The position numbers were made by a program, and so were the translations under genes. From the IMG/VR virus record IMGVR_UViG_3300008108_005458, positions 1-64,000 of that record: DNA of 64,000 nt; one strand, 5' to 3'. Position 1 is the stretch's first letter, and each line of letters begins with the position of its first letter. This stretch comes from a virus. Under the pieces are notes generated by a model, which did no database searches, was not told where the DNA came from, and worked only from the letters and a program-made list of their open reading frames with translations. Shown here one piece after another: positions 1 through 64,000 of the stretch.

Positions 1-3000
1 CGATGAACCTGAAGATCTACTTAAACCCGATGTACCGTTTGTTCCTGAAGAACCGCTTGATGCACTCGATCCGCTTAATTGTGATAAACCTGAGTTACCA
101 GCGGTACCTGAAGTACCAGTTGTACCTGAGCTAGCTGAAGAACCAGCAGACCCTGAAGAACCGCTTAATTGTGACAAACCTGATGTACCTGCGGTACCGC
201 TTGTTGCGGAACTACCAGAAGTTGCTGAAGAACCTGAATTTGCGGATGCACCATTTGTACCGTTTGTACCTGTAGACCCACTAGAACCTGATGTACCCGA
301 AGATCTACTCAATGCCGATGCCCCATCAGTACCTGCTGATCCTGAACTACCTGAACTACCTGAAGTTCCAGAAGTTGCTGAAGTTCCAGCCGATCCTGAA
401 GAACCTGATAATTGAGATAAACCATTTGTACCAGCTGTACCTGAAGTTGCAGAAGAACCACTTGATCCTGAAGATCCAGAGTTTGCAGAAGCACCAACAG
501 TACCGCTTGTACCACTTGATCCTGAAGAACCTGAAGTTCCAGCAGAACCACTATTATTTGAAGAACCTGAAGTTCCAGTTGTACCAGTTGTACCTGAAGA
601 AGCGCTTGTACCAGATGAACCAGAGTTAGCTGAAGCACCATTTGTACCGCTTGTACCAGTTGTACCGCTTGTTGCAGAAGAACCTGAAGTTGCGCTTAAA
701 CCACTATTACCTGCATTACCTGAAGTACCGTTTGTACCAGTTGATCCGCTTGATCCTGAAGAACCAGAAGTTCCTGAAGATTTACTTAATGCAGAAGCAC
801 CGTCTGTACCAGCTGAACCTGAAGATCCACTTGATCCAGATGTACCTGAAGTAGCTGAAGTTCCAGCAGAACCCGATGAACCACTCAATTGAGACAAACC
901 AGAAGTACCAGCTGTGCCTGAGGTTGCGGATGAACCAGAAGTTGCTGAAGACCCTGAATTTGCGGATGCACCATTTGTACCAGCTGATCCTGAAGATCCA
1001 CTTGAACCTGATGTACCACTTGATTTACTTAATGCCGATTGACCATCTGTACCTGATGTACCAGTTGAACCGCTTGAACCAGACGTTCCTGAAGTATCTG
1101 ATGTAGCTGATTGTCCATCCGTACCTGAAGTACCAGACGTTCCAGCTGTTGCTGAAGAACCAGACAATCTTGATAAACCTGATGTACCAACTGTTCCTGA
1201 AGTTGCAGATGAACCTGAAGTTGCTGAAGAACCACTATTTGCTGATTGACCACTTGTACCAGCAGAACCTGAAGATCCTGAAGATCCTGATGTACCACTA
1301 GTTGCTGAAGAACCAGCGGATCCAGCACTACCGCTTAATTGTGATAAACCACTTGTACCAGCTGTACCTGAAGTAGCGGAAGAACCTGATGTTGCTGAAC
1401 TACCAGAGTTTGCAGAAGCACCATTTGTACCCGCAGTTCCAGTTGATCCTGATGAACCAGAGGTACCACTTGATTTACTTAAAGCGGATGCTCCATCAGT
1501 ACCAGCCGATCCTGAAGACCCGCTTGATCCAGAAGTTCCTGAAGTTGCTGATGTACCAGCGGATCCACTTGACCCACTCAATTGTGACAACCCTGATGTA
1601 CCAGCGGTTCCTGAGGTAGCTGAACTACCTGAAGTTGCGGATGAACCACTATTTGCGGCTAAACCTGAAGTACCATTAGAACCTGTAGAACCAGAAGATG
1701 CTGATGTACCAGAAGATGCTGATAATGCACTTAAACCTGAAGAACCTGCGGTTCCTGACGTTGCTGAAGAACCTGAACTACCAGCAGAACTGCTTAACGC
1801 TGAACTACCAGAGGTACCTGTTGTACCACTTGTTGCGGAACTACCGCTTGTCGCAGAAGAACCGCTATTTGCAGCTAAACCTGAAGTACCATTTGTACCA
1901 GTAGAACCTGAAGATCCACTTGAACCAGATGTACCTGAAGATTTACTTAATGCTGACGCACCATCAGTACCCGCACTACCTGAAGAACCAGAAGAACCTG
2001 ATGTTCCTGAAGTCGCAGATGTACCCGCTGAACCAGAAGAACCACTTAATTGAGACAATCCTGATGTACCAACTGTACCTGAAGTTGCGGATGAACCAGA
2101 AGAAGCTGAAGTTCCTGAAGAAGCTGAAGCCCCACTAGAACCAGCTGAACCAGTTGACCCACTTGTTCCTGAGGTTGCGGATGAACCCGCAGAACCTGAA
2201 GAACCACTATTAGCTGAAGAACCAACTGTACCAGTAGTACCTGATGTACCACTTGATGCGCTTGTTCCTGATGAACCTGAATTTGAACTTAATCCTGAAG
2301 TACCATTTGTACCTGAAGTTGCTGAAGATCCGCTTGACGCTGATGTCCCTGAAGACGCTGATGCTCCCGAAGAACCGTTAGAACCTGTAGAACCAGAGGT
2401 ACCACTTGTTGCTGAACTACCAGAAGACGCTGATAAACCAGATGAACCTGCGGTTCCTGAAGTTGCTGAAGATCCTGATGAAGCTGAACTACCAGAATTA
2501 GCTGATAAACCTGAGGTACCATTTGTACCTGAAGTTGCTGAAGAACCAGCTGTACCACTTGTTGCTGAAGACGCTGAAGCTCCTGATGAACCACTTGTTC
2601 CTGTAGAACCAGCTGTACCGCTTGTTGCTGAACTACCAGAAGATGCTGACAACCCACTTGAACCAGCTGAGCCAGAAGTTGCGGATGATCCTGATGTAGC
2701 AGAGCTACCACTATTTGCACTCAACCCTGATGTACCATTTGTTCCACTTGTAGCTGAACTACCAGAAGAAGCGGATGTACCTGAAGAAGCTGAAGCACCT
2801 GAAGCACCAGCTGTACCGCTTGAACCAGAGGTACCTGAAGTTGCAGAAGAACCACTTGAAGCACTTAAACCTGAAGAACCAGCTGTACCTGAAGTAGCGG
2901 AGCTACCTGAAGTCGCTGAGGATCCGCTTAATGCGCTTAAACCACTTGTACCATTTGTTCCTGAAGTTGCGGATGAACCAGAAGATGCTGATGTACCTGA

Positions 3001-5040
3001 AGAAGCTGAAGCTCCTGATGACCCTACTGAACCTGAAGAACCTGATGTTCCTGACGTAGCAGAACTACCAGAACTTGCACTCAATCCTGAAGAACCTGCG
3101 GTTCCTGAAGTTGCTGAGGATCCTGATGTGGCAGAGCTACCACTATTTGAAGATAGACCTGACGTACCAGCTGTTCCTGAAGTAGCGGAGCTACCTGAAG
3201 AACCTGATGAACCAGAACTATTACTATTTCCACTCGAACCTGCGGTTCCTGAAGAAGCTGAACTTCCTGAAGAACCCGATGTACCACTAGTTGCAGATGA
3301 CCCACTTGTAGCGGATGATCCAGAATTAGCAGCTAAACCTGAAGTACCATTTGTACCTGAAGTTGCTGAAGATCCGCTTGACGCTGATGTCCCTGAAGAT
3401 GCGCTTAAACCTGAAGAACCAGCTGATCCAGCTGAACCTGATGTTCCTGACGTAGCAGAACTACCAGAAGATGCGCTTAAACCTGAACTACCTGATGTAC
3501 CGCTTGTAGCAGAGCTACCTGAGGTTGCAGAAGAACCTGAATTAGAACTCAACCCTGATGTACCATTTGTTCCTGAAGTTGCGGATGAACCAGAAGATGC
3601 TGATGTACCTGAAGAAGCTGAAGCTCCTGATGAACCAGCGGAACCACTTGTTCCCGAAGTACCAGAAGATGCTGAACTACCAGAAGATGCACTTAAACCT
3701 GAAGAACCAGCTGTACCTGAAGTTGCAGAAGAACCAGAGGAAGCTGATGACCCACTATTTGAGGCTAAACCTGAAGTACCATTTGTTCCACTTGTAGCTG
3801 AACTACCAGAAGAAGCTGATGTACCAGAAGAAGCTGAAGCCCCTGAAGAACCTGATGTACCAGATGATCCTGAAGTAGCGGAAGTTCCTGAAGAACCCGC
3901 TGAACCAGAGCTACCACTATTTGCGGCTAAACCAGAAGTACCATTTGTACCTGAAGTTGCGGAAGAACCAGAAGAAGCTGAAGTTCCTGAAGAAGCTGAT
4001 GCTCCCGAAGAACCGTTAGAACCTGTAGAACCAGATGTTCCACTTGTTGCTGAAGATCCAGAAGAAGAACTTAAACCTGAAGAACCAACTGTTCCTGAGG
4101 TTGCGGATGAACCTGATGTTCCTGAAGAACCAGAGTTACTAGATAAACCGCCAGTACCATTTGTACCCGTAGAACCGCTTGAACCAGATGTTGCTGAAAT
4201 AGCAGAAATACCATCAGCACCATCAACACCGCTTGAACCAGATGTACCTGAAGAACCCGAAGAACCTGATGTTTTACTTGAACCAGCTAAACCGCTTGTA
4301 CCTGTCGTACCTGAAGTCGCAGATGTACCTGAAGTTGCAGAAGAACCACTATTTGAAGATAATCCTGAAGTACCGTTTGTTCCTGAAGTTGCTGAAGATC
4401 CGCTTGATGCAGATGTTCCTGATGTTGAAGAAACACCGCTTGATCCAGCTGTACCAGAAGTTGCTGAAGAACCTGAGGTTGCTGAACTACCAGAAGATGC
4501 AGATAAACCCGAAGATCCTGATGTACCACTTGTAGCAGAACTACCTGAGGTTGCAGAAGAACCACTATTTGAAGATAAACCCGAAGTACCGTTTGTTCCT
4601 GAAGTTGCAGAAGAACCAGATGATGCAGACGTACCTGAAGTTGCTGAAGCACCTGAAGAACCAGCGCTACCTGTTGATCCTGATGTTCCTGATGTAGCAC
4701 TTGATCCAGCTGAACCAGAAGACGCACTTAAACCAGAAGTACCAACTGTACCAGAAGTTGCTGAAGAACCTGAAGAAGCTGAAGCGCCAGAATTACCACC
4801 AGTTCCTGAAGTTCCTGAAGAACCACTTGAACCAGATGAGAATGATAATCTACTTTGACCAGCAACACCAGTTGTACCATTTGTACCAGAAGAACCAGAA
4901 GAACCTGAAGTTTCACTTAAACCACTGTTTGAACTAGCACCATTTGTACCGCTAGAACCTGAGGTTGCAGAAGAACCTGAGGTTGCGCTTGAACCACTAT
5001 TTGCGGCTAAACCAGAAGTACCGATTGTACCTGAAGTTGC
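1..5040 (-). repeat. Gly/Ala alternating hexad coding repeat
   Basis: In this half the typical unit is G-S-S-A-T-S (18 bp), so a small residue still falls every third position but Ala alternates with Gly. Strict collagen triple helix needs Gly at each third position, so this half probably folds differently from the N-terminal Gly-X-Y half. Confidence 0.7.
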
Positions 5041-8000
5041 AGACGAACCTGAAGATGCTGCTGAACCTGATGACCCACTTTCACCACTTGAACCATTAGA
5101 ACCTGATGTTCCTGAAGAACCAGCTGTTCCTGAAGAGGCTGAGTCGCCAGAACTTCCTGATGTTCCAGTAGAGCCTGAAGCACCACTTGAACCAGATGTT
5201 CCAGTAGAACCGTTATCACCAGAAGAACCGTTTGTTCCTGAAGAACCAGAAGCGCCTGATTCACCATTTAAACCATTTATACCTGAAGAACCTGAAGATC
5301 CAGTTGACCCTGAAGACCCACTTTCACCACTTTCACCTGAAGTACCAAAACTACCACCATCACCAGATGTACCATCGCTACCTGTAGAACCAGATTCACC
5401 CGATTGACCAGATGTCCCAAATGAGCCATCATTACCCGAAGATCCATCGCTACCTGTAGAACCAGATTCACCACTTATTCCTGAAGTTCCTGAAGAACCG
5501 TTATCACCGCTTGTACCATCCGATCCTGTACTACCACTTTCACCGCTTATTCCTGATGTACCGTTAGAACCTTCGTTTCCTGATGTACCATCTGATCCAG
5601 TTGAACCTGATTCACCACTTATTCCTGAAGTTCCTGAAGAACCGTTATCACCGCTTGTACCATTTGAACCAGTTGACCCAGAGTCGCCACTTACACCCGA
5701 TGTACCATTAGAACCATCATTACCTGATGTACCATCTGAACCAGTTGAACCGCTTTCACCTGATAAACCACTTGTACCGTTAGATCCGTTATTACCTGAT
5801 GTGCCATCACTACCCGTGCTACCACTTTCACCTGATACACCAGAAGTTCCACTTGAACCATTATCACCAGAAGAACCATCTGAACCAGTTGATCCCGATT
5901 CTCCACTTATACCAGAGGTTCCGTTGGAGCCATCATCACCTGAAGAACCGTTAGTTCCTGAAGAACCTGAAGCTCCGCTTTCACCATTTAAACCATTTAT
6001 ACCTGAAGAACCTGAAGATCCAGTTGATCCCGAAGACCCACTTTCGCCAGATTGGCCAGATGTTCCAAATGAACCATCATTACCTGAAGAACCATCTGAT
6101 CCAGAGGATCCAGACTCACCTGATATACCAGATGTTCCAAATGAACCATCATTACCTGAAGATCCATCGCTACCTGTGGAACCAGATTCACCCGATTGAC
6201 CAGATGTACCGTAAGACCCATCAGCCCCACTTGATCCATCTGACCCAGTTGATCCAGACTCACCACTTATTCCCGAAGTCCCTGAAGATCCGTCATTACC
6301 TGATGTGCCATCACTACCAGTTGAACCTGATTCTCCACTTATTCCTGAAGTTCCATTTGAACCATTATCACCGCTACTACCATCACTACCAGTTGATCCA
6401 GACTCACCACTTATTCCTGAAGTCCCATTAGATCCGTCATTACCTGAAGATCCGTCTGAACCAGTTGAACCACTTTCACCTGATTGACCTGAAGTTCCGT
6501 TGGAACCATCGTTACCTGAAGACCCATCTGAACCAGTAGACCCAGATTCACCACTTATACCAGAGGTTCCAAAACTACCGTTAGCTCCTGAAGAACCGTC
6601 TGAACCAGTTGAACCTGATTCACCACTTATACCAGAGGTTCCGTTAGAACCGTTATCACCAGAAGAACCGTTAGTTCCTGAAGAACCTGAAGCTCCGCTT
6701 TCACCATTTAAACCATTTATACCTGAAGAACCTGAAGATCCAGTTGATCCTGAGGATCCCGATTCACCACTTTCACCTGAAGTACCAAAACTACCGTCAG
6801 CTCCTGAAGAACCATCACTACCCGTGCTACCACTTTCACCTGATTGACCAGATGTTCCTGAAGAACCGTCATTACCTGAAGATCCGTCTGAACCTGTGCT
6901 ACCACTTTCACCGCTTATCCCTGATGTTCCAAATGAACCATCCGCTCCTGAAGAACCATCTGACCCAGTTGATCCAGACTCACCACTTATTCCTGAAGTA
7001 CCATTAGATCCGTCATTACCAGATGTACCATCTGATCCAGTAGACCCAGATTCACCTGATTGGCCAGAGGTTCCAAATGAACCGTCAGCCCCACTTGATC
7101 CATCGGATCCTGTAGAACCAGATTCACCTGATTGGCCAGAAGTACCAAAAGATCCATCATTACCTGAAGAACCTGAAGATCCAGTTGATCCCGATTCTCC
7201 ACTTATTCCTGAAGTTCCATTAGATCCGTCATTACCTGAAGATCCGTCTGAACCTGTGCTACCACTTTCACCACTTATTCCTGAAGTCCCATTTGAGCCA
7301 TTATCGCCTGATGTACCATCTGAACCAGTTGATCCTGACTCGCCAGATTGGCCAGAAGTACCAAAAGATCCATCATTACCTGAAGACCCATCTGATCCAG
7401 TAGACCCAGATTCACCCGATTGACCAGAGGTTCCAAATGAACCATCATTACCTGAAGACCCATCTGAACCTGTGCTACCGCTTTCACCCGATTGACCAGA
7501 AGTACCATTTGATCCGTCATTACCTGAAGAACCATTGGATCCGTTTGATCCCGATTCACCACTTATTCCTGAAGTTCCATCAACACCATCAACACCATCA
7601 ACACCATTTGTACCAGAAGTACCACTTTCACCTGATGTACCAGATTCACCCGATGAACCACTTTCACCAGATTGGCCAGATGTACCGTTAGAACCATCCG
7701 CTCCTGAAGAACCATCTGAACCAGTAGACCCAGATTCACCACTTATACCAGAGGTTCCTGAAGAACCGTCATTACCACTACTACCATCACTACCAGTTGA
7801 ACCAGATTCCCCTGAAGTCCCGTTAACGCCTGTTGTACCAGAATCACCGTCCGAACCGTTAGTTCCTGAAGAACCTGAAGCTCCGCTTTCACCATTTAAA
7901 CCATTTATACCTGAAGAACCTGAAGACCCAGTTGATCCTGAAGACCCACTTTCGCCAGATTCACCTGAAGTTCCATTTGAACCATTATCACCACTACTAC

Positions 8001-9543
8001 CATCACTACCTGTACTACCACTTTCTCCACTTACCCCTGAAGTTCCTGAAGAACCATCATTACCTGATGATCCATCTGATCCTGTACTACCGCTTTCACC
8101 ACTTATACCTGAAGTTCCGTTGGAACCATCGTTACCGCTTTCACCTGATGTACCATTACTGCCTGATTCACCAGAAATACCTGAAGTACCAAAACTACCA
8201 TCATTACCACTTGACCCATCTGATCCTGTTGATCCCGATTCACCACTTATACCAGAGGTTCCGTTAGAACCACTTTCTCCACTTATTCCTGAAGTTCCTG
8301 AAGAACCATCATTACCACTAGATCCGTCAGACCCTGTTGAACCTGATTCACCAGAAATACCTGAAGTACCAAAACTACCGTCAGCTCCTGAAGAACCATC
8401 TGATCCTGTTGACCCAGATTCACCAGAAATACCAGAAGTTCCATTGGAACCATCGGCACCACTTTCACCTGAAGTACCAGTTGACCCTGATTCACCTGAA
8501 ACACCTGAAGTACCATTAGAACCATCGTTACCGCTTATCCCACTTGTGCCATCAACACCATCAACACCATCAATACCATTTGTACCAGAAGTACCAGATT
8601 GACCACTCGTACCATCATTTCCTGTGCTACCAGATTCACCTGATATACCTGATGTTCCATTTGAACCATCCGCTCCTGAAGAACCATCTGAACCAGTACT
8701 ACCAGATTCACCACTTACTCCTGAAGTCCCTGAAGATCCGTCATTACCTGATGTGCCATCACTACCAGTTGAACCTGATTCACCACTTATACCAGAGGTT
8801 CCGTTGGAACCATCTGCTCCTGAAGAACCGTCAGAGCCAGTTGAACCACTTTCTCCACTTATTCCTGAAGTTCCTGAAGAACCATCATTACCACTTTCAC
8901 CTGATGTGCCATTACTACCACTTTCTCCACTTAAACCTGAGGTTCCGTTACTACCATCATTACCCGATGTACCATCTGATCCTGTTGACCCAGATTCGCC
9001 AGACATCCCCGAAGTTCCGTTGGAGCCATCGGCACCGCTTTCACCTGAAGTACCAGTGCTACCTGATTCACCACTTATCCCTGAAGTTCCTGAAGAACCA
9101 TCATTACCACTACTACCATCACTACCATTACTACCTGATTCTCCAGAAACACCAGATGTACCATCAGAACCACTCAAACCCGAATAACCTGAAGTACCAG
9201 CTGTACCAGAAGTACCTGTTAATAAAGGTGAATATGAATATTCACCAGTAGCTGCATTAAACGACACAAAATAGTTCGGTGAACTATTTTCGGTCATTCC
9301 TGTAACAAATAACTCATTTAAAATATAAACACCCTTAAGATCTTGGGTGTTTTCCCACTGTCCAGTGGTATCGTTCCAAACTAAAATGTCCCCTTCATTG
9401 GGGCCACTAATTACAACGTCAGATAGATCATCTATTCCAAGATTTTCTATAACGTCTTTTATATTTTGGAAGTTAGCATCTAATTCCGCATAGGATAGTG
9501 CCCTTCCTAGATCGTCTCTAAGATAAATTGTTACTGTTGCCAT
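1..9543 (-). CDS. Giant collagen-like fibre protein, 3' end outside window
   Basis: From the ATG at 9543 the minus frame stays open to the window edge in every stretch I read, giving at least 3,181 codons. Residues 1-110 are non-repetitive and carry LSYAELDANFQNI, a signature found at the N-terminus of many phage fibre proteins; this part probably anchors to the virion. From about residue 113 to 1,480 the chain is Gly-X-Y (GTS, GSS, GSD, GND, GES). Beyond that, hexads such as G-S-S-A-T-S dominate, with Ala replacing every second Gly. Pro appears rare. A block containing GINGLNGE recurs with its DNA ending at 5280, 6000, 6720 and 7908. The role is inferred to be a long adhesive or tail fibre. 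Long ORFs on the plus strand here are antisense shadows. Confidence 0.85.
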   Translation of the reverse strand, partial: MATVTIYLRDDLGRALSYAELDANFQNIKDVIENLGIDDLSDVVISGPNEGDILVWNDTTGQWENTQDLKGVYILNELFVTGMTENSSPNYFVSFNAATGEYSYSPLLTGTSGTAGTSGYSGLSGSDGTSGVSGESGSNGSDGSSGNDGSSGTSGISGESGSTGTSGESGADGSNGTSGMSGESGSTGSDGTSGNDGSNGTSGLSGESGSNGTSGESGNDGSSGTSGISGESGSTGSDGSSGADGSNGTSGISGESGSTGSDGTSGNDGSSGTSGVSGESGSTGSDGSSGADGSNGTSGISGESGSTGNDGTSGQSGTSGTNGIDGVDGVDGTSGISGNDGSNGTSGVSGESGSTGTSGESGADGSNGTSGISGESGSTGSDGSSGADGSFGTSGISGESGSTGSDGSSGNDGSSGTSGISGESGSNGTSGISGESGSTGSDGSSGNDGSFGTSGISGESGSNGTSGESGNDGSNGTSGISGESGSTGSDGSSGNDGSSGTSGVSGESGSTGSDGSSGDNGSNGTSGESGESGSSGSTGSSGSSGINGLNGESGASGSSGTNGSDGDSGTTGVNGTSGESGSTGSDGSSGNDGSSGTSGISGESGSTGSDGSSGADGSNGTSGQSGESGSSGESGTSGESGTSGTNGVDGVDGVDGTSGISGESGSNGSNGSSGNDGSNGTSGQSGESGSTGSDGSSGNDGSFGTSGQSGESGSTGSDGSSGNDGSFGTSGQSGESGSTGSDGTSGDNGSNGTSGISGESGSTGSDGSSGNDGSNGTSGISGESGSTGSSGSSGNDGSFGTSGQSGESGSTGSDGSSGADGSFGTSGQSGESGSTGSDGTSGNDGSNGTSGISGESGSTGSDGSSGADGSFGTSGISGESGSTGSDGSSGNDGSSGTSGQSGESGSTGSDGSSGADGSFGTSGESGESGSSGSTGSSGSSGINGLNGESGASGSSGTNGSSGDNGSNGTSGISGESGSTGSDGSSGANGSFGTSGISGESGSTGSDGSSGNDGSNGTSGQSGESGSTGSDGSSGNDGSNGTSGISGESGSTGSDGSSGDNGSNGTSGISGESGSTGSDGTSGNDGSSGTSGISGESGSTGSDGSSGADGSYGTSGQSGESGSTGSDGSSGNDGSFGTSGISGESGSSGSDGSSGNDGSFGTSGQSGESGSSGSTGSSGSSGINGLNGESGASGSSGTNGSSGDDGSNGTSGISGESGSTGSDGSSGDNGSSGTSGVSGESGSTGSDGTSGNNGSNGTSGLSGESGSTGSDGTSGNDGSNGTSGVSGDSGSTGSNGTSGDNGSSGTSGISGESGSTGSDGTSGNEGSNGTSGISGESGSTGSDGTSGDNGSSGTSGISGESGSTGSDGSSGNDGSFGTSGQSGESGSTGSDGTSGDGGSFGTSGESGESGSSGSTGSSGSSGINGLNGESGASGSSGTNGSSGDNGSTGTSGSSGASGSTGTSGSSGDSASSGTAGSSGTSGSNGSSGESGSSGSAASSGSSATSGTIGTSGLAANSGSSATSGSSATSGSSGTNGASSNSGLSETSGSSGSSGTNGTTGVAGQSRLSFSSGSSGSSGTSGTGGNSGASASSGSSATSGTVGTSGLSASSGSAGSSATSGTSGSTGSAGSSGASATSGTSASSGSSATSGTNGTSGLSSNSGSSATSGSSATSGTSGSSGLSASSGSSATSGSSATSGTAGSSGVSSTSGTSASSGSSATSGTNGTSGLSSNSGSSATSGTSATSGTTGTSGLAGSSKTSGSSGSSGTSGSSGVDGADGISAISATSGSSGSTGTNGTGGLSSNSGSSGTSGSSATSGTVGSSGLSSSSGSSATSGTSGSTGSNGSSGASASSGTSASSGSSATSGTNGTSGLAANSGSSGSAGSSGTSATSGSSGTSGSSGASASSGTSASSGSSATSGTNGTSGLASNSGSSASSGSSATSGTAGSSGLSASSGSSASSGTSGTSGSAGSSGASASSGTSASSGSSATSGTNGTSGLSSNSGSSATSGSSATSGTSGSSGLSASSGSSATSGTSGSAGSAGSSGLSASSGTSASSGSSATSGTNGTSGLAANSGSSATSGSSATSGTSGSSGSSASSGTAGSSGNSNSSGSSGSSGSSATSGTAGTSGLSSNSGSSATSGSSATSGTAGSSGLSASSGSSATSGTSGSSGSVGSSGASASSGTSASSGSSATSGTNGTSGLSALSGSSATSGSSATSGTAGSSGLSASSGSSATSGTSGSSGTAGASGASASSGTSASSGSSATSGTNGTSGLSANSGSSATSGSSATSGSAGSSGLSASSGSSATSGTAGSTGTSGSSGASASSATSGTAGSSATSGTNGTSGLSANSGSSASSGSSATSGTAGSSGLSASSGSSATSGTSGSTGSNGSSGASASSGTSASSGSSATSGTNGTSGLSSNSGSSGTSASSGTSGTTGTVGSSANSGSSGSAGSSATSGTSGSTGSAGSSGASASSGTSASSGSSATSGTVGTSGLSQLSGSSGSAGTSATSGTSGSSGSSGSAGTDGASALSKSSGTSGSSGSSGSTGTNGTSGLAANSGSSATSGSSATSGTTGTSGSSALSSSAGSSGSSATSGTAGSSGLSALSASSGTSASSGSTGSNGTSGLAANSGSSATSGSSATSGTAGTSGLSQLSGSSGSAGTSATSGTSGSSGSSGSAGTDGASALSKSSGTSGSSGSTGTAGTNGASANSGSSATSGSSATSGTAGTSGLSQLSGSAGSAGSSATSGTSGSSGSSGSAGTSGQSANSGSSATSGSSATSGTVGTSGLSRLSGSSATAGTSGTSGTDGQSATSDTSGTSGSSGSTGTSGTDGQSALSKSSGTSGSSGSSGSAGTNGASANSGSSATSGSSATSGTAGTSGLSQLSGSSGSAGTSATSGTSGSSGSSGSAGTDGASALSKSSGTSGSSGSSGSTGTNGTSGNAGNSGLSATSGSSATSGTTGTSGTNGASANSGSSGTSASSGTTGTTGTSGSSNNSGSAGTSGSSGSSGTSGTVGASANSGSSGSSGSSATSGTAGTNGLSQLSGSSGSAGTSATSGTSGSSGSSGSAGTDGASALSRSSGTSGSSGSTGTNGTNGASANSGSSATSGSSATSGTAGTSGLSQLSGSSGSAGSSASSGTTGTSGTAGNSGLSQLSGSSASSGSSGTNGTSGLSRSSGSS
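5040..9200 (-). repeat. Gly-X-Y coding repeat with 720-bp super-repeat
   Basis: The DNA repeats in 9-bp units encoding Gly-X-Y triplets. A longer conserved block (GINGLNGESGASGSSGTNG region) ends at 5280, 6000 and 6720, exactly 720 bp apart, and again at 7908, 1,188 bp further. All spacings are multiples of 9. This suggests growth by unequal recombination that preserves frame. Confidence 0.75.
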
Positions 9544-9546
9544 TTA

Positions 9547-9575
9547 TATATGTTAGTTTAAACTACTAACATATA
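9547..9575 (-). promoter_or_regulatory. Hairpin in fibre-gene leader
   Basis: An 11-bp perfect inverted repeat (9547-9557 with 9565-9575) lies between the TATTTAT motif and the ATG of the giant fibre gene. Its loop contains part of GTTTAAAC. It would form in the mRNA leader and could affect translation or stability. Confidence 0.5.
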
Positions 9576-9579
9576 AATA
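9573..9579 (-). promoter_or_regulatory. Late-type TATTTAT motif, fibre gene
   Basis: Sense-strand CTATTTATATG, about 30 nt upstream of the ATG at 9543. Confidence 0.5.
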
Positions 9580-9630
9580 GTATCAAATACTAATAAGGCA
9601 ACAGTAACAACGTTTTTTTTTACTATTTTT

Positions 9631-12096
9631 TTATTCTGTGATGTTAACGTTTATTTTTTCACTCTTAATATTATAAGTTAAACTTATTTTACCAGATTTA
9701 GGCATTTGTTTACGTAACATTTCGTCTGAAATCGGGTCCTCTACATATTTCTGTATGGTTCTTTGGATTTCCCTAGCCCCGTATAGTTTATTAAAACCTT
9801 TTTCCAAAATAAATTCTTTAGATTTTTTATCAATTTTAAATGTAAACCCAACATTTTTTAAGTGATTTTCAAAATCCTTTAATTGTAAATCAATAATTTT
9901 AACAACATCATCTTGTGTTAGATAATTAAAATAAACAATTTCATCCAAACGATTAATAAATTCTGGTTTAAAAGTTTTCTTAAGGTTTTTTTCAATAATA
10001 CTTTTTGAGTTTACAATCGCATCCGCTTCAGAATCATTAAAACCGATTTTAGTACCAAAATCTTGAACCTCTTTCAAACCGATATTTGATGTCATGATGA
10101 TAATGGTATTTTTGAAATTAATTTTTCTACCGTTAGCATCGGTTAAATAACCCTCATCAAGTAATTGAAGCATAACATTGAAAATATCTGGGTGAGCCTT
10201 TTCAATCTCATCAAATAAAACCAAAGAATATGGTTTATTTTTAACTTTCTCCGTTAATTGACCACCTTCGTTATACCCAACATAACCTGGGGGTGCCCCA
10301 ATTAACTTACTAATATTAAATTTTTCGGAGTATTCGGACATATCGACACGGATAATAGCATCTTGAGTACCAAAAACTTTTTCAGCTAAACATTTTGCTA
10401 ATTCTGTTTTACCAACACCAGTTGGTCCAATAAATAAGAATGAACCGATTGGTTTAGATTGTTTTCTAATACCAGTTCTATTTCTTTTGATTGATGAAAC
10501 AACTTTATCGATTGCATCTGATTGACCAATAACACAATTAGCCAATTCACCATCCATTGATAATAATCTTGTTACCTCATTCTCAGAGACTTTACTAACA
10601 GGTATACCCGTCATCATTGATACTACTTCGGAGATCATATCATCCGTCACAATATTTCTTTTATCATTAATCGATAACTTCCACATTGAATTTTCTTTAT
10701 CTAACTCGGTAAGAATTTTTTTCTCTTGATCACGAAGCTGCGCTGCCTGCTCAAAATTTTGGGTTTTAACAACTTGTTGTTTTTGATCCTTAATCTCTTT
10801 TAACTTAAGTTCAAGATCCTTTATTTTTTGTGGTGCCTTAACCGCCACCTGAGTTCTTGAACCAGCCTCATCCATGATATCGATAGCCTTATCAGGGAAT
10901 TCCCTGTTTGTGATATAACGATCAGCCAATGCGATAATTTCATCAATAGCCTCTTCAGTGTATGTTACTTTATGGAAATCTTCGTATTTCTCTTTAATAT
11001 TCATAAGGATTTCTTTAGTCTCACTTAAGATTGGTGGGTTAACCATAACTTTTTGGAATCTTCTATCTAAAGCACCATCCTTTTCAATATGCTCACGATA
11101 TTCATCAAGAGTTGTTGCACCAATACATTGGAGTTCTCCACGGGCTAATGCGGGTTTAAATACGTTTGCAGCGTCTAACGAACCCGATGAATTACCAGCA
11201 CCAACAATTGTATGTAATTCATCAATGAAAAGAATCACATTTGGGTTATCTTTAGCCTCATCAACAATAGCTTTAATTCTCTCCTCAAACTGACCACGAT
11301 ATTTTGTACCAGCAACCAACGATGTCATATCTAATGTTACAACACGTTTGTTCATTAGAGGCCTTGGGCAATCACCGTTCGCAATTTTAATTGCTAAACT
11401 TTCAGCGATAGCTGTCTTACCAACACCTGGATCACCAATAAGAATCGGGTTATTTTTCTTTCTTCTTGTTAAAATTTGACAAACCCTCTCAACCTCAGAT
11501 GCACGACCTATTACAGGATCTAATTTACCTTCTTGTGCTAAAACAGTTAAATCACGACCAAAATTATCTAATGTCGGTGTTTTTGATTTAATATTTTTAT
11601 TTGCCTCGTTTAATGGTTTCCTATCTCTAGGTAACTCATCATCATTAGAGAATACGCTGGCTTGTGGTGTTGATAATTGTTTAATTTTCTTAGCGATAAA
11701 AGTTTTTGTTAAACCATATTCCTTAAAAAGTTTAACAATCGCATTATCTTTTTCCATTGAGATTAGAAAGAAAAGCTCAACAGTGATGTAGTCGGTTGGC
11801 TTTTTCCTTACGATACACTCTTTAATTATTTCTTGAAGATCTGACTCAAAAGGTAAGATACCATCTTGTTTACCATTAGATGAATCGGAAAGCCTCTTAT
11901 TAATGTCATTTAAGTCATTAACCATCACATCAAAATCCAATACTTTGTTTTTGACAACCTCATAAATCATATTCTCAGTAGTAAGGATACCGAATATAAC
12001 ATGTTGTAACCTAAGCATCGAGTCATCATACTTAATTGCCACGGATTGCCCCCTAGTAAAGGCGCTTCTTAACTCATTTGTCATTCTTTCTTTCAT
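9631..12096 (-). CDS. clpC: ClpC-like AAA+ unfoldase
   Basis: 821 aa, close to the usual ClpC length. Order: Clp N-domain (about 1-150); AAA-1 with Walker A GDPGVGKT and Walker B LFIDELHT; a UVR-type middle segment ([15 protein letters not shown]), which favours ClpC over ClpB; AAA-2 with [12 protein letters not shown]; a C-terminal D2-small domain. After the second sensor region lies TKIGFND, matching the (L/I/V)GF loop that ClpC, ClpA and ClpX use to dock on ClpP. No ClpP gene is seen here, so it probably works with host ClpP or alone as an unfoldase. It is transcribed from a host-type promoter divergent from the small genes at 12180. Confidence 0.93.
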
Positions 12097-12116
12097 GTGC
12101 GAATATATATTTTATG

Positions 12117-12147
12117 CAAAGATAGTAATAATCTTGACATAACCAAA
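12117..12147 (-). promoter_or_regulatory. Host-type promoter of clpC
   Basis: Minus strand: TTTG, 19-nt spacer, TATCTTTG. It overlaps the divergent plus promoter at 12134. Confidence 0.7.
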
Positions 12148-12164
12148 CTTTTTTCCTACTTTTG
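12134..12164 (+). promoter_or_regulatory. Host-type promoter of 12180 gene
   Basis: CTTG, 20-nt spacer, TACTTTTG. Predicted start of transcription near 12169 rules out the upstream TTG start at 12162 and supports the ATG at 12180. Confidence 0.7.
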
Positions 12165-12179
12165 TTAAAAATAAATATT

Positions 12180-12431
12180 ATGGGGAAAACAACAATCTAT
12201 TTTAAGGACGGTAATTTTATCGAATACTCCGATCAGGATGTAAACAATGTTGTATCTATGATAAGTGGTAACCATTTAATTGTAACAACAAAGTCAACAG
12301 AAGAAACTGATAATGGGCCAGTTATCATTAATAATACAATTGTATATGAGTTGGATAAGATAAAAAACTTTGTAAAAATAACACCAACAATAAAATTTAA
12401 CATCGAAGAAGATCATGTCAGTAACAAGTAA
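12180..12431 (+). CDS. Small protein of unknown function
   Basis: 83 aa beginning MGKTTIYFKDGNFIEYSDQD. No signal peptide or membrane segment is visible; it looks like a compact beta-rich cytoplasmic protein (alternating hydrophobic strands such as HLIVTTKSTEE). The family is not recognised. Its last 17 nt overlap the KTSC gene, so the two are translationally linked. It is probably expressed early from the promoter at 12134. Confidence 0.7.
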   Translation: MGKTTIYFKDGNFIEYSDQDVNNVVSMISGNHLIVTTKSTEETDNGPVIINNTIVYELDKIKNFVKITPTIKFNIEEDHVSNK

Positions 12432-12657
12432 ACAGTATTTGGGTGAAAACGTAGTAGTTTCGTATGAAAGCTCAAATATCAAAGAAGGTAAGTACAATAC
12501 AAACACTAAAAAACTACAAGTAACATTTAATAATGGTGCAATTTATGAGTATGATGATGTGCCCCATGAAACATTTGCCGCAATGAATTTAGCTGAAAGT
12601 CAGGGTAAATATTTTAACGCTAATATAGCAAAAGCATACACCTATAGAAAAATTTAA
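12415..12657 (+). CDS. KTSC-domain protein
   Basis: 80 aa. The whole protein matches the KTSC pattern: a short strand pair, then KLQVTFNNGAIYEYDDVP, a helix starting ETFAAMNLAES, and GKYFNANIAKAY near the end. KTSC domains are found alone in phages and fused to lysyl-tRNA synthetase; their biochemical role is not settled. It overlaps the preceding gene and sits 3 nt before the next. Confidence 0.85.
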   Translation: MSVTSKQYLGENVVVSYESSNIKEGKYNTNTKKLQVTFNNGAIYEYDDVPHETFAAMNLAESQGKYFNANIAKAYTYRKI

Positions 12658-12660
12658 CCT

Positions 12661-13125
12661 ATGTACGTTGATATAAGATATGAGTCAAGAGCCAACATAA
12701 CCTTTCATAACATGGCTAAGGTTTCCATACGTGGTAACCAAAATTACCTTGTTAAATGGTATTATAATGATGAGTTTTTTGGTGAAATGTTTTTAAACGG
12801 TGGAACCTGGGGAGCCTATCCGATGAATGAAATAGGGCATTGGAAAATTGAATTTTGGCAAGAGGGTAGATTAGTCTACACTTACACCAACATGCTAGAA
12901 AAAAACAATATCTTAATATTGTTTGAAAATGACGGTAACGATTTTGGCGAATTTGCTAAAAAAGTTAAAGAATATTCAGATGACCTATCCGATAGATACG
13001 GTTGTAATACGTTTGTTTTTTTTAAAAATTCAGAATTATGTGATTTTAGTGAGCATAAAGGTATTCCATTAAGATTAAACGATGATATTAACAGTTTTAA
13101 AATTATTTATAACAAAAAATTATGA
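12661..13125 (+). CDS. Hypothetical protein, 154 aa
   Basis: Not recognised. The N-terminal 75 residues look beta-rich with many aromatics (KWYYNDEFFGEMFLNGGTWG). The second half (about 85-154) looks alpha/beta and includes KKVKEYSDDLSDRYG. No signal peptide or transmembrane segment. Its stop overlaps the ATG of the following 2OG oxygenase by 4 nt, implying coupled translation and a possible shared pathway. Confidence 0.7.
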   Translation: MYVDIRYESRANITFHNMAKVSIRGNQNYLVKWYYNDEFFGEMFLNGGTWGAYPMNEIGHWKIEFWQEGRLVYTYTNMLEKNNILILFENDGNDFGEFAKKVKEYSDDLSDRYGCNTFVFFKNSELCDFSEHKGIPLRLNDDINSFKIIYNKKL

Positions 13126-13790
13126 CGGATAATTTAATTAAAATATACGAAAAAGCCATCCCAAAAGAAGTTTGTGAGTTTATAATAAATGAGTTTGAAA
13201 CTTCTAAAAATCAAATGGAAGGTATTAGTGGGGCTGGTGTAAATAAGTTGGTAAAATCCTCAACAGATTTGATGATCCATTTAAATTTAGACAACCCAAA
13301 TTGGTTATACATTTATGATTACTTGAGAGAAAATTTATTAGGTAATTTGGTTGATTACATTGAATGTAACAGTTTCATGACAATGACAGGTGGTTTTGCC
13401 ACTAAAGCTTCTGCCGTTAGGACGGCCCAATCTTGTTACATGGCTGGTAGTAACGGCCAACCCCACATGCAAATGCAGAGGTACATTGACGACCAAGGTT
13501 ATTACGCTTGGCACCACGAAAATGAGGGTGGAACAACATCAAAAAGGGAGTTGTTTTTTATCTACTATTTAAATGATGTTGATAGTGGTGGTGAGACCGA
13601 ATTCAAGTTCAACCCACTTAAAGTCAACCCAGAAGTTGGTAAATTAGTTATAGCACCAGCTTTATGGACACATAAACATCGTGGTAACCCACCGCAAAAT
13701 GGTCAGTATAAATATATCATCACTGGTTGGATTGAAAAAAAGGATGAACACTATATTTCTGAAGAATTTGAGGAAGATTACCTAATTTAA
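13122..13790 (+). CDS. 2OG-Fe(II) oxygenase, prolyl-4-hydroxylase-like
   Basis: 222 aa. The double-stranded beta-helix core shows the iron ligands as HHENE (H-x-E, about residue 131), a distal His in WTHKHRG (about 186) and a basic 2-oxoglutarate contact in YKYIITGW. SGGETEF is typical of P4H-like enzymes. It would hydroxylate a protein or small molecule using O2 and 2-oxoglutarate. H-x-E instead of H-x-D is a less common but accepted ligand variant. The collagen-like fibre in this window seems to have little proline, so it is not an obvious substrate. Confidence 0.85.
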   Translation: MTDNLIKIYEKAIPKEVCEFIINEFETSKNQMEGISGAGVNKLVKSSTDLMIHLNLDNPNWLYIYDYLRENLLGNLVDYIECNSFMTMTGGFATKASAVRTAQSCYMAGSNGQPHMQMQRYIDDQGYYAWHHENEGGTTSKRELFFIYYLNDVDSGGETEFKFNPLKVNPEVGKLVIAPALWTHKHRGNPPQNGQYKYIITGWIEKKDEHYISEEFEEDYLI

Positions 13791-13803
13791 CCGAAAATAC
13801 AGA

Positions 13804-13810
13804 TATTTAT
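13804..13810 (+). promoter_or_regulatory. Late-type TATTTAT motif, nucleotidyltransferase
   Basis: GATATTTATCTG ends 5 nt before the ATG at 13816, so the transcript would have almost no leader. Confidence 0.5.
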
Positions 13811-13815
13811 CTGAT

Positions 13816-14559
13816 ATGGACAATATTTTAAAAAGTTTTACTGTTCGACCTAGCTTATATTCAGATATTTGGGAAAACCCGTCATCTGATAATTTTAAGG
13901 AAATAAAACTTAAAAAAGAGATTAGAGAACGTTTAATTGCGATAGCAAAAGATTTTATTGAAAGTTTTGGTATTGATAGTTTTGCTATTGAAGATATTTT
14001 GTTTGTTGGTAGTTTAGCTAATTACAATTGGTCAGAGTATTCTGATATTGATTTACACATTGTTGTAGATAAAAAAGCTGTTAATGATGATAATATTTTA
14101 GTTGATGAATTTTTTACGGCTAAAAAAGAGTTATATAACCTAAAACATGATATAAAAATCAAGGGGTTTGATGTTGAGTTATATGTCCAGGATGTTGAAG
14201 AGGTTTTGGATGCAGCCGATGGTATATATAGCATACTTTATAGTAAATGGAGAAAAGAACCCAGTAAACAAAAACCAGAGATAAATAAAAAAGATATTGT
14301 TAAAAAGGTAAAAGAATTTGATAAAAAATTAAACGACATCGCCAATGAAAAAGATGCGGATGCTAAGATTTTAAAATTAAAAAAATTAAAAGAAAAGATT
14401 AGAGCATATAGAAAAAGCGGTTTAAACTCAACGGGTGAGTTCAGTACTGAGAATTTGGTTTTTAAATATTTAAGAAGATCTGGGTATATGGATAAATTAG
14501 CTGATATGGGTATTGATGTCAAAGATGAATTTTTATCCCTAGAAAATCTGGAATATTGA
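13816..14559 (+). CDS. Pol-beta-type nucleotidyltransferase
   Basis: 247 aa. An N-terminal helix leads to VGSLANYNWSEYSDIDLHIV (about 58-77), the GS...DxD nucleotidyltransferase signature with the two metal-binding Asp residues; a third acidic residue is likely in DVELYV. The C-terminal 100 residues are Lys-rich and helical. Similar stand-alone proteins occur in T4-like aquatic phages with unknown acceptor substrates. A TATTTAT motif rather than a host-type promoter points to late expression. Confidence 0.85.
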   Translation: MDNILKSFTVRPSLYSDIWENPSSDNFKEIKLKKEIRERLIAIAKDFIESFGIDSFAIEDILFVGSLANYNWSEYSDIDLHIVVDKKAVNDDNILVDEFFTAKKELYNLKHDIKIKGFDVELYVQDVEEVLDAADGIYSILYSKWRKEPSKQKPEINKKDIVKKVKEFDKKLNDIANEKDADAKILKLKKLKEKIRAYRKSGLNSTGEFSTENLVFKYLRRSGYMDKLADMGIDVKDEFLSLENLEY

Positions 14560-14579
14560 TATTTTCCTCTTTTTGCTTA

Positions 14580-14586
14580 TATTTAT
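14580..14586 (+). promoter_or_regulatory. Late-type TATTTAT motif, frameshift gene
   Basis: TATATTTATAAG, 31 nt upstream of the ATG at 14618. Confidence 0.5.
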
Positions 14587-14617
14587 AAGAAGAATAATTA
14601 TTTTAAATAACTAAGAT

Positions 14618-15564
14618 ATGAAACCAATAGGTTCTGAAAAAATAGAAAACGTAGACGATAAATTAGCTAGGATCTTAGAGATTGCTGGTATTAAAAAAGA
14701 ATTGGTTACTGAAAGTGCGCCAGTTCTTGGTCATTTGTCTAATGTATTACACGAAGCCGTAGCGGCTAACGGTACCGAATATGGTATTGTACAAGAAGAA
14801 AAACACGTTTACATTAAAACTAAAAATGAAAACGGTGAATATGATTATTTAACAGGTGTTCAAAACATTCATGAGCATTCTTACAAATCATACGCTGATG
14901 CTTTAAAACACTTAAATATGATGTTTAGAGAAATTAACGAATCTGTTGATTTTAAAGAAAACATCGATGTTTTAAAAAAAAAAGTATAACTGAGCGTTAT
15001 ATCCTAAAACTTAAGAATACTGGTACCGCACCAGCAACCGATACAACGGTTGATTCGGGCATTGATACCACAGCTGCACCATCGGAAGAACCTGCGGATT
15101 TAGCCACAGATTTCTCAACTGAAACACCAGCTGATACAGCTGTCGATACAACTACAGACCCAGCATTAGATCCAGCCGCTGCAACCGCAGAAGAACCAGC
15201 TCAAGAAACTGGGGCTGAAAACACTGATGAACCAATTTTAAAAACGGTTCAAAAACTCACTGGTAAATTAACCCAAAAAATGAGAGATGGTTCTCAGGAA
15301 TTAGAATCAAAAGATTATAAATACGTTGTTAATTCAATCTTATCTGCAATCGATATGACAAAGATAACAGAAGAAGATATGAATGATATGTTAAATAAAC
15401 TTCAAAATAAAGATTCTGAAGATACAACAGAAGCCGAACCAACAGCTGAACCAGGTGCTGAAGAAATGGCACCAGAACAACCAGTTCAAGAACAACCAAA
15501 AGATTATTTAAGAAGAATACATAAATCAGTTGTGGACGAATTTCTAAATGAAATAAATAAATAA
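14618..15564 (+). CDS. Virion-type protein made by probable -1 frameshift
   Basis: The zero frame (14618-14989) gives 123 aa with NENGEYDYLTGVQN and YADALKHLNMMFREIN, a pattern I associate with virion proteins of T4-like aquatic phages. It stops just after a run of ten A (14974-14983). Slipping back one base in that run (A AAA AAA) opens a frame without stops from 14983 to 15564: SITERYILKLKN, then an acidic Ala/Thr/Pro linker, then KTVQKLTGKLTQKMRDGSQE and a helical C-terminus. The product is about 315 aa. Slippage may be ribosomal or transcriptional; a single-base assembly error in the homopolymer is the main alternative. The N-terminus ends ELVTESA, compatible with a prohead-protease site. 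Confidence 0.75.
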
Positions 15565-15566
15565 TA

Positions 15567-15594
15567 AAATCCCCGAAAGGGGATTTGTTTTTTT
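15567..15594 (+). terminator. Intrinsic terminator
   Basis: AAATCCCC/GGGGATTT stem with GAAA loop and a following T run. Its 3' arm supplies the -33 box of the next promoter. Confidence 0.8.
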
Positions 15595-15615
15595 AAAACG
15601 TTTTTACTATTATTG
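15584..15615 (+). promoter_or_regulatory. Host-type promoter of dNMP kinase gene
   Basis: TTTG, 20-nt spacer, TATTATTG (one mismatch to TAnnTTTG), 15 nt before the ATG at 15631. Confidence 0.55.
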
Positions 15616-15630
15616 TACAAATAAGTTAAT

Positions 15631-16200
15631 ATGATAATAGGTGTTTTAGGAAAAAAACGTTCAGGTAAAGATACAACAGGTGATTACCTAGTCGCAAGTA
15701 AAAATTTTGTAAAATATAGTTTTGCTAACCCGATCAAACGTGGGGCTATGGAATTGTTTGGTTTTACGGAAGATCAGGTTTTTGGTGATGCTAAAGATGA
15801 GATTGACCCAACCTGGGGGATAACCCCAAGATTAGTGCTACAGATAATGGGTACTGAGGTTTTTCAATACGACATGCCAAAATATATACCAGAATTACAA
15901 GTATTTGGTAGAAGTTTCTGGGTTAAGCGTTTTGAACAATGGTATAACCAAAATAAAGATCTAGATGTTGTTATTTGCGATGTTAGATTTCAACACGAAG
16001 TTGATGCAATATTAAAGATGGGTGGTACGATATTGTCAGTGCAAAGACCAAACCTAAGTACTGGTGATGAGCATGCATCTGAAAAAGAAATGGACTCTAT
16101 TGTTGGTATTACAACCGAAATAATAAATGATCGTACTTTACATGATTTGTACGATAAGATAGATAATTTGGTAAATGATTTACGAAAACCCCTTAGCTGA
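15631..16200 (+). CDS. Deoxynucleoside monophosphate kinase (T4 gp1 family)
   Basis: 189 aa. P-loop GKKRSGKDTTGDYL at residues 7-20, GAMELFGF and WGITPRLVLQIMGTEVF in the nucleotide-binding middle, and VVICDVRFQHEVDAI as the Asp/Arg-containing lid region, all as in the T4 gp1 family. It phosphorylates dNMPs (in T4 including the modified dCMP) to dNDPs for phage DNA synthesis. Its 3' end overlaps the next gene by 26 nt. Confidence 0.88.
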   Translation: MIIGVLGKKRSGKDTTGDYLVASKNFVKYSFANPIKRGAMELFGFTEDQVFGDAKDEIDPTWGITPRLVLQIMGTEVFQYDMPKYIPELQVFGRSFWVKRFEQWYNQNKDLDVVICDVRFQHEVDAILKMGGTILSVQRPNLSTGDEHASEKEMDSIVGITTEIINDRTLHDLYDKIDNLVNDLRKPLS

Positions 16201-16555
16201 AATATTATCAGTACATAAATTTAAAGTTGATACAGCTACAGCTGAAATGTTATGCTACACCTTTAACAGGGAAATAAAGTGTGATAGAAAGATTAACATC
16301 GAGTTGTTTAGAAGATTTGCCAAATACAATCCTTTATACATTTTTAGTTGGGGTGGTATCATAAATTATGGGGTAAAAGATCAACCCGTACAATTAAATG
16401 GTGTTGAAATCGTTATCCAACCTGGAAAAGAGGAAGAGTTTATGGATGAAAATTCTAATTTTATATTCTATGGTGGGGCAAATTCAGGTCTTCAGTGGTT
16501 AGATCAAGAAGATGGTTATGAGGGTGTTTACGGAACTTGTAGAATTAACTTTTAG
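16175..16555 (+). CDS. Hypothetical protein, 126 aa
   Basis: Starts inside the end of the kinase gene, so probably translationally coupled. Beta-rich second half (VQLNGVEIVIQPGKEEEF, NFIFYGGANSGLQWLDQEDG). No signal peptide. Family not recognised. It ends in TAG; readthrough by the phage suppressor tRNA would add only four residues before a TAA. It converges on the minus gene at 16545 with an 11-nt overlap. Confidence 0.65.
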   Translation: MIYENPLAEILSVHKFKVDTATAEMLCYTFNREIKCDRKINIELFRRFAKYNPLYIFSWGGIINYGVKDQPVQLNGVEIVIQPGKEEEFMDENSNFIFYGGANSGLQWLDQEDGYEGVYGTCRINF

Positions 16556-16823
16556 TTATTTTTAACCTAAGATTACCAGTACCCTTTATAACTCTATGCC
16601 AGTCATGTCTTGCTATTTTTAGTGAGACATTTTCTTTTAATGGAATGGGTAATTGATTATCATATTGAAATTTCCAGTCAGTTGTGTTTAACACCTCAAT
16701 AACACGATCTTCATTATCTCTATGCCACATAAGTTCAATGGGATCAATCTTTTCGTCAAATTCTCTTATGACATAATTGTCACCAACCTCAATGTCTTTG
16801 TATGGTTTACCAGTATCCACCAA
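16545..16823 (-). CDS. Small cupin-like phage protein
   Basis: 92 aa. The pattern ELMWHRDNEDRVIEVL, WKFQYDNQLPIPL and HDWHRVIKGTGNLRLKI suggests a small beta-barrel with repeated Trp-His pairs, as in compact cupin-like proteins carried by several phages. This is an inference from pattern only. The start overlaps the end of the upstream 320-aa gene by 17 nt, so they form an operon on the minus strand. Confidence 0.65.
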   Translation of the reverse strand: MVDTGKPYKDIEVGDNYVIREFDEKIDPIELMWHRDNEDRVIEVLNTTDWKFQYDNQLPIPLKENVSLKIARHDWHRVIKGTGNLRLKITKS

Positions 16824-17769
16824 ATTTAGATTTTAAACCGAGTAAACTAGCATATCTAGGTAATCTACATGACCAGTAGGATGCTTTAGTCCTATCTTTT
16901 TTATTCGCACAATCATGTCTAGAAGCAAACGCTTTACGTGCCGCTGGGTTATTTAATTTAACAGATAAACCAGTTGTATCACCAAAAGAAACTTTCTTAA
17001 TACCACCACCTGGTTTTCTAACATAAACATAAAACTTTTTAGAACCACCTCTTTTAGGTTTACCAAGCTCAACTTCCTTACCCTGATACTTTGCTTCAGC
17101 TATAAGTTCGTCTTCTGGCATATCTTCAGTAAATGGTAAATCCAATGGAACCATCTGACCCTCAAATAAATCAAATCTACCTAAATCTGTGTTTTCAAAT
17201 AACTTTGTGTCTAAAGCGGATAACCTAATTACCTTCTTTTCCCAAAGCTCCCTAGCTTCTTTAATTAGGAAAGCGTGTTTTTCACTACCAGGTCTATATT
17301 CATTTTCTAATAAAGGTATGCTATTACTCAAATGGTATTTTACGTCTTCAGAAACCAGATCTTTTAATATCCAAGAGTCAAAATTTTCCATTAATTTTTT
17401 TTCAATGGATAACTCAAAACACTCCTCACAAATAACCTCTGATTCAGAAATTAACGGTTCAAACTCTTTGTTTTCATACATATCATTAATAACTTCAAAA
17501 ACAAAAGAAAGATCCTTATACTCTGGGTTAACAACAACATGATAACAATCATCAGATTTTTCCATCATGGGTTTACCAAAATTATCTTTATTTTTTGAGA
17601 TGTAAAACGCTGGGTTTTCAGCTTCCTCATGAATTGAGAACAATTCCGAAATCACATCAAGACTCAAACCCTCATCTTTGGGGGATGATAAAGTGTTATT
17701 TTTTGAACCTCTTTCATTCAAAATTTTAGCCATTTGGCTTTCGGTCATTTTGTATATTTTTTTACCCAT
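16807..17769 (-). CDS. Virion protein with conserved C-terminal domain and capsid-targeting-like N-terminus
   Basis: 320 aa. The N-terminus MGKKIYKMTESQMAKILNE ends in L-N-E, resembling the capsid-targeting peptides elsewhere in this window. The middle (about 40-200) is acidic and helical. The C-terminal 90 residues (YVRKPGGGIKKVSFGD, then ARKAFASRHDCANKKDRTKA, then YWSCRLPRY) form a domain I recognise from T4-like phages, with Cys and His positions suggesting metal binding. Function unknown; likely packaged in or part of the head. Confidence 0.75.
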   Translation of the reverse strand: MGKKIYKMTESQMAKILNERGSKNNTLSSPKDEGLSLDVISELFSIHEEAENPAFYISKNKDNFGKPMMEKSDDCYHVVVNPEYKDLSFVFEVINDMYENKEFEPLISESEVICEECFELSIEKKLMENFDSWILKDLVSEDVKYHLSNSIPLLENEYRPGSEKHAFLIKEARELWEKKVIRLSALDTKLFENTDLGRFDLFEGQMVPLDLPFTEDMPEDELIAEAKYQGKEVELGKPKRGGSKKFYVYVRKPGGGIKKVSFGDTTGLSVKLNNPAARKAFASRHDCANKKDRTKASYWSCRLPRYASLLGLKSKFGGYW

Positions 17770-17787
17770 TACTAATGATATTATAAT

Positions 17788-17794
17788 ATAAATA
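17788..17794 (-). promoter_or_regulatory. Late-type TATTTAT motif, 320-aa gene
   Basis: Sense GATATTTATATT, 18 nt upstream of the ATG at 17769. Confidence 0.55.
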
Positions 17795-17799
17795 TCTCT

Positions 17800-18354
17800 T
17801 TAAATGAATAAATTCTTAAAATCATATACATTATTTGGTATTGGGCTTAAACGATCAAAACCGTAAAAAGCACTCATATTTGATTGTTCTCTTATTGTTT
17901 GATTATTAACTAACATCTTAGAGTGAAAACTATCAATTAATCTTGGTGTTGCGTAACCACACACAATAAACTCAGTATCACTAACTTTGCAAACAAAAAT
18001 AGCTTTTTTATACATTGGCCTGTAAAAAATCGGAAACTCATTGTAATTAAACATAATAACATCAACCCACTTTTCAAATGAGTTTCTTAATTGCTGTAAG
18101 GGTTCAACATTAACATTGTTGTAATCCATAATCGGATGTTTTATACGTTTTGAAATCGCTGTTATTGCGCATGTTAACGTGAACATATCTTTGTATTTCT
18201 CATTATTTTTATTTAGTTTTGTTGTGTTGTGTTTGTGTTTAACAACAGCCCTAATGTATGAAACGCAATTATGGATGTCCCTTTCATCCAACTTAATTCT
18301 ACTGAATTTTTTTATGTGCGTATCGAACGCACCTTTAAATGTTATAATGCTCAT
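17800..18354 (-). CDS. Hypothetical protein, 184 aa
   Basis: The ATG at 18354 (MSIITFKGAFD) is chosen because the host-type promoter at 18359-18390 places the transcript start at or next to it; the longer frame back to 18435 would run through that promoter. The protein is mostly helical with basic N-terminal half (VVKHKHNTTKLNKNNEKYKD). No membrane segment or known motif. Transcribed divergently from the helicase gene, suggesting early expression. Confidence 0.7.
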   Translation of the reverse strand: MSIITFKGAFDTHIKKFSRIKLDERDIHNCVSYIRAVVKHKHNTTKLNKNNEKYKDMFTLTCAITAISKRIKHPIMDYNNVNVEPLQQLRNSFEKWVDVIMFNYNEFPIFYRPMYKKAIFVCKVSDTEFIVCGYATPRLIDSFHSKMLVNNQTIREQSNMSAFYGFDRLSPIPNNVYDFKNLFI

Positions 18355-18358
18355 GACA

Positions 18359-18390
18359 CAAAAGTAAAAAAAAATTTGTTTATAACCAAA
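18359..18390 (-). promoter_or_regulatory. Host-type promoter, near-leaderless
   Basis: TTTG, 20 nt, TACTTTTG on the minus strand; -7 box ends 4 nt before the ATG at 18354. Confidence 0.75.
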
Positions 18391-18406
18391 TAAATTCCTA
18401 ATTTTG
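18375..18406 (+). promoter_or_regulatory. Host-type promoter of helicase, near-leaderless
   Basis: TTTG, 20 nt, TAATTTTG; -7 box ends 5 nt before the ATG at 18412. It shares 16 bp with the divergent promoter. Confidence 0.75.
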
Positions 18407-18411
18407 TAAAC

Positions 18412-19809
18412 ATGAAAGGATATACTAAAGAACAACTTGAGTTTATTGAGTTTAGCGGACCAGAATCCGTAATATTGTCAGCAACAGCTGGTAGTGGTAA
18501 AACCCATTCCACGGTGGGTAGGTTAAATCACCTATTGGATAACGGGGTTGACCCAAACAGAATAATCTTTTTCTCATTTACTAATGATGCTGTAAATGAA
18601 TTAAGACACCGTATTAACAGTGATGTTAAGATTACAACCATACATAGTTTTACCAGTGGTACGTTGGCAAAACTAGGTAAGTTTAAACCCATTGTCACAT
18701 TTTACGATTTTATAAATTGGTACCGTGATAAAAAGAAGCCGTCTTTTAAAGACCCAAGAAAAATAAGAGAGGAATATTACGCTACTATTGAAAGGTTTTA
18801 TGAAGAGGGTGCCAGTATATCATCATCTTTTTCGGCATATAAACTACAATTTTACGATGGTGTTAAATCACCAAAACCAAATTTTTATGACCACTACATT
18901 GCCTTTTTAAAGGAGACTAATAGCCGTGATTTCTCTGACATGTTAATTGACACAGAAAAATTAACAAGAGACCCTAAACATAAAGAATTTTTTGACGGTA
19001 TGTATGATTATATCTTTATTGATGAGTATCAAGATACATCGACACTCCAAATGAAAATCTTATCCGCAATTAACGCAAAACAATATTACCTTATTGGTGA
19101 CAAGAACCAATCAATCTATGGTTTTTCTGGAGCTAATTGCGAAAAAATTGAATCGTTGTTAAAACAAAAGAAAACTGTTGTTGAGTTAACCTTAACAAAA
19201 AACTTTAGGTCTCATAAAAAAATTGTTGAGAACGCAAACAAATTTAGCTCGTTAATGGCTATACCTGAATCGGAACATGAGGGTTTTGTTGATGAAAAAT
19301 TCATAACAAAAAAGAGATTATTTGAGATGATGTTAGACGGTAAACCCTTAACCGTTCTTGTTAGAACAAACAATATTATCAAAGAGATTGAAAAGCAAGC
19401 TCTTAAGAAAAAAGTCCCAATGCGTTATTTTAACTACATAACAAAAACGGATCTTGATAACATTAAAAAATCAAACATAACAGATAGCCTTAAAAAGAAA
19501 TTAAATGATGTATTACCCTACTTCTTAAATAACCAAGACTTCATAGATTTTATTGAATCTAATATCGACTCCGATGTATTTGTAACATCAATACATAAAA
19601 GTAAAGGTAGGGAATTCCCAAGATGTGTTGTTATTAATTCAGCCGATCCAGATATGTTAATAAAACATGGTAGTTTAACACATAGTTTGGCAGAATATTC
19701 ATTTATAACAGACGATGGTGATATTGATGAAGAAGGTAGAAACATACATTATGTTGCGGTTACCAGACCAAAAGAAGAATTATACTTCATGATTTACGAT
19801 GATTTGTAA
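18412..19809 (+). CDS. UvrD/Rep-type superfamily 1 DNA helicase
   Basis: 465 aa, shorter than bacterial UvrD (about 720) and near phage SF1 helicases. Motifs in order: Q-like YTKEQLEFIE; I ATAGSGKT (about 24); Ia FFSFTNDAVNELRHRI; Ib TIHSFTSGTLAK; II YIFIDEYQDTS (about 200); III LIGDKNQSIYGFSGAN; IV TKNFRSHKKI; V TSIHKSKGREF; VI VAVTRPKEEL. It should unwind DNA 3' to 5' with ATP during replication, repair or recombination. Confidence 0.92.
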   Translation: MKGYTKEQLEFIEFSGPESVILSATAGSGKTHSTVGRLNHLLDNGVDPNRIIFFSFTNDAVNELRHRINSDVKITTIHSFTSGTLAKLGKFKPIVTFYDFINWYRDKKKPSFKDPRKIREEYYATIERFYEEGASISSSFSAYKLQFYDGVKSPKPNFYDHYIAFLKETNSRDFSDMLIDTEKLTRDPKHKEFFDGMYDYIFIDEYQDTSTLQMKILSAINAKQYYLIGDKNQSIYGFSGANCEKIESLLKQKKTVVELTLTKNFRSHKKIVENANKFSSLMAIPESEHEGFVDEKFITKKRLFEMMLDGKPLTVLVRTNNIIKEIEKQALKKKVPMRYFNYITKTDLDNIKKSNITDSLKKKLNDVLPYFLNNQDFIDFIESNIDSDVFVTSIHKSKGREFPRCVVINSADPDMLIKHGSLTHSLAEYSFITDDGDIDEEGRNIHYVAVTRPKEELYFMIYDDL

Positions 19810-19814
19810 AATAT

Positions 19815-19844
19815 AAAAAGCCACCGTAATAGGTGGCTTTTTTA
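19815..19844 (+). terminator. Intrinsic terminator of helicase
   Basis: AAAAAGCCACC/GGTGGCTTTTTT with 6-nt loop. Confidence 0.85.
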
Positions 19845-19953
19845 TAGAGGTTGTTTAAATTTTTGACTTTACGTTACCATAAGTATTGGTTCAAGGGTAA
19901 TCATAATTAACTCATAATTAACCCTTTACCTGAATTTGATTTTTTTTCTAAAG
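19845..19953. other. Intergenic, nothing recognised
   Basis: Contains a short direct repeat (TAATTAACTCATAATTAACCC) but no gene, RNA or promoter that I can support. Confidence 0.4.
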
Positions 19954-20115
19954 TTATCTTCTACCCTGTCCTCTATATGGTTTCTTGTAGTTTTTACTCT
20001 GTTTACCCTTACTTGTTTTATTCTTAGAATGGATACCCTTTCTATTCTTTTTGATTTTACGTCTAAACTCCTTAATACCTGATGAGGAAGTTTTCTTTTT
20101 ACCTGGTGCTGCCAT
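19954..20115 (-). CDS. Small, very basic protein
   Basis: 53 aa, starting MAAPGKKKTSSSGIKEFRRK and ending KPYRGQGRR. About 40 percent Lys/Arg with Ser/Gly, so probably unstructured and nucleic-acid binding. Similar short basic proteins with an MAAPGKKK-like start are common in T4-like aquatic phages, some reported in virions. The frame is open only for this length, and the composition differs from random sequence here. Confidence 0.65.
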   Translation of the reverse strand: MAAPGKKKTSSSGIKEFRRKIKKNRKGIHSKNKTSKGKQSKNYKKPYRGQGRR

Positions 20116-20193
20116 AGTTAGTTTGTTTTAGTAGTTGTTTAGTTTTTTCAATAAATATATTGATAAAAATGAAAATTATCCTATAATCTTAAA

Positions 20194-20200
20194 TATTTAT
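20194..20200 (+). promoter_or_regulatory. Late-type TATTTAT motif
   Basis: AATATTTATTAAAA, 13 nt upstream of the ATG at 20214; may drive the endolysin operon. Confidence 0.5.
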
Positions 20201-20213
20201 TAAAAACAAACAT

Positions 20214-20372
20214 ATGATTATTTTTTACAATAGATTCGACAAAACAAAAGAGCCAATCGGCAGAACTAACAAACACGCTTCAAGGTTAGAGGCCGCAAAA
20301 TTTTTTGCTGAAATTAAAAAAATGAGTCTTAAGGATTTTTTGAAAGTATTTACTGTTAGTATAATAAAATAA
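20214..20372 (+). CDS. Small protein upstream of endolysin
   Basis: 52 aa: starts MIIFYNRFDKTKEPIGRTN, then KHASRLEAAKFFAEIKKMSL. Amphipathic helical C-terminal half. Placed 13 nt after a TATTTAT motif and 18 nt before the endolysin, so probably the first gene of that operon. No recognised family. Confidence 0.55.
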   Translation: MIIFYNRFDKTKEPIGRTNKHASRLEAAKFFAEIKKMSLKDFLKVFTVSIIK

Positions 20373-20390
20373 AAAATCAAAAAAAGAATT

Positions 20391-21227
20391 ATGTTATTAA
20401 AAGTAGGTTCAAAAGGAGATGATGTAAAAAAACTCCAAGCGAAACTGGGTACGACAGCTGATGGCGCTTTCGGTCCAGGTACAGAAAAATTAGTTAAAGA
20501 ATGGCAAGCTGCCAATGGTTTAACAGCTGATGGTATTGTTGGTGATGCGACTTGGGCAAAAATGGGTTTAAATGAGGGCGCTGCCCCAGCTAAACCAGCT
20601 GCCGCTCCAGTAGCTATCCCACCATCTAGCTTCAAATTAGAAGCATTAAAAGGTCATATCCCTGATGCGGTTATTGCTCAGATCCCTGACACAGCAGCTA
20701 AATTCAACATTACAAACGTATTAAGATTAGCACATTTCTTGGCACAGTGTGGTCATGAATCTGGTGGTTTTAAAGCTGTTAGCGAAAACTTAAATTACAG
20801 CGCTGATGGTCTTAAAAAAATATTCCCTAAATATTTTCCTGGTAATTTAAATGAGTCTTATTCTCGTCAGCCAGAAAAAATTGCTAACCGTGTATATTCA
20901 TCTCGTATGGGTAATGGTGATGAAGCTTCTGGTGAAGGTTTTAAATTCAGAGGCCGTGGATACATTCAATTAACTGGTAAATCAAACTACACAGCGTTTG
21001 ACAAAATGGTTGAGGAGAATATAATTGAAACGCCAGATCTTGTTGCAACAAAATATCCTTTAATGTCAGCGGCATTTTTCTTTGATTCAAATAAACTTTG
21101 GTCTATATGTGACAAGGGTGCTGATGATGCAACGGTAACAGCTGTTACAAAAAGAGTTAATGGTGGTACAATCGGTTTAGCTGATAGAATCAAACATTTT
21201 AAAGAATATTACAATTTACTAAAATAA
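20391..21227 (+). CDS. Endolysin: peptidoglycan-binding plus GH19 domain
   Basis: 278 aa. Residues 1-65 form a PG_binding_1 domain (VGSKGDDVKKLQAKLG, DGIVGDATWAKMG). An Ala/Pro linker (about 66-82) leads to a GH19 lysozyme/chitinase-like domain with the catalytic Glu in CGHESGGF (about 125), then GRGYIQLTGKSNY and NGGTIGLADR. It should cleave the glycan of peptidoglycan during lysis. No signal peptide, so it needs a holin; a holin-like gene lies at 27695. Confidence 0.93.
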   Translation: MLLKVGSKGDDVKKLQAKLGTTADGAFGPGTEKLVKEWQAANGLTADGIVGDATWAKMGLNEGAAPAKPAAAPVAIPPSSFKLEALKGHIPDAVIAQIPDTAAKFNITNVLRLAHFLAQCGHESGGFKAVSENLNYSADGLKKIFPKYFPGNLNESYSRQPEKIANRVYSSRMGNGDEASGEGFKFRGRGYIQLTGKSNYTAFDKMVEENIIETPDLVATKYPLMSAAFFFDSNKLWSICDKGADDATVTAVTKRVNGGTIGLADRIKHFKEYYNLLK

Positions 21228-21250
21228 ATAAAAAACTAATAAAAAAAATT

Positions 21251-21490
21251 ATGGACGAAATTATGGGAATGGTAAAACTATTTGCTGGTACTTACGAAGT
21301 TAACGGCTTTATGTTTTGCGATGGTAGAAAATTACCAATTAATGGTAACGAGGCGCTTTTTAGTATAATCGGTACTATATACGGTGGTGATGGTATCACA
21401 ACATTTGAGATACCAGATTTAAAAGATAAAGCACCTGAGGGTATGCATTATATGATTTGCGTGCAAGGTATTTATCCACCAAGATATTAA
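21251..21490 (+). CDS. Short tail-collar-domain protein
   Basis: 79 aa. MGMVKLFAGTYEVNGFMFCD, NGNEALFSIIGTIYGGDG and FEIPDLKDKAP match the phage tail collar / microcystin-dependent protein pattern (Gly-rich turn, then a conserved PDL/RDR-like segment). Only the collar domain is present; there is no fibre extension. It probably decorates the tail or fibre. It follows the endolysin by 23 nt and precedes another small virion-type gene. Confidence 0.82.
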   Translation: MDEIMGMVKLFAGTYEVNGFMFCDGRKLPINGNEALFSIIGTIYGGDGITTFEIPDLKDKAPEGMHYMICVQGIYPPRY

Positions 21491-21527
21491 TATAATAAAA
21501 TAAACATAAAACTAAAAAACAATTAAA

Positions 21528-21782
21528 ATGGCATTTGTAAAAAATTTAAATGGAAAGGCTGTAGAATGTGAGTACGAAGATGGTGCTTTATTGGTACCCG
21601 CATCTGGTTATGTAGCTGCTATTGTACAATCCAACGAAATTCATTTCTTTGGTGCTGCTGATGATGAAGGTGTTATCGCCATCGGTTCAACAGCTAATGG
21701 AAGTTCAGTTGAAACATTAACTGAAGCTAAAGCGGCTATTGCTACTTTAGGTACTTTATTCTTAGATGGTGTTGCTGTCTAA
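21528..21782 (+). CDS. Probable small structural protein
   Basis: 84 aa, Ala/Gly/Val-rich with low charge (ALLVPASGYVAAIVQSNEIH, TEAKAAIATLGTLFLDGVAV). Composition fits a decoration or tail-associated protein, but no family is recognised. It is in the same orientation as the collar gene 37 nt upstream and is followed by a terminator. Confidence 0.65.
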   Translation: MAFVKNLNGKAVECEYEDGALLVPASGYVAAIVQSNEIHFFGAADDEGVIAIGSTANGSSVETLTEAKAAIATLGTLFLDGVAV

Positions 21783-21801
21783 TTAAAATTAAACAAAAAA
21801 T

Positions 21802-21831
21802 AAAGGCTTGGTTTTTACCAGGCCTTTTTTA
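21802..21831 (+). terminator. Intrinsic terminator
   Basis: AGGCTTGG/CCAGGCCT hairpin with a TTTTTT tail; overlaps the promoter at 21808. Confidence 0.75.
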
Positions 21832-21837
21832 TTATTG
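21808..21837 (+). promoter_or_regulatory. Host-type promoter inside terminator
   Basis: TTG, 19-nt spacer, TATTATTG; -7 box ends 4 nt before the ATG at 21842. Same TATTATTG variant as at 15608. Confidence 0.45.
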
Positions 21838-21841
21838 TACT

Positions 21842-22042
21842 ATGAGTTTTAACAAAAGATATGTTGACAGTCGTAAAATTTTAATATATAAAGATAGGTT
21901 AGAAGACCTCTTTACTAATAAAATTGACGCATTTATATTTAATGATAATTTCTCAAAAGAGATATTTGATTTATATGAGGAAAAAAAATTTGATTTAATT
22001 AGGGATCGAATACTTGAATATGAGACTAAATCGCTGATCTAA
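21842..22042 (+). CDS. Hypothetical protein, 66 aa
   Basis: MSFNKRYVDSRKILIYKD then helical, charged sequence (EEKKFDLIRDRILEYETKS). No recognised domain. Its last 48 nt overlap the convergent barrel gene, so antisense effects on that transcript are possible. Confidence 0.5.
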   Translation: MSFNKRYVDSRKILIYKDRLEDLFTNKIDAFIFNDNFSKEIFDLYEEKKFDLIRDRILEYETKSLI

Positions 22043-22732
22043 CGGCTTTACATTTTTATTTAATTCTGAACTAATTGTCGATAAATAACCCTCATAAACA
22101 AAACCAATAGACGTTGTTTTTTTAATCGCCTTTGTTATCGATAGATTGTAATTACCGACAGTGTTTCTTACCCATATTAAATCATTAGTCGATACAACAG
22201 CTGGTTGTAATAATAAATTATGCTCAACGGTGTAATCAGTCACTTTATATTTAAACGTATGTCTATAAGAAACTCTTTTACTACCAAACCAGAGTTTTGA
22301 TATTTCTGATCTGTCATACACATATGCAAGTGAAACACTGCCACCTAATTTATTAGTCTTAAAAGATTTTTTAAGACCCATACCACCAGAAACACTTAAA
22401 TCTAAATTTTTAACTAAAGAATGCTCAACAGTTGAAAATAGTATCACACTGTAATTGTTTTTAACTTCTTTCCAGGAAAATATATTTAACCTAGCATCCT
22501 CAGACTGTTTAATAAATTCGTTATTCTTTTGCCCATAAAATAAAAAATAATATGGGTTTAAACTAACCCCAATGTCCTTTTTTTTATTATTAAGTTCATA
22601 ACTCATTTTAGACGTTATCTGAACATTTTTATTGTTTCCAGTAAGTAACACCCCACCTAGGTCGAAACTCTTTATTTGGGCCTCTAAATGGCCAAAAAAA
22701 CATACTAATAATACTGTTATAAAATACTTCAT
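21995..22732 (-). CDS. Outer-membrane beta-barrel protein (DUF481-like)
   Basis: 245 aa from the ATG at 22732 (MKYFITVLLVCFFGHLEAQ), which gives a clean signal peptide; the in-frame codons upstream would hide it. The mature part shows alternating strands (SKMSYELNNKKKDIGVSLNP, FSTVEHSLVKNLDLSVSGG, VSYRHTFKYKV, HNLLLQPAVV), and FGSKRVSYRHTF and a C-terminal IFKYSI strand resemble DUF481 barrels. Last gene of the envelope cassette. It likely inserts in the host outer membrane. Confidence 0.7.
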   Translation of the reverse strand: MKYFITVLLVCFFGHLEAQIKSFDLGGVLLTGNNKNVQITSKMSYELNNKKKDIGVSLNPYYFLFYGQKNNEFIKQSEDARLNIFSWKEVKNNYSVILFSTVEHSLVKNLDLSVSGGMGLKKSFKTNKLGGSVSLAYVYDRSEISKLWFGSKRVSYRHTFKYKVTDYTVEHNLLLQPAVVSTNDLIWVRNTVGNYNLSITKAIKKTTSIGFVYEGYLSTISSELNKNVKPLDQRFSLIFKYSIPN

Positions 22733-22733
22733 A

Positions 22734-23192
22734 TTATAGTTTACTAACTGCATCAATTATACCTTTTTTCATAGCAATACCTATTGACGATTTGCTAAAT
22801 GGCACTTTACCTTCTTTTAGTTCAATAAAAGCGTAGCTAGCTGTTGTAGCTGACTCGCCAATACCATCAACAACCGTTTCACCAAAATGAAGTTTCAATA
22901 ATATTTGAGTTGTTTCTGTAGCGGCACCAACACCAGCGATTCTGAAAGTTGTTGACGGTGTACCAACTCTAGTAATCTCAACCATAACTGGTATAGCGTT
23001 TTGTTCACATAATGAATACTTTTCGGATAACACCTCTTCGGTTATTTGTTTAACCCCGAATAAGATATTCCTATCTTTAAACTCTTTTATTTTCATTGTG
23101 CTGTAAACTGAATCTACCTTAACACAAGTTTGAGAAAAAGCTGATACTGGTACTATTAGTACAAATATGAGCGCTAAAATAAACTGTTTCAT
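22734..23192 (-). CDS. Secreted protein with CsgG-like C-terminal motif
   Basis: 152 aa with signal peptide (MKQFILALIFVLIVPVSAFS, cut near QTC). The C-terminal part, KVPFSKSSIGIAMKKGIIDA, parallels IKFNQSTIGTSTKKALETA in the CsgG-like lipoprotein at 26974, suggesting a related alpha/beta fold. Probably periplasmic. It is separated from the downstream barrel gene by one base and from the lectin gene by 4, so it is part of the same operon. Confidence 0.65.
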   Translation of the reverse strand: MKQFILALIFVLIVPVSAFSQTCVKVDSVYSTMKIKEFKDRNILFGVKQITEEVLSEKYSLCEQNAIPVMVEITRVGTPSTTFRIAGVGAATETTQILLKLHFGETVVDGIGESATTASYAFIELKEGKVPFSKSSIGIAMKKGIIDAVSKL

Positions 23193-23196
23193 AATT

Positions 23197-25482
23197 TTAT
23201 TGTTTATAACCTGTTTTTATTATATAAAAATTTGAAGTCCCGTTATGGGTTAAATTATCAACCATAAGTGACTGAGCCCCAGTATAGGTTGTTTTTAAAT
23301 TATTATTAGATCCGTTAATCACTGACCACTGTGCTGATGTAAATAACCTATAATTAGGGGTTAAATTTAACCAGCTTGGTAATATATTATTATTTCTTTG
23401 AAACACCAGAACAACATCTGTTATTGTTAACATATCGTTTCCATTTACATCCATTCTGTAATAATCTCTCGCATTAAAAGATTGGGTTAATAACTTTTGG
23501 TTAAAAAACTGAGCATCAGTAATACTGGGTAGTAAAACGGTGATACTCTCACCAGCAATCAACCTAAAATCATTTAAATTAACGCTTTCATTTGTTGTTA
23601 TTGTGTATTTACCATTAGCATCTGTTGTATACGTCCCATATAATGTGTAGTTTGTTTGAGTTTTAATCTTATAGTATAGTTTTACAGATATACCAGATAC
23701 CCCAATATTTTCAGTGTTATACACATATCCCGAATAAGCAAATGGGTTTACGATTATAATACCATTGTTTGAGTATGTATAACCACAAGTCCCACTTTGT
23801 AACTGGGCCCTGAATAAAGTTGCGTCAGTCTGATTACTGTATGTATAGGTTGCCGCAGTATTTGCAATATCCGTCCATGTAACTCCGTTATTAACCGATC
23901 TTTGCCATTTTACTATTGTACCAGTATAGCCACTTAAAGTTAGTGTACCAGAATTAGTTGTGCTGGTATGTACGGCTGATGATACGGAACCGCCTGTTGG
24001 TGGGGTACCTGTTATAACACTGATGGTTTTACTAGTTGAATAAACCGCACTACCACAATTAGGTGTCTGAACCTCTACTCTGTAGTAATATGTTCCAGCG
24101 GATGATATTGTTTCCGTTAAAGCTGTAGTTGTATTGGTTATGTTAGTCCAATTAATATTATCCGTAGATTTTTGCCATTTATTAATGTTACCCTGTTGAC
24201 CAGATAGCGTTAACTCAACAACACCACCAGCGCATATGGTATTGTTTGCAGCGAATACGGTACCAGAATTAGTTGGTTTTACCGATAAAAACACACTAGA
24301 AGAGGATAGCGATGAACAAGTAACTGGGCTACTTGAATTAACGATTGCCCTGTAATAAGTTGTCTTTGTTATATTTGATATTGTTATACTGGTTGATGTG
24401 CTGGATATAGTTGTACCAGCGGTAAAGAAGTTATCAAAGGATGATTCCCACCTAACAACACTACCAGTCATACCACTCAAAGTTAACACCGTACTATTTG
24501 AACCAGAACAAACGTTTATATCTCCGCCACTAATAGTACCAGTGGAACCGTTGCCCACATTTATTTGTCTTGTGAATATTGTTACACTTGATGTTAGATC
24601 ACCAGGCATATCACCATATTCACAAATATAACCAGGTAAATTTGTATTTGGTAAGTCATTCCATGAACCACTATTTGCTGAATAAAATTGTGCGTAATGT
24701 TCCCCACCAGCGTTGTTTGGTTCCCCACCAGCCCATTTTGCGTATTGACCTGTAACCGCTGTACTACCGTTAGAAAATTGCGTTCCCTTCTCGGGGCCAG
24801 TAACCCAGTGCCATTTTTGTTCCACTGCTGCTTGTGATGCAAAAGCTGTTGTACCTTTTGCCGCATTTACCTGACCAACCTCATCTGAACCACCAAACCA
24901 ACCATCTGAAGACATTAATTTCCAGATAAAATTATTCTCAGCTTCAGATAGCATTGTGGCTAGATAACCAACCCTACCAAAATAAGAGCGATTTTCAGCT
25001 GAACTTTTAGCACTTGTCCAAGATCCAGATGACGCTACATATTCATAAAAATGTTCTGTTAACGGGTTGTAAAAAACCGTACCAGCGACAAATGTTATTC
25101 TTCTTAGGTTTGCGTAACAAGTTGTTGTTGTTGATTTAAACGTCACAGTTCTTAAAAGAGTTTGCCAGTTAGCGGCTGTTGTCGTACCGTTAAAACTTAA
25201 TATACCTGTCGTTGAGTTCCAACTTGCTGTTACACCAGTCGGTAAAGTACCTGTGTAAGTTAATACATCCCCAGATGTATATGTTTGCGATATTTGTACC
25301 CTGAAACCAGTTATGTTCCCATTAGCGGTTATTGTTAAATTAGCGTCAACCACAGTGGCTGTGTTATATGAAACGGATAGGCTCGAAGCGGTACCGCCAA
25401 CAGTTATGCTAGTTGCTTGAGCGTTAACAATGCTCGTACAACAAATAAACATAACCAAGAATAAAAAAAACCTTTTCATCAT
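23197..25482 (-). CDS. Secreted C-type-lectin protein with dockerin-like C-terminus
   Basis: 761 aa; start is either ATG of the ATGATG at 25482/25479. Signal peptide (FFLFLVMFICCTSIVNAQ). Domains: a beta domain (about 20-135); a C-type lectin domain (about 136-285) with WHWVTGPEKGTQF, YAKWAGGEPNNAGGEHYAQF and WNDLPN, the Glu-Pro-Asn type ligand set; three Ig/PKD-like repeats (about 300-580) each with WQ/WE-S and YYRAIV or YYRVEV; a Cna-B-like segment (about 585-650); and a dockerin-like module MDVNGNDMLTITDVVLVFQR followed by LFTSAQWSVING. The last module resembles one in the 28437 protein. Likely surface adhesin. Confidence 0.82.
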   Translation of the reverse strand: MMKRFFLFLVMFICCTSIVNAQATSITVGGTASSLSVSYNTATVVDANLTITANGNITGFRVQISQTYTSGDVLTYTGTLPTGVTASWNSTTGILSFNGTTTAANWQTLLRTVTFKSTTTTCYANLRRITFVAGTVFYNPLTEHFYEYVASSGSWTSAKSSAENRSYFGRVGYLATMLSEAENNFIWKLMSSDGWFGGSDEVGQVNAAKGTTAFASQAAVEQKWHWVTGPEKGTQFSNGSTAVTGQYAKWAGGEPNNAGGEHYAQFYSANSGSWNDLPNTNLPGYICEYGDMPGDLTSSVTIFTRQINVGNGSTGTISGGDINVCSGSNSTVLTLSGMTGSVVRWESSFDNFFTAGTTISSTSTSITISNITKTTYYRAIVNSSSPVTCSSLSSSSVFLSVKPTNSGTVFAANNTICAGGVVELTLSGQQGNINKWQKSTDNINWTNITNTTTALTETISSAGTYYYRVEVQTPNCGSAVYSTSKTISVITGTPPTGGSVSSAVHTSTTNSGTLTLSGYTGTIVKWQRSVNNGVTWTDIANTAATYTYSNQTDATLFRAQLQSGTCGYTYSNNGIIIVNPFAYSGYVYNTENIGVSGISVKLYYKIKTQTNYTLYGTYTTDANGKYTITTNESVNLNDFRLIAGESITVLLPSITDAQFFNQKLLTQSFNARDYYRMDVNGNDMLTITDVVLVFQRNNNILPSWLNLTPNYRLFTSAQWSVINGSNNNLKTTYTGAQSLMVDNLTHNGTSNFYIIKTGYKQ

Positions 25483-26966
25483 AACGCTAATCTTGTACCC
25501 ATCATTACTGTATAATTTAATACGTTATCCCCGAGAGAATAAGCACCACCAAAATTAAAATTTAATTTAAATGTTTTTGTCACACCTAAGTTCATACCAA
25601 CAATCGGTAAAACAACAAATGGTGATTTTAAAACAGCATCATCGTAATATCTAACAAATGGTGCGTAAACAAATAGAGCCATTGTTTTAATATCAAGGCG
25701 CTTTCCTACTTTAAAATCCCTATTACCACCAACAATTGCAGCCGAACCATAATAAGGTTCTTTATAAATTTGGCCACCCGAAGCTGTAACCATGTAAACA
25801 GCTTTAAACTTTTTAATACTCCTCATCTGGCCAAAAGCGATGGTGTTATACATAGACCCACTACCAGCAAAACCAATTGTAATTGTATTAGAAAGTAATG
25901 TAATGGCTTTACGATTTATCCAGGCGTAATAACCAGTGATGTTACCGCCTTGTATTGAAGATGTATAATCGAGCATAATACCGTGTGATCTTAGACCATC
26001 ATATCTTACAGATGAATAACCAGCATTGACCCTTGAACCTTTACTAACCTCACCCTCATTAAATTGAAAACCTACTAAGTCACTACTCATAAGTATTGAT
26101 GGTCTACCACCGTTTTTACTTGTGGCTGACCCCTTACCGTTACCGCTACTACTACCACTTTTTACAGCGTTTGTTGTACCACCTACAGCATCTGATTTTT
26201 TTTCTTCGGTGGTTTGTGTTTGATTGCCTGTTGAACCATTACCACCAGATCCACCAGACCCTGTAGAGCTTGTGGTGGTACCACCTGAACCACCAGTAGA
26301 ACCACCACCAGTGTTGGTGTTACCCGTTCCACCTGTTTCACCAGACCCTGTAGTGTTTCCACCACTTGTGCTTGTACCTGTGGTAGTTTCAGAACTACCA
26401 CCACCATTATTATTTCCAGTAGTAGTACCAGATGAACTAGATCCACTTGAATTATTTCCATTAGATTGTGTTTGTCCTTGTGACCCCCCACCAGATTGGT
26501 TTCCCCCACTAGAAGAGTTTTTATTATCCTTATTATCTTTACCACCATCACCGTTTCCACCAACACTAGTAACCGATCCAGCTGCTGCCATTATGTTACC
26601 CGTACCACTAGATGCCATATCACTAATAGCCGATAAAGCACCAAATATACTAACCACATTTAAAGCTGTGCTCTGGGTTTGCGATACAGTAACAGCGGTA
26701 CCTATACTCCCGCATGGTGAAGCGTTTTGGAATTGATTGAAAACACCAGCCGCCCAGTTGTCAAAGACACCGTTATTAAAATCATTAGCTGTAAAGGTAC
26801 CCACTTGACCGTAGTACGTTACAGCTATTTGATTTTGCCCGTAAGGAATTGATATATTATATACCTTGCCATTGCAAGGGTCGGTGTAAGAATAATTAAA
26901 TGATTGAGCACTCGCTATGTTGCATAGCAAAGACACAAAAATAACTATAATCAATTTTATTCTCAC
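25479..26966 (-). CDS. Secreted protein: Gly/Ser/Thr-rich linker plus beta-barrel
   Basis: 495 aa. Signal peptide (MRIKLIIVIFVSLLCNIASA). Residues 20-150 are a compact N-domain with two Cys; residues about 150-285 are very low complexity (Gly, Ser, Thr, Asn), so flexible. Residues 290-495 alternate like an outer-membrane barrel (GIMLDYTSSIQGGNITGYYA, LNFNFGGAYSLGD, final TVMMGTRLAL). Stop overlaps the lectin gene start. It may be the outer-membrane anchor for secreted partners of this cassette. Confidence 0.7.
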   Translation of the reverse strand: MRIKLIIVIFVSLLCNIASAQSFNYSYTDPCNGKVYNISIPYGQNQIAVTYYGQVGTFTANDFNNGVFDNWAAGVFNQFQNASPCGSIGTAVTVSQTQSTALNVVSIFGALSAISDMASSGTGNIMAAAGSVTSVGGNGDGGKDNKDNKNSSSGGNQSGGGSQGQTQSNGNNSSGSSSSGTTTGNNNGGGSSETTTGTSTSGGNTTGSGETGGTGNTNTGGGSTGGSGGTTTSSTGSGGSGGNGSTGNQTQTTEEKKSDAVGGTTNAVKSGSSSGNGKGSATSKNGGRPSILMSSDLVGFQFNEGEVSKGSRVNAGYSSVRYDGLRSHGIMLDYTSSIQGGNITGYYAWINRKAITLLSNTITIGFAGSGSMYNTIAFGQMRSIKKFKAVYMVTASGGQIYKEPYYGSAAIVGGNRDFKVGKRLDIKTMALFVYAPFVRYYDDAVLKSPFVVLPIVGMNLGVTKTFKLNFNFGGAYSLGDNVLNYTVMMGTRLAL

Positions 26967-26973
26967 GCACGTT

Positions 26974-27693
26974 TTAGTTCTTGAATAAACCTTTTTTAAT
27001 TAATTTTACAACAACTCTAGAAGATGCAGTTTCTAAAGCCTTTTTAGTTGATGTTCCTATTGTTGATTGATTAAATTTGATTTCATCCACATCATCTAGA
27101 ATTGTTGACATTTTAACTGTTTTAGCTTCACCCAAACCAGAACCAACTATAACTTCACCAGTTTCGGCATCAACAAATTTAACTTGCATACCCAATCTGG
27201 TTGTTTGTGTTGCGGTAGCCTTACCATTAACTTTAACAACCTCATCTTCAGACACACTAAAGTCGTAAACTTCAATGTAAACAAAATACTTCGCTAATTT
27301 AACTTTACCCCTACCATCAACTTTGTTTTCAGTAAACCCCTTATCAGATGCTTTAAATTGGTTAACCATTCTTTCTTTAATTTCTAATTTATCTTCAGTA
27401 AAGACAAATCTGTTAGTCATTTCCAGAAATTCGATTACAATATTGGTTACACCTAAACCAACTCTTTTATCTTTTAATTCAGGGTACATCTCATAAAGTT
27501 CTTCCGTGAACCCTATTTTTAATAACTGGATGGGGTATTTGATCGTGTCAGTATAATTTGAGACAACATCAATAGATTGAGTTTGCTCAAAACTAGCCTT
27601 ATATTCTTCGGTTTTAACACTACCAATAGTCTGTGCTTGGGTTTTACAAGCACAGAATATTATTGGCAATATAATGAATAATAATTTTTTCAT
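26974..27693 (-). CDS. CsgG-like lipoprotein
   Basis: 239 aa from the ATG at 27693, which overlaps the stop region of the upstream gene and gives MKKLLFIILPIIFCACKTQA, a signal peptide with Cys residues at a lipobox-like site. The C-terminal half (KYFVYIEVYDFSV, TRLGMQVKFVDAETGEVI, DDVDEIKFNQSTIGTSTKKA) follows the CsgG pattern of an alpha/beta domain that assembles outer-membrane secretion rings. CsgG exports curli subunits; no curli repeat protein is recognised here, so the exported substrate is unknown. Confidence 0.72.
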   Translation of the reverse strand: MKKLLFIILPIIFCACKTQAQTIGSVKTEEYKASFEQTQSIDVVSNYTDTIKYPIQLLKIGFTEELYEMYPELKDKRVGLGVTNIVIEFLEMTNRFVFTEDKLEIKERMVNQFKASDKGFTENKVDGRGKVKLAKYFVYIEVYDFSVSEDEVVKVNGKATATQTTRLGMQVKFVDAETGEVIVGSGLGEAKTVKMSTILDDVDEIKFNQSTIGTSTKKALETASSRVVVKLIKKGLFKN

Positions 27694-27694
27694 A

Positions 27695-28093
27695 TTAAAC
27701 TTCTGTTGTGTTTGATAAAGAAACACCATCTTCCTCGTCAACTTTTTGGATTAACATTTTGTCTCTATCTTCTGAGTTGAACCAGTAGTCAACAACCTTA
27801 TTTAAGTTACCAACGAAAGCACCTAATAAGATTAATAACATTTCTTTCCAATCTTCACCAATTGATACACCGAAGAAAACAGCTGAATTAATACCAGCTA
27901 CGATGAAAAAGAATAAGAATAATACAATTCCAGTTATTCTCCATCTATTAGCTTGCATTTGTTGCAACATGTAATAGAATCTGTTTTTATCCTCAACTTG
28001 TACAGGCGCAGGTGCGCTAGTAAAACTTTTTAATGTTTCTTTAATTTTCATATTAGTTTTCTTTTCTTTTTTTATTTTTATCTCTTTTTTCAT
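27695..28093 (-). CDS. Holin-like membrane protein
   Basis: 132 aa from the ATG at 28093, which overlaps the upstream stop (TAATG). Basic N-terminus, then two hydrophobic segments: ITGIVLFLFFFIVAGINSAV (about 53-72) and MLLILLGAFVGNLNKVVDYW (about 83-102), ending in a charged tail. GAFVGNLNKVVDYWFNSEDR resembles small phage holins. An ATG at 28051 is an alternative start. It could form the lesion that releases the endolysin of 20391, though it is far from that gene and sits among envelope genes. Confidence 0.6.
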   Translation of the reverse strand: MKKEIKIKKEKKTNMKIKETLKSFTSAPAPVQVEDKNRFYYMLQQMQANRWRITGIVLFLFFFIVAGINSAVFFGVSIGEDWKEMLLILLGAFVGNLNKVVDYWFNSEDRDKMLIQKVDEEDGVSLSNTTEV

Positions 28094-28425
28094 TACCAAG
28101 GACTATCTTCAGTTTCTGATTTTTTAGCTGGTTTTTCTTCTTTAACGGGTGCGGCTTTTTCAACAACAGTTGTTTTTTCCTTAATAATAGTATTGGTACC
28201 GCCACCAGCATTATTTTTAGAAGAGTTATCAACACTTATATTGATTGCGGGTTGTGCAGCTGGAGCCGCTTGTTCCGTTTTTGTTTCTTCCTCACCACCA
28301 CCAAATAATGTGGTTGTGAAATAGGTCCCACCAGCCATTATAGCTGTTGTGATAACCCCGATGATCGTTTTCTTTAAACCTGACCATGTTCCGTCTGATT
28401 CAGGTACATTTGTTTCCTCTGACAT
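28093..28425 (-). CDS. Single-pass membrane protein with charged linker
   Basis: 110 aa. N-terminal 17 polar residues, a transmembrane segment (TIIGVITTAIMAGGTYFTTT, about 20-39), then a Gly hinge and a charged, Pro/Glu/Lys-rich tail (EKAAPVKEEKPAKKSETEDS). Topology suits a lysis accessory or periplasm-spanning partner of the holin-like protein encoded next; their genes overlap by one base. Confidence 0.6.
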   Translation of the reverse strand: MSEETNVPESDGTWSGLKKTIIGVITTAIMAGGTYFTTTLFGGGEEETKTEQAAPAAQPAINISVDNSSKNNAGGGTNTIIKEKTTVVEKAAPVKEEKPAKKSETEDSPW

Positions 28426-28436
28426 TGTTTTAAATT

Positions 28437-30335
28437 TTAGTTTAGTTTTATTGTTTTATTTGTTTTAATATCATTTTGTGTTCTTAAAATACCGTAGTAT
28501 GTACCAGGTATAACATTAGTTAAATCAACTGGATAAAGATATTTACCTTTATACATTTTACCACTAAAAACTGTGTGTACTAATTTGCCGCTCGCATCGT
28601 AAAACCCAACGTTTATTTCACCATCTTCTGGTACACTAAAACTAACAAGAGCTAAACCTTCTGTTGGATTAGGTGACACAATTATTTCACAATCTTTTGT
28701 TGTTACAGCACCGCCATTAATTCTGAATATTTTAACAACACCATTTGTTGGTGTAATTCTCAAATCAGTTGCGTTTGCATCACCAGCATATTTTCTTATA
28801 ACATATAAAGGGCTATTATTCCAAGTACTTTGTGGTGATAAGGCTGTAAATTGTAACGTTAAAACAATATCCCCATCATTAGCCAAATATTCGTTTCTAC
28901 TCATATCAGCGCCAGCCCACTCAACGATACCATTATTTGGATTTAAAAATGACATCCAATTCATAAATTTTTCCTCTGTTTTAATACCTTTAAACTCTAA
29001 TAAAGAGTTATCATAGGCTAAAGCTAATTGAATTGAACCAACTTGGTCGCCTTGTGTTAAAACTTTCATTGGTACGTTTAATAAACTACCTTCAGTAATT
29101 TCGATTTTAGGTAAATTAATTTCGATTGTAGCGGTTGGAAAATCGTACTCAACAGTTTCATCGATAATGTATTGAGGTGTCTTACTAGGGTTTAAGATCT
29201 CAATAGGAATTGTACGAGCCATATGGAAACCAGTACCGTTTGCATCACCACCACCTAATACATAGAATGTTACTGAGTCTGGCTGACCAGCGATAATATC
29301 AAATGTTAAATTAGTTACACCAGCAATAGTTGATGTGTAGTTAGTTGAAGACCCGTTAATGGTATTATATTGTGAAACTGTAAAGAATCTAACATCCTGA
29401 ACAGAGTTTGGCCACACTGAGAATCTACCCGCTAAACGACCATAGATAGCCGATACGTCAGCGATTGTAATACCGTAAGAACCGTTCACGTCAGAAGCGT
29501 AGAAATCAAATCCAGCTGGGGTTTCTTCACCTATAACAAATTTATTAACCTTTTGTGCATCGGCAACAGATACTGTGTTACCCACAGCCATTGTATCACC
29601 TTTAACGTATAAGTGAGCATCCCAATAAGTTGTATCTAAGATTTCATCGAAGGCAAAATAACCAGTAATGTCAGTTGTATCAAGTTTAACCTGAGTCCAG
29701 GCACCCGTTGATGTTTTAGGTCTTTTTTCTAAAGCAATTGTGATATTTTTAGAGCCAGAACCAGTTACGTTTGTAAATCTACCATGGTATTTTAATCTAT
29801 TCATTTTGAACTCACCACCATAACTGTGTAAAGATAAGGTTGTATCAATACCAGCTATTGTTGACGCATATGAGGGAAACGTTAAAGTACCAGTCACCTT
29901 TAAACTATCAATACTAGTTAAAGCTTGGAAAGCGGTTGCAGCTTGGTGAAAGAATTTGATCTGAAATGCCGCACCGTTAGCGTATGTAAAAGAGTTGTTC
30001 GTACCTGTATAAGCTAACGTAACGGTGATGTTACCATTTACCGAATCCGCAACATATTGCATATACTGATCAGAAGTACTGTACAATAAAGATACGATTG
30101 GTTTTGCACCACCAAAAGCCACTTTGTCGTAGAACACACGGAACTGTAAACCAGCGATTTTAGTCGTTGTTGTGTTGTCATAGTAAAGGTTAGCTAAAGT
30201 GAAACCTTGTGACTGCGGACCAACATTGTAAGAAGAGTCAACGATAACCCAATTACCACTCGATGGTGCAGTTGTTTGTGCATAGCCCGTAATGGCTAAT
30301 AACGCCAGCACTAGCGTTAAAAATAAATTTTTCAT
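28437..30335 (-). CDS. Secreted cohesin/dockerin protein with T9SS sorting domain
   Basis: 632 aa from the ATG at 30335 (MKNLFLTLVLALLAITGYAQ, signal peptide). An N-terminal cohesin-like beta-domain (about 20-150), then a dockerin-like module SDVNGSYGITIADVSAIYGR (about 280) followed by FFTVSQYNTING, then a second cohesin-like domain (about 415-530, VGSIQLALAYDNSLLEFKG), and at the C-terminus SPNPTEGLALVSF, FYDASGKLVHTV and PGTYYGIL, the type A C-terminal sorting domain of the Bacteroidota type IX secretion system. It should be exported by host machinery and attached to the cell surface. First gene of the envelope cassette. Confidence 0.85.
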   Translation of the reverse strand: MKNLFLTLVLALLAITGYAQTTAPSSGNWVIVDSSYNVGPQSQGFTLANLYYDNTTTTKIAGLQFRVFYDKVAFGGAKPIVSLLYSTSDQYMQYVADSVNGNITVTLAYTGTNNSFTYANGAAFQIKFFHQAATAFQALTSIDSLKVTGTLTFPSYASTIAGIDTTLSLHSYGGEFKMNRLKYHGRFTNVTGSGSKNITIALEKRPKTSTGAWTQVKLDTTDITGYFAFDEILDTTYWDAHLYVKGDTMAVGNTVSVADAQKVNKFVIGEETPAGFDFYASDVNGSYGITIADVSAIYGRLAGRFSVWPNSVQDVRFFTVSQYNTINGSSTNYTSTIAGVTNLTFDIIAGQPDSVTFYVLGGGDANGTGFHMARTIPIEILNPSKTPQYIIDETVEYDFPTATIEINLPKIEITEGSLLNVPMKVLTQGDQVGSIQLALAYDNSLLEFKGIKTEEKFMNWMSFLNPNNGIVEWAGADMSRNEYLANDGDIVLTLQFTALSPQSTWNNSPLYVIRKYAGDANATDLRITPTNGVVKIFRINGGAVTTKDCEIIVSPNPTEGLALVSFSVPEDGEINVGFYDASGKLVHTVFSGKMYKGKYLYPVDLTNVIPGTYYGILRTQNDIKTNKTIKLN

Positions 30336-30355
30336 GTTGTTTTGTTTTGATATTA

Positions 30356-30362
30356 ATAAATA
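30356..30362 (-). promoter_or_regulatory. Late-type TATTTAT motif of envelope cassette
   Basis: Sense CTATTTATTAATA, 20 nt upstream of the ATG at 30335; the only promoter candidate seen for the eight-gene minus cassette. Confidence 0.5.
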
Positions 30363-30439
30363 GATAAAAATCATAAAAAAACCATTTACTTTAAAAAAAA
30401 AAGTATTAAAACGGCCCTAACTTTTACCCGAAACCCTAA

Positions 30440-30446
30440 TATTTAT
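30440..30446 (+). promoter_or_regulatory. Late-type TATTTAT motif
   Basis: AATATTTATTG, 15 nt upstream of the ATG at 30462. Confidence 0.5.
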
Positions 30447-30461
30447 TGTTTAAAAAAGATT

Positions 30462-30704
30462 ATGAATAAAATTACTTTTGAATACTTGAAAGATTTAAAA
30501 AATCAGTTAACAACATTAGCTGATGAACAACAAGATAAGCTGGAAGAAATTGATAACGAAAATTTTAAAGATGATGTTTCTGAAAACATTTTTGGTAGAA
30601 TAGATGATGTTTTATATGAGATAGAGACTATAATGACTGATGTTGAAGAGGGTTATTATAGTAACGAAAAAAATGATCAAGATGATGATTTTGATGATTA
30701 TTAA
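30462..30704 (+). CDS. Small acidic coiled-coil protein
   Basis: 80 aa; heptad-like helix through residues 5-55 (LKDLKNQLTTLADEQQDKLE) and a highly acidic tail (DQDDDFDDY). No known family. The acidic C-terminus and late-type motif would fit a small scaffolding or anti-nucleic-acid protein, but this is only a suggestion. Confidence 0.6.
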   Translation: MNKITFEYLKDLKNQLTTLADEQQDKLEEIDNENFKDDVSENIFGRIDDVLYEIETIMTDVEEGYYSNEKNDQDDDFDDY

Positions 30705-30723
30705 AAATAATTTTTAAAAAAAC

Positions 30724-30754
30724 TTGTTTTTTCCAAAAAACTTTACTAATATTG
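30724..30754 (+). promoter_or_regulatory. Host-type promoter of translation operon
   Basis: TTG, 20-nt spacer, TAATATTG. The spacer (TTTTTTCC-AAAAAACTTTAC) resembles that of the promoter at 32168. Confidence 0.55.
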
Positions 30755-30759
30755 TAGCA

Positions 30760-30766
30760 TATTTAT
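30760..30766 (+). promoter_or_regulatory. Late-type TATTTAT motif before PTH2 gene
   Basis: CATATTTATAAAA, 7 nt upstream of the ATG at 30774, so this gene may be read both early and late. Confidence 0.4.
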
Positions 30767-30773
30767 AAAAGAT

Positions 30774-31118
30774 ATGAAAAACTACTAGATTAACAAATTA
30801 ATCATCGTAACCAGAAAGGACTTAGCACCAGGTTACCAAATTGCTCAAGCGAGTCACGCTTTAGCGCAATTCATGCTTGACTATCCTGATCAAGCTAATC
30901 AATGGAACAATAACTATCTTATCTGTTTGTCCGTTGAAAACGAAAATCAATTAAAAACTTTACTGGAAAAGATGTGTATGCATGACATACCCATATCTTA
31001 TTTTCTCGAACCAGATCTTGGTAACGAGATGACAGCTATTGCTTTTCAAGGAAGTGAAAAGGCGAGTAAATTAACTTCGTCTATACCATTGGCATTAAAA
31101 TCTTATAATAAACAATAA
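30774..31118 (+). CDS. PTH2-type peptidyl-tRNA hydrolase with in-frame TAG
   Basis: ATG AAA AAC TAC TAG ATT: codon 5 (30786-30788) is amber, then the frame is open to a TAA at 31118. Total 114 codons, the normal PTH2 length. After the TAG, NKLIIVTRKDLAPGYQIAQA and SHALAQF match the PTH2 N-terminus with its catalytic Lys/His region, and YFLEPDLGNEMTAIAFQG matches the C-terminal half. No ATG, GTG or TTG lies between the TAG and the ATG at 30873, which would remove the active site. Full function therefore needs amber readthrough, plausibly by the CUA tRNA at 32059. PTH2 frees tRNA from stalled peptidyl-tRNA. Confidence 0.8.
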
Positions 31119-31128
31119 ATCAACGATT

Positions 31129-31386
31129 ATGAAGTAGATTACAAAAAAACCAGAAGAGATCGTGTTTCACTTTAATAAGAAACATCTCGAAACCCCAACA
31201 ATCCCCATGTGGGTTGTGAAGTGTCGTGGCGACACCTATTATGTTAACCATATTGATGTATCCCCTGGTGTGGGGTTCTCAACAAAGGAAACTCCTGATA
31301 ACCCTCATACTAAAGGGAGTATAAAATTCAAGGCCAACTTGATGATTGAGGAACAAAATAACATAATTAACGCTAAAATTTATTAA
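31129..31386 (+). CDS. Conserved phage protein with in-frame TAG
   Basis: ATG AAG TAG ATT: codon 3 (31135-31137) is amber, after which 82 codons are open (ITKKPEEIVFHFNKKH, DTYYVNHIDVS, FSTKETPDNPHTKGSIKFK). The last segment looks like a small conserved protein of T4-like phages. A GTG at 31162 is an alternative start that would lose the ITKKPEE segment. Both TAG codons are followed by ATTA. It lies 10 nt after the PTH2 gene and 2 nt before the next, in an operon leading into the tRNA array. Confidence 0.7.
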
Positions 31387-31388
31387 AA

Positions 31389-31733
31389 ATGAAAAACACA
31401 AAACACAACCCAACAATGATGATTAAATCAGCTTTCTCAAATAAACTTCACAAAATACTAGGTGAATGCATCGAACACAAACGCTATTCAAGAGAATGGT
31501 ATGATTGTAAAAGAGTAAAAACCAAATTGACTGATGAGGATAAAATTAAACTTTTTGATGAGATCAAAACCATCTATGAAGAAACTTCTCAAGAACTGAG
31601 AAATTATTTTCAGGATAGAAATCTTAAGAAAAGAGTTGAAAAAGAACGAGTTAAGAGAGGTTATACCCCAAAAAAGAAGACAAAAAAAGAGGATTATGAA
31701 AAAAATCTTCAAGAAAATTTGGATAGTAAATAA
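31389..31733 (+). CDS. Basic helical protein, 114 aa
   Basis: Lys/Arg/Glu-rich, helical throughout (IKLFDEIKTIYEETSQELRN, KKRVEKERVKRGYTPKKKTK). No motif recognised. It is the last protein gene before the tRNA array and its 3' end overlaps the -33 box of the promoter at 31718. A role in RNA or translation is inferred only from context. Confidence 0.65.
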   Translation: MKNTKHNPTMMIKSAFSNKLHKILGECIEHKRYSREWYDCKRVKTKLTDEDKIKLFDEIKTIYEETSQELRNYFQDRNLKKRVEKERVKRGYTPKKKTKKEDYEKNLQENLDSK

Positions 31734-31749
31734 ATTTGTCTTAGTTTTG
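31718..31749 (+). promoter_or_regulatory. Host-type promoter of tRNA array
   Basis: TTTG, 20-nt spacer, TAGTTTTG; about 30 nt before the first tRNA-like element. Confidence 0.7.
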
Positions 31750-31778
31750 TAGTCCAGTTGAGTTAAAGACTCAATGGA

Positions 31779-31919
31779 TGTTGTGTGACGAAATTGGTAT
31801 ACGTGCTGGTCAGTACCCAAAAGAGTGTAGAATGGGGGAAACTGGCGGACATACTACAGACACGAGTAGTAGGAGATTAGGTCTTTAAATCCATGTGGGT
31901 TCGAATCCCACCACAACAG
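31779..31919 (+). tRNA. Oversized tRNA-Leu-like element, 141 nt
   Basis: Acceptor strands TGTTGTG and CACAACA pair, and the T arm (GTGGG-TTCGAAT-CCCAC) is perfect. Between them lie two D-arm-like segments (TGACGAAATTGGTATACG and GGGGGAAACTGGCGGAC) and about 50 nt more than a type II tRNA. I cannot assign an anticodon. It may be a tRNA with an insertion, a fusion of two tRNA genes, or a remnant. Confidence 0.4.
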
Positions 31920-31920
31920 C

Positions 31921-31980
31921 GCACCAACATAAGGTTGGAACCTCAAGGCTACGTAGAGGATAATGGTTAACGTAGCAAAT
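31921..31980 (+). ncRNA. Inter-tRNA spacer with possible pseudoknot
   Basis: A hairpin CCAAC/GTTGG (31924-31938) is followed by CCTC (31941), GCTACG (31948), GAGG (31956) and CGTAGC (31971). The pairs CCTC-GAGG and GCTACG-CGTAGC interleave as an H-type pseudoknot. Confidence 0.4.
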
Positions 31981-32051
31981 GGTTGGATGACCGAGAGAAT
32001 AGGTAAAAATCCGCAAGATTTTTTACGGTGGTTTGAATCCATCTCCAACCT
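31981..32051 (+). tRNA. tRNA-like, possible Cys (GCA)
   Basis: Acceptor GGTTGGA/TCCAACC, discriminator T as in tRNA-Cys, D stem ACC/GGT, T stem GGTGG/CCATC. The anticodon stem AAAAT/ATTTT holds CCGCAAG, placing GCA at 34-36. Position 33 is C instead of U, and the D loop lacks the GG pair, so it may be degenerate. A better tRNA-Cys lies at 32668. Confidence 0.45.
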
Positions 32052-32058
32052 CTAAAAT

Positions 32059-32133
32059 GGCTCTATGGTGTAGCGGCAACATAGGAGACTCTAAATCTCA
32101 CAGTCACGGGTTCGAACCCCGTTAGGGCCACCA
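32059..32133 (+). tRNA. Amber suppressor tRNA (anticodon CUA)
   Basis: 75 nt including an encoded CCA. Acceptor GGCTCTA/TAGGGCC with discriminator A, U8, A14, D arm GTG/CAT, T arm ACGGG-TTCGAAC-CCCGT. Anticodon arm GGAGA-CTCTAAA-TCTCA has a G-A mismatch at 27-43 but four good pairs; the 7-nt loop has U33 and A37, giving anticodon CUA, which reads UAG. The charged amino acid cannot be read from sequence. Two genes upstream in the same operon carry early in-frame TAG codons. TAG is also used as an ordinary stop at 16553, 48416 and 51225, so suppression is probably partial. Confidence 0.8.
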
Positions 32134-32167
32134 AAAAATAAAAAAAATAAAATTTTTTTGAAAAAAC

Positions 32168-32198
32168 TTGTTTTTTTCAGAAACTTTGCTTAATTTTG
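32168..32198 (+). promoter_or_regulatory. Host-type promoter of short transcription unit
   Basis: TTG, 20-nt spacer, TAATTTTG. Predicted transcript start near 32204. Confidence 0.7.
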
Positions 32199-32223
32199 TA
32201 CTAATTATAACAATAACATAAAA

Positions 32224-32322
32224 ATGAAAAATATGAACCTTCATATCGCAGTGATTAAACCGATGGCAGTGTGCCAGTGGTATCCTCGTGCCGTATCAGG
32301 TTCAGACCAAGTATTTTCATGA
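32224..32322 (+). CDS. Possible 32-aa peptide
   Basis: Starts MKNMNLHIAVIKPMAVCQW and ends SGSDQVFS with a TGA. It is the only ORF in the short unit and begins about 20 nt after the predicted transcript start. No family is recognised; it could equally be a chance ORF in a structured RNA. Confidence 0.35.
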   Translation: MKNMNLHIAVIKPMAVCQWYPRAVSGSDQVFS

Positions 32323-32355
32323 TGTTATAGAAATAAAACTAAAACTAAGAAAACA

Positions 32356-32391
32356 CAAAGCCCTGAACCTACAAGTTCAGGGTTTTTTTTT
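32356..32391 (+). terminator. Strong intrinsic terminator
   Basis: CCCTGAAC/GTTCAGGG stem followed by nine T. Confidence 0.9.
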
Positions 32392-32424
32392 GTAGTTCTT
32401 TGACGTATTGGTAATTTTAAAAAT

Positions 32425-32499
32425 AGTGTAGTTGGCCAATTGGTAGGCCGCCTCATTTGGGATGAGGACATAGTGCAGGTTCGAGTCCTGTCTACGCTA
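32425..32499 (+). tRNA. tRNA-Pro (UGG)
   Basis: Acceptor AGTGTAG/CTACGCT, D stem GGCC/GGCC, anticodon arm CCTCA-TTTGGGA-TGAGG with G37 as usual for tRNA-Pro, T loop TTCGAGT. Confidence 0.85.
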
Positions 32500-32506
32500 C
32501 TTAATT

Positions 32507-32582
32507 CAGGATATGGGGGAGTCAGGTCGTCCCTACCTGCCTTGGACGCAGGGGATCGCTGGTTCGAATCCAGCTATCCTGA
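32507..32582 (+). tRNA. tRNA, anticodon UGG (Pro)
   Basis: Acceptor CAGGATA/TATCCTG with C1-G72 typical of Pro, discriminator A, anticodon arm CCTGC-CTTGGAC-GCAGG, T arm GCTGG/CCAGC. A37 instead of G37 and an extra base before the anticodon stem are odd for a second tRNA-Pro. Confidence 0.65.
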
Positions 32583-32588
32583 CACAAT

Positions 32589-32662
32589 GTCTTCGTAGCT
32601 CAGTTGGTTAGAGCACCTCACTTTTAATGAGGGAGTCACAGGTTCGAGTCCTGTCGGGGACA
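32589..32662 (+). tRNA. tRNA-Lys (UUU)
   Basis: Acceptor GTCTTCG/CGGGGAC, anticodon arm CCTCA-CTTTTAA-TGAGG, T loop TTCGAGT, discriminator A. Confidence 0.92.
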
Positions 32663-32667
32663 CAAAC

Positions 32668-32737
32668 GTATAAGTTGATCGTGGTGGTCGGTTGGTCTGC
32701 AAAACCAACGGTGTTGGTTCGATTCCAACCTTATACT
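32668..32737 (+). tRNA. tRNA-Cys (GCA)
   Basis: Acceptor GTATAAG/CTTATAC, discriminator T as required for Cys, anticodon arm TTGGT-CTGCAAA-ACCAA, T arm GTTGG/CCAAC. Confidence 0.9.
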
Positions 32738-32746
32738 CAAATATAC

Positions 32747-32817
32747 ACGGATATGGTGAAATGGTATCATAATGGTCTCCAAAACCACAGTTCAGGGTTC
32801 GAATCCTTGTATCCGTG
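32747..32817 (+). tRNA. tRNA-Trp (CCA)
   Basis: Acceptor ACGGATA/TATCCGT with discriminator G, anticodon loop CTCCAAA in TGGT/ACCA stem, T loop TTCGAAT. Confidence 0.9.
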
Positions 32818-32823
32818 CTAAAT

Positions 32824-32903
32824 GCCCTTGTAGGCGAATGGTATAGCCGCTGGTCTTAGAAACCAGAGCGAAAGCATTGCAGGTTCGAGTCCTGCCAGGG
32901 GTA
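32824..32903 (+). tRNA. tRNA-Leu (UAG)
   Basis: Acceptor GCCCTTG/CAGGGGT, D stem GGC/GCC, anticodon arm CTGGT-CTTAGAA-ACCAG, variable stem AGCGAAAGCA, T arm GCAGG/CCTGC. Confidence 0.88.
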
Positions 32904-32908
32904 CACAT

Positions 32909-32981
32909 GCACCTTTAGCTCAGTTGGTAGAGCGCTGCCCTTACATGGCAGATGTCATAGGTTCGAGTCCTATAGGGTGTA
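32909..32981 (+). tRNA. tRNA-Val (UAC)
   Basis: Acceptor GCACCTT/AGGGTGT, anticodon arm CTGCC-CTTACAT-GGCAG, T loop TTCGAGT. Confidence 0.92.
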
Positions 32982-32999
32982 CAAAGGTTGATTGGGGAA

Positions 33000-33115
33000 T
33001 GATCACATCAATAGTTCGAGAGTGAATACTGACTGGTGTGATCGGAGTTTGCAGGTATTCACCTAAGTAATGCCGATCGTAAAAGAGGATGTCCACTGAA
33101 CCATCTTCCTCTTTC
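33000..33115 (+). ncRNA. Structured RNA with strong H-type pseudoknot
   Basis: Stem 1 GATCACATCA (33001-33010) pairs with TGGTGTGATC (33034-33043), 10 bp with one G-U. Stem 2 GTGAATAC (33022-33029) pairs perfectly with GTATTCAC (33055-33062). The strands interleave, so both can form only as a pseudoknot. A further hairpin AGAGGA/TCCTCT follows (33084-33112). It fills the gap between tRNA-Val and tRNA-Tyr and has no ORF of its own. Confidence 0.6.
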
Positions 33116-33122
33116 CTAACTT

Positions 33123-33204
33123 GCCAGTATCGCATAGCGGCAATTGCAGCGGATTGTAAACCCGCTCTCATTCGAGTTCGGTGGTTCGAGTCCACCTGCT
33201 GGCA
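33123..33204 (+). tRNA. tRNA-Tyr (GUA)
   Basis: Type II tRNA: acceptor GCCAGTA/TGCTGGC, anticodon loop TTGTAAA, long variable arm, T arm GGTGG/CCACC, discriminator A. Confidence 0.9.
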
Positions 33205-33216
33205 CTATTTATTAAT

Positions 33217-33678
33217 ATGAGGAAACTAATATTAATGATCGTAATGGTTTTATCCACAACGATTTGTAAATCACAAATTGTGATAGATAAAGCTGGGGAT
33301 GGTTGGGATCTAAGAGCTGATAGCGCTTTGGTAATTATTAAGCAAACAGATACCACCGCATATAAACTCGTATTACGAGTTTGTAATAAAATAACTTTTT
33401 GGTCTGGGAACTACTCAACAAACGAGGGTTCTAAAGATACAAAAGGAAGTATAATAATATCATCGACAGATGCTAGGGCTAAATCCTTAAACAATCTAGC
33501 GGCTGTTATTGTGCACGAATCTTTACACCTTTATCTTAGATATAGGGGTGTTCAAGAATCACCAAGAGAAGAAATACTCTGTTACTCATATGAGTATGAC
33601 TTCTTAAGGAAAATACCAAATGTTGAACAATATCTGTTAGACCATTGTCTAAGACAGATAAACCTTCGACAAAATTAA
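33217..33678 (+). CDS. Secreted HExxH protein inside tRNA array
   Basis: 153 aa from the ATG at 33217, which places a signal peptide at the N-terminus (MRKLILMIVMVLSTTICKSQ); the frame upstream belongs to tRNA-Tyr. The central AAVIVHESLHLYLRYRG carries HESLH, the zinc-metallopeptidase HExxH pattern, and a downstream Glu-rich helix (SPREEILCYSYEYDF) could supply a third ligand, as in M-type peptidases. Its stop is 1 nt before tRNA-Ala. A peptidase role in the periplasm is inferred from motif and export signal only. Confidence 0.72.
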   Translation: MRKLILMIVMVLSTTICKSQIVIDKAGDGWDLRADSALVIIKQTDTTAYKLVLRVCNKITFWSGNYSTNEGSKDTKGSIIISSTDARAKSLNNLAAVIVHESLHLYLRYRGVQESPREEILCYSYEYDFLRKIPNVEQYLLDHCLRQINLRQN

Positions 33679-33679
33679 T

Positions 33680-33752
33680 GGGGTTATAGCTCAATTGGCT
33701 GAGCGCTTCCCTTGCAAGGAAGAGGATGTGGGTTCGAGTCCCATTAGCTCCA
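33680..33752 (+). tRNA. tRNA-Ala (UGC)
   Basis: Acceptor GGGGTTA/TAGCTCC includes the G3-U70 identity pair; anticodon arm CTTCC-CTTGCAA-GGAAG. Confidence 0.93.
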
Positions 33753-33758
33753 CTATAT

Positions 33759-33829
33759 TGTCCTTTGGTGTAATGGCAGCACATCTGGTTTTGAGCCAGA
33801 GAATTCAGGTTCGAGTCCTGAAGGGACAA
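33759..33829 (+). tRNA. tRNA-Gln (UUG)
   Basis: Acceptor TGTCCTT/AGGGACA with U1-A72, anticodon arm TCTGG-TTTTGAG-CCAGA, T arm TCAGG/CCTGA. Confidence 0.9.
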
Positions 33830-33835
33830 CCAAAT

Positions 33836-33910
33836 GGCGAGATAGCTCAGAGGAAGAGCATTCGGCTCATATCCGAAAGGTCGGGATTTCGAAATTCCCT
33901 CTCGCTACCA
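33836..33910 (+). tRNA. tRNA-Met (CAU), encoded CCA
   Basis: Acceptor GGCGAGA/TCTCGCT, anticodon arm TTCGG-CTCATAT-CCGAA, encoded ACCA end. Whether it is elongator Met, initiator or a lysidine-modified Ile tRNA cannot be decided; no three-GC initiator stem is seen. Confidence 0.85.
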
Positions 33911-33915
33911 TACAT

Positions 33916-33989
33916 GGTGTCTGTAGCTCAATCGGGAGAGCACTTGATTGTGATTCAAGAGGTAGTGGGATCGAAACCCACCAGTCACC
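33916..33989 (+). tRNA. tRNA-His (GUG)
   Basis: Acceptor GTGTCTG/CAGTCAC with one T-T mismatch, G at -1 and C73 as expected for His, anticodon arm CTTGA-TTGTGAT-TCAAG. Confidence 0.88.
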
Positions 33990-33992
33990 CAA

Positions 33993-34107
33993 AATAGGTT
34001 ACCCCGTTTGTTCCGTCAGGGGTTATAAAATAGATATCAGTTAACGGAACCCATGATGGAGACCCTGCCAAGAAAGTGGGTGAAAGATATTGTAACAATG
34101 ACCTATT
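33993..34107 (+). ncRNA. Structured RNA closed by a 7-bp stem, with pseudoknot
   Basis: AATAGGT (33993) pairs with ACCTATT (34101). Inside, ACCCC (34001) pairs with GGGGT (34019) and GTTCCGT (34010) with ACGGAAC (34044), interleaved as a pseudoknot. ATATC (34034) can pair with GATAT (34086). It occupies the gap between tRNA-His and tRNA-Arg. The order hairpin, loop pairing, A-rich linker, third stem recalls small self-cleaving ribozymes such as pistol, but I cannot align conserved positions. Confidence 0.55.
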
Positions 34108-34111
34108 ATTT

Positions 34112-34185
34112 GCCTTCATAGCTCAATGGATTAGAGCGTTTCGCTACGAACGAAAAGGTTGGGAGTTCGAGTCTCTCTGAAGGTA
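34112..34185 (+). tRNA. tRNA-Arg (ACG)
   Basis: Acceptor GCCTTCA/TGAAGGT, anticodon arm TTTCG-CTACGAA-CGAAA, T arm GGGAG/CTCTC. Reading all CGN codons would need A34 to I34 editing by host TadA. Confidence 0.9.
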
Positions 34186-34248
34186 CAATAAACCTGTTTT
34201 TGTAACGATAAACCAAACAAGTTTATTGAGCAAAATCTAATTTATCGT
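34186..34248 (+). ncRNA. Pseudoknot spacer RNA
   Basis: CAATAAAC (34186-34193), the first bases after tRNA-Arg, pairs with GTTTATTG (34221-34228). ACGATAAA (34205-34212) pairs with TTTATCGT (34241-34248), which runs into the tRNA-Ile acceptor. Two perfect 8-bp stems interleave; the second competes with tRNA-Ile folding. Confidence 0.55.
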
Positions 34249-34319
34249 CCTGTAGCTCAGTTGGTTAGAGCGTCTGCCTGATACGCAGAAGGCCGCTGGT
34301 TCGAGTCCAGCTAGGACGA
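34246..34319 (+). tRNA. tRNA-Ile (GAU)
   Basis: Acceptor CGTCCTG/TAGGACG, anticodon arm TCTGC-CTGATAC-GCAGA, T arm GCTGG/CCAGC, discriminator A. Confidence 0.92.
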
Positions 34320-34365
34320 CTCAATATTTTAATTACCAGTACTGTCTTTTTTTCGTTTATAAAAG

Positions 34366-34372
34366 TATTTAT
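34366..34372 (+). promoter_or_regulatory. Late-type TATTTAT motif
   Basis: GTATTTATAATAA, 13 nt upstream of the ATG at 34386. Confidence 0.55.
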
Positions 34373-34385
34373 AATAAAAGCTTTT

Positions 34386-35276
34386 ATGAAAAAAATTACC
34401 TTAAACGAAGAACTTACCAGAATGCAAGAAATGATGGGTGTTAAGCATACTAGCCCAAGTGGTAAGGTTACAAATATGTCACCAGAAGATGATGACTATG
34501 AAATTAATTATGGTAAAGATGCCATAAAAGAACTTTCTCCTTCAGACATAGTTGGTTCAATGAGAGAAGAAGAGACTGATGAAAATACGGAAGTCCTTAA
34601 TAAATTCAAAGACCAATACGGAGACAAAAAAGGTGAAAAAATTTATTACGCAACTGCTAATAGTCAGGATAGAGATCCAGAAACTTTTGAAAAGAATGAA
34701 GAGTCTGCAATTGGTGGATGGGATCTTGCTATGGAAGAAGACGCTAGAGTTGATTCTGATAATAGGGTTGATTATCTTGCAAATGCGTTAGAACATATTT
34801 GGAATATGGGTAGTGGTAAAAATGATATTGATTTCAAATCAGTCGCCCAATCACTTTGTGATGATATGTTCGGAGAACCAGAAGAAAATACAGATGAAAT
34901 TCCAGGTTTTGAGGGTACCAAAGACGCTTTAGATGATTTAAGTATCAGAGAAGAAGAAAAATCTTTCATGGAAACAAGAGGTGGTGCAGAAGGTCCAGTT
35001 TATGAAAATGAAGAAATGGGTGAGGGTAAAAAATTTCAACAAGAAACGTATTTTGAAACACAAGCTGGTGCTTTAGAATCGGCTAAAGAATACGCAGCTC
35101 AAAAAGGCTATGTTGCTAACTTTGAAAGTATAACACCACAACATGTTGCTTATGGTCAAACCGTTAGTTACAGCGTTGAATTAATGAAGGATGGTATGCC
35201 AGTTAAAAAAATGTTACAGATATCTTTATATAGAATGGAATCTGGTAGGTATGAGCTAACGAATTATATTAACTAA
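34386..35276 (+). CDS. Putative packaged head protein, CTS type
   Basis: 296 aa. N-terminus MKKITLNEELTRMQEMMGV is a capsid-targeting-like helix. Residues 25-215 are acidic and low complexity to helical (EEETDENTEVLNKFKDQYGD, EEVE-rich). The C-terminal 80 residues form a compact domain (QQETYFETQAGALESAKEYA, then VSYSVELMKDG). Acidic internal head proteins are common in T4-like phages. It is followed after 1 nt by a membrane-protein gene. Confidence 0.72.
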   Translation: MKKITLNEELTRMQEMMGVKHTSPSGKVTNMSPEDDDYEINYGKDAIKELSPSDIVGSMREEETDENTEVLNKFKDQYGDKKGEKIYYATANSQDRDPETFEKNEESAIGGWDLAMEEDARVDSDNRVDYLANALEHIWNMGSGKNDIDFKSVAQSLCDDMFGEPEENTDEIPGFEGTKDALDDLSIREEEKSFMETRGGAEGPVYENEEMGEGKKFQQETYFETQAGALESAKEYAAQKGYVANFESITPQHVAYGQTVSYSVELMKDGMPVKKMLQISLYRMESGRYELTNYIN

Positions 35277-35277
35277 A

Positions 35278-35544
35278 ATGAAAGAGTTTATCCGTTTATA
35301 CATAATACCCTTTTTGGTTTTGATGATATTCCAATGCGGCTTTGTATACGGTATTTTAGCCCTTACTATCGGTAAAGTAAATCCGTTAGATTGGCACCCA
35401 GTAATTTACACCTTATTTTTTGAGTTTGTTTTACTAATAAGTTATACAAGTTATAGGGCTTTAAGCGATGACGATAAATTTTTTGATATAGAAAGTACTT
35501 ATTTTAATTATAAACACGAAGAAGAAAATAAAAACAACAATTAA
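35278..35544 (+). CDS. Two-pass membrane protein
   Basis: 88 aa. Hydrophobic segments IIPFLVLMIFQCGFVYGILA (about 9-28) and PVIYTLFFEFVLLISYTSYR (about 41-60), followed by an acidic, Asn-rich tail. No family recognised. Topology N-in/C-in would leave the tail in the cytoplasm. Placement between virion-type genes could mean a second holin or a superinfection-exclusion protein; neither is shown by sequence. Confidence 0.65.
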   Translation: MKEFIRLYIIPFLVLMIFQCGFVYGILALTIGKVNPLDWHPVIYTLFFEFVLLISYTSYRALSDDDKFFDIESTYFNYKHEEENKNNN

Positions 35545-35555
35545 ATAAAACAACA

Positions 35556-36779
35556 ATGGCAGGCACATCAAAAAGATATTACGTTGTAAATGACAATTAT
35601 AATCAGGATCTAAACCAATATTACGAAAACGGGTACCCGAGCTATATAATATATAAACAAAGGGGTAATAACGGTGATACCGCTATGATCTTATTTAGTG
35701 AAAAGAATTTACCAATAGCAGACATATTCCCAGACCCCCCAGGGTTTGCTTACCCAGTTGGTTATGTTGGAGATACCATTCACCCATCTGTTGATGGGTC
35801 TAACAAATATGTCGTTACAATGACATCAACAACAGATGTTGACAGACATCCTAAATTTTATGTTGCTGATACCCAAAACGATTTAAGGGATATGTTAATA
35901 AGATTATTCCCAACTGTTTCTTTAACTGGAAGTACGTACAATTCTTATTTAAATTTATTAAACGAGTTACATGGACCAGGTAATGGTTATTTGACATACC
36001 ATAATTTATTACATCCAGGTTTTCCATTCCCTTCTGGTTATGGGGATGGTACGTATTTAAATCCATCATTAGTCATAGACCCATACTTTATAGATTGTTG
36101 GGATAGATCGTCAAATGCTTTTTACGATATATCATACCACAACGACTCCACTCTTTTTATATGTCCAGCTGGCGTACCTAATGTTAACTTTAACACAACA
36201 GGCGCTTTTACAGGCCTTAACACAAAACCATTGATTGGTATTAATTATTTTAATACTGTCGCACCTATAACATCAACAAGTAGCACAATGGGTATAGAAT
36301 TTTGGATTAAAAACGCTGACAACACAGCTGGTGTTTCAATTCCAGCATTTATAAGAGGTTGGTCTAGTGGTCAAATCGCTTGCGGTGTTACTATAAACAA
36401 TGGTACTGTTTATGCATACTCAAACGGTAGTCAAGTTCAAGTTTCAATTAGTAATATTCTTAATGCTGGTGTGTGGAATCATATTTTTGTTTCTTATGAA
36501 CAAGTTGGCGCTGGTATTGGGATAAGATGTTGGGTTAACGGTGCTGAATTCACGTTAAATGGTATACCTATTGTTGGTAACGCTATTGTTGGTACACATC
36601 AAGAAACAGCAACAATTGGTTGTTACACGGCAAATGGTACAACCATAGACAGTTCAATGCCAACATTTGGTTCAACACATGAAATAGCTATGATTAGATT
36701 TTATGGTGATGACACATTATCATTAAATAATGAAATACAATATTTATATAAAGCAACTTACGAAAGATTTTTCCTATAA
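35556..36779 (+). CDS. LamG/concanavalin-like virion protein
   Basis: 407 aa. N-terminal 130 residues contain a head domain shared in pattern with the products at 37329 and 38683 (a short beta region, then DTQNDLRDMLIRLFP-type helix). The C-terminal 200 residues form a LamG-like jelly roll: MGIEFWIKNADNTAGV, AGVWNHIFVSYEQVG, IRCWVNGAEFTLNG, and IAMIRFYGDDTLS followed by EIQYLYKATYERF. Such proteins usually bind glycans; likely a receptor-binding or decoration protein. Confidence 0.8.
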   Translation: MAGTSKRYYVVNDNYNQDLNQYYENGYPSYIIYKQRGNNGDTAMILFSEKNLPIADIFPDPPGFAYPVGYVGDTIHPSVDGSNKYVVTMTSTTDVDRHPKFYVADTQNDLRDMLIRLFPTVSLTGSTYNSYLNLLNELHGPGNGYLTYHNLLHPGFPFPSGYGDGTYLNPSLVIDPYFIDCWDRSSNAFYDISYHNDSTLFICPAGVPNVNFNTTGAFTGLNTKPLIGINYFNTVAPITSTSSTMGIEFWIKNADNTAGVSIPAFIRGWSSGQIACGVTINNGTVYAYSNGSQVQVSISNILNAGVWNHIFVSYEQVGAGIGIRCWVNGAEFTLNGIPIVGNAIVGTHQETATIGCYTANGTTIDSSMPTFGSTHEIAMIRFYGDDTLSLNNEIQYLYKATYERFFL

Positions 36780-36782
36780 CAC

Positions 36783-37316
36783 ATGCAAAACATTAACGAA
36801 CAAATATCACGTATAAAATCCATGATGGGTTTAAATGAAGATGGGTCAACACCACAATCACAAAACCCTACTGGTAAAACTAAACGTAAATGGGATAGCG
36901 GTGTTGCTAGAAGCGGACCAGCTAACCCTATCGGTGTTGCACCGTCTAGTGTAAGAACAACACATGGTAGAGCTAATCCTATTGAATTAGCCGAAGATGA
37001 CTCAACAAAACTTGAATCATTCGCTGAGACAAGATTGGGTGGTGCTGAAACAATTGCTAGTAACGCCAAAGAAAAAGGTGGTGCTGCGTTATTAACCTAT
37101 CACCATTTCGAAGTGAAATTAGAATATTACGAAAAAGCTTCCAAAGGTGAGTTGGATATGGAAGACGCTAAAAAAGAATACAAAGATTTGTTAGAAAAAC
37201 TATACACATCCACAAAAAGTGATATGGGTATTGAACAAATAGATTTTCAAGAGCTACTCGGGAAAATGGAAGTCCTGGGGGAGTTGATAATTAAAGAAAA
37301 TGAAAAAGGAGCTTAA
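36783..37316 (+). CDS. Putative packaged head protein, CTS type
   Basis: 177 aa. N-terminus MQNINEQISRIKSMMGLNE then DGS, a clean L-N-E site after 19 residues. The following 40 residues are basic and disordered (SQNPTGKTKRKWDSGVARSG); residues 70-177 are helical (HFEVKLEYYEKASKGELDME). It starts 4 nt after the LamG gene. If cleaved in the head, the mature protein would begin DGSTPQS. Confidence 0.75.
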   Translation: MQNINEQISRIKSMMGLNEDGSTPQSQNPTGKTKRKWDSGVARSGPANPIGVAPSSVRTTHGRANPIELAEDDSTKLESFAETRLGGAETIASNAKEKGGAALLTYHHFEVKLEYYEKASKGELDMEDAKKEYKDLLEKLYTSTKSDMGIEQIDFQELLGKMEVLGELIIKENEKGA

Positions 37317-37331
37317 AAGCTCCTTTTTTTA
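37303..37331. terminator. Bidirectional terminator
   Basis: AAAAAGGAGC/GCTCCTTTTTTT between convergent genes 36783(+) and 37329(-). Confidence 0.85.
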
Positions 37332-38603
37332 TGAGAATGAAAGTGTTATTGGAACACCACTAACAAATGGTGAAGCTGCTGTTACTGTTTGTGTAGCAGG
37401 ACCCGTTTGCATTACGAAGAATCCAGACGCACCATCAACAAAGAACGTACCTGGTATTACACTCGTATATGTTGCGATATTGACACCCTGTGTCATAGTT
37501 ATTGTACCGCCATTAGTTTGTAATGCGGTAAATTGAGTTGTATAATCAGTACCAGCGCTATCACTTAAGTTGAAATAAATTTCGTTGACACCATTTGTTT
37601 TATTTGGGTTATATGTTTCAACTTTAGGTGAACCGTTTATTAGGAATATAGCATTACCATCTGCTGTTGGAGCAAGTGCATTTATATTACCTTCGTCACT
37701 ATAGAATAACCATCCAGCCCCGCCACCAGATCCGCTAGTTCCTGAAGTACCAGATGTACCGCTAGTTCCACCAATTGTCATACTTATTCCACTCGCATTT
37801 GCACCAGCCCCCCATGTATAATTGTATGTACCTTCTGTTAGATTTAAAGCTGATATTGTTGTATTGTTAAATGTCATACTACCTGAAATAGACTGACCAG
37901 ATGTATACCCTGTTGGGACAACCACTAAATACGGTGGTGCACCATCAAAAATAACACCGATAGGACCACCTGTACCTGAAGAAGCGGATGCACCACCCGA
38001 ACCAAAGTTAGCTGGCGTATTAATTGTTGACCCGCTATACTGATCAAAATAAGTGGTACCACCAATTATGAAAGTAGCCGAACCAGCACCAAGACCACCC
38101 TGACCAGGACCTTGAGATTGACCCACATATATTAAGCCATCAATATTAAGGGAACCACTACCGTTAACAACAACATTATTACCTGATTGCATTATTGTTA
38201 TTGTATATCCTGTAGGTGATCCACCACCGCCAGTATAATCATTTACAATGGCAAAAGAAGAAGATGCTAAAGCGTTTCTAGCGGCTGTAACATTTGAGTA
38301 ATTACCAGCTGAACCAGGTAATTTATTAATCAAATCAATTAAAGCTTGGTCAGTTAACCCATCCGATTTCCAAAACGTTGGTGTGTTGGATTGTGCGATA
38401 CCAGTACCGCCACCAGTTGTTCTACCAACTAAATTAGCACTTGTTGTGTCACTAACAATAACATAACCATCACTGTTATCAACCCCACCAACCCAACTAC
38501 CTTCCGTATAGTCTGGATTATTATCTGTCGCAATTGCGATATCATTAACCTGAGTTGTTCCCGATATGGTACCACCCGTATTATAAGCTACATCTTTTAT
38601 CAT
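37329..38603 (-). CDS. Virion surface protein with short collagen-like linker
   Basis: 424 aa. N-terminal domain (MIKDVAYNTGGTISGTTQ, YVIVSDTTSANLVGR, PTFWKSDGLTDQALIDLINK) parallels that of the 38683 product. The middle is Gly/Ser/Thr-rich beta sequence; residues about 280-295 are GTSGTSGTSGTSGSG, a miniature of the giant-fibre repeat. The C-terminal 125 residues (GWLFYSDEGNINALAPTADG onward) look like a compact tip domain. Probably a short fibre or spike. Confidence 0.7.
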   Translation of the reverse strand: MIKDVAYNTGGTISGTTQVNDIAIATDNNPDYTEGSWVGGVDNSDGYVIVSDTTSANLVGRTTGGGTGIAQSNTPTFWKSDGLTDQALIDLINKLPGSAGNYSNVTAARNALASSSFAIVNDYTGGGGSPTGYTITIMQSGNNVVVNGSGSLNIDGLIYVGQSQGPGQGGLGAGSATFIIGGTTYFDQYSGSTINTPANFGSGGASASSGTGGPIGVIFDGAPPYLVVVPTGYTSGQSISGSMTFNNTTISALNLTEGTYNYTWGAGANASGISMTIGGTSGTSGTSGTSGSGGGAGWLFYSDEGNINALAPTADGNAIFLINGSPKVETYNPNKTNGVNEIYFNLSDSAGTDYTTQFTALQTNGGTITMTQGVNIATYTSVIPGTFFVDGASGFFVMQTGPATQTVTAASPFVSGVPITLSFS

Positions 38604-38632
38604 CTTAATTATATTTCTTTTTTAATTCTACT

Positions 38633-38639
38633 ATAAATA
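38633..38639 (-). promoter_or_regulatory. Late-type TATTTAT motif
   Basis: Sense GATATTTATAGTA, 29 nt upstream of the ATG at 38603. Confidence 0.5.
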
Positions 38640-38682
38640 TCTTATTATTGTTTAATGTTAATTAAACTCTTTGTTTTTATCG

Positions 38683-39732
38683 TTAAAGACCGTATCTTGA
38701 TTTTGTTTCGTTATATTCCGCTAATATTTCAGCACCCGTTATATTTGATTTCCATATTTTAAATATACCCATATTGGCGTTCATTTGATAAGAATTACCA
38801 CCAATAGCACCCATCCACCAGTTACTGTTGTTCATACCGATATTACTAACTGGCGAACCACCACTGGCAGTGGCGATTTCAGTACCATTTTTATAAAATT
38901 TTATAGATGGTGTTGTTTTATTAAAAACAAACGTTAACATTTGCCATGTGTTTACAGAAACTGTATTACTAGCTGTCGATGTTGTGTTACCAACAGAACC
39001 GTTACCAGCCTCAAAATTCATCGTATAGTTTGTTGTTGTCCAGTTATTCCAGGACATTTTAAATCCATTTGTGGCTGTATTGGCACCGCAATTGGACATT
39101 AAGTTATTAATACTAGCCTCAGTTCTTGGATAAACCCAAGCATTTACGGTTATGTTATTACCAAAATCATATTGCCCAAAGGTTATGGTATCACTCACAC
39201 CATCAAAATTAAAAACCCCACCAGCTGTCGCACCGTCATAAGCAACACCACTTAAGGTTCCTTGTGTACCAGTTATATCACCAATTAAACCTATGTTCTT
39301 TAAAGTTGTTCCAGAACCTGTATATGATAAAACATTACCTGGATCATAATAAAATTGAGCAGAGGGTACGCTACTTGGTTGATTAATTAAATAATATTTA
39401 TTACTATCGTTAACCCACGTTACAGCAGCTGCAACTGTATCTAATAAAGTCATACCACGTCTGTCGTTTAACCTATTTACTATCGCCAAAAAATCAGCGT
39501 CAGATGTCGCAACCCAAAATAAAGGTTTTGCATTACCCTGTGTACTAAAACCAAGATCATACGAATTAGAGATCATTACATAGTCGTTGCTGTAGGAAGG
39601 CGAATTATACCAAGTTAAACCACCAGTGTTCACCCTATAGTTATTAGCGACCGTACCAACTTCATTGTTACCGTATTTAGTACCATAGGCTGTTACAGTG
39701 CCACTATTATATGCTACAACTTTATTACTCAA
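38683..39732 (-). CDS. LamG-domain virion protein
   Basis: 349 aa. N-terminal head (KVVAYNSGTVTAYGTKYG, DYVMISNSYDLGFSTQG, PLFWVATSDADFLAIVNRL) is shared with the 37329 product. Residues about 150-349 form a LamG-like jelly roll: FNFDGVSDTITFGQYDF, NNITVNAWVYPRTEAS, VNTWQMLTFVFNKTTPSIKF, FKIWKSNITGAEILAEYNET. Typical of glycan-binding phage adhesins. Its ATG is 1 nt from the stop of the upstream gene, so it lies in an operon of head and adhesin genes. Confidence 0.8.
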   Translation of the reverse strand: MSNKVVAYNSGTVTAYGTKYGNNEVGTVANNYRVNTGGLTWYNSPSYSNDYVMISNSYDLGFSTQGNAKPLFWVATSDADFLAIVNRLNDRRGMTLLDTVAAAVTWVNDSNKYYLINQPSSVPSAQFYYDPGNVLSYTGSGTTLKNIGLIGDITGTQGTLSGVAYDGATAGGVFNFDGVSDTITFGQYDFGNNITVNAWVYPRTEASINNLMSNCGANTATNGFKMSWNNWTTTNYTMNFEAGNGSVGNTTSTASNTVSVNTWQMLTFVFNKTTPSIKFYKNGTEIATASGGSPVSNIGMNNSNWWMGAIGGNSYQMNANMGIFKIWKSNITGAEILAEYNETKSRYGL

Positions 39733-39733
39733 T

Positions 39734-40651
39734 TTAGTTTATTGTTTGAGTTTTAAATAATTCTTCGTTATACCTACTGATTTTTTCAGTCATATTAATA
39801 AGCTCCTCAAAAGTATCTGATAACTGATAAATTGTCATAGCGTGATTATCCAATTGATTCGCCAGGTCATCTAACTCACTAACATTATCTGGATATTCAC
39901 CGACTTCATACATCTCAACGATGTTATAAAACTTGTTATATTTATTTTCAAGATATTTTTGACTCTCATCCATTTTTTTTTGGGCGGCTTTCATCTTTTC
40001 CAAGTTTTCAAAAATGCTAACAAGTGATGAATTAACCACAGCTGATCCAAATTTTTCGATCAATGCTACGCCCATCTGGATATCTTTTTTTGCCTCAGCA
40101 ACGAATTCATCAATTTTTGATGGGTCGTATGAAATACCCTCTTCGTTTAATGAAACTATTTCATTTATTTGAAAAATTTTACCACCAGGTTTGTTGATCA
40201 TCTCAACTTCACGAGCATTTGTAACGGGTTCCTCAGAATCTTTGTAAACAAAGGTATCATATTTGTAAGGATCGTATGTTATTGATTTTGAACTACTTGG
40301 TGATGGAATGTCTGTTGATTGATATGGTTTAAAATCAATTAAATCACCAATAACGAATGCGTGCACATTCTTTGACATCTCAGCTCTAACTTTTTCTTTA
40401 CCGCCTTGGCGTACTCTAAATTCAACATTTTTAAGTTTTACATAATCAGCATGTGCTATTACTAAACTTTTATATTGAATTGAGAATGTTTTTTTATGGA
40501 GATTATAGTATACCATAACCCTTTTACCTATATGAGAATCCTCAGCAGGCGCTTCATCATCTGTACCAGCAAACATATCCAATTGGTCTTCATTCAAGCC
40601 CATCATTGAACGTATCTTAGCTATTTCTTCTGTTAATATTTCTTTTTTCAT
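39734..40651 (-). CDS. Putative packaged head protein, CTS type
   Basis: 305 aa. N-terminus MKKEILTEEIAKIRSMMG-LNE then DQ. After it lies a small beta domain (MVYYNLHKKTFSIQYKSLVI and EFRVRQGGKEKVRAEMSKN; about 40-130) resembling the phage 'N4-gp56 to DUF' type of hydroxylated-basic domains only loosely, and a long coiled-coil C-terminal part (LEKMKAAQKKMDESQKYLEN). Function unknown. Directly downstream of another CTS gene with no gap. Confidence 0.72.
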   Translation of the reverse strand: MKKEILTEEIAKIRSMMGLNEDQLDMFAGTDDEAPAEDSHIGKRVMVYYNLHKKTFSIQYKSLVIAHADYVKLKNVEFRVRQGGKEKVRAEMSKNVHAFVIGDLIDFKPYQSTDIPSPSSSKSITYDPYKYDTFVYKDSEEPVTNAREVEMINKPGGKIFQINEIVSLNEEGISYDPSKIDEFVAEAKKDIQMGVALIEKFGSAVVNSSLVSIFENLEKMKAAQKKMDESQKYLENKYNKFYNIVEMYEVGEYPDNVSELDDLANQLDNHAMTIYQLSDTFEELINMTEKISRYNEELFKTQTIN

Positions 40652-41443
40652 TTACGAGAACATTTTTGACACATTTTCATACCATTCTGGAAAATATCTT
40701 CTTAGATATAATCTCATAGCTTTCATAACTAAACTATCCCTATCAGTTTTATATTCTTCCCAATCGCTCCAATAATCATCCACAGCTTCCCCAGCAGCAC
40801 TTTTTAAATCATCAAACATCCCAAAACTAAACTCTGTTGGTTGGTTGAGGCTATCATGGATCGTTTTATTCATGTATCCTTGATCAGAACCACCCCAATC
40901 CTCATCGATTGCACCAGACTCGACATCATCGTAATTTTTTGAAGCGTATTTGTTAGCTTCTTCCTCATCATGAGCATCGATCATAGCTTGATCCTCTTGT
41001 GATATTAAATCATCAAAAGAAACCATTTTTTCTTCTGGGTCAATAGCTTCATAAACATCTGGGCCTTCGTAACTTTCAAGCGCTTTTTCGATTAACTCTG
41101 GGTATTTTTTTGAAAATCTTTCACACTCCTCATCAGATAAGTCCATATCCTCACCTTTCCAAAATAAATTACTCGCAACCCAACTACCATCCATTCTACC
41201 ATCAAGACCCATATCAGCGATATCAACTTCTTTACCATCTAATTCATATCTTTCATTTGAATCGTCATTAGATCTGATAGAATCAGCGTACTCTTTATCC
41301 ATTTTACTCGTATTGTCAATATACCCAGCTGTTCCTTTAGAATTGGTAACACCACCCATTTGAGCGGTATTGAATATATTTTCATTAAGACCCATTATTT
41401 TACGCATCTTTTTAATTTCTTCATTTAAAATAGGTTTTTTCAT
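40652..41443 (-). CDS. Putative packaged head protein, CTS type
   Basis: 263 aa, strongly acidic. N-terminus MKKPILNEEIKKMRKIMG-LNE then NI. The rest is acidic and helical (DEECERFSKKYPELIEKALE, QEDQAMIDAHDEEEANKYAS) with a more basic C-terminus (YLRRYFPEWYENVSKMF). Composition resembles internal head proteins. The stop abuts the ATG of the next gene. Confidence 0.72.
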   Translation of the reverse strand: MKKPILNEEIKKMRKIMGLNENIFNTAQMGGVTNSKGTAGYIDNTSKMDKEYADSIRSNDDSNERYELDGKEVDIADMGLDGRMDGSWVASNLFWKGEDMDLSDEECERFSKKYPELIEKALESYEGPDVYEAIDPEEKMVSFDDLISQEDQAMIDAHDEEEANKYASKNYDDVESGAIDEDWGGSDQGYMNKTIHDSLNQPTEFSFGMFDDLKSAAGEAVDDYWSDWEEYKTDRDSLVMKAMRLYLRRYFPEWYENVSKMFS

Positions 41444-41462
41444 AATAATCTCGTATTTTTAT

Positions 41463-41469
41463 ATAAATA
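41463..41469 (-). promoter_or_regulatory. Late-type TATTTAT motif
   Basis: Sense GGTATTTATATAA, 19 nt upstream of the ATG at 41443. Confidence 0.55.
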
Positions 41470-41494
41470 CCATGAACTTTACATAAATTCCCCA

Positions 41495-41501
41495 TATTTA
41501 T
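41495..41501 (+). promoter_or_regulatory. Late-type TATTTAT motif before leader peptide
   Basis: CATATTTATTCC, 5 nt upstream of the leader-peptide ATG at 41507; same spacing as at 13804, 46224 and 46629. Confidence 0.5.
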
Positions 41502-41506
41502 TCCAG

Positions 41507-41569
41507 ATGCATCGAAAAAAACAAAATAAAAATAATATAATCATGCGAATGAAAACCTCTTCCTTTTGA
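41507..41569 (+). CDS. Possible leader peptide of synthetase-like gene
   Basis: MHRKKQNKNNIIMRMKTSSF, 20 aa, rich in Asn and Lys codons. Its stop codon lies in the loop of a terminator hairpin (41553-41583) that precedes the synthetase-like gene by 22 nt. This is the geometry of translation-controlled attenuation, where ribosome stalling at scarce Asn- or Lys-tRNA would favour readthrough. Confidence 0.45.
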   Translation: MHRKKQNKNNIIMRMKTSSF

Positions 41570-41583
41570 AGAGGTTTTTTTTT
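41553..41583 (+). terminator. Terminator/attenuator hairpin
   Basis: AAAACCTCTTC/GAAGAGGTTTTTTTT upstream of the synthetase-like gene. No plus-strand gene precedes it closely, so it most likely controls the gene that follows. Confidence 0.7.
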
Positions 41584-41605
41584 GCCCTAAAAAAACAAAA
41601 AAGAA

Positions 41606-42424
41606 ATGAAAAACACAGAAACTTACCACGAGCTGGTACAAAAAATGAGAAGCTTCTTCATCCAAAGAGGATTTAAAGAAGTACCAACACAATCAAGATT
41701 ATCAATCCTTGCCGCATGCGAAAACCCACACTCAGTTAAAACGTTTGAGTACAGCGGAGAAATCTGGCCACTACCACAAACTGGACAAATGTGGCTTGAG
41801 CATGAACTATTAATGAACCCTGAATGGGAAGGTGTATTCTGCATCTCAACATCTTACAGAGAAGAAAAGAACCCAATCCCTGGTAGACACGAATTAATCT
41901 TCCCAATGTTCGAGTTTGAATCAAAAGGTACAATGGAAGACCTGATCAAATTGGAAGGTGACCTATTGGCTCATCTTGGATTCGGTGATTCAATGCATGA
42001 AGTACAATACGAAGACGTATGTGAAGAATACGGTGGGGTTCCAATTCTGGAAGATGAACACGAATCAAGAATGTGGAAAGAGAAAGGAAACATCGTTTCA
42101 CTTCAACACTTCCCAATCAGAACAAACCCGTTCTGGAATATGAAACATGATCAGAATGGTATCTTTAATAAAGTGGATGTAATTATGTATGGACAAGAAA
42201 CAATCGGCTCCGCAGAGAGAAGCTGTGACGTGGAAAAGATGAAAGAGATGTTCTACGCCATCGAAGATGGCGGTTACGCTAGGAAACTGTTCGAATTATT
42301 CGGCAAAGACCGTGTGGAAGCTGAACTTGAAGAGTTTTTAAAATTTAATTTCTTCCCAAGATTCGGTGGGGGGATCGGAATGACTAGATTAGCAAGGGCT
42401 TATGAATTAATGAAGGGGGGGTAA
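41606..42424 (+). CDS. Minimal class IIb aminoacyl-tRNA-synthetase-like protein
   Basis: 272 aa, the catalytic core only; the N-terminal OB-fold anticodon domain of Asn/Asp/Lys synthetases is absent. Motif 2: ISTSYREEKNPIPGRHELIF followed by PMFEFE (about 90-116). Motif 3: FGGGIGMTRLARA near the C-terminus. RHELIFPMFEFE is nearest to Asn/Asp-type enzymes. It may aminoacylate a tRNA, or act as an amidoligase or asparagine-synthetase-A-like enzyme, since such paralogues lack the anticodon domain. Codons end in C more often than in neighbours, suggesting high expression. A terminator follows. Confidence 0.8.
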   Translation: MKNTETYHELVQKMRSFFIQRGFKEVPTQSRLSILAACENPHSVKTFEYSGEIWPLPQTGQMWLEHELLMNPEWEGVFCISTSYREEKNPIPGRHELIFPMFEFESKGTMEDLIKLEGDLLAHLGFGDSMHEVQYEDVCEEYGGVPILEDEHESRMWKEKGNIVSLQHFPIRTNPFWNMKHDQNGIFNKVDVIMYGQETIGSAERSCDVEKMKEMFYAIEDGGYARKLFELFGKDRVEAELEEFLKFNFFPRFGGGIGMTRLARAYELMKGG

Positions 42425-42438
42425 TCACCCCCTTTTTA
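42415..42438 (+). terminator. Intrinsic terminator
   Basis: GGGGGG/CCCCC hairpin and T run overlapping the stop of the synthetase-like gene. Confidence 0.7.
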
Positions 42439-42532
42439 TTCTAATAAATCTCATATAAAAATATGATATTGCTCACTGGACGGGGTTTTTTTCACATTTT
42501 AAACATATTTACTTTTAAATAATAAAATTTTT

Positions 42533-43171
42533 ATGTACATTAACACACCTTACAAAATTGTCTACGATACCCAAAAGTATCCGTTTAAAGAAGTTGTCAA
42601 AGAAATCTTAGAGGTTGATAACTTGGAGAAAATCCATCAGCTTGAAAATTACGACTTATTATCAAGAGACAAAGACCAATCAACTGGATGGCATAAAGCC
42701 TATTATAATAAGTTCGAAGAAAAGTTTTACCCTTTATATGTTGAGTTCGTAAAACACCTTGCTGAGAAATTTGGTTACGATTCAATTATTTACCAAAAAA
42801 TTCCAACATTCCGTGCACACCTGGTAAATAATCTTGGTGTTGGTGAATGGCATAAGGACAAAACCTATAATCACGGTGTTGATGAAGTTAACTTTTGGAT
42901 GCCTTTTACGGATACTTATGACACAAACACCATTTGGTGTGAGAGTATTGAGGATCTTGGTGATTACAGATCATATGATGTTAAGTACGGTGAGATATTA
43001 GTTTTTAGCGGTGCCAACTTAATGCACGGTAATAAAATTAACACAACCGAAGATACACGTGTATCTGTTGATTTTCGTTTGGTTGACCCAGAAAAATTCG
43101 TTACTAACGATAAACAATCAATAAATGGTATAACCAGTTTTGTTGTTGGTGGGTACTTTGAAAAGATTTAA
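42533..43171 (+). CDS. 2OG-Fe(II) oxygenase-like protein
   Basis: 212 aa. Core: FRAHLVNNLGVGEWHKDKTY with H-x-D (about 108-110), VNFWMPFTDTYDTNTIWCES, GEILVFSGANLMHGNKINT with the distal His, and TRVSVDFRLVD with the 2-oxoglutarate-binding Arg. The arrangement resembles phytanoyl-CoA-hydroxylase and StrG-like oxygenases that act on small molecules or sugars. It differs clearly from the prolyl-hydroxylase-like enzyme at 13122. Substrate unknown; converges with the glycosyltransferase at 43215. Confidence 0.78.
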   Translation: MYINTPYKIVYDTQKYPFKEVVKEILEVDNLEKIHQLENYDLLSRDKDQSTGWHKAYYNKFEEKFYPLYVEFVKHLAEKFGYDSIIYQKIPTFRAHLVNNLGVGEWHKDKTYNHGVDEVNFWMPFTDTYDTNTIWCESIEDLGDYRSYDVKYGEILVFSGANLMHGNKINTTEDTRVSVDFRLVDPEKFVTNDKQSINGITSFVVGGYFEKI

Positions 43172-43189
43172 TTCGTAATTAAGATAAAC

Positions 43190-43217
43190 AAAAAAGGGGC
43201 CTAAGCCCCTTTTTTTA
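43190..43217. terminator. Bidirectional terminator
   Basis: AAAAAAGGGGC/GCCCCTTTTTTT between convergent genes. Confidence 0.85.
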
Positions 43218-44057
43218 TTTGATTCCCATCCTTTCTTTTAAAGCTGGGAGAAATTTATGTATCTCAAAATTATCAACATCATTGTACTGAGACTTAAATG
43301 ATTTTTCATTAGTGAATTCTCTGCCCCATGATTTGTAGGTATTAATTTTAACTTCGGTGTAATCCAAATCCCTGAACACATAATGATTAATAACCATATT
43401 ATCTAAAACCTGAAGATCGGTATGGTAAGCCTTTTCATTAATATTACTCGGGTTGTTGTTCGAATCAACATATAGATAATTTGGTTTTAATCTACAAAAA
43501 TGAACTGATGTTAATATATCAAAAGCATCTTTTCTCACAAGACACTTCACGTGTCTTTGATCATCCCATTTAGCGCCAGTATCTTTTATTTTTGATTTTG
43601 TTAACTTTTCAGTTATTAACTCACCATCATTTAGTCTGTAACCAGAGTTACCCATCATTCTCCAATTAACACCTATTTGACCAACATTTGAAGGGAAGGT
43701 ATTAATAACATTTTTTATGTTACCGTTATTAACTGGGTATAAAAACTCATCAACGTTTAAAAAAATAAACCAGTCGGTCACAGATTCTCGTATAAGTTTA
43801 TTAAAAAGTGGTATTGATGTGTTTACCAAAAGAACTTCATTATCAAATGAGTTTTTACCGTTATTGGTTTCAACGGATAGGTTAGTTAAATGTACAATAC
43901 CTGTGTCAATATATGGTTGTAAAACCTCAAGGTAATTATCTTCACTTAAATGATTAATTAAATAAAAATTATCAAAACCAATCATAAGGTGAAACTCAAT
44001 CCATTCTTTTAAAAACTTCGCCTCATCCCTAAATTGAGATACTATGGATACTTTCAT
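43215..44057 (-). CDS. Glycosyltransferase, GT92/GT2-like
   Basis: 280 aa. SQFRDEAKFLKEWIEFHLMI (7-26), GFDNFYLINHLSEDNYLEVL (27-46), WFIFLNVDEFLYPV (about 102-115) with the D-x-D-like metal site, and QIGVNWRMMGNSGYR match the Glyco_tranf_2_4/GT92 pattern. It would transfer a sugar from a nucleotide donor. Possible acceptors are the Thr/Ser-rich fibre repeats or host surface glycans; neither is shown. No membrane segment. Confidence 0.85.
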   Translation of the reverse strand: MKVSIVSQFRDEAKFLKEWIEFHLMIGFDNFYLINHLSEDNYLEVLQPYIDTGIVHLTNLSVETNNGKNSFDNEVLLVNTSIPLFNKLIRESVTDWFIFLNVDEFLYPVNNGNIKNVINTFPSNVGQIGVNWRMMGNSGYRLNDGELITEKLTKSKIKDTGAKWDDQRHVKCLVRKDAFDILTSVHFCRLKPNYLYVDSNNNPSNINEKAYHTDLQVLDNMVINHYVFRDLDYTEVKINTYKSWGREFTNEKSFKSQYNDVDNFEIHKFLPALKERMGIK

Positions 44058-44096
44058 TTAATAAGATTAGGAACTATTTTATTAAAATAAATGTTT

Positions 44097-44951
44097 TTAG
44101 AGTTTACACTCAACACTTGTTTTAATTATTTCGTATGTACTTTCGTTTAATGGTACTTCCACTGGGGAGTCTTTTTTGAGAATGCCGAGTATCTCATCAT
44201 AAGATTTGCAGATATCTTGTTCAAGTTCTTCAACAGATGGTTTATCTTTGAAACCACCGCTTGGGTAACCACCACCCATTTTAACTAAGTTTCCGTTAAC
44301 GTCAAATAAAATTCTATCACCAAGGGATACCAAACGGCCTTCCTTAAAATAACCAGCCATTAATTTACCTCTGTCAGATACAATACCGATCGTTTCGTTT
44401 GAATCAGCCTCTTCTAAACTAGCCCAGTTTTTTTTTACCTCATCTGGTGTAACTGGACCGATGTTGTTTTTTTCTCTGTAAGCTTGAGCTTTAACACCCT
44501 TTAAAATATTTTCAAGAATTTTGGCAACATCTTCGTAATCAAGATCTTTGTATTTCTCATCGATCAAATCATTTATCTCCATGTATAAATTACCGCTTCT
44601 GTTAGAAAGGTCTTCACCTAGTGGGCTTGGGTTGTAACCCATCTCACCGTTGGTGCTTTCGTTTTCAATCTTTTGTGCACCATATCTGATCCCTTTTAAA
44701 AAATCCTCAACACTATCAAACTTACCAGTCAATGTACTTTCTTCATACACGCTTATGCTACCATCAATGTTACCATATACTCTATGGCCAATCTCAAGAA
44801 CATAAGGTGCAATCTTATGTAAATCACCAACAACGCTTTCTAACTCGTGCATAATTGTTGTATCATAGTAAACACCACTGATGTTTCTACCTTCATTAAG
44901 TCCCATCATCTTGCGGATCTTAGCGATTTCGTTTAACATATTCTTTTCCAT
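44097..44951 (-). CDS. Putative packaged head protein, CTS type
   Basis: 284 aa. N-terminus MEKNMLNEIAKIRKMMGLNE then GRN. Mature part is mixed alpha/beta (TIMHELESVVGDLHKIAPYV, NIDGSISVYEESTLTGKFDS, DRGKLMAGYFKEGRLVSLG). No enzyme motif found. Preceded by a TATTTAT motif. Confidence 0.72.
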   Translation of the reverse strand: MEKNMLNEIAKIRKMMGLNEGRNISGVYYDTTIMHELESVVGDLHKIAPYVLEIGHRVYGNIDGSISVYEESTLTGKFDSVEDFLKGIRYGAQKIENESTNGEMGYNPSPLGEDLSNRSGNLYMEINDLIDEKYKDLDYEDVAKILENILKGVKAQAYREKNNIGPVTPDEVKKNWASLEEADSNETIGIVSDRGKLMAGYFKEGRLVSLGDRILFDVNGNLVKMGGGYPSGGFKDKPSVEELEQDICKSYDEILGILKKDSPVEVPLNESTYEIIKTSVECKL

Positions 44952-44969
44952 AATAAGAGGTTATTAATG

Positions 44970-44976
44970 ATAAATA
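44970..44976 (-). promoter_or_regulatory. Late-type TATTTAT motif
   Basis: Sense AGTATTTATCATT, 18 nt upstream of the ATG at 44951. Confidence 0.55.
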
Positions 44977-45001
44977 CTTGAAACTTTTTTAAAATTACAT
45001 A

Positions 45002-45008
45002 TATTTAT
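45002..45008 (+). promoter_or_regulatory. Late-type TATTTAT motif
   Basis: ATATATTTATTGA, 65 nt upstream of the ATG at 45074; longer leader than other sites. Confidence 0.4.
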
Positions 45009-45073
45009 TGAAGACCTTGTGATTGGGTTCCATGCGTACTGGATGCGTTTGAGTTGGAATTGATGCCAACGAT

Positions 45074-45949
45074 ATGGACACCAAATACAAAAAAAATATA
45101 AGGAAAATGTTATACACGTACATTAATACTGTACCTGCGCCCAGTGCGTTCATCACAGTAAACAAACAAAGACTCCGTCAAAACGGAAAGTTGGTCTACA
45201 TGAAAGACCAAACAGAGTTCGAGATCGAACTTTACAATCCCACAAAAGAAAAAATAATGGCAATGATTGAAATGAATGGCACACCCATTTCAGATTCAGG
45301 TATCATTCTAAAACCAGGTCAAAGGGTATTCCTCGAAAGGTTCCTGGATGACGAGAAGAAGTTTCTTTACGAAACTTATGTGGTAAACAATAATAAGGAA
45401 ACCAAAGAAGCGATCCAGAACAACGGAAAGGTTACGGTAAGATTCCACAAAGAATCAAAACCAAGGCCGAGAAGTTTAGCATACGGATCCGTCTTTAATG
45501 GTTCATCGGGTTTTGGTTGGAGTGAGATTATTTACACAGACTACAAATACAACAACCCAATAACATATAACACAACTGACTTTAAAGGTATCAACAACAC
45601 CTTCTTCACAAACAGTTTTGCTAATACAGAAATTAGCAACAGCATGAGAAAGACGGAAACTGGTTCAGTTGAACAAGGAAGCCAAAGCAACCAGGAGTTA
45701 AAATCAACCAACGGAAACTTTGAATGGTTTTACACATGGACGGATGAATGGCAAATAATGCCACACAGCCAACAACCAGTTCAAGCGAAGGATTTGATTG
45801 ACAGGTGTGTTAAATGTAAGACCAAATTAAAATCAAGCCATAAATTCTGTCCAGAATGCGGTGAAAAGAATTTGAGTAAACAAGATCCAGATGAATTCTT
45901 ACAGTCACTGACAAAGGAACAATTAATTGAATTGTTAAAAGCAAAATAA
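45074..45949 (+). CDS. Zinc-ribbon virion-type protein
   Basis: 291 aa. A beta-sandwich-like N-terminal domain (about 15-115: FEIELYNPTKEKIMAMIEMN, PGQRVFLERFLDDEKKF), a Tyr/Asn/Ser-rich middle, and a C-terminal zinc ribbon with CVKCKTKLK and FCPECGEKN (about 250-275), then a helical tail. Similar proteins occur in T4-like aquatic phages; function not established. Codons are C-rich at third positions, like the synthetase-like gene, suggesting high expression. Confidence 0.72.
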   Translation: MDTKYKKNIRKMLYTYINTVPAPSAFITVNKQRLRQNGKLVYMKDQTEFEIELYNPTKEKIMAMIEMNGTPISDSGIILKPGQRVFLERFLDDEKKFLYETYVVNNNKETKEAIQNNGKVTVRFHKESKPRPRSLAYGSVFNGSSGFGWSEIIYTDYKYNNPITYNTTDFKGINNTFFTNSFANTEISNSMRKTETGSVEQGSQSNQELKSTNGNFEWFYTWTDEWQIMPHSQQPVQAKDLIDRCVKCKTKLKSSHKFCPECGEKNLSKQDPDEFLQSLTKEQLIELLKAK

Positions 45950-45970
45950 AATAATCTTCACAAGGTCACT

Positions 45971-45997
45971 AAATCCCGCCAAAAGCGGGATTTTTTA
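45971..45997 (+). terminator. Intrinsic terminator
   Basis: AAATCCCGC/GCGGGATTTTTT hairpin. Confidence 0.85.
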
Positions 45998-46036
45998 TTA
46001 GTTTTGGCGATATATATAAGAAAAAGCCCCTAAAAT

Positions 46037-46222
46037 ATGACAAATGAAGAGATTACAGAGGAAATTTACCACGAAGCCTTCACTGAAGGATTCATTGATG
46101 AATTGAGACAAAAAATTGATGAATTTAAGTTTTCAAAGGATCATCATAAACTTCCGCACCATGAAATGGTGTATAAAGCCTATTTTTTAGTGAAATCTGG
46201 TGAAATAAATGGGAAATCTTAA
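46037..46222 (+). CDS. Small acidic protein, 61 aa
   Basis: MTNEEITEEIYHEAFTEGF then helical sequence with His cluster (KDHHKLPHHEMVYKAYFLVK). Not recognised. It lies 14 nt upstream of the GNAT gene and is probably read through into the TATTTAT-driven group. Confidence 0.55.
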   Translation: MTNEEITEEIYHEAFTEGFIDELRQKIDEFKFSKDHHKLPHHEMVYKAYFLVKSGEINGKS

Positions 46223-46223
46223 G

Positions 46224-46230
46224 TATTTAT
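46224..46230 (+). promoter_or_regulatory. Late-type TATTTAT motif
   Basis: AGTATTTATAAGAA, 6 nt upstream of the ATG at 46237. Confidence 0.5.
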
Positions 46231-46236
46231 AAGAAC

Positions 46237-46617
46237 ATGAACGTTTTTGACCAATTAGGAGCCAGACATCCAGATGTTAGATATGAACTTTACCCAACAA
46301 TTAAGGGTAATGAGAAGCGTGTATATCTCACAGGATTCATGGTACCTTATACAATGAGGGGGAAGGGTCTTGGAACGGAATTTATGGAAGATCTTATTAA
46401 GGTTGCCGATGAAAATGGGTTTAAGATAACTCTAACACCATCAAGCAGCTACGGTGGGAATGTAACAAGGTTAAAACAGTTCTATAAAGGGTTCGGATTT
46501 GTTGAAAACAAAGGGCAAAACAGAGACTTCTCACACAGAGAAGATATGTACAGAAATCCACAGGGGTTAAACGAAAATTTGAAAAGATTAAAAGAAATAA
46601 TAGATTCAAATTTTTAA
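46237..46617 (+). CDS. GNAT acetyltransferase with C-terminal packaging tag
   Basis: 126 aa. GNAT core: a strand FMVPYTMRGKGLGTEFM with the acetyl-CoA-binding R-G-K-G-L-G (about 41-46), ITLTPSSSYGG, and LKQFYKGFGFVENKG. It should acetylate a protein or small molecule. The last 18 residues, GLNENLKRLKEIIDSN, repeat the L-N-E plus amphipathic-helix pattern found at the N-termini of the other head-targeted proteins. This suggests packaging and injection with DNA. Confidence 0.78.
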   Translation: MNVFDQLGARHPDVRYELYPTIKGNEKRVYLTGFMVPYTMRGKGLGTEFMEDLIKVADENGFKITLTPSSSYGGNVTRLKQFYKGFGFVENKGQNRDFSHREDMYRNPQGLNENLKRLKEIIDSNF

Positions 46618-46628
46618 AGAAAAAATTA

Positions 46629-46635
46629 TATTTAT
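46629..46635 (+). promoter_or_regulatory. Late-type TATTTAT motif
   Basis: TTATATTTATATT, 6 nt upstream of the ATG at 46642. Confidence 0.5.
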
Positions 46636-46641
46636 ATTAGT

Positions 46642-47094
46642 ATGGGAATCGAATTAAAAAAGAAAAAACAACTCATAGAGAGATTAAACAGAAGATTGCT
46701 TTCTGAATCTGAAATGGCTTGCCCAAGGGCGACTCAGGATCTTGAGTTGAATACCAGAAATAGAAATAAATCAATAGAGGCAGAATATATCCAATACGGC
46801 CCATTGAATTTAAATGACGAGGAGTATTGGGAAAGATATGCCAAAAAATGGAAGACTGAACCAGAGGTTGCAAAGAAATCCAATTGCGGTAATTGCGTTG
46901 CTTTCGATATCTCCCCAAGAATGGACGAGTGTATGCCAGGTGAAGTTTCCGATGAAGAAGGTAGATTGGGTTATTGCTGGATGCACCATTTTAAATGTCA
47001 CTCAGCTCGCACCTGTTACACCTGGGCGGCTGGTGGTCCGATAACCGATGATAAGGTATCATATGATTGGCAACAAAAAAACCAAAACGATTAA
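46642..47094 (+). CDS. Cys-rich, probably metal-binding protein
   Basis: 150 aa. A basic amphipathic N-terminus (MGIELKKKKQLIERLNRRL, then LSESEM with an L-x-E site) may be a diverged packaging peptide. The C-terminal half has CGNCVAFDIS, DECMPG, YCWMHHFKCHSARTCYTW: eight Cys and two His suited to zinc or an Fe-S cluster. Similar Cys-rich proteins are found in T4-like phages with no assigned role. One base separates it from the next gene. Confidence 0.7.
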   Translation: MGIELKKKKQLIERLNRRLLSESEMACPRATQDLELNTRNRNKSIEAEYIQYGPLNLNDEEYWERYAKKWKTEPEVAKKSNCGNCVAFDISPRMDECMPGEVSDEEGRLGYCWMHHFKCHSARTCYTWAAGGPITDDKVSYDWQQKNQND

Positions 47095-47095
47095 G

Positions 47096-48418
47096 ATGGA
47101 ACAAAAAGATTTAAATAGACTTGTGGAAGTAATGGGCTTGATCAATGATGATCTTGTTGTTGAGTCTTTTGACGTTATTAACGAGGAGAAAAAGAAAGCG
47201 GACCGTTGTCTTAGAATAGCGAGAAGAAAATACGACAAACCATCAGCATACAGATCTGGTGCCATTGTTCAGTGCAGAAGAGGAAAGATCTGGAAGGATC
47301 TTAAGGAAGAAGATATTAATGACGCACCAGAAGATGTAAAGGAACTCATATACAAAGCGCATGACGCAATCACAAGAAGAAAGGGTAAGGACTACGCTCC
47401 AGACGTTCACGAATTGCAAGCATGGGTGGATGAGTATTTGGATGGACAACAAAATGAAGCCCATTCGGACGCAAAATTTCAATTTTCAAAGGATTTAGCT
47501 GATGACCCAGAATACGCTGAATTTAAAAAGAATTCAATGTATAAGGATGAAATTGGTCAAGAAAGAACTTACGGGACACCAAATGCGGTAGGTAGGGATA
47601 GCTTTATACAGAAAAAGAAGTGGGGTAGAGTTGGCGTTGATGACTACGATCCAGATTTTGACGATGATATTGATGAAGCAAAGAAGACCGATTTCTCAAA
47701 GGAAAAGAAAAGCGGACTTCACGGATGGTTTTCAAGAAGAGGTGGTGGTGGAAGCAAAGGATGGGTTGATTGCAACACATGCAGAAACACGGACGGTAAA
47801 AAGAAATGCAAAGCATGTGGAAGACAAGCTGGTGAAAAAAGATCAAAGTATCCTTCATGCAGGCCAACACCAGCATCTTGTGGAACACCAGGAAAAGGAA
47901 AGAAATGGGGAAAGACAAAAGAAGAGTCTTACAACATGATGAATGAAGCGGAACAAAAGGAAAAGAAAAGAATTGCATTGTTGTTCATTGTGATCGACAA
48001 TAAAGTATTATTATTCAAAAGAAGCCCAGAGGAAACAACGAATCCAGGGAAATACGGAATGCTTGGTGGACACATTGAAAAAGGTGAATCACCAGAAGCA
48101 GCATTAAAAAGAGAAATTAAAGAAGAAGCTGGGGTTGAATTAAAATCGTTCAAAAAATTAAAAACATATGAATTGGATGATGTACAATTAAACGTGTTCT
48201 ACACAAACGAATTTGACACAGAGAGTATTAGATTAGATAAGAAAGAACACACAGGTAAGAAATTCTTCACATTGGAGCAACTTGATGAAATGTCTCCAGA
48301 AGAATGCATAGACACAAACAAAGGAATCGCCAGAGATTACAACAAGAAGGCGAAAGAGGATATGCAACTTAATGAGAGTGTACATAGAATGAAATCCATC
48401 ATAAGTTATGCCATATAG
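47096..48418 (+). CDS. Cys-rich domain plus Nudix hydrolase, with C-terminal packaging tag
   Basis: 440 aa from the ATG at 47096 (MEQKDLNRLVEVMGL). Residues 30-130: helical, Arg-rich. About 185-285: KKSGLHGWFSRRGGGGSKGW, then DCNTC, CKACG, CRPTPASCG, a Cys-rich domain known from phages. About 300-420: Nudix fold with GGHIEKGESPEAALKREIKE and EEAG, the full GX5EX7REUXEE box. The C-terminus MQLNESVHRMKSIISYAI repeats the LNE-helix tag. Nudix enzymes cleave nucleoside diphosphates linked to X, such as ADP-ribose or NAD. It ends in TAG. Confidence 0.82.
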   Translation: MEQKDLNRLVEVMGLINDDLVVESFDVINEEKKKADRCLRIARRKYDKPSAYRSGAIVQCRRGKIWKDLKEEDINDAPEDVKELIYKAHDAITRRKGKDYAPDVHELQAWVDEYLDGQQNEAHSDAKFQFSKDLADDPEYAEFKKNSMYKDEIGQERTYGTPNAVGRDSFIQKKKWGRVGVDDYDPDFDDDIDEAKKTDFSKEKKSGLHGWFSRRGGGGSKGWVDCNTCRNTDGKKKCKACGRQAGEKRSKYPSCRPTPASCGTPGKGKKWGKTKEESYNMMNEAEQKEKKRIALLFIVIDNKVLLFKRSPEETTNPGKYGMLGGHIEKGESPEAALKREIKEEAGVELKSFKKLKTYELDDVQLNVFYTNEFDTESIRLDKKEHTGKKFFTLEQLDEMSPEECIDTNKGIARDYNKKAKEDMQLNESVHRMKSIISYAI

Positions 48419-49904
48419 TTTAAAATCCATAGGAGATGCAAATCTCCCAATCACCCTGGTGTCCGCAACATACACCGCACTGGACACCGACTACATTATA
48501 AATGCAACATCTGGAACGTTTAATATTACCTTACCCACAGCGGTTGGTATAACAAATAAACTTTATATTATAAAGAATAGCGGGACGGGTGTTGTTACCA
48601 TTGTAACAACAGGTAGCCAAACGATTGATGGAAGTTCGGCATCAATAAACCTTACGCAAAACACAAGCATATCTATCCAAAGTGATGGATCAAACTGGAT
48701 TATTACCACAGCTTCTGCAACAGGCAATCCAACGGAGATACAATACAACAAAAACGGATCTTTCGCCTCTTCATCTAACTTAACTTATGATGATAGCACC
48801 AACACCTTTTTATCTAATGGGATTAGTGCGCTACGTAGAAAAGTGGAGATCGGCATAAACGCTGATTGGGTATTCGTAAGCAGAGCGGATGATTTGCCCG
48901 CAGCAGTTGGTGGTGTTATCACTTTGCTTGATAACATAACTTATATGTTTGTGTGTGTGGTGGACCTTCAGGGTGATCGTTTAGTGTGTGGAGACAACAC
49001 AACACTTTTGGGCGGCTCCTCGGAAAACTGTAGGATATTATCAACTGGTTTAACTGGTCAAGCTATGATATCATCAGTATACTCCTTACCGATCAGGAAT
49101 TTAACAATTGAAGCGGACGTGGCTTTAAACTTAGCTGGTAATGTTACAACATCTGCAATAGACTGGTTTGGTGTTAACTTTACCAACTGCAATACAATAG
49201 GCGTAATAAGAGATTACGCAAACGTTATCATGACGGACTGCGCTTTCTTGGAAAGCGCTTCATTAACCTTTGATGGAACCATCGGAACGGTTGGATTCGC
49301 CCAATGTTTATTTAATGGAACCACTGGTAATACCATATTTATTTTACCACCAAGTTTAACCATTTCCAGAAGATTTAGAATTATTTACAGTTCATTTGTG
49401 GTTTTATCAGGTGAAACGGGAATCAACGTATCAACCACAGCAACCATACCAGCGGATGCTTATATTTTAACATATTGCAATTTTTCGGGTGGTGGCACAT
49501 ATTTGGCTGGTCACGATCATACCTCAAACAAAGCTTTATTTATTAATAATGTTGGTATAACTAACTCAAGTAACGTTGGTCATTATTATATGCAGAACAA
49601 TGCCACTGCAACTACGGGTATAGTTCAAAACACTTATCTGAAAGCTGCTGGGACAACTGTTGTTGGGGCTGGTAACTCCCCGAAATGGACTACCGCAACT
49701 ACTAATAGATTAACTTATGCGGGTAGTATAACAACTGAATTTATAATTACTGTGGTTGGAGGTACACCAATGCCATTTGCAACACAAGACGTTATCCAAG
49801 TCGCCACTGGTGACTTTTTTGAGATATGGGTAACTAACGAGACAGGTACTCAAGCGATAACGTTAACAGATTTAAATGTGATTATACAGAAAGTTACTGG
49901 ATAA
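48408..49904 (+). CDS. Tailspike-like beta-helix protein
   Basis: 498 aa. N-terminal domain (about 1-110) has ALDTDYIINATSGTFNITLP and TIDGSSASINLTQNTSISIQ, common in phage tail-fibre heads. Residues 150-400 show short turns of a parallel beta-helix (NLTIEADVALNLAGNVTTSA, TDCAFLESASLTFDG, YCNFSGGGTYLAG). The C-terminal 100 residues may trimerise. Possible glycan-binding or lyase spike. The start overlaps the Nudix gene end by 11 nt. Confidence 0.75.
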   Translation: MPYSLKSIGDANLPITLVSATYTALDTDYIINATSGTFNITLPTAVGITNKLYIIKNSGTGVVTIVTTGSQTIDGSSASINLTQNTSISIQSDGSNWIITTASATGNPTEIQYNKNGSFASSSNLTYDDSTNTFLSNGISALRRKVEIGINADWVFVSRADDLPAAVGGVITLLDNITYMFVCVVDLQGDRLVCGDNTTLLGGSSENCRILSTGLTGQAMISSVYSLPIRNLTIEADVALNLAGNVTTSAIDWFGVNFTNCNTIGVIRDYANVIMTDCAFLESASLTFDGTIGTVGFAQCLFNGTTGNTIFILPPSLTISRRFRIIYSSFVVLSGETGINVSTTATIPADAYILTYCNFSGGGTYLAGHDHTSNKALFINNVGITNSSNVGHYYMQNNATATTGIVQNTYLKAAGTTVVGAGNSPKWTTATTNRLTYAGSITTEFIITVVGGTPMPFATQDVIQVATGDFFEIWVTNETGTQAITLTDLNVIIQKVTG

Positions 49905-49909
49905 ATGAT

Positions 49910-50524
49910 ATGAAAAAAACTTTAAAGGAAGAAATAAACAGAATGAAGACCATGATGGGTGTCTCCGAAGAAATGATAGAGATACCCAGCGACAGCAATT
50001 TAATGAATTTCTTTCATGGTGGCGATTTGGATGAGATCAAATACGATATACAACAAAAAACTGATAGACAGCGATATGGTTCTGGTTTATACCTGACAAC
50101 ATATTATGATGTCGCAAAAAAATATGCAAAGGGCAATAGGAAGATGTATTTGGTTTCGGTACAAAAAGGTGTGGACATAAATGATAAGAAGGTGGATATG
50201 GAAACTTTAATGCAATTCCTTAATCAAAGCTTTCCCAAAAAAACGGCACAGACCATACTTAATTTAGCCAATTACAGAATACACAATGATGGCATACCAT
50301 TATATTTGGTGAATAACATATTAATAAACCACAATTACCTTAAAGGTCCCAAATCGGTTGCATGGAGAACGTTTCTGGTTGGTTTGGGTGTTGATTACGA
50401 GATCGTTGATAACGCTTTTGGTTATGGTGACACCATGATGGTTTTATATAACCCAAGTTTAATAAAGAGCGTTAAACGTATTCAACCAAAGGACACCTTA
50501 CCCACATACGATTTAAATAAATAA
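49910..50524 (+). CDS. ADP-ribosyltransferase-like protein with packaging peptide
   Basis: 204 aa. N-terminus MKKTLKEEINRMKTMMGVSE then EM: the capsid-targeting pattern with a V-S-E site. The mature part begins NLMNFFHGGDLDEIKYD and continues RYGSGLYLTTYYDVAKKYAK, matching the ART fold (H-G near strand 1, then G-x-G-L-Y-x-T and A-x-x-Y). The catalytic Glu is not obvious by eye. In T4 the packaged ART Alt modifies host RNA polymerase on injection; a similar role is inferred. Not recognised as a specific family. Confidence 0.72.
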   Translation: MKKTLKEEINRMKTMMGVSEEMIEIPSDSNLMNFFHGGDLDEIKYDIQQKTDRQRYGSGLYLTTYYDVAKKYAKGNRKMYLVSVQKGVDINDKKVDMETLMQFLNQSFPKKTAQTILNLANYRIHNDGIPLYLVNNILINHNYLKGPKSVAWRTFLVGLGVDYEIVDNAFGYGDTMMVLYNPSLIKSVKRIQPKDTLPTYDLNK

Positions 50525-50556
50525 AAAAAAAGTTATCAGTAGGCAATAAATAACAC

Positions 50557-50586
50557 GCCCTCTTAGCGATAAGGGGGTTTTTTATT
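50557..50586. terminator. Terminator between convergent genes
   Basis: CCCTCTTA/TAAGGGGG with one mismatch and a T run, between 49910(+) and 50587(-). Confidence 0.6.
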
Positions 50587-51180
50587 TTACCCGTTTGCCA
50601 TTCTTTTTCTGTCGTTGGAATTTGGTCTTGCGCTGTAGCTATATGTATTTGGATTATACAACGATCTGCTGCTTTGTTGATTTAAGCGCACAACAATGGA
50701 ATATCTGTCAGCAAAACCGCTACCGCTCTCAACAAATTTAACCTCACCAGACATTTGATCTGGGTATTTGGATAAAACATCCTGAAGAACTTTTTCAGCC
50801 TCTTGTTTTGTTGGGAAACCAATTACGTGTATGTAATATACATTATAGTGAATTGTAATTTCGCTGAAATCTTTGCTGTTGATGTCAATGGATTTACCAA
50901 GTTTACCTAGGCTATCATTTTGATAATACATTGAAACCTTTTGTTTGTATTCAATGGGTTCACCCTTAATGTTCATCATTGGCTTACCCTCTTTGTCCAA
51001 AGGTGTATTAATGGGTTGTTTCTTAAGATCAAGATAAAGATTTTTGGCAACACCACCCATGATGGTTGTATCCGCCTCTTCAAGACTCATTTCATTTTCA
51101 TTGATGATATTCTCACCCATAAAGTTCATAAGACCTTTGATTTTACTTAATTCCTCATTTAACATATTTTTGTTACCCAT
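50587..51180 (-). CDS. Putative packaged head protein, CTS type
   Basis: 197 aa. N-terminus MGNKNMLNEELSKIKGLM followed by ENIINE-NE, an extended version of the targeting peptide. The mature part has YYIHVIGFPTKQEAEKVLQD, a SPOR-like beta-alpha pattern, and a disordered Ser/Tyr/Arg-rich tail (SYSARPNSNDRKRMANG). Function unknown. Confidence 0.7.
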   Translation of the reverse strand: MGNKNMLNEELSKIKGLMNFMGENIINENEMSLEEADTTIMGGVAKNLYLDLKKQPINTPLDKEGKPMMNIKGEPIEYKQKVSMYYQNDSLGKLGKSIDINSKDFSEITIHYNVYYIHVIGFPTKQEAEKVLQDVLSKYPDQMSGEVKFVESGSGFADRYSIVVRLNQQSSRSLYNPNTYSYSARPNSNDRKRMANG

Positions 51181-51196
51181 AAAATTATATTTTTAA

Positions 51197-51203
51197 ATAA
51201 ATA
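51197..51203 (-). promoter_or_regulatory. Late-type TATTTAT motif
   Basis: Sense GGTATTTATTTAA, 16 nt upstream of the ATG at 51180. Confidence 0.55.
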
Positions 51204-51224
51204 CCTTTTTATCATTAAAAGTTT

Positions 51225-51770
51225 CTACTGTTCGCCTTTTTTAAGATTTTTTTTCATATCCTTGATCATCTTAAGCATATTGGTATTATCGGTCTTGATG
51301 ATGGTCTTTGTCTGAACAACTGGTTCGGAAATTCGCATCATGGATACCCTTGGGCGGTCATCGCCCGTTCCGTTGTCACCATCAGGTTCCTGGTAGTCAC
51401 CCCCACCGAAAGGGTTTTCATTTCTTTTATCTTCCAGAACGGTAATCTTGCCGTTGGTCTTTTGAGCTTCAGCTTCCAGAGAGGATATCATGGCAAGAAT
51501 CTCCTGTTCCCTCTGAGCAAACTTATTGGTGCAAGACATCTGACCTTCGATTACCTGATCGTTTAACTGCATGACTCTTTGTGTAAGAGATTGAATTTCA
51601 GTACGTTGAAGGTCGATCTTTGATTTTAACTCCTCATTGTCCTGGGTAAACGCACCCACGATCTTTGGGCCCACGCTTATGAAGGTGATGGAAAGCAATA
51701 AGAATACAAGGGCAAGTAGACGCTGGCCGACTGATAGCTTTGAAAGAATTTCTGAGATGTATTTGAACAT
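51225..51770 (-). CDS. Inner-membrane coiled-coil protein, spanin-like
   Basis: 181 aa. One N-terminal membrane segment (LLALVFLLLSITFISVG, about 18-34), then a coiled coil (about 44-110: KSKIDLQRTEIQSLTQRVMQ), an acidic Gly linker and a basic C-terminus. This is the layout of i-spanins, but no o-spanin partner is seen nearby and the gene is far from the endolysin; a different envelope role is possible. It ends in TAG, which the suppressor tRNA could read through. Confidence 0.6.
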   Translation of the reverse strand: MFKYISEILSKLSVGQRLLALVFLLLSITFISVGPKIVGAFTQDNEELKSKIDLQRTEIQSLTQRVMQLNDQVIEGQMSCTNKFAQREQEILAMISSLEAEAQKTNGKITVLEDKRNENPFGGGDYQEPDGDNGTGDDRPRVSMMRISEPVVQTKTIIKTDNTNMLKMIKDMKKNLKKGEQ

Positions 51771-51787
51771 GGTTTTTTGATTTACAT

Positions 51788-51794
51788 ATAAATA
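51788..51794 (-). promoter_or_regulatory. Late-type TATTTAT motif
   Basis: Sense CTATTTATATGTA, 17 nt upstream of the ATG at 51770. Confidence 0.5.
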
Positions 51795-51842
51795 GTTTGT
51801 TTATGGTTTATAGTTTACTGTAAACAATATCGTGCAAATGAT

Positions 51843-51899
51843 CGATAATTTAAAAATATCGTTTAAAAAGCCGATAATTTAAGATATCGTTTAAAAGGC
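51843..51899 (+). repeat. Tandem 28/29-bp repeat (iteron-like)
   Basis: Two adjacent copies of CGATAATTTAA(A)NATATCGT followed by TTAAAAGGC or TTAAAAAGC (51843-51871 and 51872-51899), each with an inner ATATCG/CGATA dyad. Confidence 0.65.
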
Positions 51900-52091
51900 C
51901 GAATTTTTGAATGAAAATTTTCCCCAGAAATTTTTTTGAAAAACGGTTTCAGAATAAAAAGGGGGTCATGTTTTGGAAATGGGTGTTGTAAAAAAGGGGG
52001 TATACAGGGGGTCCGAAATTTTGGAAAAAAAATACCTGGAAATTTTTTTTTAAGAAAAGGTTCACACGGATGTTTGAGCCCCTCTTTTGGC

Positions 52092-52134
52092 GGGGAGCGG
52101 GGGGGTATATGGGGGGCTTTTGGAGAGGGGGGGG
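52092..52134 (+). other. G-quadruplex motif
   Basis: Four runs of 4, 7, 6 and 8 G separated by 3, 5 and 10 nt on the plus strand. Confidence 0.6.
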
Positions 52135-52180
52135 TCTTATACAACTTACTGACCAAATATCCTAATATTTGCTGACCAAG

Positions 52181-52211
52181 TTATCCACATTGTTACCAAT
52201 AGTTATCCACA
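52181..52211 (+). promoter_or_regulatory. Pair of DnaA boxes
   Basis: TTATCCACA at 52181-52189 and 52203-52211, both perfect matches to the bacterial consensus TTATNCACA. Confidence 0.65.
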
Positions 52212-52313
52212 GGGTCTATTTCGCATTTTAAAGCGTTTTAAGGGGGTTTAATCTTAAATGATATCAATATACCACCCGTATATAGTTAAGCGAATAGCGG
52301 GCAAATAAGGCAC

Positions 52314-52340
52314 AAAAAAAGGGGTGCTTTGTTGCACCCC
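52314..52340 (-). terminator. Terminator of 52364 gene
   Basis: GGGGTGC/GCACCCC stem with T run on the minus strand. Confidence 0.85.
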
Positions 52341-52363
52341 TCTCTTATCCGTTTACCTCTCGT

Positions 52364-52891
52364 TTAGTAGGTAAGTACTTGCTTGTTCGCCCTTACCTCT
52401 TTGATACCCTCAACCTTGATAGTGCGAAAGATAATATCGTTCTCAAGACCTTGATTGACTGCCTTTGTGGTTTTAGGTTTGAACTGCTTGATTACCTCAA
52501 CTTGCTCTGCCGTTGCCTCGATGCCGTCCACAAAGTAAGTGATTACTTTTGCGTTGTTCACGATGCCCGAAAGGTATCTATCATCTACCTTGTTACGATT
52601 GCGAACGATAGACCCGTTGTTGGTATCGTAAACTTTTTCGTGCCAATTTTGCTTTGCCTCAAAATCTGCCTCGTTGCCCTCTCTTACTCGTGCGTTGTTT
52701 ACTGCGTTTTGGTAAACTGCGTTCAAAAGGAAATTGTAGTTTACCAACTTCGTTACCTCTGCGTTCGCCAATGGGTTACCACGCTTTAATTGTTTTTCGC
52801 TTACTACTGCGATTACCTGTGCGAATGTTGCACTACCGCCATCGTTGATAGCGTTCATAATTTGTTGCTCTTTTGCTGTTAAATTGTTCAT
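52364..52891 (-). CDS. Early protein, paralogue of 56528 product
   Basis: 175 aa from the ATG at 52891 (MNNLTAKEQQIMNAINDGG); the frame upstream runs through the promoter. About half its residues match the 56528 product, including NNARVREGNEADFEAKQNWH, EKVYD-NGSIV-NRNK and KEVRANKQVLTY. The N-terminal 60 residues look like a winged-helix-type helical domain; the rest is beta-rich. No known family. Has its own promoter and terminator. Confidence 0.75.
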   Translation of the reverse strand: MNNLTAKEQQIMNAINDGGSATFAQVIAVVSEKQLKRGNPLANAEVTKLVNYNFLLNAVYQNAVNNARVREGNEADFEAKQNWHEKVYDTNNGSIVRNRNKVDDRYLSGIVNNAKVITYFVDGIEATAEQVEVIKQFKPKTTKAVNQGLENDIIFRTIKVEGIKEVRANKQVLTY

Positions 52892-52916
52892 ATAAATTGT
52901 TTTTAATTGTGAGACA

Positions 52917-52948
52917 CAAAGATAGCGTTTAGTTTGTTTACAACCAAA
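52917..52948 (-). promoter_or_regulatory. Early promoter
   Basis: TTTG, 20 nt, TATCTTTG; spacer (GTTGTAAACAAACTAAACGC) diverges from the family consensus in its second half. Confidence 0.7.
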
Positions 52949-52954
52949 TTTCAA

Positions 52955-53150
52955 ACTAATTAATTTGAAAATATTTTTTTTTAAAAATAATTGCCCAAAT
53001 ATTTGGTTGTAAACTTTTTTTGATTATTTTTTTAAATAAAAGGGACTGCCGTTTTTTTTGCCCTTTGCCCTTTGCCCTAGATCCATGGAAACGATTTTAA
53101 GGCGATTTAAGGCACTTTAATACCTCAAACGATAAAACACCCATAAAACA
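52955..53150. other. AT-rich intergenic gap
   Basis: Contains a plus-oriented promoter-like segment TTTGGTTGTAAACTTTTTTT (52999) lacking a -7 box, three tandem TGCCCTT units (53059-53079) and AGATCCATGGA (53081). No gene seen. Confidence 0.45.
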
Positions 53151-53175
53151 AAAAAGGGAGCAAATTTGCCCCCTT
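53151..53175 (-). terminator. Terminator of 53195 gene
   Basis: GGGAGC-AAATTT-GCCCCC hairpin, T run on the minus strand. Confidence 0.7.
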
Positions 53176-53194
53176 TCTATGCGTGTGGTGATGA

Positions 53195-54064
53195 TTACTT
53201 CACCACCTCTGCGAACTGCTCAAACAACTTGCGTTCCTTTTGAGCAACCGAACCGAACATTTTGGTATCGTCCTTGTCCGAACCCAACATATGCGTTGTG
53301 TACTTCGTTACACCGCTGAACAACCCCCACAAGGTTTTACCCTTGTATGCCGTTTCTTGTGCCAACGCTTCACGAAAACGCATAATGTTGTTTTTGTTGC
53401 GTGTGCTGATTGTGTCTGCGTCTGCTTTAACGTCCGCCAAAGATACCGCAAACAACCCCTTCAACACCTCATCAACCCACTTGTCCGCCATTGGCACTTC
53501 TGCCAACTTTTGGATAGTTTCAAAGTTTGCCTTTTCCTCGGCACGAACTTGCTCTGCTGAACGAAGCAAATCATCAACTTTGATAATCATTGACTTCGTG
53601 TGCTTAATCTTTGAACCCAACCCACGATAAGCACCAAAGAAAGTATTTTGGCAACTGATTGTAGTAGTTGAATGACCAAACGCAAGACTTGTACTGCCGT
53701 CAAACGAATTGACTGCCGTAAGGTATCCTTTTACCTTATCGCCATAAGACAAATCCAAATCATCGGTTTTCAACTGAATGAATACCTTTGAACCGCCATT
53801 CAACAACCCTGCGTTGTGGATAGGCAAATCTGCTGACTGCGACAACTGAAATAGCAACTCTGCCATTTGTTGGTTTTGGAATACCTCGTAAGATGACTTA
53901 TGCACCCCCAAGATTTTTTGCGTGTCCTCACGAACGATAGCAACGCTATCTGTGATGATACCACTTGCCGTCTGCAAAACTTCTTTGTTTGCTGACCAAT
54001 TCAAACCCGCTTTTTCTAAAAGCATAAATGCGTTAACGCTGTCGTTGTTGTTAATGTAGAACAT
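53195..54064 (-). CDS. DUF932 / phage-plasmid-like protein
   Basis: 289 aa. Pattern of the DUF932 family: AIVREDTQKILGVHKSSYEV, FQNQQMAELLFQL, then GGSKVFIQLKTDDLDLSYGD, NSFDGSTSLAFGHSTTTISC and QNTFFGAYRG, followed by a helical C-terminus with SGVTKYTTHMLG. DUF932 proteins are widespread in phages and plasmids and often sit near replication genes; their biochemical role is unknown. It has its own promoter and terminator. Confidence 0.85.
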   Translation of the reverse strand: MFYINNNDSVNAFMLLEKAGLNWSANKEVLQTASGIITDSVAIVREDTQKILGVHKSSYEVFQNQQMAELLFQLSQSADLPIHNAGLLNGGSKVFIQLKTDDLDLSYGDKVKGYLTAVNSFDGSTSLAFGHSTTTISCQNTFFGAYRGLGSKIKHTKSMIIKVDDLLRSAEQVRAEEKANFETIQKLAEVPMADKWVDEVLKGLFAVSLADVKADADTISTRNKNNIMRFREALAQETAYKGKTLWGLFSGVTKYTTHMLGSDKDDTKMFGSVAQKERKLFEQFAEVVK

Positions 54065-54096
54065 ATTTAATTGTTTTTAATTGTTTAACTTGATGC

Positions 54097-54127
54097 AAAG
54101 TACGGCATAAAAAAGTTTACAACCAAA
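54097..54127 (-). promoter_or_regulatory. Early promoter of DUF932 gene
   Basis: TTTG, canonical spacer, TACTTTG (one base shorter than TAnnTTTG). Confidence 0.7.
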
Positions 54128-54272
54128 TTTATTTTAATTAAAATGAAAATATTTTTTTGTTTAATGATTTTGCCCGAAAGTTAAACAAAAAGACAAACCC
54201 CCTTTTATTTTATAAAAAAGCAAAAAAAAGTTTACAACCAAATTTTTTGACAACTTTTTTTAAAATTTTTTT

Positions 54273-54347
54273 GTAAAAAAAAAAATAAGACAACGTGCTT
54301 CTGATTTACTTCGTGGTCTTACCCCCGCCCGTCTCGGTTTCCCATTG
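54273..54347 (-). ncRNA. Candidate small RNA, about 75 nt
   Basis: A promoter (54354-54385) and a terminator stem (TAAGAC-C-ACG paired with CGT-T-GTCTTA, then at least ten T on the minus strand) bracket only 75 nt. The one ORF is 8 codons (MGNRDGRG, 54345). Best read as a small regulatory RNA. Confidence 0.55.
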
Positions 54348-54353
54348 ACAATT

Positions 54354-54385
54354 CAAAGGTAAACATAAAAAAGTTTACAACCTAA
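54354..54385 (-). promoter_or_regulatory. Early promoter of small RNA
   Basis: TTAG in place of TTTG, then the family spacer and TACCTTTG. Confidence 0.65.
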
Positions 54386-54432
54386 TTTGTTTTTAATTAA
54401 TTTGAAATTATTTTTTCCCTAGATCTATGGAC

Positions 54433-54458
54433 AAAAAAAAAGGGTGCTTAAAGCACCC
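54433..54458 (-). terminator. Terminator of 54448 gene
   Basis: GGGTGCT/AGCACCC stem overlapping the 3' end of the gene, T run on the minus strand. Confidence 0.85.
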
Positions 54459-54717
54459 CTTGTTTGTAGTCGTTCATAATCTGCTCAAACTGCGTTAGGC
54501 AATCCTTTGCGCCCCTTCCTTTGAGTCCGTAGTACTTTTTAATCTGCGTGAAGGTGATGCCCTTGAAGGTCATGCCCTTTGCCATGATTTTAAGATTAAA
54601 GTGGTGTACTGACAATTGATAGGTAAAGTAGTCAATTGCGTTGTTGCCCATGGAAACCGAAGGTGTTTGAAGGTTACCTTGTCTTGCGCTTGCGAGTGCT
54701 TGTTCAAATTGTGTCAT
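54448..54717 (-). CDS. Small early protein, 89 aa
   Basis: MTQFEQALASARQGNLQTP; a central FTYQLSVHHFNLKIMAKGM and a Lys/Gly-rich FTQIKKYYGLKGRGAKDCL. No family recognised. The basic second half could bind nucleic acid. Single-gene unit with promoter at 54739 and its own terminator. Confidence 0.6.
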   Translation of the reverse strand: MTQFEQALASARQGNLQTPSVSMGNNAIDYFTYQLSVHHFNLKIMAKGMTFKGITFTQIKKYYGLKGRGAKDCLTQFEQIMNDYKQGVL

Positions 54718-54738
54718 ATCTATTTATTTTTGTTGATG

Positions 54739-54769
54739 CGAAGATATGCATAAAAAAGTTTACCGCAAA
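54739..54769 (-). promoter_or_regulatory. Early promoter, degenerate
   Basis: -33 TTTG followed by CGGTAAAC instead of GTTGTAAAC; -7 TATCTTCG. Confidence 0.5.
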
Positions 54770-54863
54770 ATTTATTTTAATTAAAATGAAAAATAAAATG
54801 GATCCCTTTTATTTTATAAAAAAGCAAAAAAAAGTTTACAACCAAATTTATTTTAAATAAAAT

Positions 54864-54885
54864 AAAAAAAGGGACTTTCGTCCCC
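54864..54885 (-). terminator. Terminator of 54908 gene
   Basis: GGGAC-TTTC-GTCCC stem with T run on the minus strand. Confidence 0.8.
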
Positions 54886-54907
54886 TTTTCAATTCAACCT
54901 ATTTTAT

Positions 54908-55096
54908 TTAGTTGTAAGCATCGCAAGTATGGTGCTTATGTCTTTCGGGTTTGATTGGTGCGTACTGCGTTTTATACGCATCGCATTGCACATAACGGGT
55001 TCTTTTTTTGTGCTTCTTTAATTTGATTGGGTCGCCTGCGAAACTTGTTCCTACTGCTACCAAAACTGCTGCTGATAATAAAACTAACTTTTTCAT
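54908..55096 (-). CDS. Small secreted basic protein
   Basis: 62 aa. Signal peptide (MKKLVLLSAAVLVAVGTSFA, cut before GDP), mature part of about 41 residues rich in Lys, His and Tyr with two Cys (CDAYKTQYAPIKPERHKHHT, CDAYN). CDAY occurs twice. A host-envelope target is inferred from the export signal. Confidence 0.65.
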   Translation of the reverse strand: MKKLVLLSAAVLVAVGTSFAGDPIKLKKHKKRTRYVQCDAYKTQYAPIKPERHKHHTCDAYN

Positions 55097-55123
55097 TTTA
55101 ATTTGTTTAATTGGGTTATGGTG

Positions 55124-55155
55124 TAAAGGTCTAAATAATAAAGTTTACGTGCAAA
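55124..55155 (-). promoter_or_regulatory. Early promoter, degenerate
   Basis: TTTG-CACGTAAACTTTATTATTTA-GACCTTTA; both boxes and spacer diverge, distance kept. Confidence 0.45.
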
Positions 55156-55174
55156 CTTTTTGGCAATTATTTTT

Positions 55175-55726
55175 TTACTTTAAGCAATTTTTTTCGTAAA
55201 CCAAAGGGATAAATAAACCAAAATTTGCCGTCAATTCCTTATTGGTGTTGACATTTACGTTTGCCCAAAGAATATAGTAATTAAAATAAAAACCCCCAAC
55301 CAAAGTGTTTTTTGTTTCACCACTTGCCAAGATACTGAACGAACCCAAATCTTTATCGTTGTAGTTGTTAAAGTATTGTTTTTCGTTTATGTTAACCCCA
55401 ATGTTAACCCCAACCCTCAAATCATCATCATTGTTTAGTATTTTACCGATTGTAAGGGACGTATTTTTTTCGGTGCTACATACATTTGCAATATCGTAAT
55501 GTTTTGCGTTTGGATGCAATTCGGGTGCGATATAATCAAATCTAAAGGGTGCTGATTGCGTACCTTGTTTTACTTCACCATAGGAAACAAAACCATAGTA
55601 ACCAATGCCGTTTGCATCAACTCCCAGCGAAAATCTATTTAGTTTAGAATTAACCCCAATCAATGCTTGTGCGTTTGCAACCAACGTGCTAACTGCGAAC
55701 CCGATTAAGAATGTTATCTTTTTCAT
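55175..55726 (-). CDS. Exported beta-rich protein, likely outer membrane
   Basis: 183 aa. Signal peptide (MKKITFLIGFAVSTLVANAQ). Mature part shows alternating strands (SKLNRFSLGVDANGIGYYGF, LRVGVNIGVNINEKQYF, TLVGGFYFNYYILWANVNVN, LTANFGLFIPLVY) like a small outer-membrane barrel. May alter the host surface early in infection, for example to block superinfection; this is inference. Confidence 0.65.
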   Translation of the reverse strand: MKKITFLIGFAVSTLVANAQALIGVNSKLNRFSLGVDANGIGYYGFVSYGEVKQGTQSAPFRFDYIAPELHPNAKHYDIANVCSTEKNTSLTIGKILNNDDDLRVGVNIGVNINEKQYFNNYNDKDLGSFSILASGETKNTLVGGFYFNYYILWANVNVNTNKELTANFGLFIPLVYEKNCLK

Positions 55727-55731
55727 TGATG

Positions 55732-55763
55732 CGAATTAACGCATAAAAAAGTTTACAAACAAA
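55732..55763 (-). promoter_or_regulatory. Early promoter, degenerate -7
   Basis: TTTG-TTTGTAAACTTTTTTATGCG-TTAATTCG; spacer well conserved, -7 weak. Confidence 0.45.
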
Positions 55764-55780
55764 TTTTATTTTAATCTATT

Positions 55781-56080
55781 TTAAACTTCAACATTCTCTT
55801 GTAGTTGTGTCGTCTCTTGTCGTTTCTTATCTTTCCTTCTATCAACAATAATATGCGTTATTATTGCCGTACCAAATAACCCAACAATAGTTGCCCCTAT
55901 TCTAGCACTTGTGCTTCTAAAAAAATTGGTGTTTTTGTAGATTGGGTATCCATTCTCGTCAACCCCCATATAAGTGCTATACTCACTCGGATTCAAACTT
56001 TGTGTTGATTCAGTCCATGACGTTTGAGCAAACGTATTCAATGACAACCCCAACCCGATAAATAAAATTAACTTTTTCAT
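55781..56080 (-). CDS. Exported protein with C-terminal membrane segment
   Basis: 99 aa from the ATG at 56080 (MKKLILFIGLGLSLNTFAQ, signal peptide); the frame upstream is translated promoter. A second hydrophobic segment (ARIGATIVGLFGTAIITHII) is followed by a basic stop-transfer tail (DRRKDKKRQETTQ), giving a periplasmic loop of about 35 residues. Family unknown. Confidence 0.6.
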   Translation of the reverse strand: MKKLILFIGLGLSLNTFAQTSWTESTQSLNPSEYSTYMGVDENGYPIYKNTNFFRSTSARIGATIVGLFGTAIITHIIVDRRKDKKRQETTQLQENVEV

Positions 56081-56099
56081 TTTGTTTAATTTGATATTG

Positions 56100-56130
56100 T
56101 AAAGGTATTCATAATAAAGTTTACAACAAA
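56100..56130 (-). promoter_or_regulatory. Early promoter
   Basis: TTTG-TTGTAAACTTTATTATGAA-TACCTTTA. Confidence 0.55.
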
Positions 56131-56132
56131 GA

Positions 56133-56155
56133 AAAAGGGCACATTTCTGCGCCCT
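56133..56155 (-). terminator. Weak terminator of 56180 gene
   Basis: GGGC/GCCC short stem with T run on the minus strand, immediately before the promoter at 56100. Confidence 0.5.
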
Positions 56156-56179
56156 ATTCCACAAAAATAAATATGAAAA

Positions 56180-56443
56180 TTAACAGAACAGCCCGTTTTT
56201 TAGTTTTACTACACTCTCAATCCATTCAATGACTTTACAAGCATAGTAATTTGTTGTAAGGTCGCACAAGAACTCGTCTAACCTTCTAAATGCAAATTCG
56301 TTGTTTGGATCAACTTCCAACCTGGTGAACTCCTCTTGCGTTCCCCACTCTTTGCCAATGATAGTTACTTTCTTTTCAGTTGCAACTGCGGTAATAATTC
56401 CGCCTTGACAATACTCCCCGATTTTAAATGTTTTTGTTGCCAT
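56180..56443 (-). CDS. Small early protein, 87 aa
   Basis: Start at 56443 (MATKTFKIGEYCQGGIITAV) chosen because the upstream frame lies in the promoter region. N-terminal beta strands (TAVATEKKVTIIGKEW), then helical (FAFRRLDEFLCDLTTNYYAC). Not recognised. Confidence 0.6.
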   Translation of the reverse strand: MATKTFKIGEYCQGGIITAVATEKKVTIIGKEWGTQEEFTRLEVDPNNEFAFRRLDEFLCDLTTNYYACKVIEWIESVVKLKNGLFC

Positions 56444-56464
56444 TTTGTTTAATTGATTAGAATA

Positions 56465-56496
56465 CAAATGTACAAATAAAAAAGTTTACAACCAAA
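56465..56496 (-). promoter_or_regulatory. Early promoter
   Basis: TTTG, family spacer, TACATTTG. Confidence 0.75.
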
Positions 56497-56521
56497 AAAA
56501 GTTTGGGGGATTTCTCCCCCA
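56494..56521 (-). terminator. Terminator of 56528 gene
   Basis: GGGGGA-TTTC-TCCCCC-type stem; its T run overlaps the next promoter's -33 box. Confidence 0.75.
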
Positions 56522-56527
56522 TTCTTT

Positions 56528-57070
56528 TTAGTAGGTAAGGACTTGTTTGTTTGCTCTCACTTCTTTTATGCCTTCAATACCAATTGTACGGATGACAACC
56601 TCTTTATCCAAGCCTTGATTTTTAGCACTTGAACTTGATTTGAATTGCTTGATGATTTCAACTTGCTCTTGTGTGGCTTCAACTCCATTCACAAAGTAAG
56701 TTAAAGTTTTAGCGAAATTGATTGAAGCCATTAAGTAGCGATTTTCTCTTTTGTTGCGATTGCATACAATTGAGCCATTCTCACTATCATAAACCTTCTC
56801 GTGCCAATTTTGTTTGGCTTCAAAGTTTGCTTCTTTACCTTCTCTCACTCTGGCATTGTTTACCAAGTTTGTGTAGTTAGCATTCAGCAACACATTGTAG
56901 GTAGTTAGTTTGGTTACAACCTCTTTCGCCAAAGGATTACCTCTCTTTAACATAGATTGCTCAACCAATGCAGTAACTTCTGCAAATGTACCTTTGCCGC
57001 CATCATTGATAGCCTTTAAGATTTGTGCCTCTTTTTCAGTTAGGACTTTAACATTGTTTTGATTTAACAT
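56528..57070 (-). CDS. Early protein, paralogue of 52364 product
   Basis: 180 aa. Starts MLNQNNVKVLTEKEAQILKA; shares the NNARVREG, EAKQNWHEKVYD, QEQVEIIKQFK and KEVRANKQVLTY blocks with the 52364 product and the same domain order. The divergence suggests an old duplication with both copies kept. N-terminal region reads like a DNA-binding helical domain, but no function is known. Confidence 0.75.
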   Translation of the reverse strand: MLNQNNVKVLTEKEAQILKAINDGGKGTFAEVTALVEQSMLKRGNPLAKEVVTKLTTYNVLLNANYTNLVNNARVREGKEANFEAKQNWHEKVYDSENGSIVCNRNKRENRYLMASINFAKTLTYFVNGVEATQEQVEIIKQFKSSSSAKNQGLDKEVVIRTIGIEGIKEVRANKQVLTY

Positions 57071-57330
57071 ATTTCTTTCGTTTTGTTAATACAAAGATAT
57101 GCGAAAAAAAGTTTACAACCAAACTTTATTTTAATTAATTTGAAAAAAAAAATGGGGAATTTCTTCCCCACTTCATTACCAAGTAATTTCAATGCAATTG
57201 CTCCGAATACAATGCCGATAATCAATTCGGTTTGTGTGGCCACATCACTTAATGAACCCCAACATAAACCTACTGCGAAAAATCCTAATACTGATAGTAC
57301 TAACGGGATAACTTTAATTTCTCTTTTCAT
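57064..57330 (-). CDS. Two-pass membrane protein
   Basis: 88 aa. Hydrophobic segments VIPLVLSVLGFFAVGLCWGS and ELIIGIVFGAIALKLLGNEV. The last 25 codons are a translation of the downstream promoter (57092-57123), and the stop overlaps the ATG of the 56528 gene, so C-terminal sequence is constrained by promoter function. No family recognised. Confidence 0.6.
   Translation of the reverse strand: MKREIKVIPLVLSVLGFFAVGLCWGSLSDVATQTELIIGIVFGAIALKLLGNEVGKKFPIFFFKLIKIKFGCKLFFAYLCINKTKEIC
57092..57123 (-). promoter_or_regulatory. Early promoter inside 57064 gene
   Basis: TTTG, family spacer, TATCTTTG. Confidence 0.7.
57143..57170 (-). terminator. Terminator within 57064 gene
   Basis: GGGGAA/TTCCCC stem followed by nine T on the minus strand; lies inside the annotated 3' part of 57064, so either the gene really ends earlier in function or the hairpin attenuates readthrough. 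Confidence 0.6.
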
Positions 57331-57352
57331 TTTGTTTAATTGTTTATTGGTA

Positions 57353-57384
57353 CAAATGTAAGCGTAAAAAAGTTTACAACCAAA
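57353..57384 (-). promoter_or_regulatory. Early promoter
   Basis: TTTG, family spacer with GCT, TACATTTG; drives 57064. Confidence 0.75.
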
Positions 57385-57385
57385 T

Positions 57386-57574
57386 TTATTCTAAAATTTG
57401 ATAAATATCTTCACCAACGATCACCCCCAATACTCTACCATTGTCCCACTTGACGCTGATAACATCAAACCCAACATTTGTGATTGTACCTTCCGTACCA
57501 CTCTCCACTGGGTGTTGCTCATTAACCATTGAGATTAATTTGATTCTTTTGCCGACTAAATGTTTATTGTCCAT
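57386..57574 (-). CDS. DUF4314-like small protein
   Basis: 62 aa. GKRIKLISMVNEQHPVESGT, EGTITNVGFDVISVKWDNGR and GVIVGEDIYQI follow the DUF4314 pattern, a small SH3-like beta-barrel found in phages and mobile elements. Function unknown. It forms an operon with the 57587 gene upstream. Confidence 0.75.
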   Translation of the reverse strand: MDNKHLVGKRIKLISMVNEQHPVESGTEGTITNVGFDVISVKWDNGRVLGVIVGEDIYQILE

Positions 57575-57586
57575 ATATAATTTATT

Positions 57587-57754
57587 TTAGTTTAACTGAA
57601 CCTTGCCATCATCGGTGTAAGTTTGTCTTGGTGCGTGGCTTGGGTGGTATGCGACCTTCCTTATCACATCATAGACGATTGTATCACCCTTCTTCAAACG
57701 TTTTTTACTTGCGTAACATTTGCTCGGGAATTGTGCGATGATTATCTTTAACAT
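57587..57754 (-). CDS. Small basic early protein, 55 aa
   Basis: Starts MLKIIIAQFPSKCYASKKRL; includes KKGDTIVYDVIRKVAYHPSH and ends GKVQLN with a TAA. Basic, with an SH3-like KKGD turn. Lies between the promoter at 57776 and the DUF4314-like gene, 12 nt upstream of the latter. Confidence 0.6.
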   Translation of the reverse strand: MLKIIIAQFPSKCYASKKRLKKGDTIVYDVIRKVAYHPSHAPRQTYTDDGKVQLN

Positions 57755-57775
57755 ATCCGTTTTGTTTTGTTAATT

Positions 57776-57807
57776 CAAATGTACGCATAAAAAAGTTTAC
57801 AACCAAA
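57776..57807 (-). promoter_or_regulatory. Early promoter
   Basis: TTTG, consensus spacer, TACATTTG; serves 57587 and 57386. Confidence 0.8.
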
Positions 57808-57814
57808 TTTATTT

Positions 57815-57841
57815 AAAAAAAAATGGGGACTATTGCCCCCA
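57815..57841 (-). terminator. Terminator of 57865 gene
   Basis: TGGGG/CCCCCA stem, long T run on the minus strand. Confidence 0.8.
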
Positions 57842-57864
57842 CTTTCATATTGATTAGAATGAAA

Positions 57865-58308
57865 TCACTTGTTGAATACGAATGTCCAAATTTCACCCTT
57901 GTGCGATACTTGTGGTGTCCAACCATTGTAACCCTCACGAGAATAAAAGAACTGAACATACTGCTTTACCGCTTCAATGTCAGCGTTGTTGAACGCACTT
58001 GTTACTTTAAAGGTCATAACCAATGTATTCGTTGTCTTGTTCTTAACAATGGTCATATCCGTTTGGAATACACTTTCGGGTAATTTAGGTGCTTCCACAA
58101 CCTTTACTTCTTCGGTGCAAGGATACCACTTTCTTCCCTCTCTCTTTCCATTCTCATTGTAGTGCTTCCAAGGGTCAACTCCGTCTCTTTTTACATCGGG
58201 GTTGGCTTCAAGGTACTTTTGACGAGCAACCTCGCAATTTTGTGCGTCCTGTCCGAATACACTTACTGAGATTAAGCCAATAACGGCAATAGCGATTAAC
58301 TTTTTCAT
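57865..58308 (-). CDS. Exported protein, 147 aa
   Basis: Signal peptide (MKKLIAIAVIGLISVSVFGQ). Mature N-terminus NCEVARQKYLEANPDVKRDG then PWKHYNENGKREGRKWYPC resembles the short 'YL..NPDV...G.....HY...G..EGR' repeat of secreted bacterial proteins. The C-terminal half is beta-rich (NTLVMTFKVTSAF, EIWTFVFN). Probably periplasmic; target unknown. Confidence 0.68.
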   Translation of the reverse strand: MKKLIAIAVIGLISVSVFGQDAQNCEVARQKYLEANPDVKRDGVDPWKHYNENGKREGRKWYPCTEEVKVVEAPKLPESVFQTDMTIVKNKTTNTLVMTFKVTSAFNNADIEAVKQYVQFFYSREGYNGWTPQVSHKGEIWTFVFNK

Positions 58309-58333
58309 ATTGTTTATTTGTTTAATGTTGATA

Positions 58334-58365
58334 CAAATGTACGCATAAAAAAGTTTACAACCAAA
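58334..58365 (-). promoter_or_regulatory. Early promoter
   Basis: TTTG, consensus spacer, TACATTTG. Confidence 0.8.
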
Positions 58366-58558
58366 TCTTTTTGCAAAAATCTTTTATTTCAATTAAAATA
58401 AGTAAGATTGCAATGCCAAGAAAGAAACAACCAAAGAAAGCCATGCCGATTTGATTGTTCACTGGTATATCCCAAGTGTTTGCCACATGGAACGAAAACC
58501 AAGCCATTAATATCGCTGATATTAATTGACCGATAGAATATAATTTATTTAATTTCAT
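58355..58558 (-). CDS. Small two-pass membrane protein
   Basis: 67 aa from the ATG at 58558 (MKLNKLYSIGQLISAILMAW). Segments GQLISAILMAWFSFHV and IGMAFFGCFFLGIAILLILI separated by a polar turn. Its C-terminal codons overlap the next promoter (58334-58365), as in the 57064 gene. Not recognised. Confidence 0.55.
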   Translation of the reverse strand: MKLNKLYSIGQLISAILMAWFSFHVANTWDIPVNNQIGMAFFGCFFLGIAILLILIEIKDFCKKIWL

Positions 58559-58562
58559 ATTG

Positions 58563-58594
58563 TAAAGGTATGAATAAAAAAGTTTACAACCAAA
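58563..58594 (-). promoter_or_regulatory. Early promoter
   Basis: TTTG, spacer ending ATTCA, TACCTTTA. Confidence 0.65.
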
Positions 58595-58616
58595 AAAAAG
58601 GGGGTTATTCACCCCT
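58592..58616 (-). terminator. Terminator of 58605 gene
   Basis: GGGGT/ACCCC stem with T run on the minus strand; abuts the promoter at 58563. Confidence 0.75.
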
Positions 58617-58901
58617 TTTTTCTCTGCTCAATAAGAACTGAATGAATGAACTCATCGGGTCTTCTTTACCTCTCTGCAATCCGATAAGGTAGCCAATCAA
58701 AACCAATTTCCTTTCGTACTTTGTTATGTTAACATCAACCTCTCCAAATTCTTCCTCTCTGATGTTGTTCGCTTCAATCTCCATAAAGTCGGAAATCTTT
58801 TCGGTGGTCTCGCCAAAGGTCTCCTCAATTCGTTTAGCAGTTTCATCATACCACTCTTGTGATAACTGCAATGCTTCGGGTAGTGTTTGTTGTTTGTCCA
58901 T
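58605..58901 (-). CDS. Acidic helical early protein, 98 aa
   Basis: MDKQQTLPEALQLSQEWYD; helical and acidic (ETFGETTEKISDFMEIEANN), then VNITKYERKLVLIGYLIGLQ. No motif recognised. Single-gene unit. Confidence 0.6.
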   Translation of the reverse strand: MDKQQTLPEALQLSQEWYDETAKRIEETFGETTEKISDFMEIEANNIREEEFGEVDVNITKYERKLVLIGYLIGLQRGKEDPMSSFIQFLLSREKRGE

Positions 58902-58926
58902 TTGTTTAATTATTTAATGTTAGAAC

Positions 58927-58958
58927 AAATGTAACCATAAAAAAGTTTACAACCAAAT
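58927..58958 (-). promoter_or_regulatory. Early promoter
   Basis: TTTG, spacer with TGGT, TACATTTG. Confidence 0.75.
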
Positions 58959-58959
58959 C

Positions 58960-59328
58960 TTAATACAAAACTTTTGTAGTTTTTCTTAATTTTGGATCAC
59001 TGGCAATGGTCAAAGACATATTTGCATACAAGGTTAATTCTTTCTTGTTGGGCATTGTATTCGCTTGACAACTCGCAACCATAATATCTCCCTCACAAGA
59101 AACGAAATCAACTTTAACTATTCCGTATTGTGCTGGAAAGGTTGGGTCTTTTTGTTTGCGAATAATATCAAAACAAAAATCTTTGCTGAATGTGGTATCA
59201 TTCATCAACCTCACCGCTTGGTCGTATTCAATGTCGGTGTTTGGGTACAAAACTATTTTCAGTTTCGGGGATTGAGCAAACGCATTCAACCCCAATGAAA
59301 ACAAACTGATTAAAATAAACTTTTTCAT
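58960..59328 (-). CDS. Exported protein, 122 aa
   Basis: Signal peptide (MKKFILISLFSLGLNAFAQS). Mature part has a mixed alpha/beta pattern (LKIVLYPNTDIEYDQAVRLM, YGIVKVDFVSCEGDIMVASC) with three Cys. Its ATG overlaps the stop of the coiled-coil gene upstream (ATGA). Not recognised. Confidence 0.62.
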   Translation of the reverse strand: MKKFILISLFSLGLNAFAQSPKLKIVLYPNTDIEYDQAVRLMNDTTFSKDFCFDIIRKQKDPTFPAQYGIVKVDFVSCEGDIMVASCQANTMPNKKELTLYANMSLTIASDPKLRKTTKVLY

Positions 59329-59597
59329 ATTGTGTTATTATTTGATAAGGTAATTCCCAACTCCCTAAACATTTCGTTTATTTGATAGTCAGCGTTAATG
59401 TCGCCAACTTTTTTGTCAATCAATGACAATTCGTACATCAAGGTCTTGCGTTTCATACGATACAATCTTGCATCAATCTTACCTATCTCCATTTGGAAAT
59501 CAAGTGTCGCAATCTCCCCCTTAATCTCCCCAACACGACTATCAATCATTGATAATTGTTGGGTAAGGTTCTCCATAATTTTCTCTGTGTTTTCCAT
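59325..59597 (-). CDS. Coiled-coil early protein, 90 aa
   Basis: MENTEKIMENLTQQLSMIDS followed by long heptad sequence (RVGEIKGEIATLDFQMEIGK, LYELSLIDKKVGDINADYQI-like). Cytoplasmic. Translationally coupled to the exported protein downstream, an unusual pairing. Confidence 0.6.
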   Translation of the reverse strand: MENTEKIMENLTQQLSMIDSRVGEIKGEIATLDFQMEIGKIDARLYRMKRKTLMYELSLIDKKVGDINADYQINEMFRELGITLSNNNTI

Positions 59598-59601
59598 AGT
59601 G

Positions 59602-59633
59602 CAAAGGTATGTAGAAAAAAGTTTACAGCCAAA
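59602..59633 (-). promoter_or_regulatory. Early promoter
   Basis: TTTG-GCTGTAAACTTTTTTCTACA-TACCTTTG; two-gene unit 59597-58960. Confidence 0.75.
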
Positions 59634-59655
59634 TTTATTGTGAATAACTTTCTAA

Positions 59656-59683
59656 ATAAAAAGGGGCAACTTTCGTTACCCCC
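59656..59683 (-). terminator. Terminator of 59706 gene
   Basis: GGGGCAAC-TTTC-GTTACCCC stem with one bulge, T run on the minus strand. Confidence 0.7.
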
Positions 59684-59705
59684 TTTCTTCACAATTAAAC
59701 AAGTG

Positions 59706-60023
59706 TCAAGTCAACAACAACTCGCCACTTCGTTCTTCCATAAGACTATCAAGTCTTTTAAGGTTTTCTAACAACCTCTCTCTTTCTTTACGATAGATTA
59801 AGTAATTGTAGTCCATAACCTCTTTGGAAAGTCTTTGCCACTTATTTTTGAACACTTGAAAGCAATTATCTGCTACTTCAATGTGTGCCTCGTGGACGCA
59901 AGATGAAAGGATATGTATTACTCGTTCAAAGTCTTTCATACTTTCCAACTGCGTGTTAATTTTTTGTTCTTCTAATTGGTCTTGGTCGGGAATACCCGCT
60001 AATTTTCTTAAAATGTTTGACAT
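59706..60023 (-). CDS. Helical early protein, 105 aa
   Basis: MSNILRKLAGIPDQDQLEEQ, then FERVIHILSSCVHEAHIEVA and RKERERLLENLKRLDSLMEE. All-helical, charged. No family recognised. Confidence 0.6.
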   Translation of the reverse strand: MSNILRKLAGIPDQDQLEEQKINTQLESMKDFERVIHILSSCVHEAHIEVADNCFQVFKNKWQRLSKEVMDYNYLIYRKERERLLENLKRLDSLMEERSGELLLT

Positions 60024-60048
60024 ATTGTTTTGTTGTTTAATTGTTTAG

Positions 60049-60080
60049 CAAACATACAAAGAAAAAAGTTTACAACCAAA
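60049..60080 (-). promoter_or_regulatory. Early promoter
   Basis: TTTG, spacer ending TTCTTTG, TATGTTTG. Confidence 0.7.
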
Positions 60081-60084
60081 TTTA

Positions 60085-60405
60085 TTACCAAGTTTTTGGA
60101 TATTTTTTTAGAATTTCTTCGGGATACAATTCTCCATTGCCGTTACCCAAAACATCTTCCCACCACTTGATGCCAACCACCAATCGTGGTACTGCGAACT
60201 TCATCACATCTTCATCGTGGACACGAAAGAACAAATCACTTCTTCCACCTGTTCCTTCTTCTCCTGGTGTTGGTAAGGTCAATACCTCATCGCAATACTT
60301 TGCTCGTACTCCGAACTCTGACTGCAACCAGCCCTCAAAGTTTGCTACTTCGTCTGCTCCGACAACTGTGCCTTCCCAAACGCATACTTGATTAAAATTT
60401 TCCAT
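60085..60405 (-). CDS. Small early protein, 106 aa
   Basis: MENFNQVCVWEGTVVGADEV, then FEGWLQSEFGVRAKYCDEVL and GRSDLFFRVHDEDVMKFAVP, VGIKWWEDVLGNG. Looks like a compact alpha/beta protein of a type common in phage early regions (Trp-rich, acidic). Family name not recalled. It is the second gene after a 26-aa membrane peptide, with no gap. Confidence 0.65.
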   Translation of the reverse strand: MENFNQVCVWEGTVVGADEVANFEGWLQSEFGVRAKYCDEVLTLPTPGEEGTGGRSDLFFRVHDEDVMKFAVPRLVVGIKWWEDVLGNGNGELYPEEILKKYPKTW

Positions 60406-60486
60406 TTAGATTAAGATTAGTAAAACTGTTGTGCTGATTAAAATGATTAAAATAAAAACCGCTAATAAGTCGTAATTGATTTTCAT
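60406..60486 (-). CDS. 26-aa membrane peptide
   Basis: MKINYDLLAVFILIILISTT then VLLILI: a single transmembrane helix. It starts 5 nt from the promoter's -7 box and its TAA abuts the next ATG, so the spacing supports a real gene rather than chance. Confidence 0.5.
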   Translation of the reverse strand: MKINYDLLAVFILIILISTTVLLILI

Positions 60487-60490
60487 ACTT

Positions 60491-60522
60491 CAAAGGTAAG
60501 CATAAAAAAGTTTACAACCAAA
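60491..60522 (-). promoter_or_regulatory. Early promoter
   Basis: TTTG, consensus spacer, TACCTTTG; drives 60406 and 60085. Confidence 0.8.
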
Positions 60523-60524
60523 TT

Positions 60525-60830
60525 TTAATACATTTTTTCTGTCATCGCTTTCGCCTTTGCAAAGTGCTTCTCAATCTGCTTGGCGAACGATACCAATCTC
60601 GCTTTGGTCTTGGCGTATGCCCAAAACTGGCTATACTCACTATCAAAGTTTATACCGCTACAATTTACATTGCGTTTGATACAATCCTCGAAATCGTATG
60701 CTGATTGAAAATGACGAGCTATCTGCTCGTCCCTTGGAAACCCAGTGATTGACCATTCTGCTCCCTCGTAGTCGTTCTTATAGATTAGTAACCCAAACTC
60801 TGTTCTAATGTCTTCTGATTTTTTTGCCAT
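60525..60830 (-). CDS. Small early protein, 101 aa
   Basis: MAKKSEDIRTEFGLLIYKND, EGAEWSITGFPRDEQIARHF, then a helical Lys-rich end (ARLVSFAKQIEKHFAKAKAM). Not recognised. Confidence 0.6.
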   Translation of the reverse strand: MAKKSEDIRTEFGLLIYKNDYEGAEWSITGFPRDEQIARHFQSAYDFEDCIKRNVNCSGINFDSEYSQFWAYAKTKARLVSFAKQIEKHFAKAKAMTEKMY

Positions 60831-60853
60831 TGTTTAATTGTTTAATGTTAAAA

Positions 60854-60885
60854 CAAATGTACTGATAAAAAAGTTTACAACCAAA
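60854..60885 (-). promoter_or_regulatory. Early promoter
   Basis: TTTG, spacer ending ATCAG, TACATTTG. Confidence 0.8.
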
Positions 60886-60886
60886 T

Positions 60887-61000
60887 TTATTTAACTAAAT
60901 AAACAAATAAATTTAATATCATTGCGACAACCCAAAGGGATATAACGAATACCCCAAAGGTAACCACTATATAAAAGAATACGTCCTCTCTATTTTTCAT
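60887..61000 (-). CDS. 37-aa membrane peptide
   Basis: From the ATG at 61000: MKNREDVFFYIVVTFGVFVI then SLWVVAMILNLFVYLVK; one long or two short membrane helices. The ATG is 1 nt from the stop of the upstream gene. Confidence 0.5.
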   Translation of the reverse strand: MKNREDVFFYIVVTFGVFVISLWVVAMILNLFVYLVK

Positions 61001-61001
61001 T

Positions 61002-61409
61002 TTAATTAAAATAACTTTCCTTAATTCCTTTCTTCTTCTCCATTGTCTGTGACATAAGGTACATTGTTTCACCCGTAGGTGCATCGTGGTGCGAAATAAT
61101 TACTTCAATGATACCTTTGTTTTCGGTCGCTAAAAATTGGATTGAAAAGTCGCTATTCGGTGTTAACTTGCTCACCAATGTTGTGGCACTTTCAGTTTCA
61201 AATTCGGTGTACCCTGCAACCCTTCTCCAAGTCAATGATAAGCCATACGCAAAGAATTTCTTTGTACGCATCTTCTTCATCATTGTTTTAACTTCGTAGA
61301 TAAAATCGTCCCACAACCATTCAGCATCGTGTTCATCTTCCATATCAAATGGATTGTACTCTGCAAGGATTGTTCGGTGCTTTTTAATTGCGTCTTGTAG
61401 TGTTGGCAT
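61002..61409 (-). CDS. Early protein, 135 aa
   Basis: Start at 61409 (MPTLQDAIKKHRTILAEYNP) is preferred to the one at 61433, which lies within 2 nt of the promoter. DEHDAEWLWDDFIYEVKTMM then KKFFAYGLSLTWRRVAGYTE and EVIISHHDAPTGETMYLMSQ. Alpha/beta; not recognised. Operon with the 37-aa peptide. Confidence 0.6.
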   Translation of the reverse strand: MPTLQDAIKKHRTILAEYNPFDMEDEHDAEWLWDDFIYEVKTMMKKMRTKKFFAYGLSLTWRRVAGYTEFETESATTLVSKLTPNSDFSIQFLATENKGIIEVIISHHDAPTGETMYLMSQTMEKKKGIKESYFN

Positions 61410-61430
61410 ATACTTGTTTTTTTGTTGGTA

Positions 61431-61462
61431 CAAAGGTAAGTGTAAAAAAGTTTACAACCAAA
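61431..61462 (-). promoter_or_regulatory. Early promoter
   Basis: TTTG, spacer ending ACACT, TACCTTTG. Confidence 0.8.
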
Positions 61463-61675
61463 TTATTCTGAAAATAATCTCCAATCTAATGATTCCTCAC
61501 TTGATAGGTCACAAGCAATTTCTATATTGTTTAGGTGTGTCCAACATTCGTCAGCCATTGGTGTTGGTTTTTGGAATGTCTCGTTCAACCCTTGCTCATA
61601 GATGAATGCTCTAATCACTTTCATATCGTCCTCGATCATTGCAAGGCGGTGCTCTAATTTTTCTACTTTAGTCAT
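61463..61675 (-). CDS. Small early protein, 70 aa
   Basis: MTKVEKLEHRLAMIEDDMKV, helical N-terminal half, then an acidic tail (IEIACDLSSEESLDWRLFSE). Start at 61675 rather than 61681, which lies in the -7 box. Not recognised. Confidence 0.55.
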   Translation of the reverse strand: MTKVEKLEHRLAMIEDDMKVIRAFIYEQGLNETFQKPTPMADECWTHLNNIEIACDLSSEESLDWRLFSE

Positions 61676-61678
61676 ACA

Positions 61679-61710
61679 CAAATGTAATGATAAAAAAGTT
61701 TACAACCTAA
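61679..61710 (-). promoter_or_regulatory. Early promoter
   Basis: TTAG variant of -33 box, family spacer, TACATTTG. Confidence 0.7.
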
Positions 61711-61919
61711 TTTTGTTGCAACAATTTTAAAGTTTGATCCAACTCCTCTCTGTCACAACAAACCGCTACACGTTTGTATGTCGGTATCCAAAAAAATCTT
61801 TCGTTTCTTACAATGACATAACCCAAATAAAGTTTACAATCGTATAAATAAAGTTGGTTGTAGTAATCGTAACCCAAGTCCTGGAACCCACGTTTAAAAA
61901 AAGCGATAATTTTTTTCAT
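61707..61919 (-). CDS. Small basic early protein, 70 aa
   Basis: MKKIIAFFKRGFQDLGYDYY, then YDCKLYLGYVIVRNERFFWI and CCDREELDQTLKLLQQN. Tyr/Phe-rich. Not recognised. Confidence 0.55.
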   Translation of the reverse strand: MKKIIAFFKRGFQDLGYDYYNQLYLYDCKLYLGYVIVRNERFFWIPTYKRVAVCCDREELDQTLKLLQQN

Positions 61920-61938
61920 CTTGTTTAATTTGTTATAT

Positions 61939-61970
61939 CAAAACTACTGATAAAAAAGTTTACAACCTAA
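61939..61970 (-). promoter_or_regulatory. Early promoter
   Basis: TTAG variant of -33 box, family spacer, TAGTTTTG. Confidence 0.65.
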
Positions 61971-62168
61971 TTAATCTTCAGAAACTTTTACCCAATACAC
62001 TGGCAAGTTACCATGTTGGTTTTTGAACTGCTCAACACCAACATCAGCAGCATGGTCTTTATTCCTTGCTTGAACACTATAACCATACTTTTGGCTATCA
62101 TCACCTTGTTCTCTACCATGGTGGTCATTCGGGTCAATCGACATGATTGTTACATAAAAGTTTTTCAT
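61971..62168 (-). CDS. Small early protein, 65 aa
   Basis: MKNFYVTIMSIDPNDHHGRE, GYSVQARNKDHAADVGVEQF, LPVYWVKVSED. Reads like a small ferredoxin-like alpha/beta fold with charged surface. Its ATG is 1 nt after the stop of the 62170 gene. Confidence 0.55.
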   Translation of the reverse strand: MKNFYVTIMSIDPNDHHGREQGDDSQKYGYSVQARNKDHAADVGVEQFKNQHGNLPVYWVKVSED

Positions 62169-62169
62169 A

Positions 62170-62376
62170 TTAATCTACTTCAATTAGTTGACAATGTTTT
62201 TCCAATTCACTCAAAGCAATTCTACCCTTGTTAGATGAATAGTAACCTTGACCTTCAAACCTTTTCTTCCACTCAAAGAATGCGTTCATCGCATCTTCTT
62301 TGGTTGCGTATGTGTCGCTGAAATGGATACTGAATCCATCGGGACTGATTACATCGTATCTTGTTTTGTTTTTCAT
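62170..62376 (-). CDS. Small early protein, 68 aa
   Basis: MKNKTRYDVISPDGFSIHFS, DTYATKEDAMNAFFEWKKRF, GQGYYSSNKGRIALSEL. The order strand, ATKEDAMNAF helix, strand resembles small phage proteins with an 'FS...Y.S.EEA..A...W..RF..QGYYS' pattern. Function unknown. Operon with 61971. Confidence 0.6.
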   Translation of the reverse strand: MKNKTRYDVISPDGFSIHFSDTYATKEDAMNAFFEWKKRFEGQGYYSSNKGRIALSELEKHCQLIEVD

Positions 62377-62380
62377 AATT

Positions 62381-62412
62381 CAAAGGTAAGCATAAAAAAG
62401 TTTACAACCAAA
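62381..62412 (-). promoter_or_regulatory. Early promoter
   Basis: TTTG, consensus spacer, TACCTTTG; serves 62170 and 61971. Confidence 0.8.
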
Positions 62413-62421
62413 TTTATTTAT

Positions 62422-62447
62422 AAAAAAAATGGGACCCTAAGGCCCCA
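62422..62447 (-). terminator. Terminator of 62494 gene
   Basis: GGGGCC/GGTCCC stem with T run on the minus strand. Confidence 0.7.
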
Positions 62448-62493
62448 CTCTTTTTAATTAAAACAAATAGATATATGAGTAAACAAAAACTCC

Positions 62494-62871
62494 TTAGTTT
62501 GTAAAGTATGGTTGGATGACTTCATTGCCACTCAACTCAACTTGCTCTTTTACGTGCTCAACCGCTTTGATGTCGGTCGGGTCATAAACATATGCTCCAT
62601 TGCTAGAAGCCACTGCGAACTGACCATTGGACAAACCCCAAAAGTAATAGCGGATTGTATCGTTTGGTTCTAATTCATTTAAAGCATTTGCGCACACCTC
62701 ATTCAACTCGGGGAATAACTTTACTCCACCCGTAATTGATGATACTATGGCAAGCTTCATATTGCCGTTTGCGAACTCATTTGCTTCGGTAGTTCTTCCG
62801 ATAATTGTTAGGGCTGAAACCAAGTATGGTTTGTACGCTCCCGCTTGCGGTCTTGGAAATGGGTTGTTCAT
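62494..62871 (-). CDS. Early protein, 125 aa
   Basis: MNNPFPRPQAGAYKPYLVSA, LTIIGRTTEANEFANGNMKL, NDTIRYYFWGLSNGQFAVAS, VKEQVELSGNEVIQPYF. Mixed alpha/beta, no signal peptide. Not recognised. Single-gene unit with terminator. Confidence 0.6.
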   Translation of the reverse strand: MNNPFPRPQAGAYKPYLVSALTIIGRTTEANEFANGNMKLAIVSSITGGVKLFPELNEVCANALNELEPNDTIRYYFWGLSNGQFAVASSNGAYVYDPTDIKAVEHVKEQVELSGNEVIQPYFTN

Positions 62872-62897
62872 TTTATTTTGTTTAATTGATTATGATA

Positions 62898-62929
62898 CAA
62901 ATGTAACTATAAAAAAGTTTACAACCAAA
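62898..62929 (-). promoter_or_regulatory. Early promoter
   Basis: TTTG, spacer ending ATAGT, TACATTTG. Confidence 0.8.
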
Positions 62930-63163
62930 TTAAATTACAAGATTTTTTTCTTCCACCAAAACACATTTTCCGTCCATGTACTCCAAGAACACTTGTTTGG
63001 CTACTTTAAAATAACTCATTGGGTGTCTGCGACCATTCTTGGTCAAGCGATAATACCCTTGTCCGAACATTCCACTCCAACGGAACTCCCATGTCTTGGT
63101 TGTGCCGTCTGCATAAAGGTAGGTTACCTTTGGCTTTGCTTGTAAAAAATCTACTATATTCAT
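62930..63163 (-). CDS. Small early protein, 77 aa
   Basis: From the ATG at 63163 (MNIVDFLQAKPKVTYLYADG); the upstream frame crosses the promoter. TKTWEFRWSGMFGQGYYRLT, then KNGRRHPMSYFKVAKQVFLE and KCVLVEEKNLVI. Beta-rich with a basic centre. Not recognised. Confidence 0.58.
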   Translation of the reverse strand: MNIVDFLQAKPKVTYLYADGTTKTWEFRWSGMFGQGYYRLTKNGRRHPMSYFKVAKQVFLEYMDGKCVLVEEKNLVI

Positions 63164-63183
63164 GTTTAATTGTTTTGTTACTT

Positions 63184-63215
63184 CAAATGTAAGCATAATA
63201 AAGTTTACAACCAAA
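63184..63215 (-). promoter_or_regulatory. Early promoter
   Basis: TTTG, spacer with TTTATTATGCT, TACATTTG. Confidence 0.75.
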
Positions 63216-63221
63216 TTTATT

Positions 63222-63485
63222 TTAACTTGGCCAAAGCATCATCGTGCCAGCATCGTGCCACTCGTAATACCAACCACGCTTTTCGGTTTGCTCATTCAGT
63301 TTTGGTTGAACACCAAAGGTATTGTACCAGCTCTCACGATAGTAATCGAATAGGTCTGAATCCTCACCTGATACCCAAATACCTTTACCCTCACCCTCAC
63401 CATAGAATTGTTCGGTGGTGCCAACAACATTAACTCCTTTTGTTTTGAGCCATGTCATCATTTCGTCTCTGTTTAATACTTTCAT
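63222..63485 (-). CDS. Small early protein, 87 aa
   Basis: MKVLNRDEMMTWLKTKGVNV, GTTEQFYGEGEGKGIWVSGE, SDLFDYYRESWYNTFGVQPK. A compact alpha/beta protein with an acidic, Tyr/Trp-rich core; the 'GIWVSGED..LFDYY' pattern recurs in other phage small proteins, but no function is known. Confidence 0.6.
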   Translation of the reverse strand: MKVLNRDEMMTWLKTKGVNVVGTTEQFYGEGEGKGIWVSGEDSDLFDYYRESWYNTFGVQPKLNEQTEKRGWYYEWHDAGTMMLWPS

Positions 63486-63504
63486 CTTGTTTAATTTGAT
63501 ACTT

Positions 63505-63536
63505 CAAAGATAAGTGTAAAAAAGTTTACAACCAAA
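63505..63536 (-). promoter_or_regulatory. Early promoter
   Basis: TTTG, spacer ending ACACT, TATCTTTG. Confidence 0.8.
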
Positions 63537-63567
63537 TTTATTTAAATTTATTTTCAGATCCATGGAC

Positions 63568-63593
63568 AAAAAAAAAGGGAACTTTCGTTCCCC
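63568..63593 (-). terminator. Terminator of 63606 gene
   Basis: GGGAAC-TTTC-GTTCCC stem with nine T on the minus strand. Confidence 0.85.
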
Positions 63594-63605
63594 TTTTAAT
63601 TCAGT

Positions 63606-63878
63606 TTACTTTGTAATTCGTATACCCAACTTACCAATGGCAACCTTGCCGATGATACCTTCTTCAATGAATAACGATACTCCGTTAATATCCATTGTAA
63701 GACCTTTGGGTTGAACCACTGTGGATGCGATTGCGTTCATTGACATACCTGTCGCACCATACTTTGCTCTGCGAGTAGCCCAAGCATCTTTCTTGGCTTG
63801 TACTTGCTTGTTTGCTTTTAGGTTTGCTCTGCGAGTAACCCATGCTTTTTGACCTCTTGTTAACGATGAATTGTTCAT
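63606..63878 (-). CDS. Basic protein with internal repeat, 90 aa
   Basis: MNNSSLTRGQKAWVTRRANL then QAKKDAWATRRAKYGATG: a 21-residue unit (K/D-A-W-V/A-T-R-R-A) occurs twice, recalling NUMOD3-type DNA-binding modules. The C-terminal half is beta-rich (GLTMDINGVSLFIEEGIIGK). A DNA-binding role is inferred from the repeat and charge only. Confidence 0.62.
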   Translation of the reverse strand: MNNSSLTRGQKAWVTRRANLKANKQVQAKKDAWATRRAKYGATGMSMNAIASTVVQPKGLTMDINGVSLFIEEGIIGKVAIGKLGIRITK

Positions 63879-63901
63879 ATTGTGTTTTTTATTTGATACT
63901 T

Positions 63902-63933
63902 CAAAGATAAGTGTAAAAAAGTTTACAACCTAA
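63902..63933 (-). promoter_or_regulatory. Early promoter
   Basis: TTAG variant of -33 box, spacer ending ACACT, TATCTTTG; drives 63606. Confidence 0.75.
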
Positions 63934-64000
63934 TTTTATGCAACATTTTTAAACCCAAACAAAATCATTTCAGTTGAATTGGTATTCAAAGATTTATTTT

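Follow-up and report, generated by a model that had tools for sequence, protein, structure and literature searches.

Two described phage systems come closest to the locus examined here. For Cryophage, phage-encoded proteins with type A tails of the type IX secretion system (T9SS), variable between variants, were reported in 2020 (PMC7468147); the cargo comprises an endoglucanase, a GH39 protein and a PA14 protein, and the accessible part of that report mentions no cohesin and describes no multi-gene envelope operon. The curli (T8SS) operons of pelagiphages and of phage Melnitz are conserved, encode an outer-membrane channel and a surface fibre, and have moved between distant phages (PMC7029224, PMC9599517, PMC9004378). 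Phage curli operons and phage T9SS cargo are thus already published, and such cargo, which an earlier note on this DNA had called notable, is not new in itself. In the literature, we found no description of the six-gene kit presented below; its counterpart in the cultured Flavobacterium phage vB_FspM_immuto (gp013-gp019; NC_055915) is annotated gene by gene only (lectin, cohesin domain, hypothetical).

Gene content and distribution

The survey covered 207 viral loci in 68 clusters, and counts are given on the 49 non-redundant complete phage loci unless another total is stated. In the window, namely the whole 64,000-nt stretch analysed here, the cassette and its surroundings comprise the following features.

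30354..30362, minus strand: promoter-like motif TATTTATTA, ~18 nt before coh, a variant of TATTTATA
28437..30335, minus strand: coh, scaffoldin-like protein of 632 aa, true start ATG at 30335; 49/49 loci
28093..28425, minus strand: tmA, 110 aa, putative inner-membrane protein (from alignment); 49/49 loci
27695..28051, minus strand: hol, 118 aa, two hydrophobic segments (from alignment); optional, 27/49 loci
26974..27693, minus strand: CsgG-like secreted protein, the most conserved part of the cassette
25479..26966, minus strand: GSbar, putative outer-membrane barrel (from alignment); 49/49 loci
23197..25482, minus strand: lec, with signal peptide, C-type lectin, Ig-like repeats and C-terminal dockerin; 49/49 loci, variable ectodomain
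22734..23192, minus strand: sm, 152 aa, secreted; 49/49 loci
21995..22732, minus strand: bar, ~245 aa, secreted, probably a beta-barrel; accessory, 7/49 loci
20391..21227, plus strand: endolysin, peptidoglycan-binding and GH19-like; a neighbour outside the core
33181..33678, plus strand: secreted HExxH protein (HESLH), perhaps a zinc peptidase; 32/49 loci have a relative close to the cassette

Six genes, encoding the scaffoldin, the inner-membrane protein, the CsgG-like and presumably periplasmic protein, the outer-membrane barrel, the dockerin-lectin and the small CsgG-like paralogue, co-occur in near-fixed order in all 49 loci. The unit is therefore at least six genes, predicted to span every envelope layer, rather than the two-protein cassette of the earlier note, whose core, a scaffold bearing a cargo signal for T9SS and a dockerin-lectin in one operon, stands. 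The note had overlooked the genes for the inner-membrane protein, the beta-barrels, the small secreted protein and the CsgG-like protein. The immuto operon contains lec, coh, tmA, GSbar, sm and a CsgG-like protein 68% identical to that of the window; its coh is split into gp014 and gp015, it has no hol, and lec comes first.

The operon is common to phages whose TerL proteins are only ~30% identical. Relative to immuto, locus L186 shows 33% identity in TerL, 74% in the CsgG-like protein and 52% in sm, while locus L059 shows 63%, 61% and 34%, respectively. Because the TerL and cassette identities disagree, the cassette evidently moves between phages. Such conservation implies that the operon has a function.

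The earlier note had named a chimaera with host DNA at 22-30 kb as one finding that would overturn it. The T9SS tail does resemble host tails; however, both flanks of the stretch are contiguous in contigs that are 99.9% and 70-95% identical, and the same operon occurs in cultured immuto and in the 207 viral loci. Moreover, among 395 Bacteroidota genomes a single entry has the operon, and that entry is a phage contig; the CsgG-like protein is found in none of the other 394. We therefore rejected a chimaera, a host or assembly origin being practically negligible, and the claim that the cassette is phage-encoded is upheld.

Scaffold and lectin proteins

The modules of coh follow one another as listed.

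MKNLFLTLVLALLAITGYAQ: N-terminal Sec-type signal peptide, read by eye
After the signal peptide: N-terminal cohesin-like domain
Residues ~189-240: transthyretin/CNA-like domain
Residues ~244-308 (window 29412-29606): dockerin
Residues ~312-395: conserved beta module
Residues 405-536 (window 28728-29123): cohesin, PF00963
Residues 553-630 (window 28446-28679): T9SS type A tail, TIGR04183

The cohesin match (PF00963, E 1.8e-9) and the T9SS tail match (TIGR04183, 24.2 bits against a cut-off of 23) are both over their cut-offs, while PF18962 falls just below its own in the window (22.9 versus 27 bits). In a PDB profile search, a coh profile built from 25 relatives matched (i) the dockerin structure 4uyp at positions 244-308 (E 5e-4), (ii) the cohesin structures 6kg8/6kgc at positions 404-541, and (iii) the T9SS tail structures 5jvk and 8glj at positions 545-635. 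Among related records, PF00963 was over the cut-off in 20/20, most of which had a second, N-terminal cohesin-like match, and PF18962 in 8/8; a chance origin of the cohesin and tail matches is excluded by this recurrence. In the 7 of these 8 records that consist of phage sequence alone, the tail occurs once and always in the coh gene. Dockerin_1 (PF00404) matched in 17 of 19 related records, four of them over the cut-off, and gave no score in the window's own record. A tblastn search of INPHARED with one phage T9SS tail found nothing, the tail by itself being too divergent for this method; no member of the coh family was found in plasmids. The composition claimed earlier for this product (signal peptide, cohesin-like domains, dockerin and T9SS tail) is thus borne out by the family and structure matches.

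For the second product, lec, a C-type lectin domain and a homologous dockerin at the C-terminus had been described, and this too is confirmed: its Lectin_C match (24619-24837; 26.3 bits summed in frame) exceeds the 22.6-bit cut-off, and its C-terminal module (23200-23685) can be aligned position for position with the coh-family dockerin. An EF-hand-like DVNG..xITIxD loop is present in both dockerins. No T9SS tail was found in lec, a point that the earlier note had missed, so its way out of the cell is assumed. In a mirror-tree test, the lec dockerins covaried weakly with the coh cohesins (partial r 0.23, which does not exceed the value obtained with the T9SS tail).

The ectodomains of lec comprise CTLD, CTLD + Ig_7, GEVED and CTLD + Laminin_G_3 types on a constant dockerin tail; the four that were scanned matched adhesin-type domains only, or nothing, and no dockerin-bearing cellulase was found among them. 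As read from these sequences, the lectin part is exchanged between phages while the dockerin stays, and the lectin is just one type of ectodomain among several that replace one another. Such variable lectin, GEVED and Laminin_G parts would also suit an adhesin that attaches to other cells or particles and thereby places the burst beside new hosts ("sibling capture"), an idea published for pelagiphage curli (PMC7029224, PMC9599517). Late expression, however, would leave little time for gathering cells, and we consider this role rather unlikely.

Predicted envelope proteins and neighbouring genes

The inferred topology of tmA comprises a short cytoplasmic N-terminus, one predicted transmembrane segment, a P/A/K/E/N-rich periplasmic tail and an invariant final Trp, which suggests an inner-membrane protein. 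The CsgG-like protein (35 aligned rows, mean column identity 69%) has, as read by eye, no evident lipobox across the family; the signal peptide of its consensus is of the ordinary type and has AQ at its end. Its hhalign score against the CsgG family was 35.5, compared with a mean of 14.8 and a maximum of 21.2 in 60 shuffles, at a probability of only 40%; Pfam membership was rejected, as none of 20 records gave a PF03783 match even at E values of up to 10. Its apparent relation to CsgG is therefore weak. The secreted sm is a shortened paralogue of it (profile-profile probability 97%, E 6.6e-11). GSbar combines a signal peptide, a conserved N-terminal domain (DPC...W...PC), a long Gly/Ser/Asn-rich linker and a ~200-aa C-terminal region that is probably an outer-membrane beta-barrel. 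Neither GSbar nor sm gave a credible match in PDB profile searches.

The hol protein, with an invariant C-terminal GAFVGN..NKV.D.WF..EDRDK motif, appears holin-like by topology, and it matched no holin family, nor any other family over a cut-off. It bears on a lysis or egress role, in which hol, together with tmA, GSbar and the CsgG-like protein, would breach the outer membrane or regulate it as infection ends, with the surface proteins helping to dismantle the envelope. In favour of this role, 33/49 loci have an endolysin no more than 10 kb away, which in some lies immediately upstream of coh; hol is present in 27/49, a secreted Endonuclease_NS protein in 11/49 and the HExxH protein in 32/49, and the motif before the operon is of the late type. 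For phage Melnitz, the CsgGF pore has been proposed to act in lysis (PMC9004378). However, hol is optional, a holin and an endolysin of immuto (gp190/gp191) form a pair of their own ~28 kb from its cassette, and neither a T9SS-anchored scaffold nor an interchangeable lectin has an obvious part in lysis. We regard this role, too, as rather unlikely.

Putative transcriptional signals

Of 30 TATTTATA sites in immuto, 23 lie at most 45 nt ahead of a gene; among the genes concerned are lec, terL and those for portal, sheath, tube and tape measure. In 24/66 loci (34/66 counting variants), the motif is found in front of the first gene of the cassette, and it precedes none of 230 starts of the internal csgG, GSbar, sm and hol genes. 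Since the motif of the immuto capsid and tail genes also precedes the first gene of the operon, expression is probably late. The same motif is seen before some genes of no known structural role as well. Two other candidates were rejected, namely a host-type promoter before coh (TAnnTTTG in 9 loci versus 9.0 in shuffles) and the T4-type TATAAATA as a late promoter, which was not enriched before the listed structural genes; TATTTATA was the informative motif. In-frame TAG is absent from the cassette and also from the endolysin, so stop-codon recoding is uninformative on timing.

A motif common to the operon and the structural genes would also fit lec and coh as receptor-binding or decoration proteins of the particle, and C-type lectin folds are found in phage tip proteins. 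Against this stand the signal peptides of coh, lec, GSbar, sm and the CsgG-like protein, the T9SS tail of coh, and the position of the immuto cassette away from the head and tail modules, which make virion parts very unlikely.

Discussion

The six-gene kit is evidently common to many large Bacteroidota phages and conserved across very distant ones, and it appears to build a surface scaffold with interchangeable sugar-binding tips via the host T9SS. Our leading reading, to which we give slightly less than an even chance, is that of a late operon by which the phage remakes the surface of its Bacteroidota host during infection, the host T9SS displaying a cohesin-dockerin scaffold with exchangeable adhesin tips. 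From the operon, its domains, its conservation and its ectodomain swapping, which are all shown by the sequences, we infer export, docking, late timing, a helper complex and a purpose as follows. The operon would be transcribed late, probably together with the virion genes; coh would cross the inner membrane by Sec via its signal peptide; and the host T9SS would take it by its C-terminal tail and fix it outside. There, the cohesins and the own dockerin of coh could link it into chains or networks, into which the lec dockerin would plug the variable lectin or adhesin part, while tmA, the CsgG-like protein, sm and GSbar might act together as an envelope-spanning helper complex for the export or anchoring of the structure. 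As to function, we would place first the covering of host receptors, such that neither progeny nor rival phages re-adsorb to the dying cell, and second adhesion to, or clumping with, neighbouring cells. A more specific version, which we find doubtful, is a horizontally spread envelope machine of large Bacteroidota phages, in which a T9SS-displayed, self-linking cohesin-dockerin fibre with an exchangeable adhesin cap is assembled on a CsgG-like ring as its dedicated base.

If the surface of the infected cell is indeed rebuilt in this way, large Bacteroidota phages would share a common, transferable kit for remodelling it, which would give a concrete handle on why they spend ~8 kb on host-surface proteins, tie phage fitness to T9SS, and provide a source of cohesin-dockerin pairs that occur naturally in phages and have binding domains that can be exchanged. 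Since a cultured phage with the operon exists, direct testing is possible.

The kit would then parallel the pelagiphage curli operons, but with cohesin-dockerin parts as its material and the T9SS of the host. Both are conserved phage operons moved between distant phages, and CsgG and the CsgG-like protein are perhaps distantly related; the curli operons, however, have Proteobacterial hosts, CsgF and curlin repeats, whereas the cassette has cohesin-dockerin modules, a lectin and a T9SS tail, with no CsgF or curlin-repeat match in Pfam scans of its proteins. Unlike a cellulosome, the cassette is phage-borne, has a T9SS anchor, carries cohesin and dockerin on one chain and includes no cellulase that we found; with cellulosomal scaffoldin and dockerin proteins it shares both modules and their scaffold-and-plug logic.

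Domains of the cassette proteins

The 67.7 kb virus record holding the window encodes phage-type proteins (a Lon-like ATP-dependent protease, a deoxynucleoside monophosphate kinase, a helicase, and an endolysin) and 16 tRNA genes. It also contains the cassette, whose products include coh, a scaffoldin-like protein, and lec, a dockerin-bearing lectin:

30374 to 21995, minus strand: cassette, eight genes in one run
28437-30335, minus strand: coh, signal peptide and cohesin (PF00963, E 1.8e-9)
23197-25482, minus strand: lec, C-type lectin match and a C-terminal module aligning with the middle of coh

In coh, the T9SS type A sorting domain TIGR04183 scored above cut-off, and a 25-member coh profile matched, one after another along its length, solved chains of a dockerin (4uyp), a cohesin (6kg8/6kgc), and a T9SS tail (5jvk/8glj), the dockerin being preceded by a weak transthyretin-like match; many relatives show a second, weaker cohesin match at the N-terminus. 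The alignment of the lec end module with coh includes the loop DVNG..xxIT.xD. The secreted, T9SS-tailed cohesin protein and the lectin with a homologous dockerin, described in the earlier note, are thereby confirmed. Lectin_C exceeded cut-off in 12/19 records, in lec every time. Among 62 lec sequences, the dockerin tail has few gaps, the middle is missing from ∼80%, and the ectodomains include CTLD, CTLD plus Ig_7, GEVED, and CTLD plus Laminin_G_3; such a constant tail with a variable ectodomain is the pattern expected of a plug-in system.

Phage origin of the cassette

A chimaera with host DNA had been named beforehand as one possible refutation of this reading. It was not borne out, since the cassette is contiguous with both flanks in several contigs: two (L003 and L005) are 99.9% identical to window 16977-37696, and five more, at ∼70-96% identity, cover the cassette plus both flanks, which rules out an assembly chimaera. 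A tblastn search of 50,697 phage records found one cultured relative, Flavobacterium phage vB_FspM_immuto (four records), in which gp013-gp019 constitute the same cassette. In single scans of IMG/VR, relatives of the CsgG-like protein, of its immuto version, and of the small secreted protein sm occurred in 205, 113, and 247 contigs, respectively (overlapping sets).

One contig matched among GTDB species genomes. The lone match in 395 Bacteroidota genomes was a 254 kb contig that carries a phage terminase and is therefore a phage binned with a bacterium, ruling out a host origin. This contig also encodes, outside the cassette, a second T9SS-tailed protein of 284 aa (L299:983-1837). The other 197 genomes searched contained no full-length coh, host T9SS tails being the sole matches.

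Two large window ORFs, 3-7826 (+) and 7833-9260 (+), encoding 2607 and 475 aa, are open only if TAG (62 and 5 in frame, respectively) specifies an amino acid. As the same record carries a tRNA with anticodon CTA (32059-32133, +), TAG recoding confined to that part of the phage is probable.

Conservation, gene order, and probable transfer

The 207 loci with the CsgG-like gene formed 68 clusters at 95% protein identity, 49 of them complete around the cassette. Genes for coh, tmA (predicted inner-membrane protein), the CsgG-like protein, GSbar (putative outer-membrane barrel), lec, and sm were each present in 49/49, hol (holin-like by topology) in 27/49, and an endolysin <10 kb away in 33/49. Most often the genes run coh-tmA-(hol)-csgG-GSbar-lec-sm, but lec leads the cassette in immuto-like phages and follows sm in others; cassette-bearing records reach 434 kb. 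Judged by signal peptides, TM segments, and composition, the products would occupy every envelope layer: tmA and hol the inner membrane, the CsgG-like protein and sm the periplasm, GSbar the outer membrane, and coh and lec the surface.

Several further genes adjoin the cassette. Relatives of a secreted HExxH protein, encoded among tRNA genes at window 33181-33678 (+) and overlapping a predicted tRNA-Tyr end, do so in 32/49 loci, and a secreted Endonuclease_NS (NucA/EndoG type) lies in or beside it in 11/49 (e.g., L046:12565-13176, L002:9935-10513, and immuto gp012). Some immuto-like phages have, between the tmA and CsgG-like genes, a gene for an Ala/Glu-rich protein of 318-327 aa in which 'SAEAHAG'-like units recur (L149:9018-10001, L154:8956-9912), and a 373 kb phage record encodes a collagen-like 'GATGAIGATGA' repeat protein directly 3' of sm (L064:14425-15099).

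Compared with immuto, L186 shows 33% identity in TerL, 74% in the CsgG-like protein, 52% in sm, and 45% in GSbar, and L059 shows 63%, 61%, 34%, and 28%, respectively. Because the cassette relationships conflict with those of TerL, they point to transfer between distant phages.

The CsgG-like protein and sm

Within the core, conservation is highest in the CsgG-like protein (mean column identity 69%), of which the shorter sm is a paralogue (hhalign probability 97%, E 6.6e-11). Pfam CsgG matched the CsgG-like protein in 0/20 records, and its family has no evident lipobox. Against Bacteroidota CsgG profiles, it aligned in register with a score of 35.5 (60 column shuffles, 14.8 ± 2.1, maximum 21.2), at an HH-suite probability of only 40%; against a broader CsgG set, the score was lower (27.8 versus a shuffle maximum of 24.1). 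A relation to the CsgG superfamily is likely on these alignments, and any pore role is putative. Bacteroidota CsgG proteins of ∼460 aa in L095 and L100 have a C-terminal extension resembling a β-barrel.

Timing and possible role

In immuto, 23/30 sense-strand TATTTATA sites lie ≤45 nt before a listed gene, with ∼1 expected by chance from the genome share of such stretches. This group takes in terL and the genes for the portal, sheath, tube, hub, tape measure, and a spike, along with lec, which opens the immuto cassette. The motif stands ahead of the first cassette gene in 24/66 loci (34/66 with variants), before a second coh gene in 8/22, before tmA in 10/66 (variants only), and before internal csgG, GSbar, sm, and hol starts in 0/230 (66 loci); in the window, the variant TATTTATTA lies 18 nt upstream of coh. 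Since the motif precedes both structural genes and the first cassette gene, late expression is likely, although some genes of unknown class have the motif too. Window 56000-64000 (-) is probably an early region, with host-type promoter motifs TTG-N(17-23)-TAnnTTTG serially ahead of small minus-strand genes and -7 motifs often paired at 28 bp spacing (TACATTTG/TAAATTTG).

Beyond the domains, operon, and distribution established here, sequence features suggest that coh would exit by Sec and then T9SS, and that its cohesins and dockerin would allow chains; lec, which has no T9SS tail, may get to the cell surface attached to coh or via a helper complex. The cassette may then cover receptors of the dying cell and of the debris it leaves, a role that, given the likely late timing, fits slightly better than clumping. 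It may instead serve lysis or egress, as its endolysin, holin-like, and nuclease neighbors suggest, but in immuto a separate holin-endolysin pair is encoded away from the cassette. Genes for glycosyltransferases and sugar modification also form a long cluster in immuto (L295:9172-19988; immuto 49-60 kb), a second possible route to host-surface change.

Comparison with known systems

Phage T9SS cargo and phage curli operons are already known, and we found no description of the present cassette in the open-access papers searched. The T9SS cargo of Cryophage has been termed a unique occurrence (PMC7468147). Pelagiphages and Melnitz carry curli operons transferred between distant lineages, for which superinfection defence, sibling capture, and lysis control have been hypothesized (PMC7029224, PMC9599517, PMC9004378). 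The cassette resembles the former in that its T9SS cargo, as coh appears to be, is phage-encoded, and the latter in that it seems to be an operon that has moved between distant lineages.

Follow-up and report, generated by a model that had tools for sequence, protein, structure and literature searches.

Introduction

An early in-frame stop codon can serve as a regulatory device. The gene for release factor 2, prfB, is autoregulated at an early in-frame UGA that is passed by a +1 frameshift. Recoding of stop codons in phages was reportedly treated by Borges et al. in 2022. In code-15 phages, among them crAss-like and Lak phages, a phage suppressor tRNA reads TAG and the host code is standard (PMC9523058, PMC6784885, PMC13037316). 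In a feed-forward loop, or leak dampener, engineered in E. coli for tight expression, a suppressor tRNA allows translation of genes that have an amber codon immediately behind their start (PMC7969014). The phages XacN1 (PMC5852040) and Summit (PMC9022506) encode a CUA tRNA without recoding TAG, and targets for these tRNAs were sought and not found. Jumbo-phage PTH2 has been put forward as a possible ribosome-rescue factor (PMC7824862).

The present work concerns genes, found in many large bacteriophages, in which a stop codon, nearly always TAG, stands in frame within a few codons of the start, and which are generally accompanied by a CUA tRNA; we call such a codon a gate. A search of the openly available literature, with subscription papers mostly outside it, found no description of such a gate. 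We argue that the arrangement is very probably an amber AND-gate that makes a PTH2-type peptidyl-tRNA hydrolase, a second phage protein and genes coupled to them conditional on a working phage tRNA.

Results

The two interrupted genes. The window, i.e., the whole stretch of DNA that was analysed, comprises bases 1-64000 of a 67,732-base IMG/VR virus record. An earlier note on this DNA had reported two genes interrupted by an early TAG. Both TAGs are real, the frames at 30774 and 31129 being otherwise open to TAA. The first frame is a PTH2-type peptidyl-tRNA hydrolase gene on the plus strand (30774..31118), which specifies 114 aa when the TAG at codon 5 is read through, and which ends with TAA at 31118. 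It begins ATG AAA AAC TAC TAG ATT at 30774, and its sole interruption is the plus-strand TAG at 30786-30788, in the context TAG-ATT. That TAG is kept in the related loci L003-L007 and stands at the same position in distant PTH2 genes. The product matched the PF01981 PTH2 profile at 27.5 bits (gathering cut-off 23) and aligned weakly with the solved PTH2 2zv3 (E=0.063). The second frame, gene 2 (31129..31386, plus strand), specifies 85 aa with TAG read through at codon 3 and belongs to a phage-only family. Its start is ATG AAG TAG ATT ACA at 31129, and beyond the gate (31135..31137, plus strand, again TAG-ATT) the frame is open until TAA at 31386; the great majority of gene 2 relatives have an early TAG. 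Gene 2 had no match in Pfam or PHROGs. In its family H, N, W, K, Y and E residues are invariant, and its structure model is mainly beta (pLDDT 92.6). Searched with that model, the PDB gave nothing below E 0.2, and BFVD gave weak matches, mostly to unnamed phage proteins. Gene 3 (31389..31733, plus strand) encodes a small basic protein of 114 aa; it is ungated and lies behind gene 2 in close relatives, with relatives present in L007, L015-L026 and others.

The suppressor tRNA. The tRNA with anticodon CUA that the earlier note had pointed out is likewise real: ARAGORN, which made 16 tRNA calls in the window, placed it at 32059..32133 on the plus strand, and Rfam RF00005 scored it at 58.9 bits. 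The same note had taken the tRNA to be co-transcribed with the two genes as one operon. Its position held up, 0.9 kb downstream of the gated genes on the same strand; the single operon is made less certain by a plus-strand, promoter-like sequence of the Bacteroidota type, TTG-N20-TAGTTTTG, which at 31719..31749 lies between the gated genes and the tRNA block and is a pattern match only. A second promoter-like sequence, also a pattern match only, follows the CUA tRNA on the same strand (32168..32198). Two further elements were noted nearby. A tRNA-Cys-like call at 31981-32052 adjoins the CUA tRNA and was unscored by RF00005; a second tRNA-Cys is at 32668. A tRNA-like element of about 142 nt (31776-31920) has acceptor and T arms that match, with an odd middle between them, and is nearly identical in L007; it showed no folding signal and had no relatives in the phage collection.

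Gate conservation. In L003-L006 the PTH2 is 99% identical to that of the window. L007, from another metagenome, is more informative of constraint at the gate: its PTH2 protein is 97% identical, the preceding gene only 58%, and the PTH2 differences are mostly silent. One codon is deleted just before the TAG in L007, leaving TAG and frame intact, and both sides of the anticodon stem of its CUA tRNA are changed, leaving CUA as it was.

Gene 2 relatives in IMG/VR numbered 69 by single-sequence search and 307 by alignment search; none was found in 84,980 bacterial and archaeal genomes (GTDB). The matches listed covered 80 of the 307 alignment relatives; after near-duplicates had been removed, 74 loci were left for the survey of gates. 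The starts at each locus were read and the PTH2 profile was run over all loci. L030 is cut off, leaving 73 assessable distinct loci, and the lead gene was defined as PTH2, or as gene 2 where gene 2 comes first. A nonsense codon lay 1-9 codons past the lead-gene start in 70 of the 73 (69 TAG, one TGA, no TAA). The script itself tallied 66 TAG gates; inspection by eye added three that its filters had excluded, namely L058, with a GTG start, L124 and L128. The lead gene was ungated at the other three loci (L055, L061 and L074). Codon 3 was the commonest gate position (48 of the 75 gates counted). Many of the records are fragments, and because they share ancestry these counts are not independent trials. 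The early TAG is nonetheless more than chance, because it is kept in close relatives, L007 included, and in nearly all distant ones, and sequencing error, raised in the earlier note as a possible refutation, is excluded because many independent assemblies carry the TAG.

Where PTH2 lies upstream of gene 2 it is PTH2 that is gated, and in 11 such loci gene 2 has no gate of its own. Those ungated gene 2 copies, where they were read, follow close behind PTH2 with a Shine-Dalgarno at or near the PTH2 end, so that one gate can serve both genes. In certain clades, too, only the lead gene of the pair has a TAG. Among the sampled relatives gene 2 is gated more often than PTH2. Ungated forms have a start ATG at or near the gate position. 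L008 has an ungated PTH2 with a CUA tRNA directly after it, and gene 2 was not found there; in L075 an ungated PTH2 does not adjoin gene 2. The survey also turned up a gene 2 copy in L071 (~10049), downstream of a gated PTH2, with an extra internal TAG (HFNKAHITDP[TAG]GIPPW). Five gated loci (L016, L023, L034, L045 and L071) also encode tmRNA, another ribosome-rescue component.

Suppressor tRNA linkage. A CUA tRNA was present in 57 of the 74 loci; the next most frequent anticodon was GCA (Cys), in 20 of 74. In 46 loci the tRNA nearest to gene 2 was CUA, at a median distance of 508 bases, and at every locus where it was listed the CUA tRNA lay on the gene strand. Part of the CUA tRNAs had been missed by ARAGORN and were recognised by pattern and by eye; in three further records, L056, L080 and L093, a CUA tRNA lies elsewhere. 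In all, 60 of the 70 gated loci could be paired with a matching suppressor tRNA. The 10 gated records in which none was detected are all linear contigs, at least three of them under 30 kb. A relaxed tRNA pattern gave no clear CUA tRNA in L075, L099 or L100. The converse, a CUA tRNA with the examined gene ungated, was seen in L055, L008 and the phages XacN1 and RAS14.

The CUA tRNAs are very diverse in sequence. In one case codon and anticodon have switched together: the PTH2 gate of Agrobacterium phage Atu_ph07 is TGA, and among the 31 tRNAs of that phage there is one UCA, far from PTH2, and no CUA, while its relative, Sinorhizobium phage Phosso, has a TAG gate and two CUA tRNAs. This switch, which comes from one lineage only, is the strongest single piece of evidence for the gate.

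Cultured and named phages. Cultured phages were reached by searching with a divergent PTH2. Gated PTH2 genes were found in Pectobacterium phage CBB, Cronobacter phage GAP32, Xanthomonas phage XbC2, Serratia phage BF, Acinetobacter phage ME3 and Salmonella phage Arash, as well as in the huge uncultured phage LR756501; all of these also encode a CUA tRNA. In Rhizobium phage RHph_I1_18 a gated, unannotated gene 2 stands just ahead of the CUA tRNA. Seven cultured phages have both a gate and a CUA tRNA: CBB, GAP32, BF, ME3, Arash, Phosso and RHph_I1_18. In Arash (OQ632216, L267:2810-2884) ARAGORN calls CUA for a tRNA that was deposited as tRNA-Phe. Gated genes escape gene callers because a stop codon comes so soon after the start. 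The BF PTH2 site has no annotated gene, and the annotated PTH2 start is misplaced in CBB, GAP32, XbC2, Arash and Phosso. The divergent PTH2 members of CBB, GAP32 and ME3 score below the PF01981 cut-off.

The gene after PTH2 is HD-domain-like, as judged by the ME3 homologue, which matches PF01966 weakly (E=0.016). In CBB, GAP32, XbC2 and BF (L263-L265 and L270, from ~1821-1836) codon 47 of this gene is a second in-frame TAG, and the gene was deposited as separate ORFs; the ME3 and Arash homologues are intact, with valine at that site. XacN1 and RAS14 have an ungated PTH2 fused behind sequence resembling the end of the HD protein, and CUA tRNAs are present in both. The PTH2 gate was absent from XacN1, RAS14, RaK2, Hallingskeid and Lak-B7, and in RaK2 and Hallingskeid neither gate nor CUA tRNA was found. 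Around the CUA tRNAs of XacN1 and RAS14, out to 1.5 kb, the only ORFs with an early TAG were short frames of no recognisable kind. Mycobacterium phage Phabba has a TAG directly before a GTG start, which is ambiguous as a gate.

Stenotrophomonas phage Summit has, about 0.4 kb before its suppressor tRNA, an unannotated mini-ORF of the form SD-ATG-AAG-TAG-GTC-TAC-AAG-CCG-CCG-TAA, with a strong Shine-Dalgarno (MK[TAG]VYKPP; L342:1430-1470, i.e., ~49,430-49,470 of MZ326862). It is kept in DLP5 (L343) and DLP3 (L344) with one silent change, CCG to CCC, past the TAG; its flanks vary among the three phages, as does the suppressor tRNA itself. The mini-ORF is possibly a leader form of the gate.

TAG as terminator and as gate. 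It might be supposed that these phages simply use TAG as a sense codon, as in code 15, and that the early TAGs are incidental. The CUA tRNA would fit such a reading, as would a few other in-frame TAGs, namely that at codon 47 of the HD gene in the four related phages and a second TAG in some PTH2 and gene 2 copies. In the window, however, three larger genes end in TAG (16555+, 48418+ and 51225-), and readthrough would gain them only 5, 35 and 22 codons; the following base is T twice and A once. TAG ends 104 of 1078 ORFs (9.6%) in the gated loci and is therefore not generally a sense codon, in agreement with the earlier note's statement that recoding is not global. A plus-strand frame of 2,607 aa with 62 TAGs (3-7826) was considered as a sign of genome-wide recoding and rejected, since it arises as the antisense of a minus-strand repeat gene. 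That gene, a 3,180-aa open frame at 1-9543 with short repeats and a collagen-like look, runs off the window. Within the window an early TAG is gained only by PTH2 and gene 2. A wider set of gated genes was also sought and discarded: in a census of ORFs with early nonsense codons, with PTH2 and gene 2 excluded, TAG, TAA and TGA were about equally frequent, with no excess of early TAG. All told, it is very unlikely that TAG is a plain sense codon here.

Termination and gating TAGs also differ in their surroundings. After the 75 gates the next base is A in 66, G in eight, C in one and T in none; after the 104 TAG terminators of the same loci it is T, the commonest, in 41, A in 33, C in 19 and G in 11 (Fisher p=1.4e-14, a value that is only descriptive because the records share ancestry). 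In E. coli, T after a stop codon favours termination and a purine favours suppression. The gated loci thus have a conserved in-frame stop, a readthrough-prone context and, in the genome, a cognate suppressor.

Start signals. A second possibility is that a tiny upstream ORF terminates at the TAG and that ribosomes restart, without any suppressor tRNA, at an AUU-like start or an internal GTG. AUU is a known rare start codon, and ATT follows the TAG in most gates; in the window, moreover, gene 2 has a single GTG, nine codons past its TAG. Elsewhere, though, the next codon is ATA, ATC, AAT, AAC, CCC, GAA, GTT or GTA, and the GTG of gene 2 is not conserved. Restarting would suit any stop codon, yet TAA is absent among the gates. 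In 45 of the 48 gates that have one, the Shine-Dalgarno lies 6-8 nt ahead of the pre-gate ATG, a position that fits this ATG and leaves at least 12 nt to the codon after the gate; 30 gates, among them those in the window and in the majority of its nearer relatives, have no clear Shine-Dalgarno. In the window PTH2 no ATG, GTG or TTG occurs from the TAG to codon 34, a later PTH2 start would delete the conserved first strand, and the relatives have no conserved start past the TAG, which the earlier note had named as one finding that would count against a switch. In view of the varied next codons, the Shine-Dalgarno spacing and the missing TAA, initiation at AUU or an internal GTG was rejected; restarting of any such kind is extremely unlikely.

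The start and gate might instead constitute a minigene that causes peptidyl-tRNA drop-off which PTH2 relieves, so that PTH2 would sense how active it is itself. Toxic minigenes such as lambda bar are 2-5 codons long, a range matched by gate lengths, and PTH2 is the enzyme for their products. Against this, gene 2 lacks a neighbouring PTH2 in 46 of the 70 gated loci, certain gates reach nine codons in length, and a minigene effect requires neither TAG in particular nor a CUA tRNA. Although such sensing could coexist with a gate, we hold it to be an extremely improbable explanation of the arrangement. Least credible, and close to negligible, is the idea that TAG inserts a special residue that the protein needs, e.g., pyrrolysine, which is unsupported because the ARAGORN label 'Pyl' on the CUA tRNA rests on the anticodon alone, while the N-terminus is variable, ungated versions begin at or near the gate position, the CUA tRNAs are so diverse and one lineage uses TGA.

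Discussion

Conservation, the switch of codon and anticodon, stop-codon context and the genomes of cultured phages together lend strong support to the suggestion of the earlier note that the early TAGs form a switch dependent on a suppressor tRNA. The amber AND-gate would work as follows. Ribosomes would start at the ATG, meet UAG within a few codons and be halted there through host RF1. Were the CUA tRNA that the phage encodes next to these genes available in charged form, the UAG would be read through and the protein made, and TAG elsewhere in the genome would keep its meaning as a stop. Genes in tandem would need a single gate, in the first of them. We infer from this arrangement that in infected cells the gates are decoded by the phage tRNA. 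Such a circuit would be a natural AND-gate or coherent feed-forward loop in which the tRNA permits PTH2 and gene 2. The feedback loop that the earlier note had envisaged, with a tRNA-recycling enzyme gated by the suppressor, is conjectural; what the sequence supports is a feed-forward arrangement.

PTH2 and gene 2 stand behind gates, as does the HD protein in one clade. As to purpose, which is less certain than the gate, most likely a tRNA that no host supplies would report that the phage tRNA pool is ready, and only then would proteins that act on tRNA or peptidyl-tRNA be released. The main alternatives are that the gate delays expression, or that it couples recycling of peptidyl-tRNA to the readthrough that the suppressor causes. 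The chances seem to us about even that lone phage suppressor tRNAs are mainly regulators, each the key of a checkpoint that withholds PTH2, gene 2 and the PTH2-linked HD protein until the tRNA pool works. The gate would offer a likely use for phage suppressor tRNAs that had been listed without a known purpose and, if confirmed, a direct means of testing which purpose certain phage tRNAs serve and a route to hidden genes.

Among known systems, the code-15 phages resemble the window in having a CUA suppressor tRNA, but in those phages many genes use TAG as a sense codon; here it is a normal terminator, and in-frame TAGs are concentrated where one or two genes begin. The earlier note's comparison with crAss-like phages was therefore inapt, because genome-wide recoding is absent. 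With jumbo-phage PTH2 the likeness lies in the enzyme family; the accessible part of that report holds no stop-codon gate or suppressor link (PMC7824862). The gate would supply targets for phage CUA tRNAs of the XacN1 and Summit kind, for which none had come to light (PMC5852040, PMC9022506). Those searches looked for readthrough at gene ends, whereas gates sit at gene starts; Summit has its conserved mini-ORF near the tRNA, and in XacN1 no such target turned up.

The prfB gene is alike in that an early stop in a translation-related gene senses the translation machinery. It differs in that prfB uses a frameshift and its product is a release factor; at the gates the frame is kept, even through a codon deletion, a tRNA would be the key, and the products are PTH2 and gene 2. 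The engineered loop has the same layout as the gates (PMC7969014). It was built by design, and the phage gates are natural and conserved, on tRNA-related genes. If confirmed, they would be the natural counterpart of the engineered suppressor feed-forward loop.
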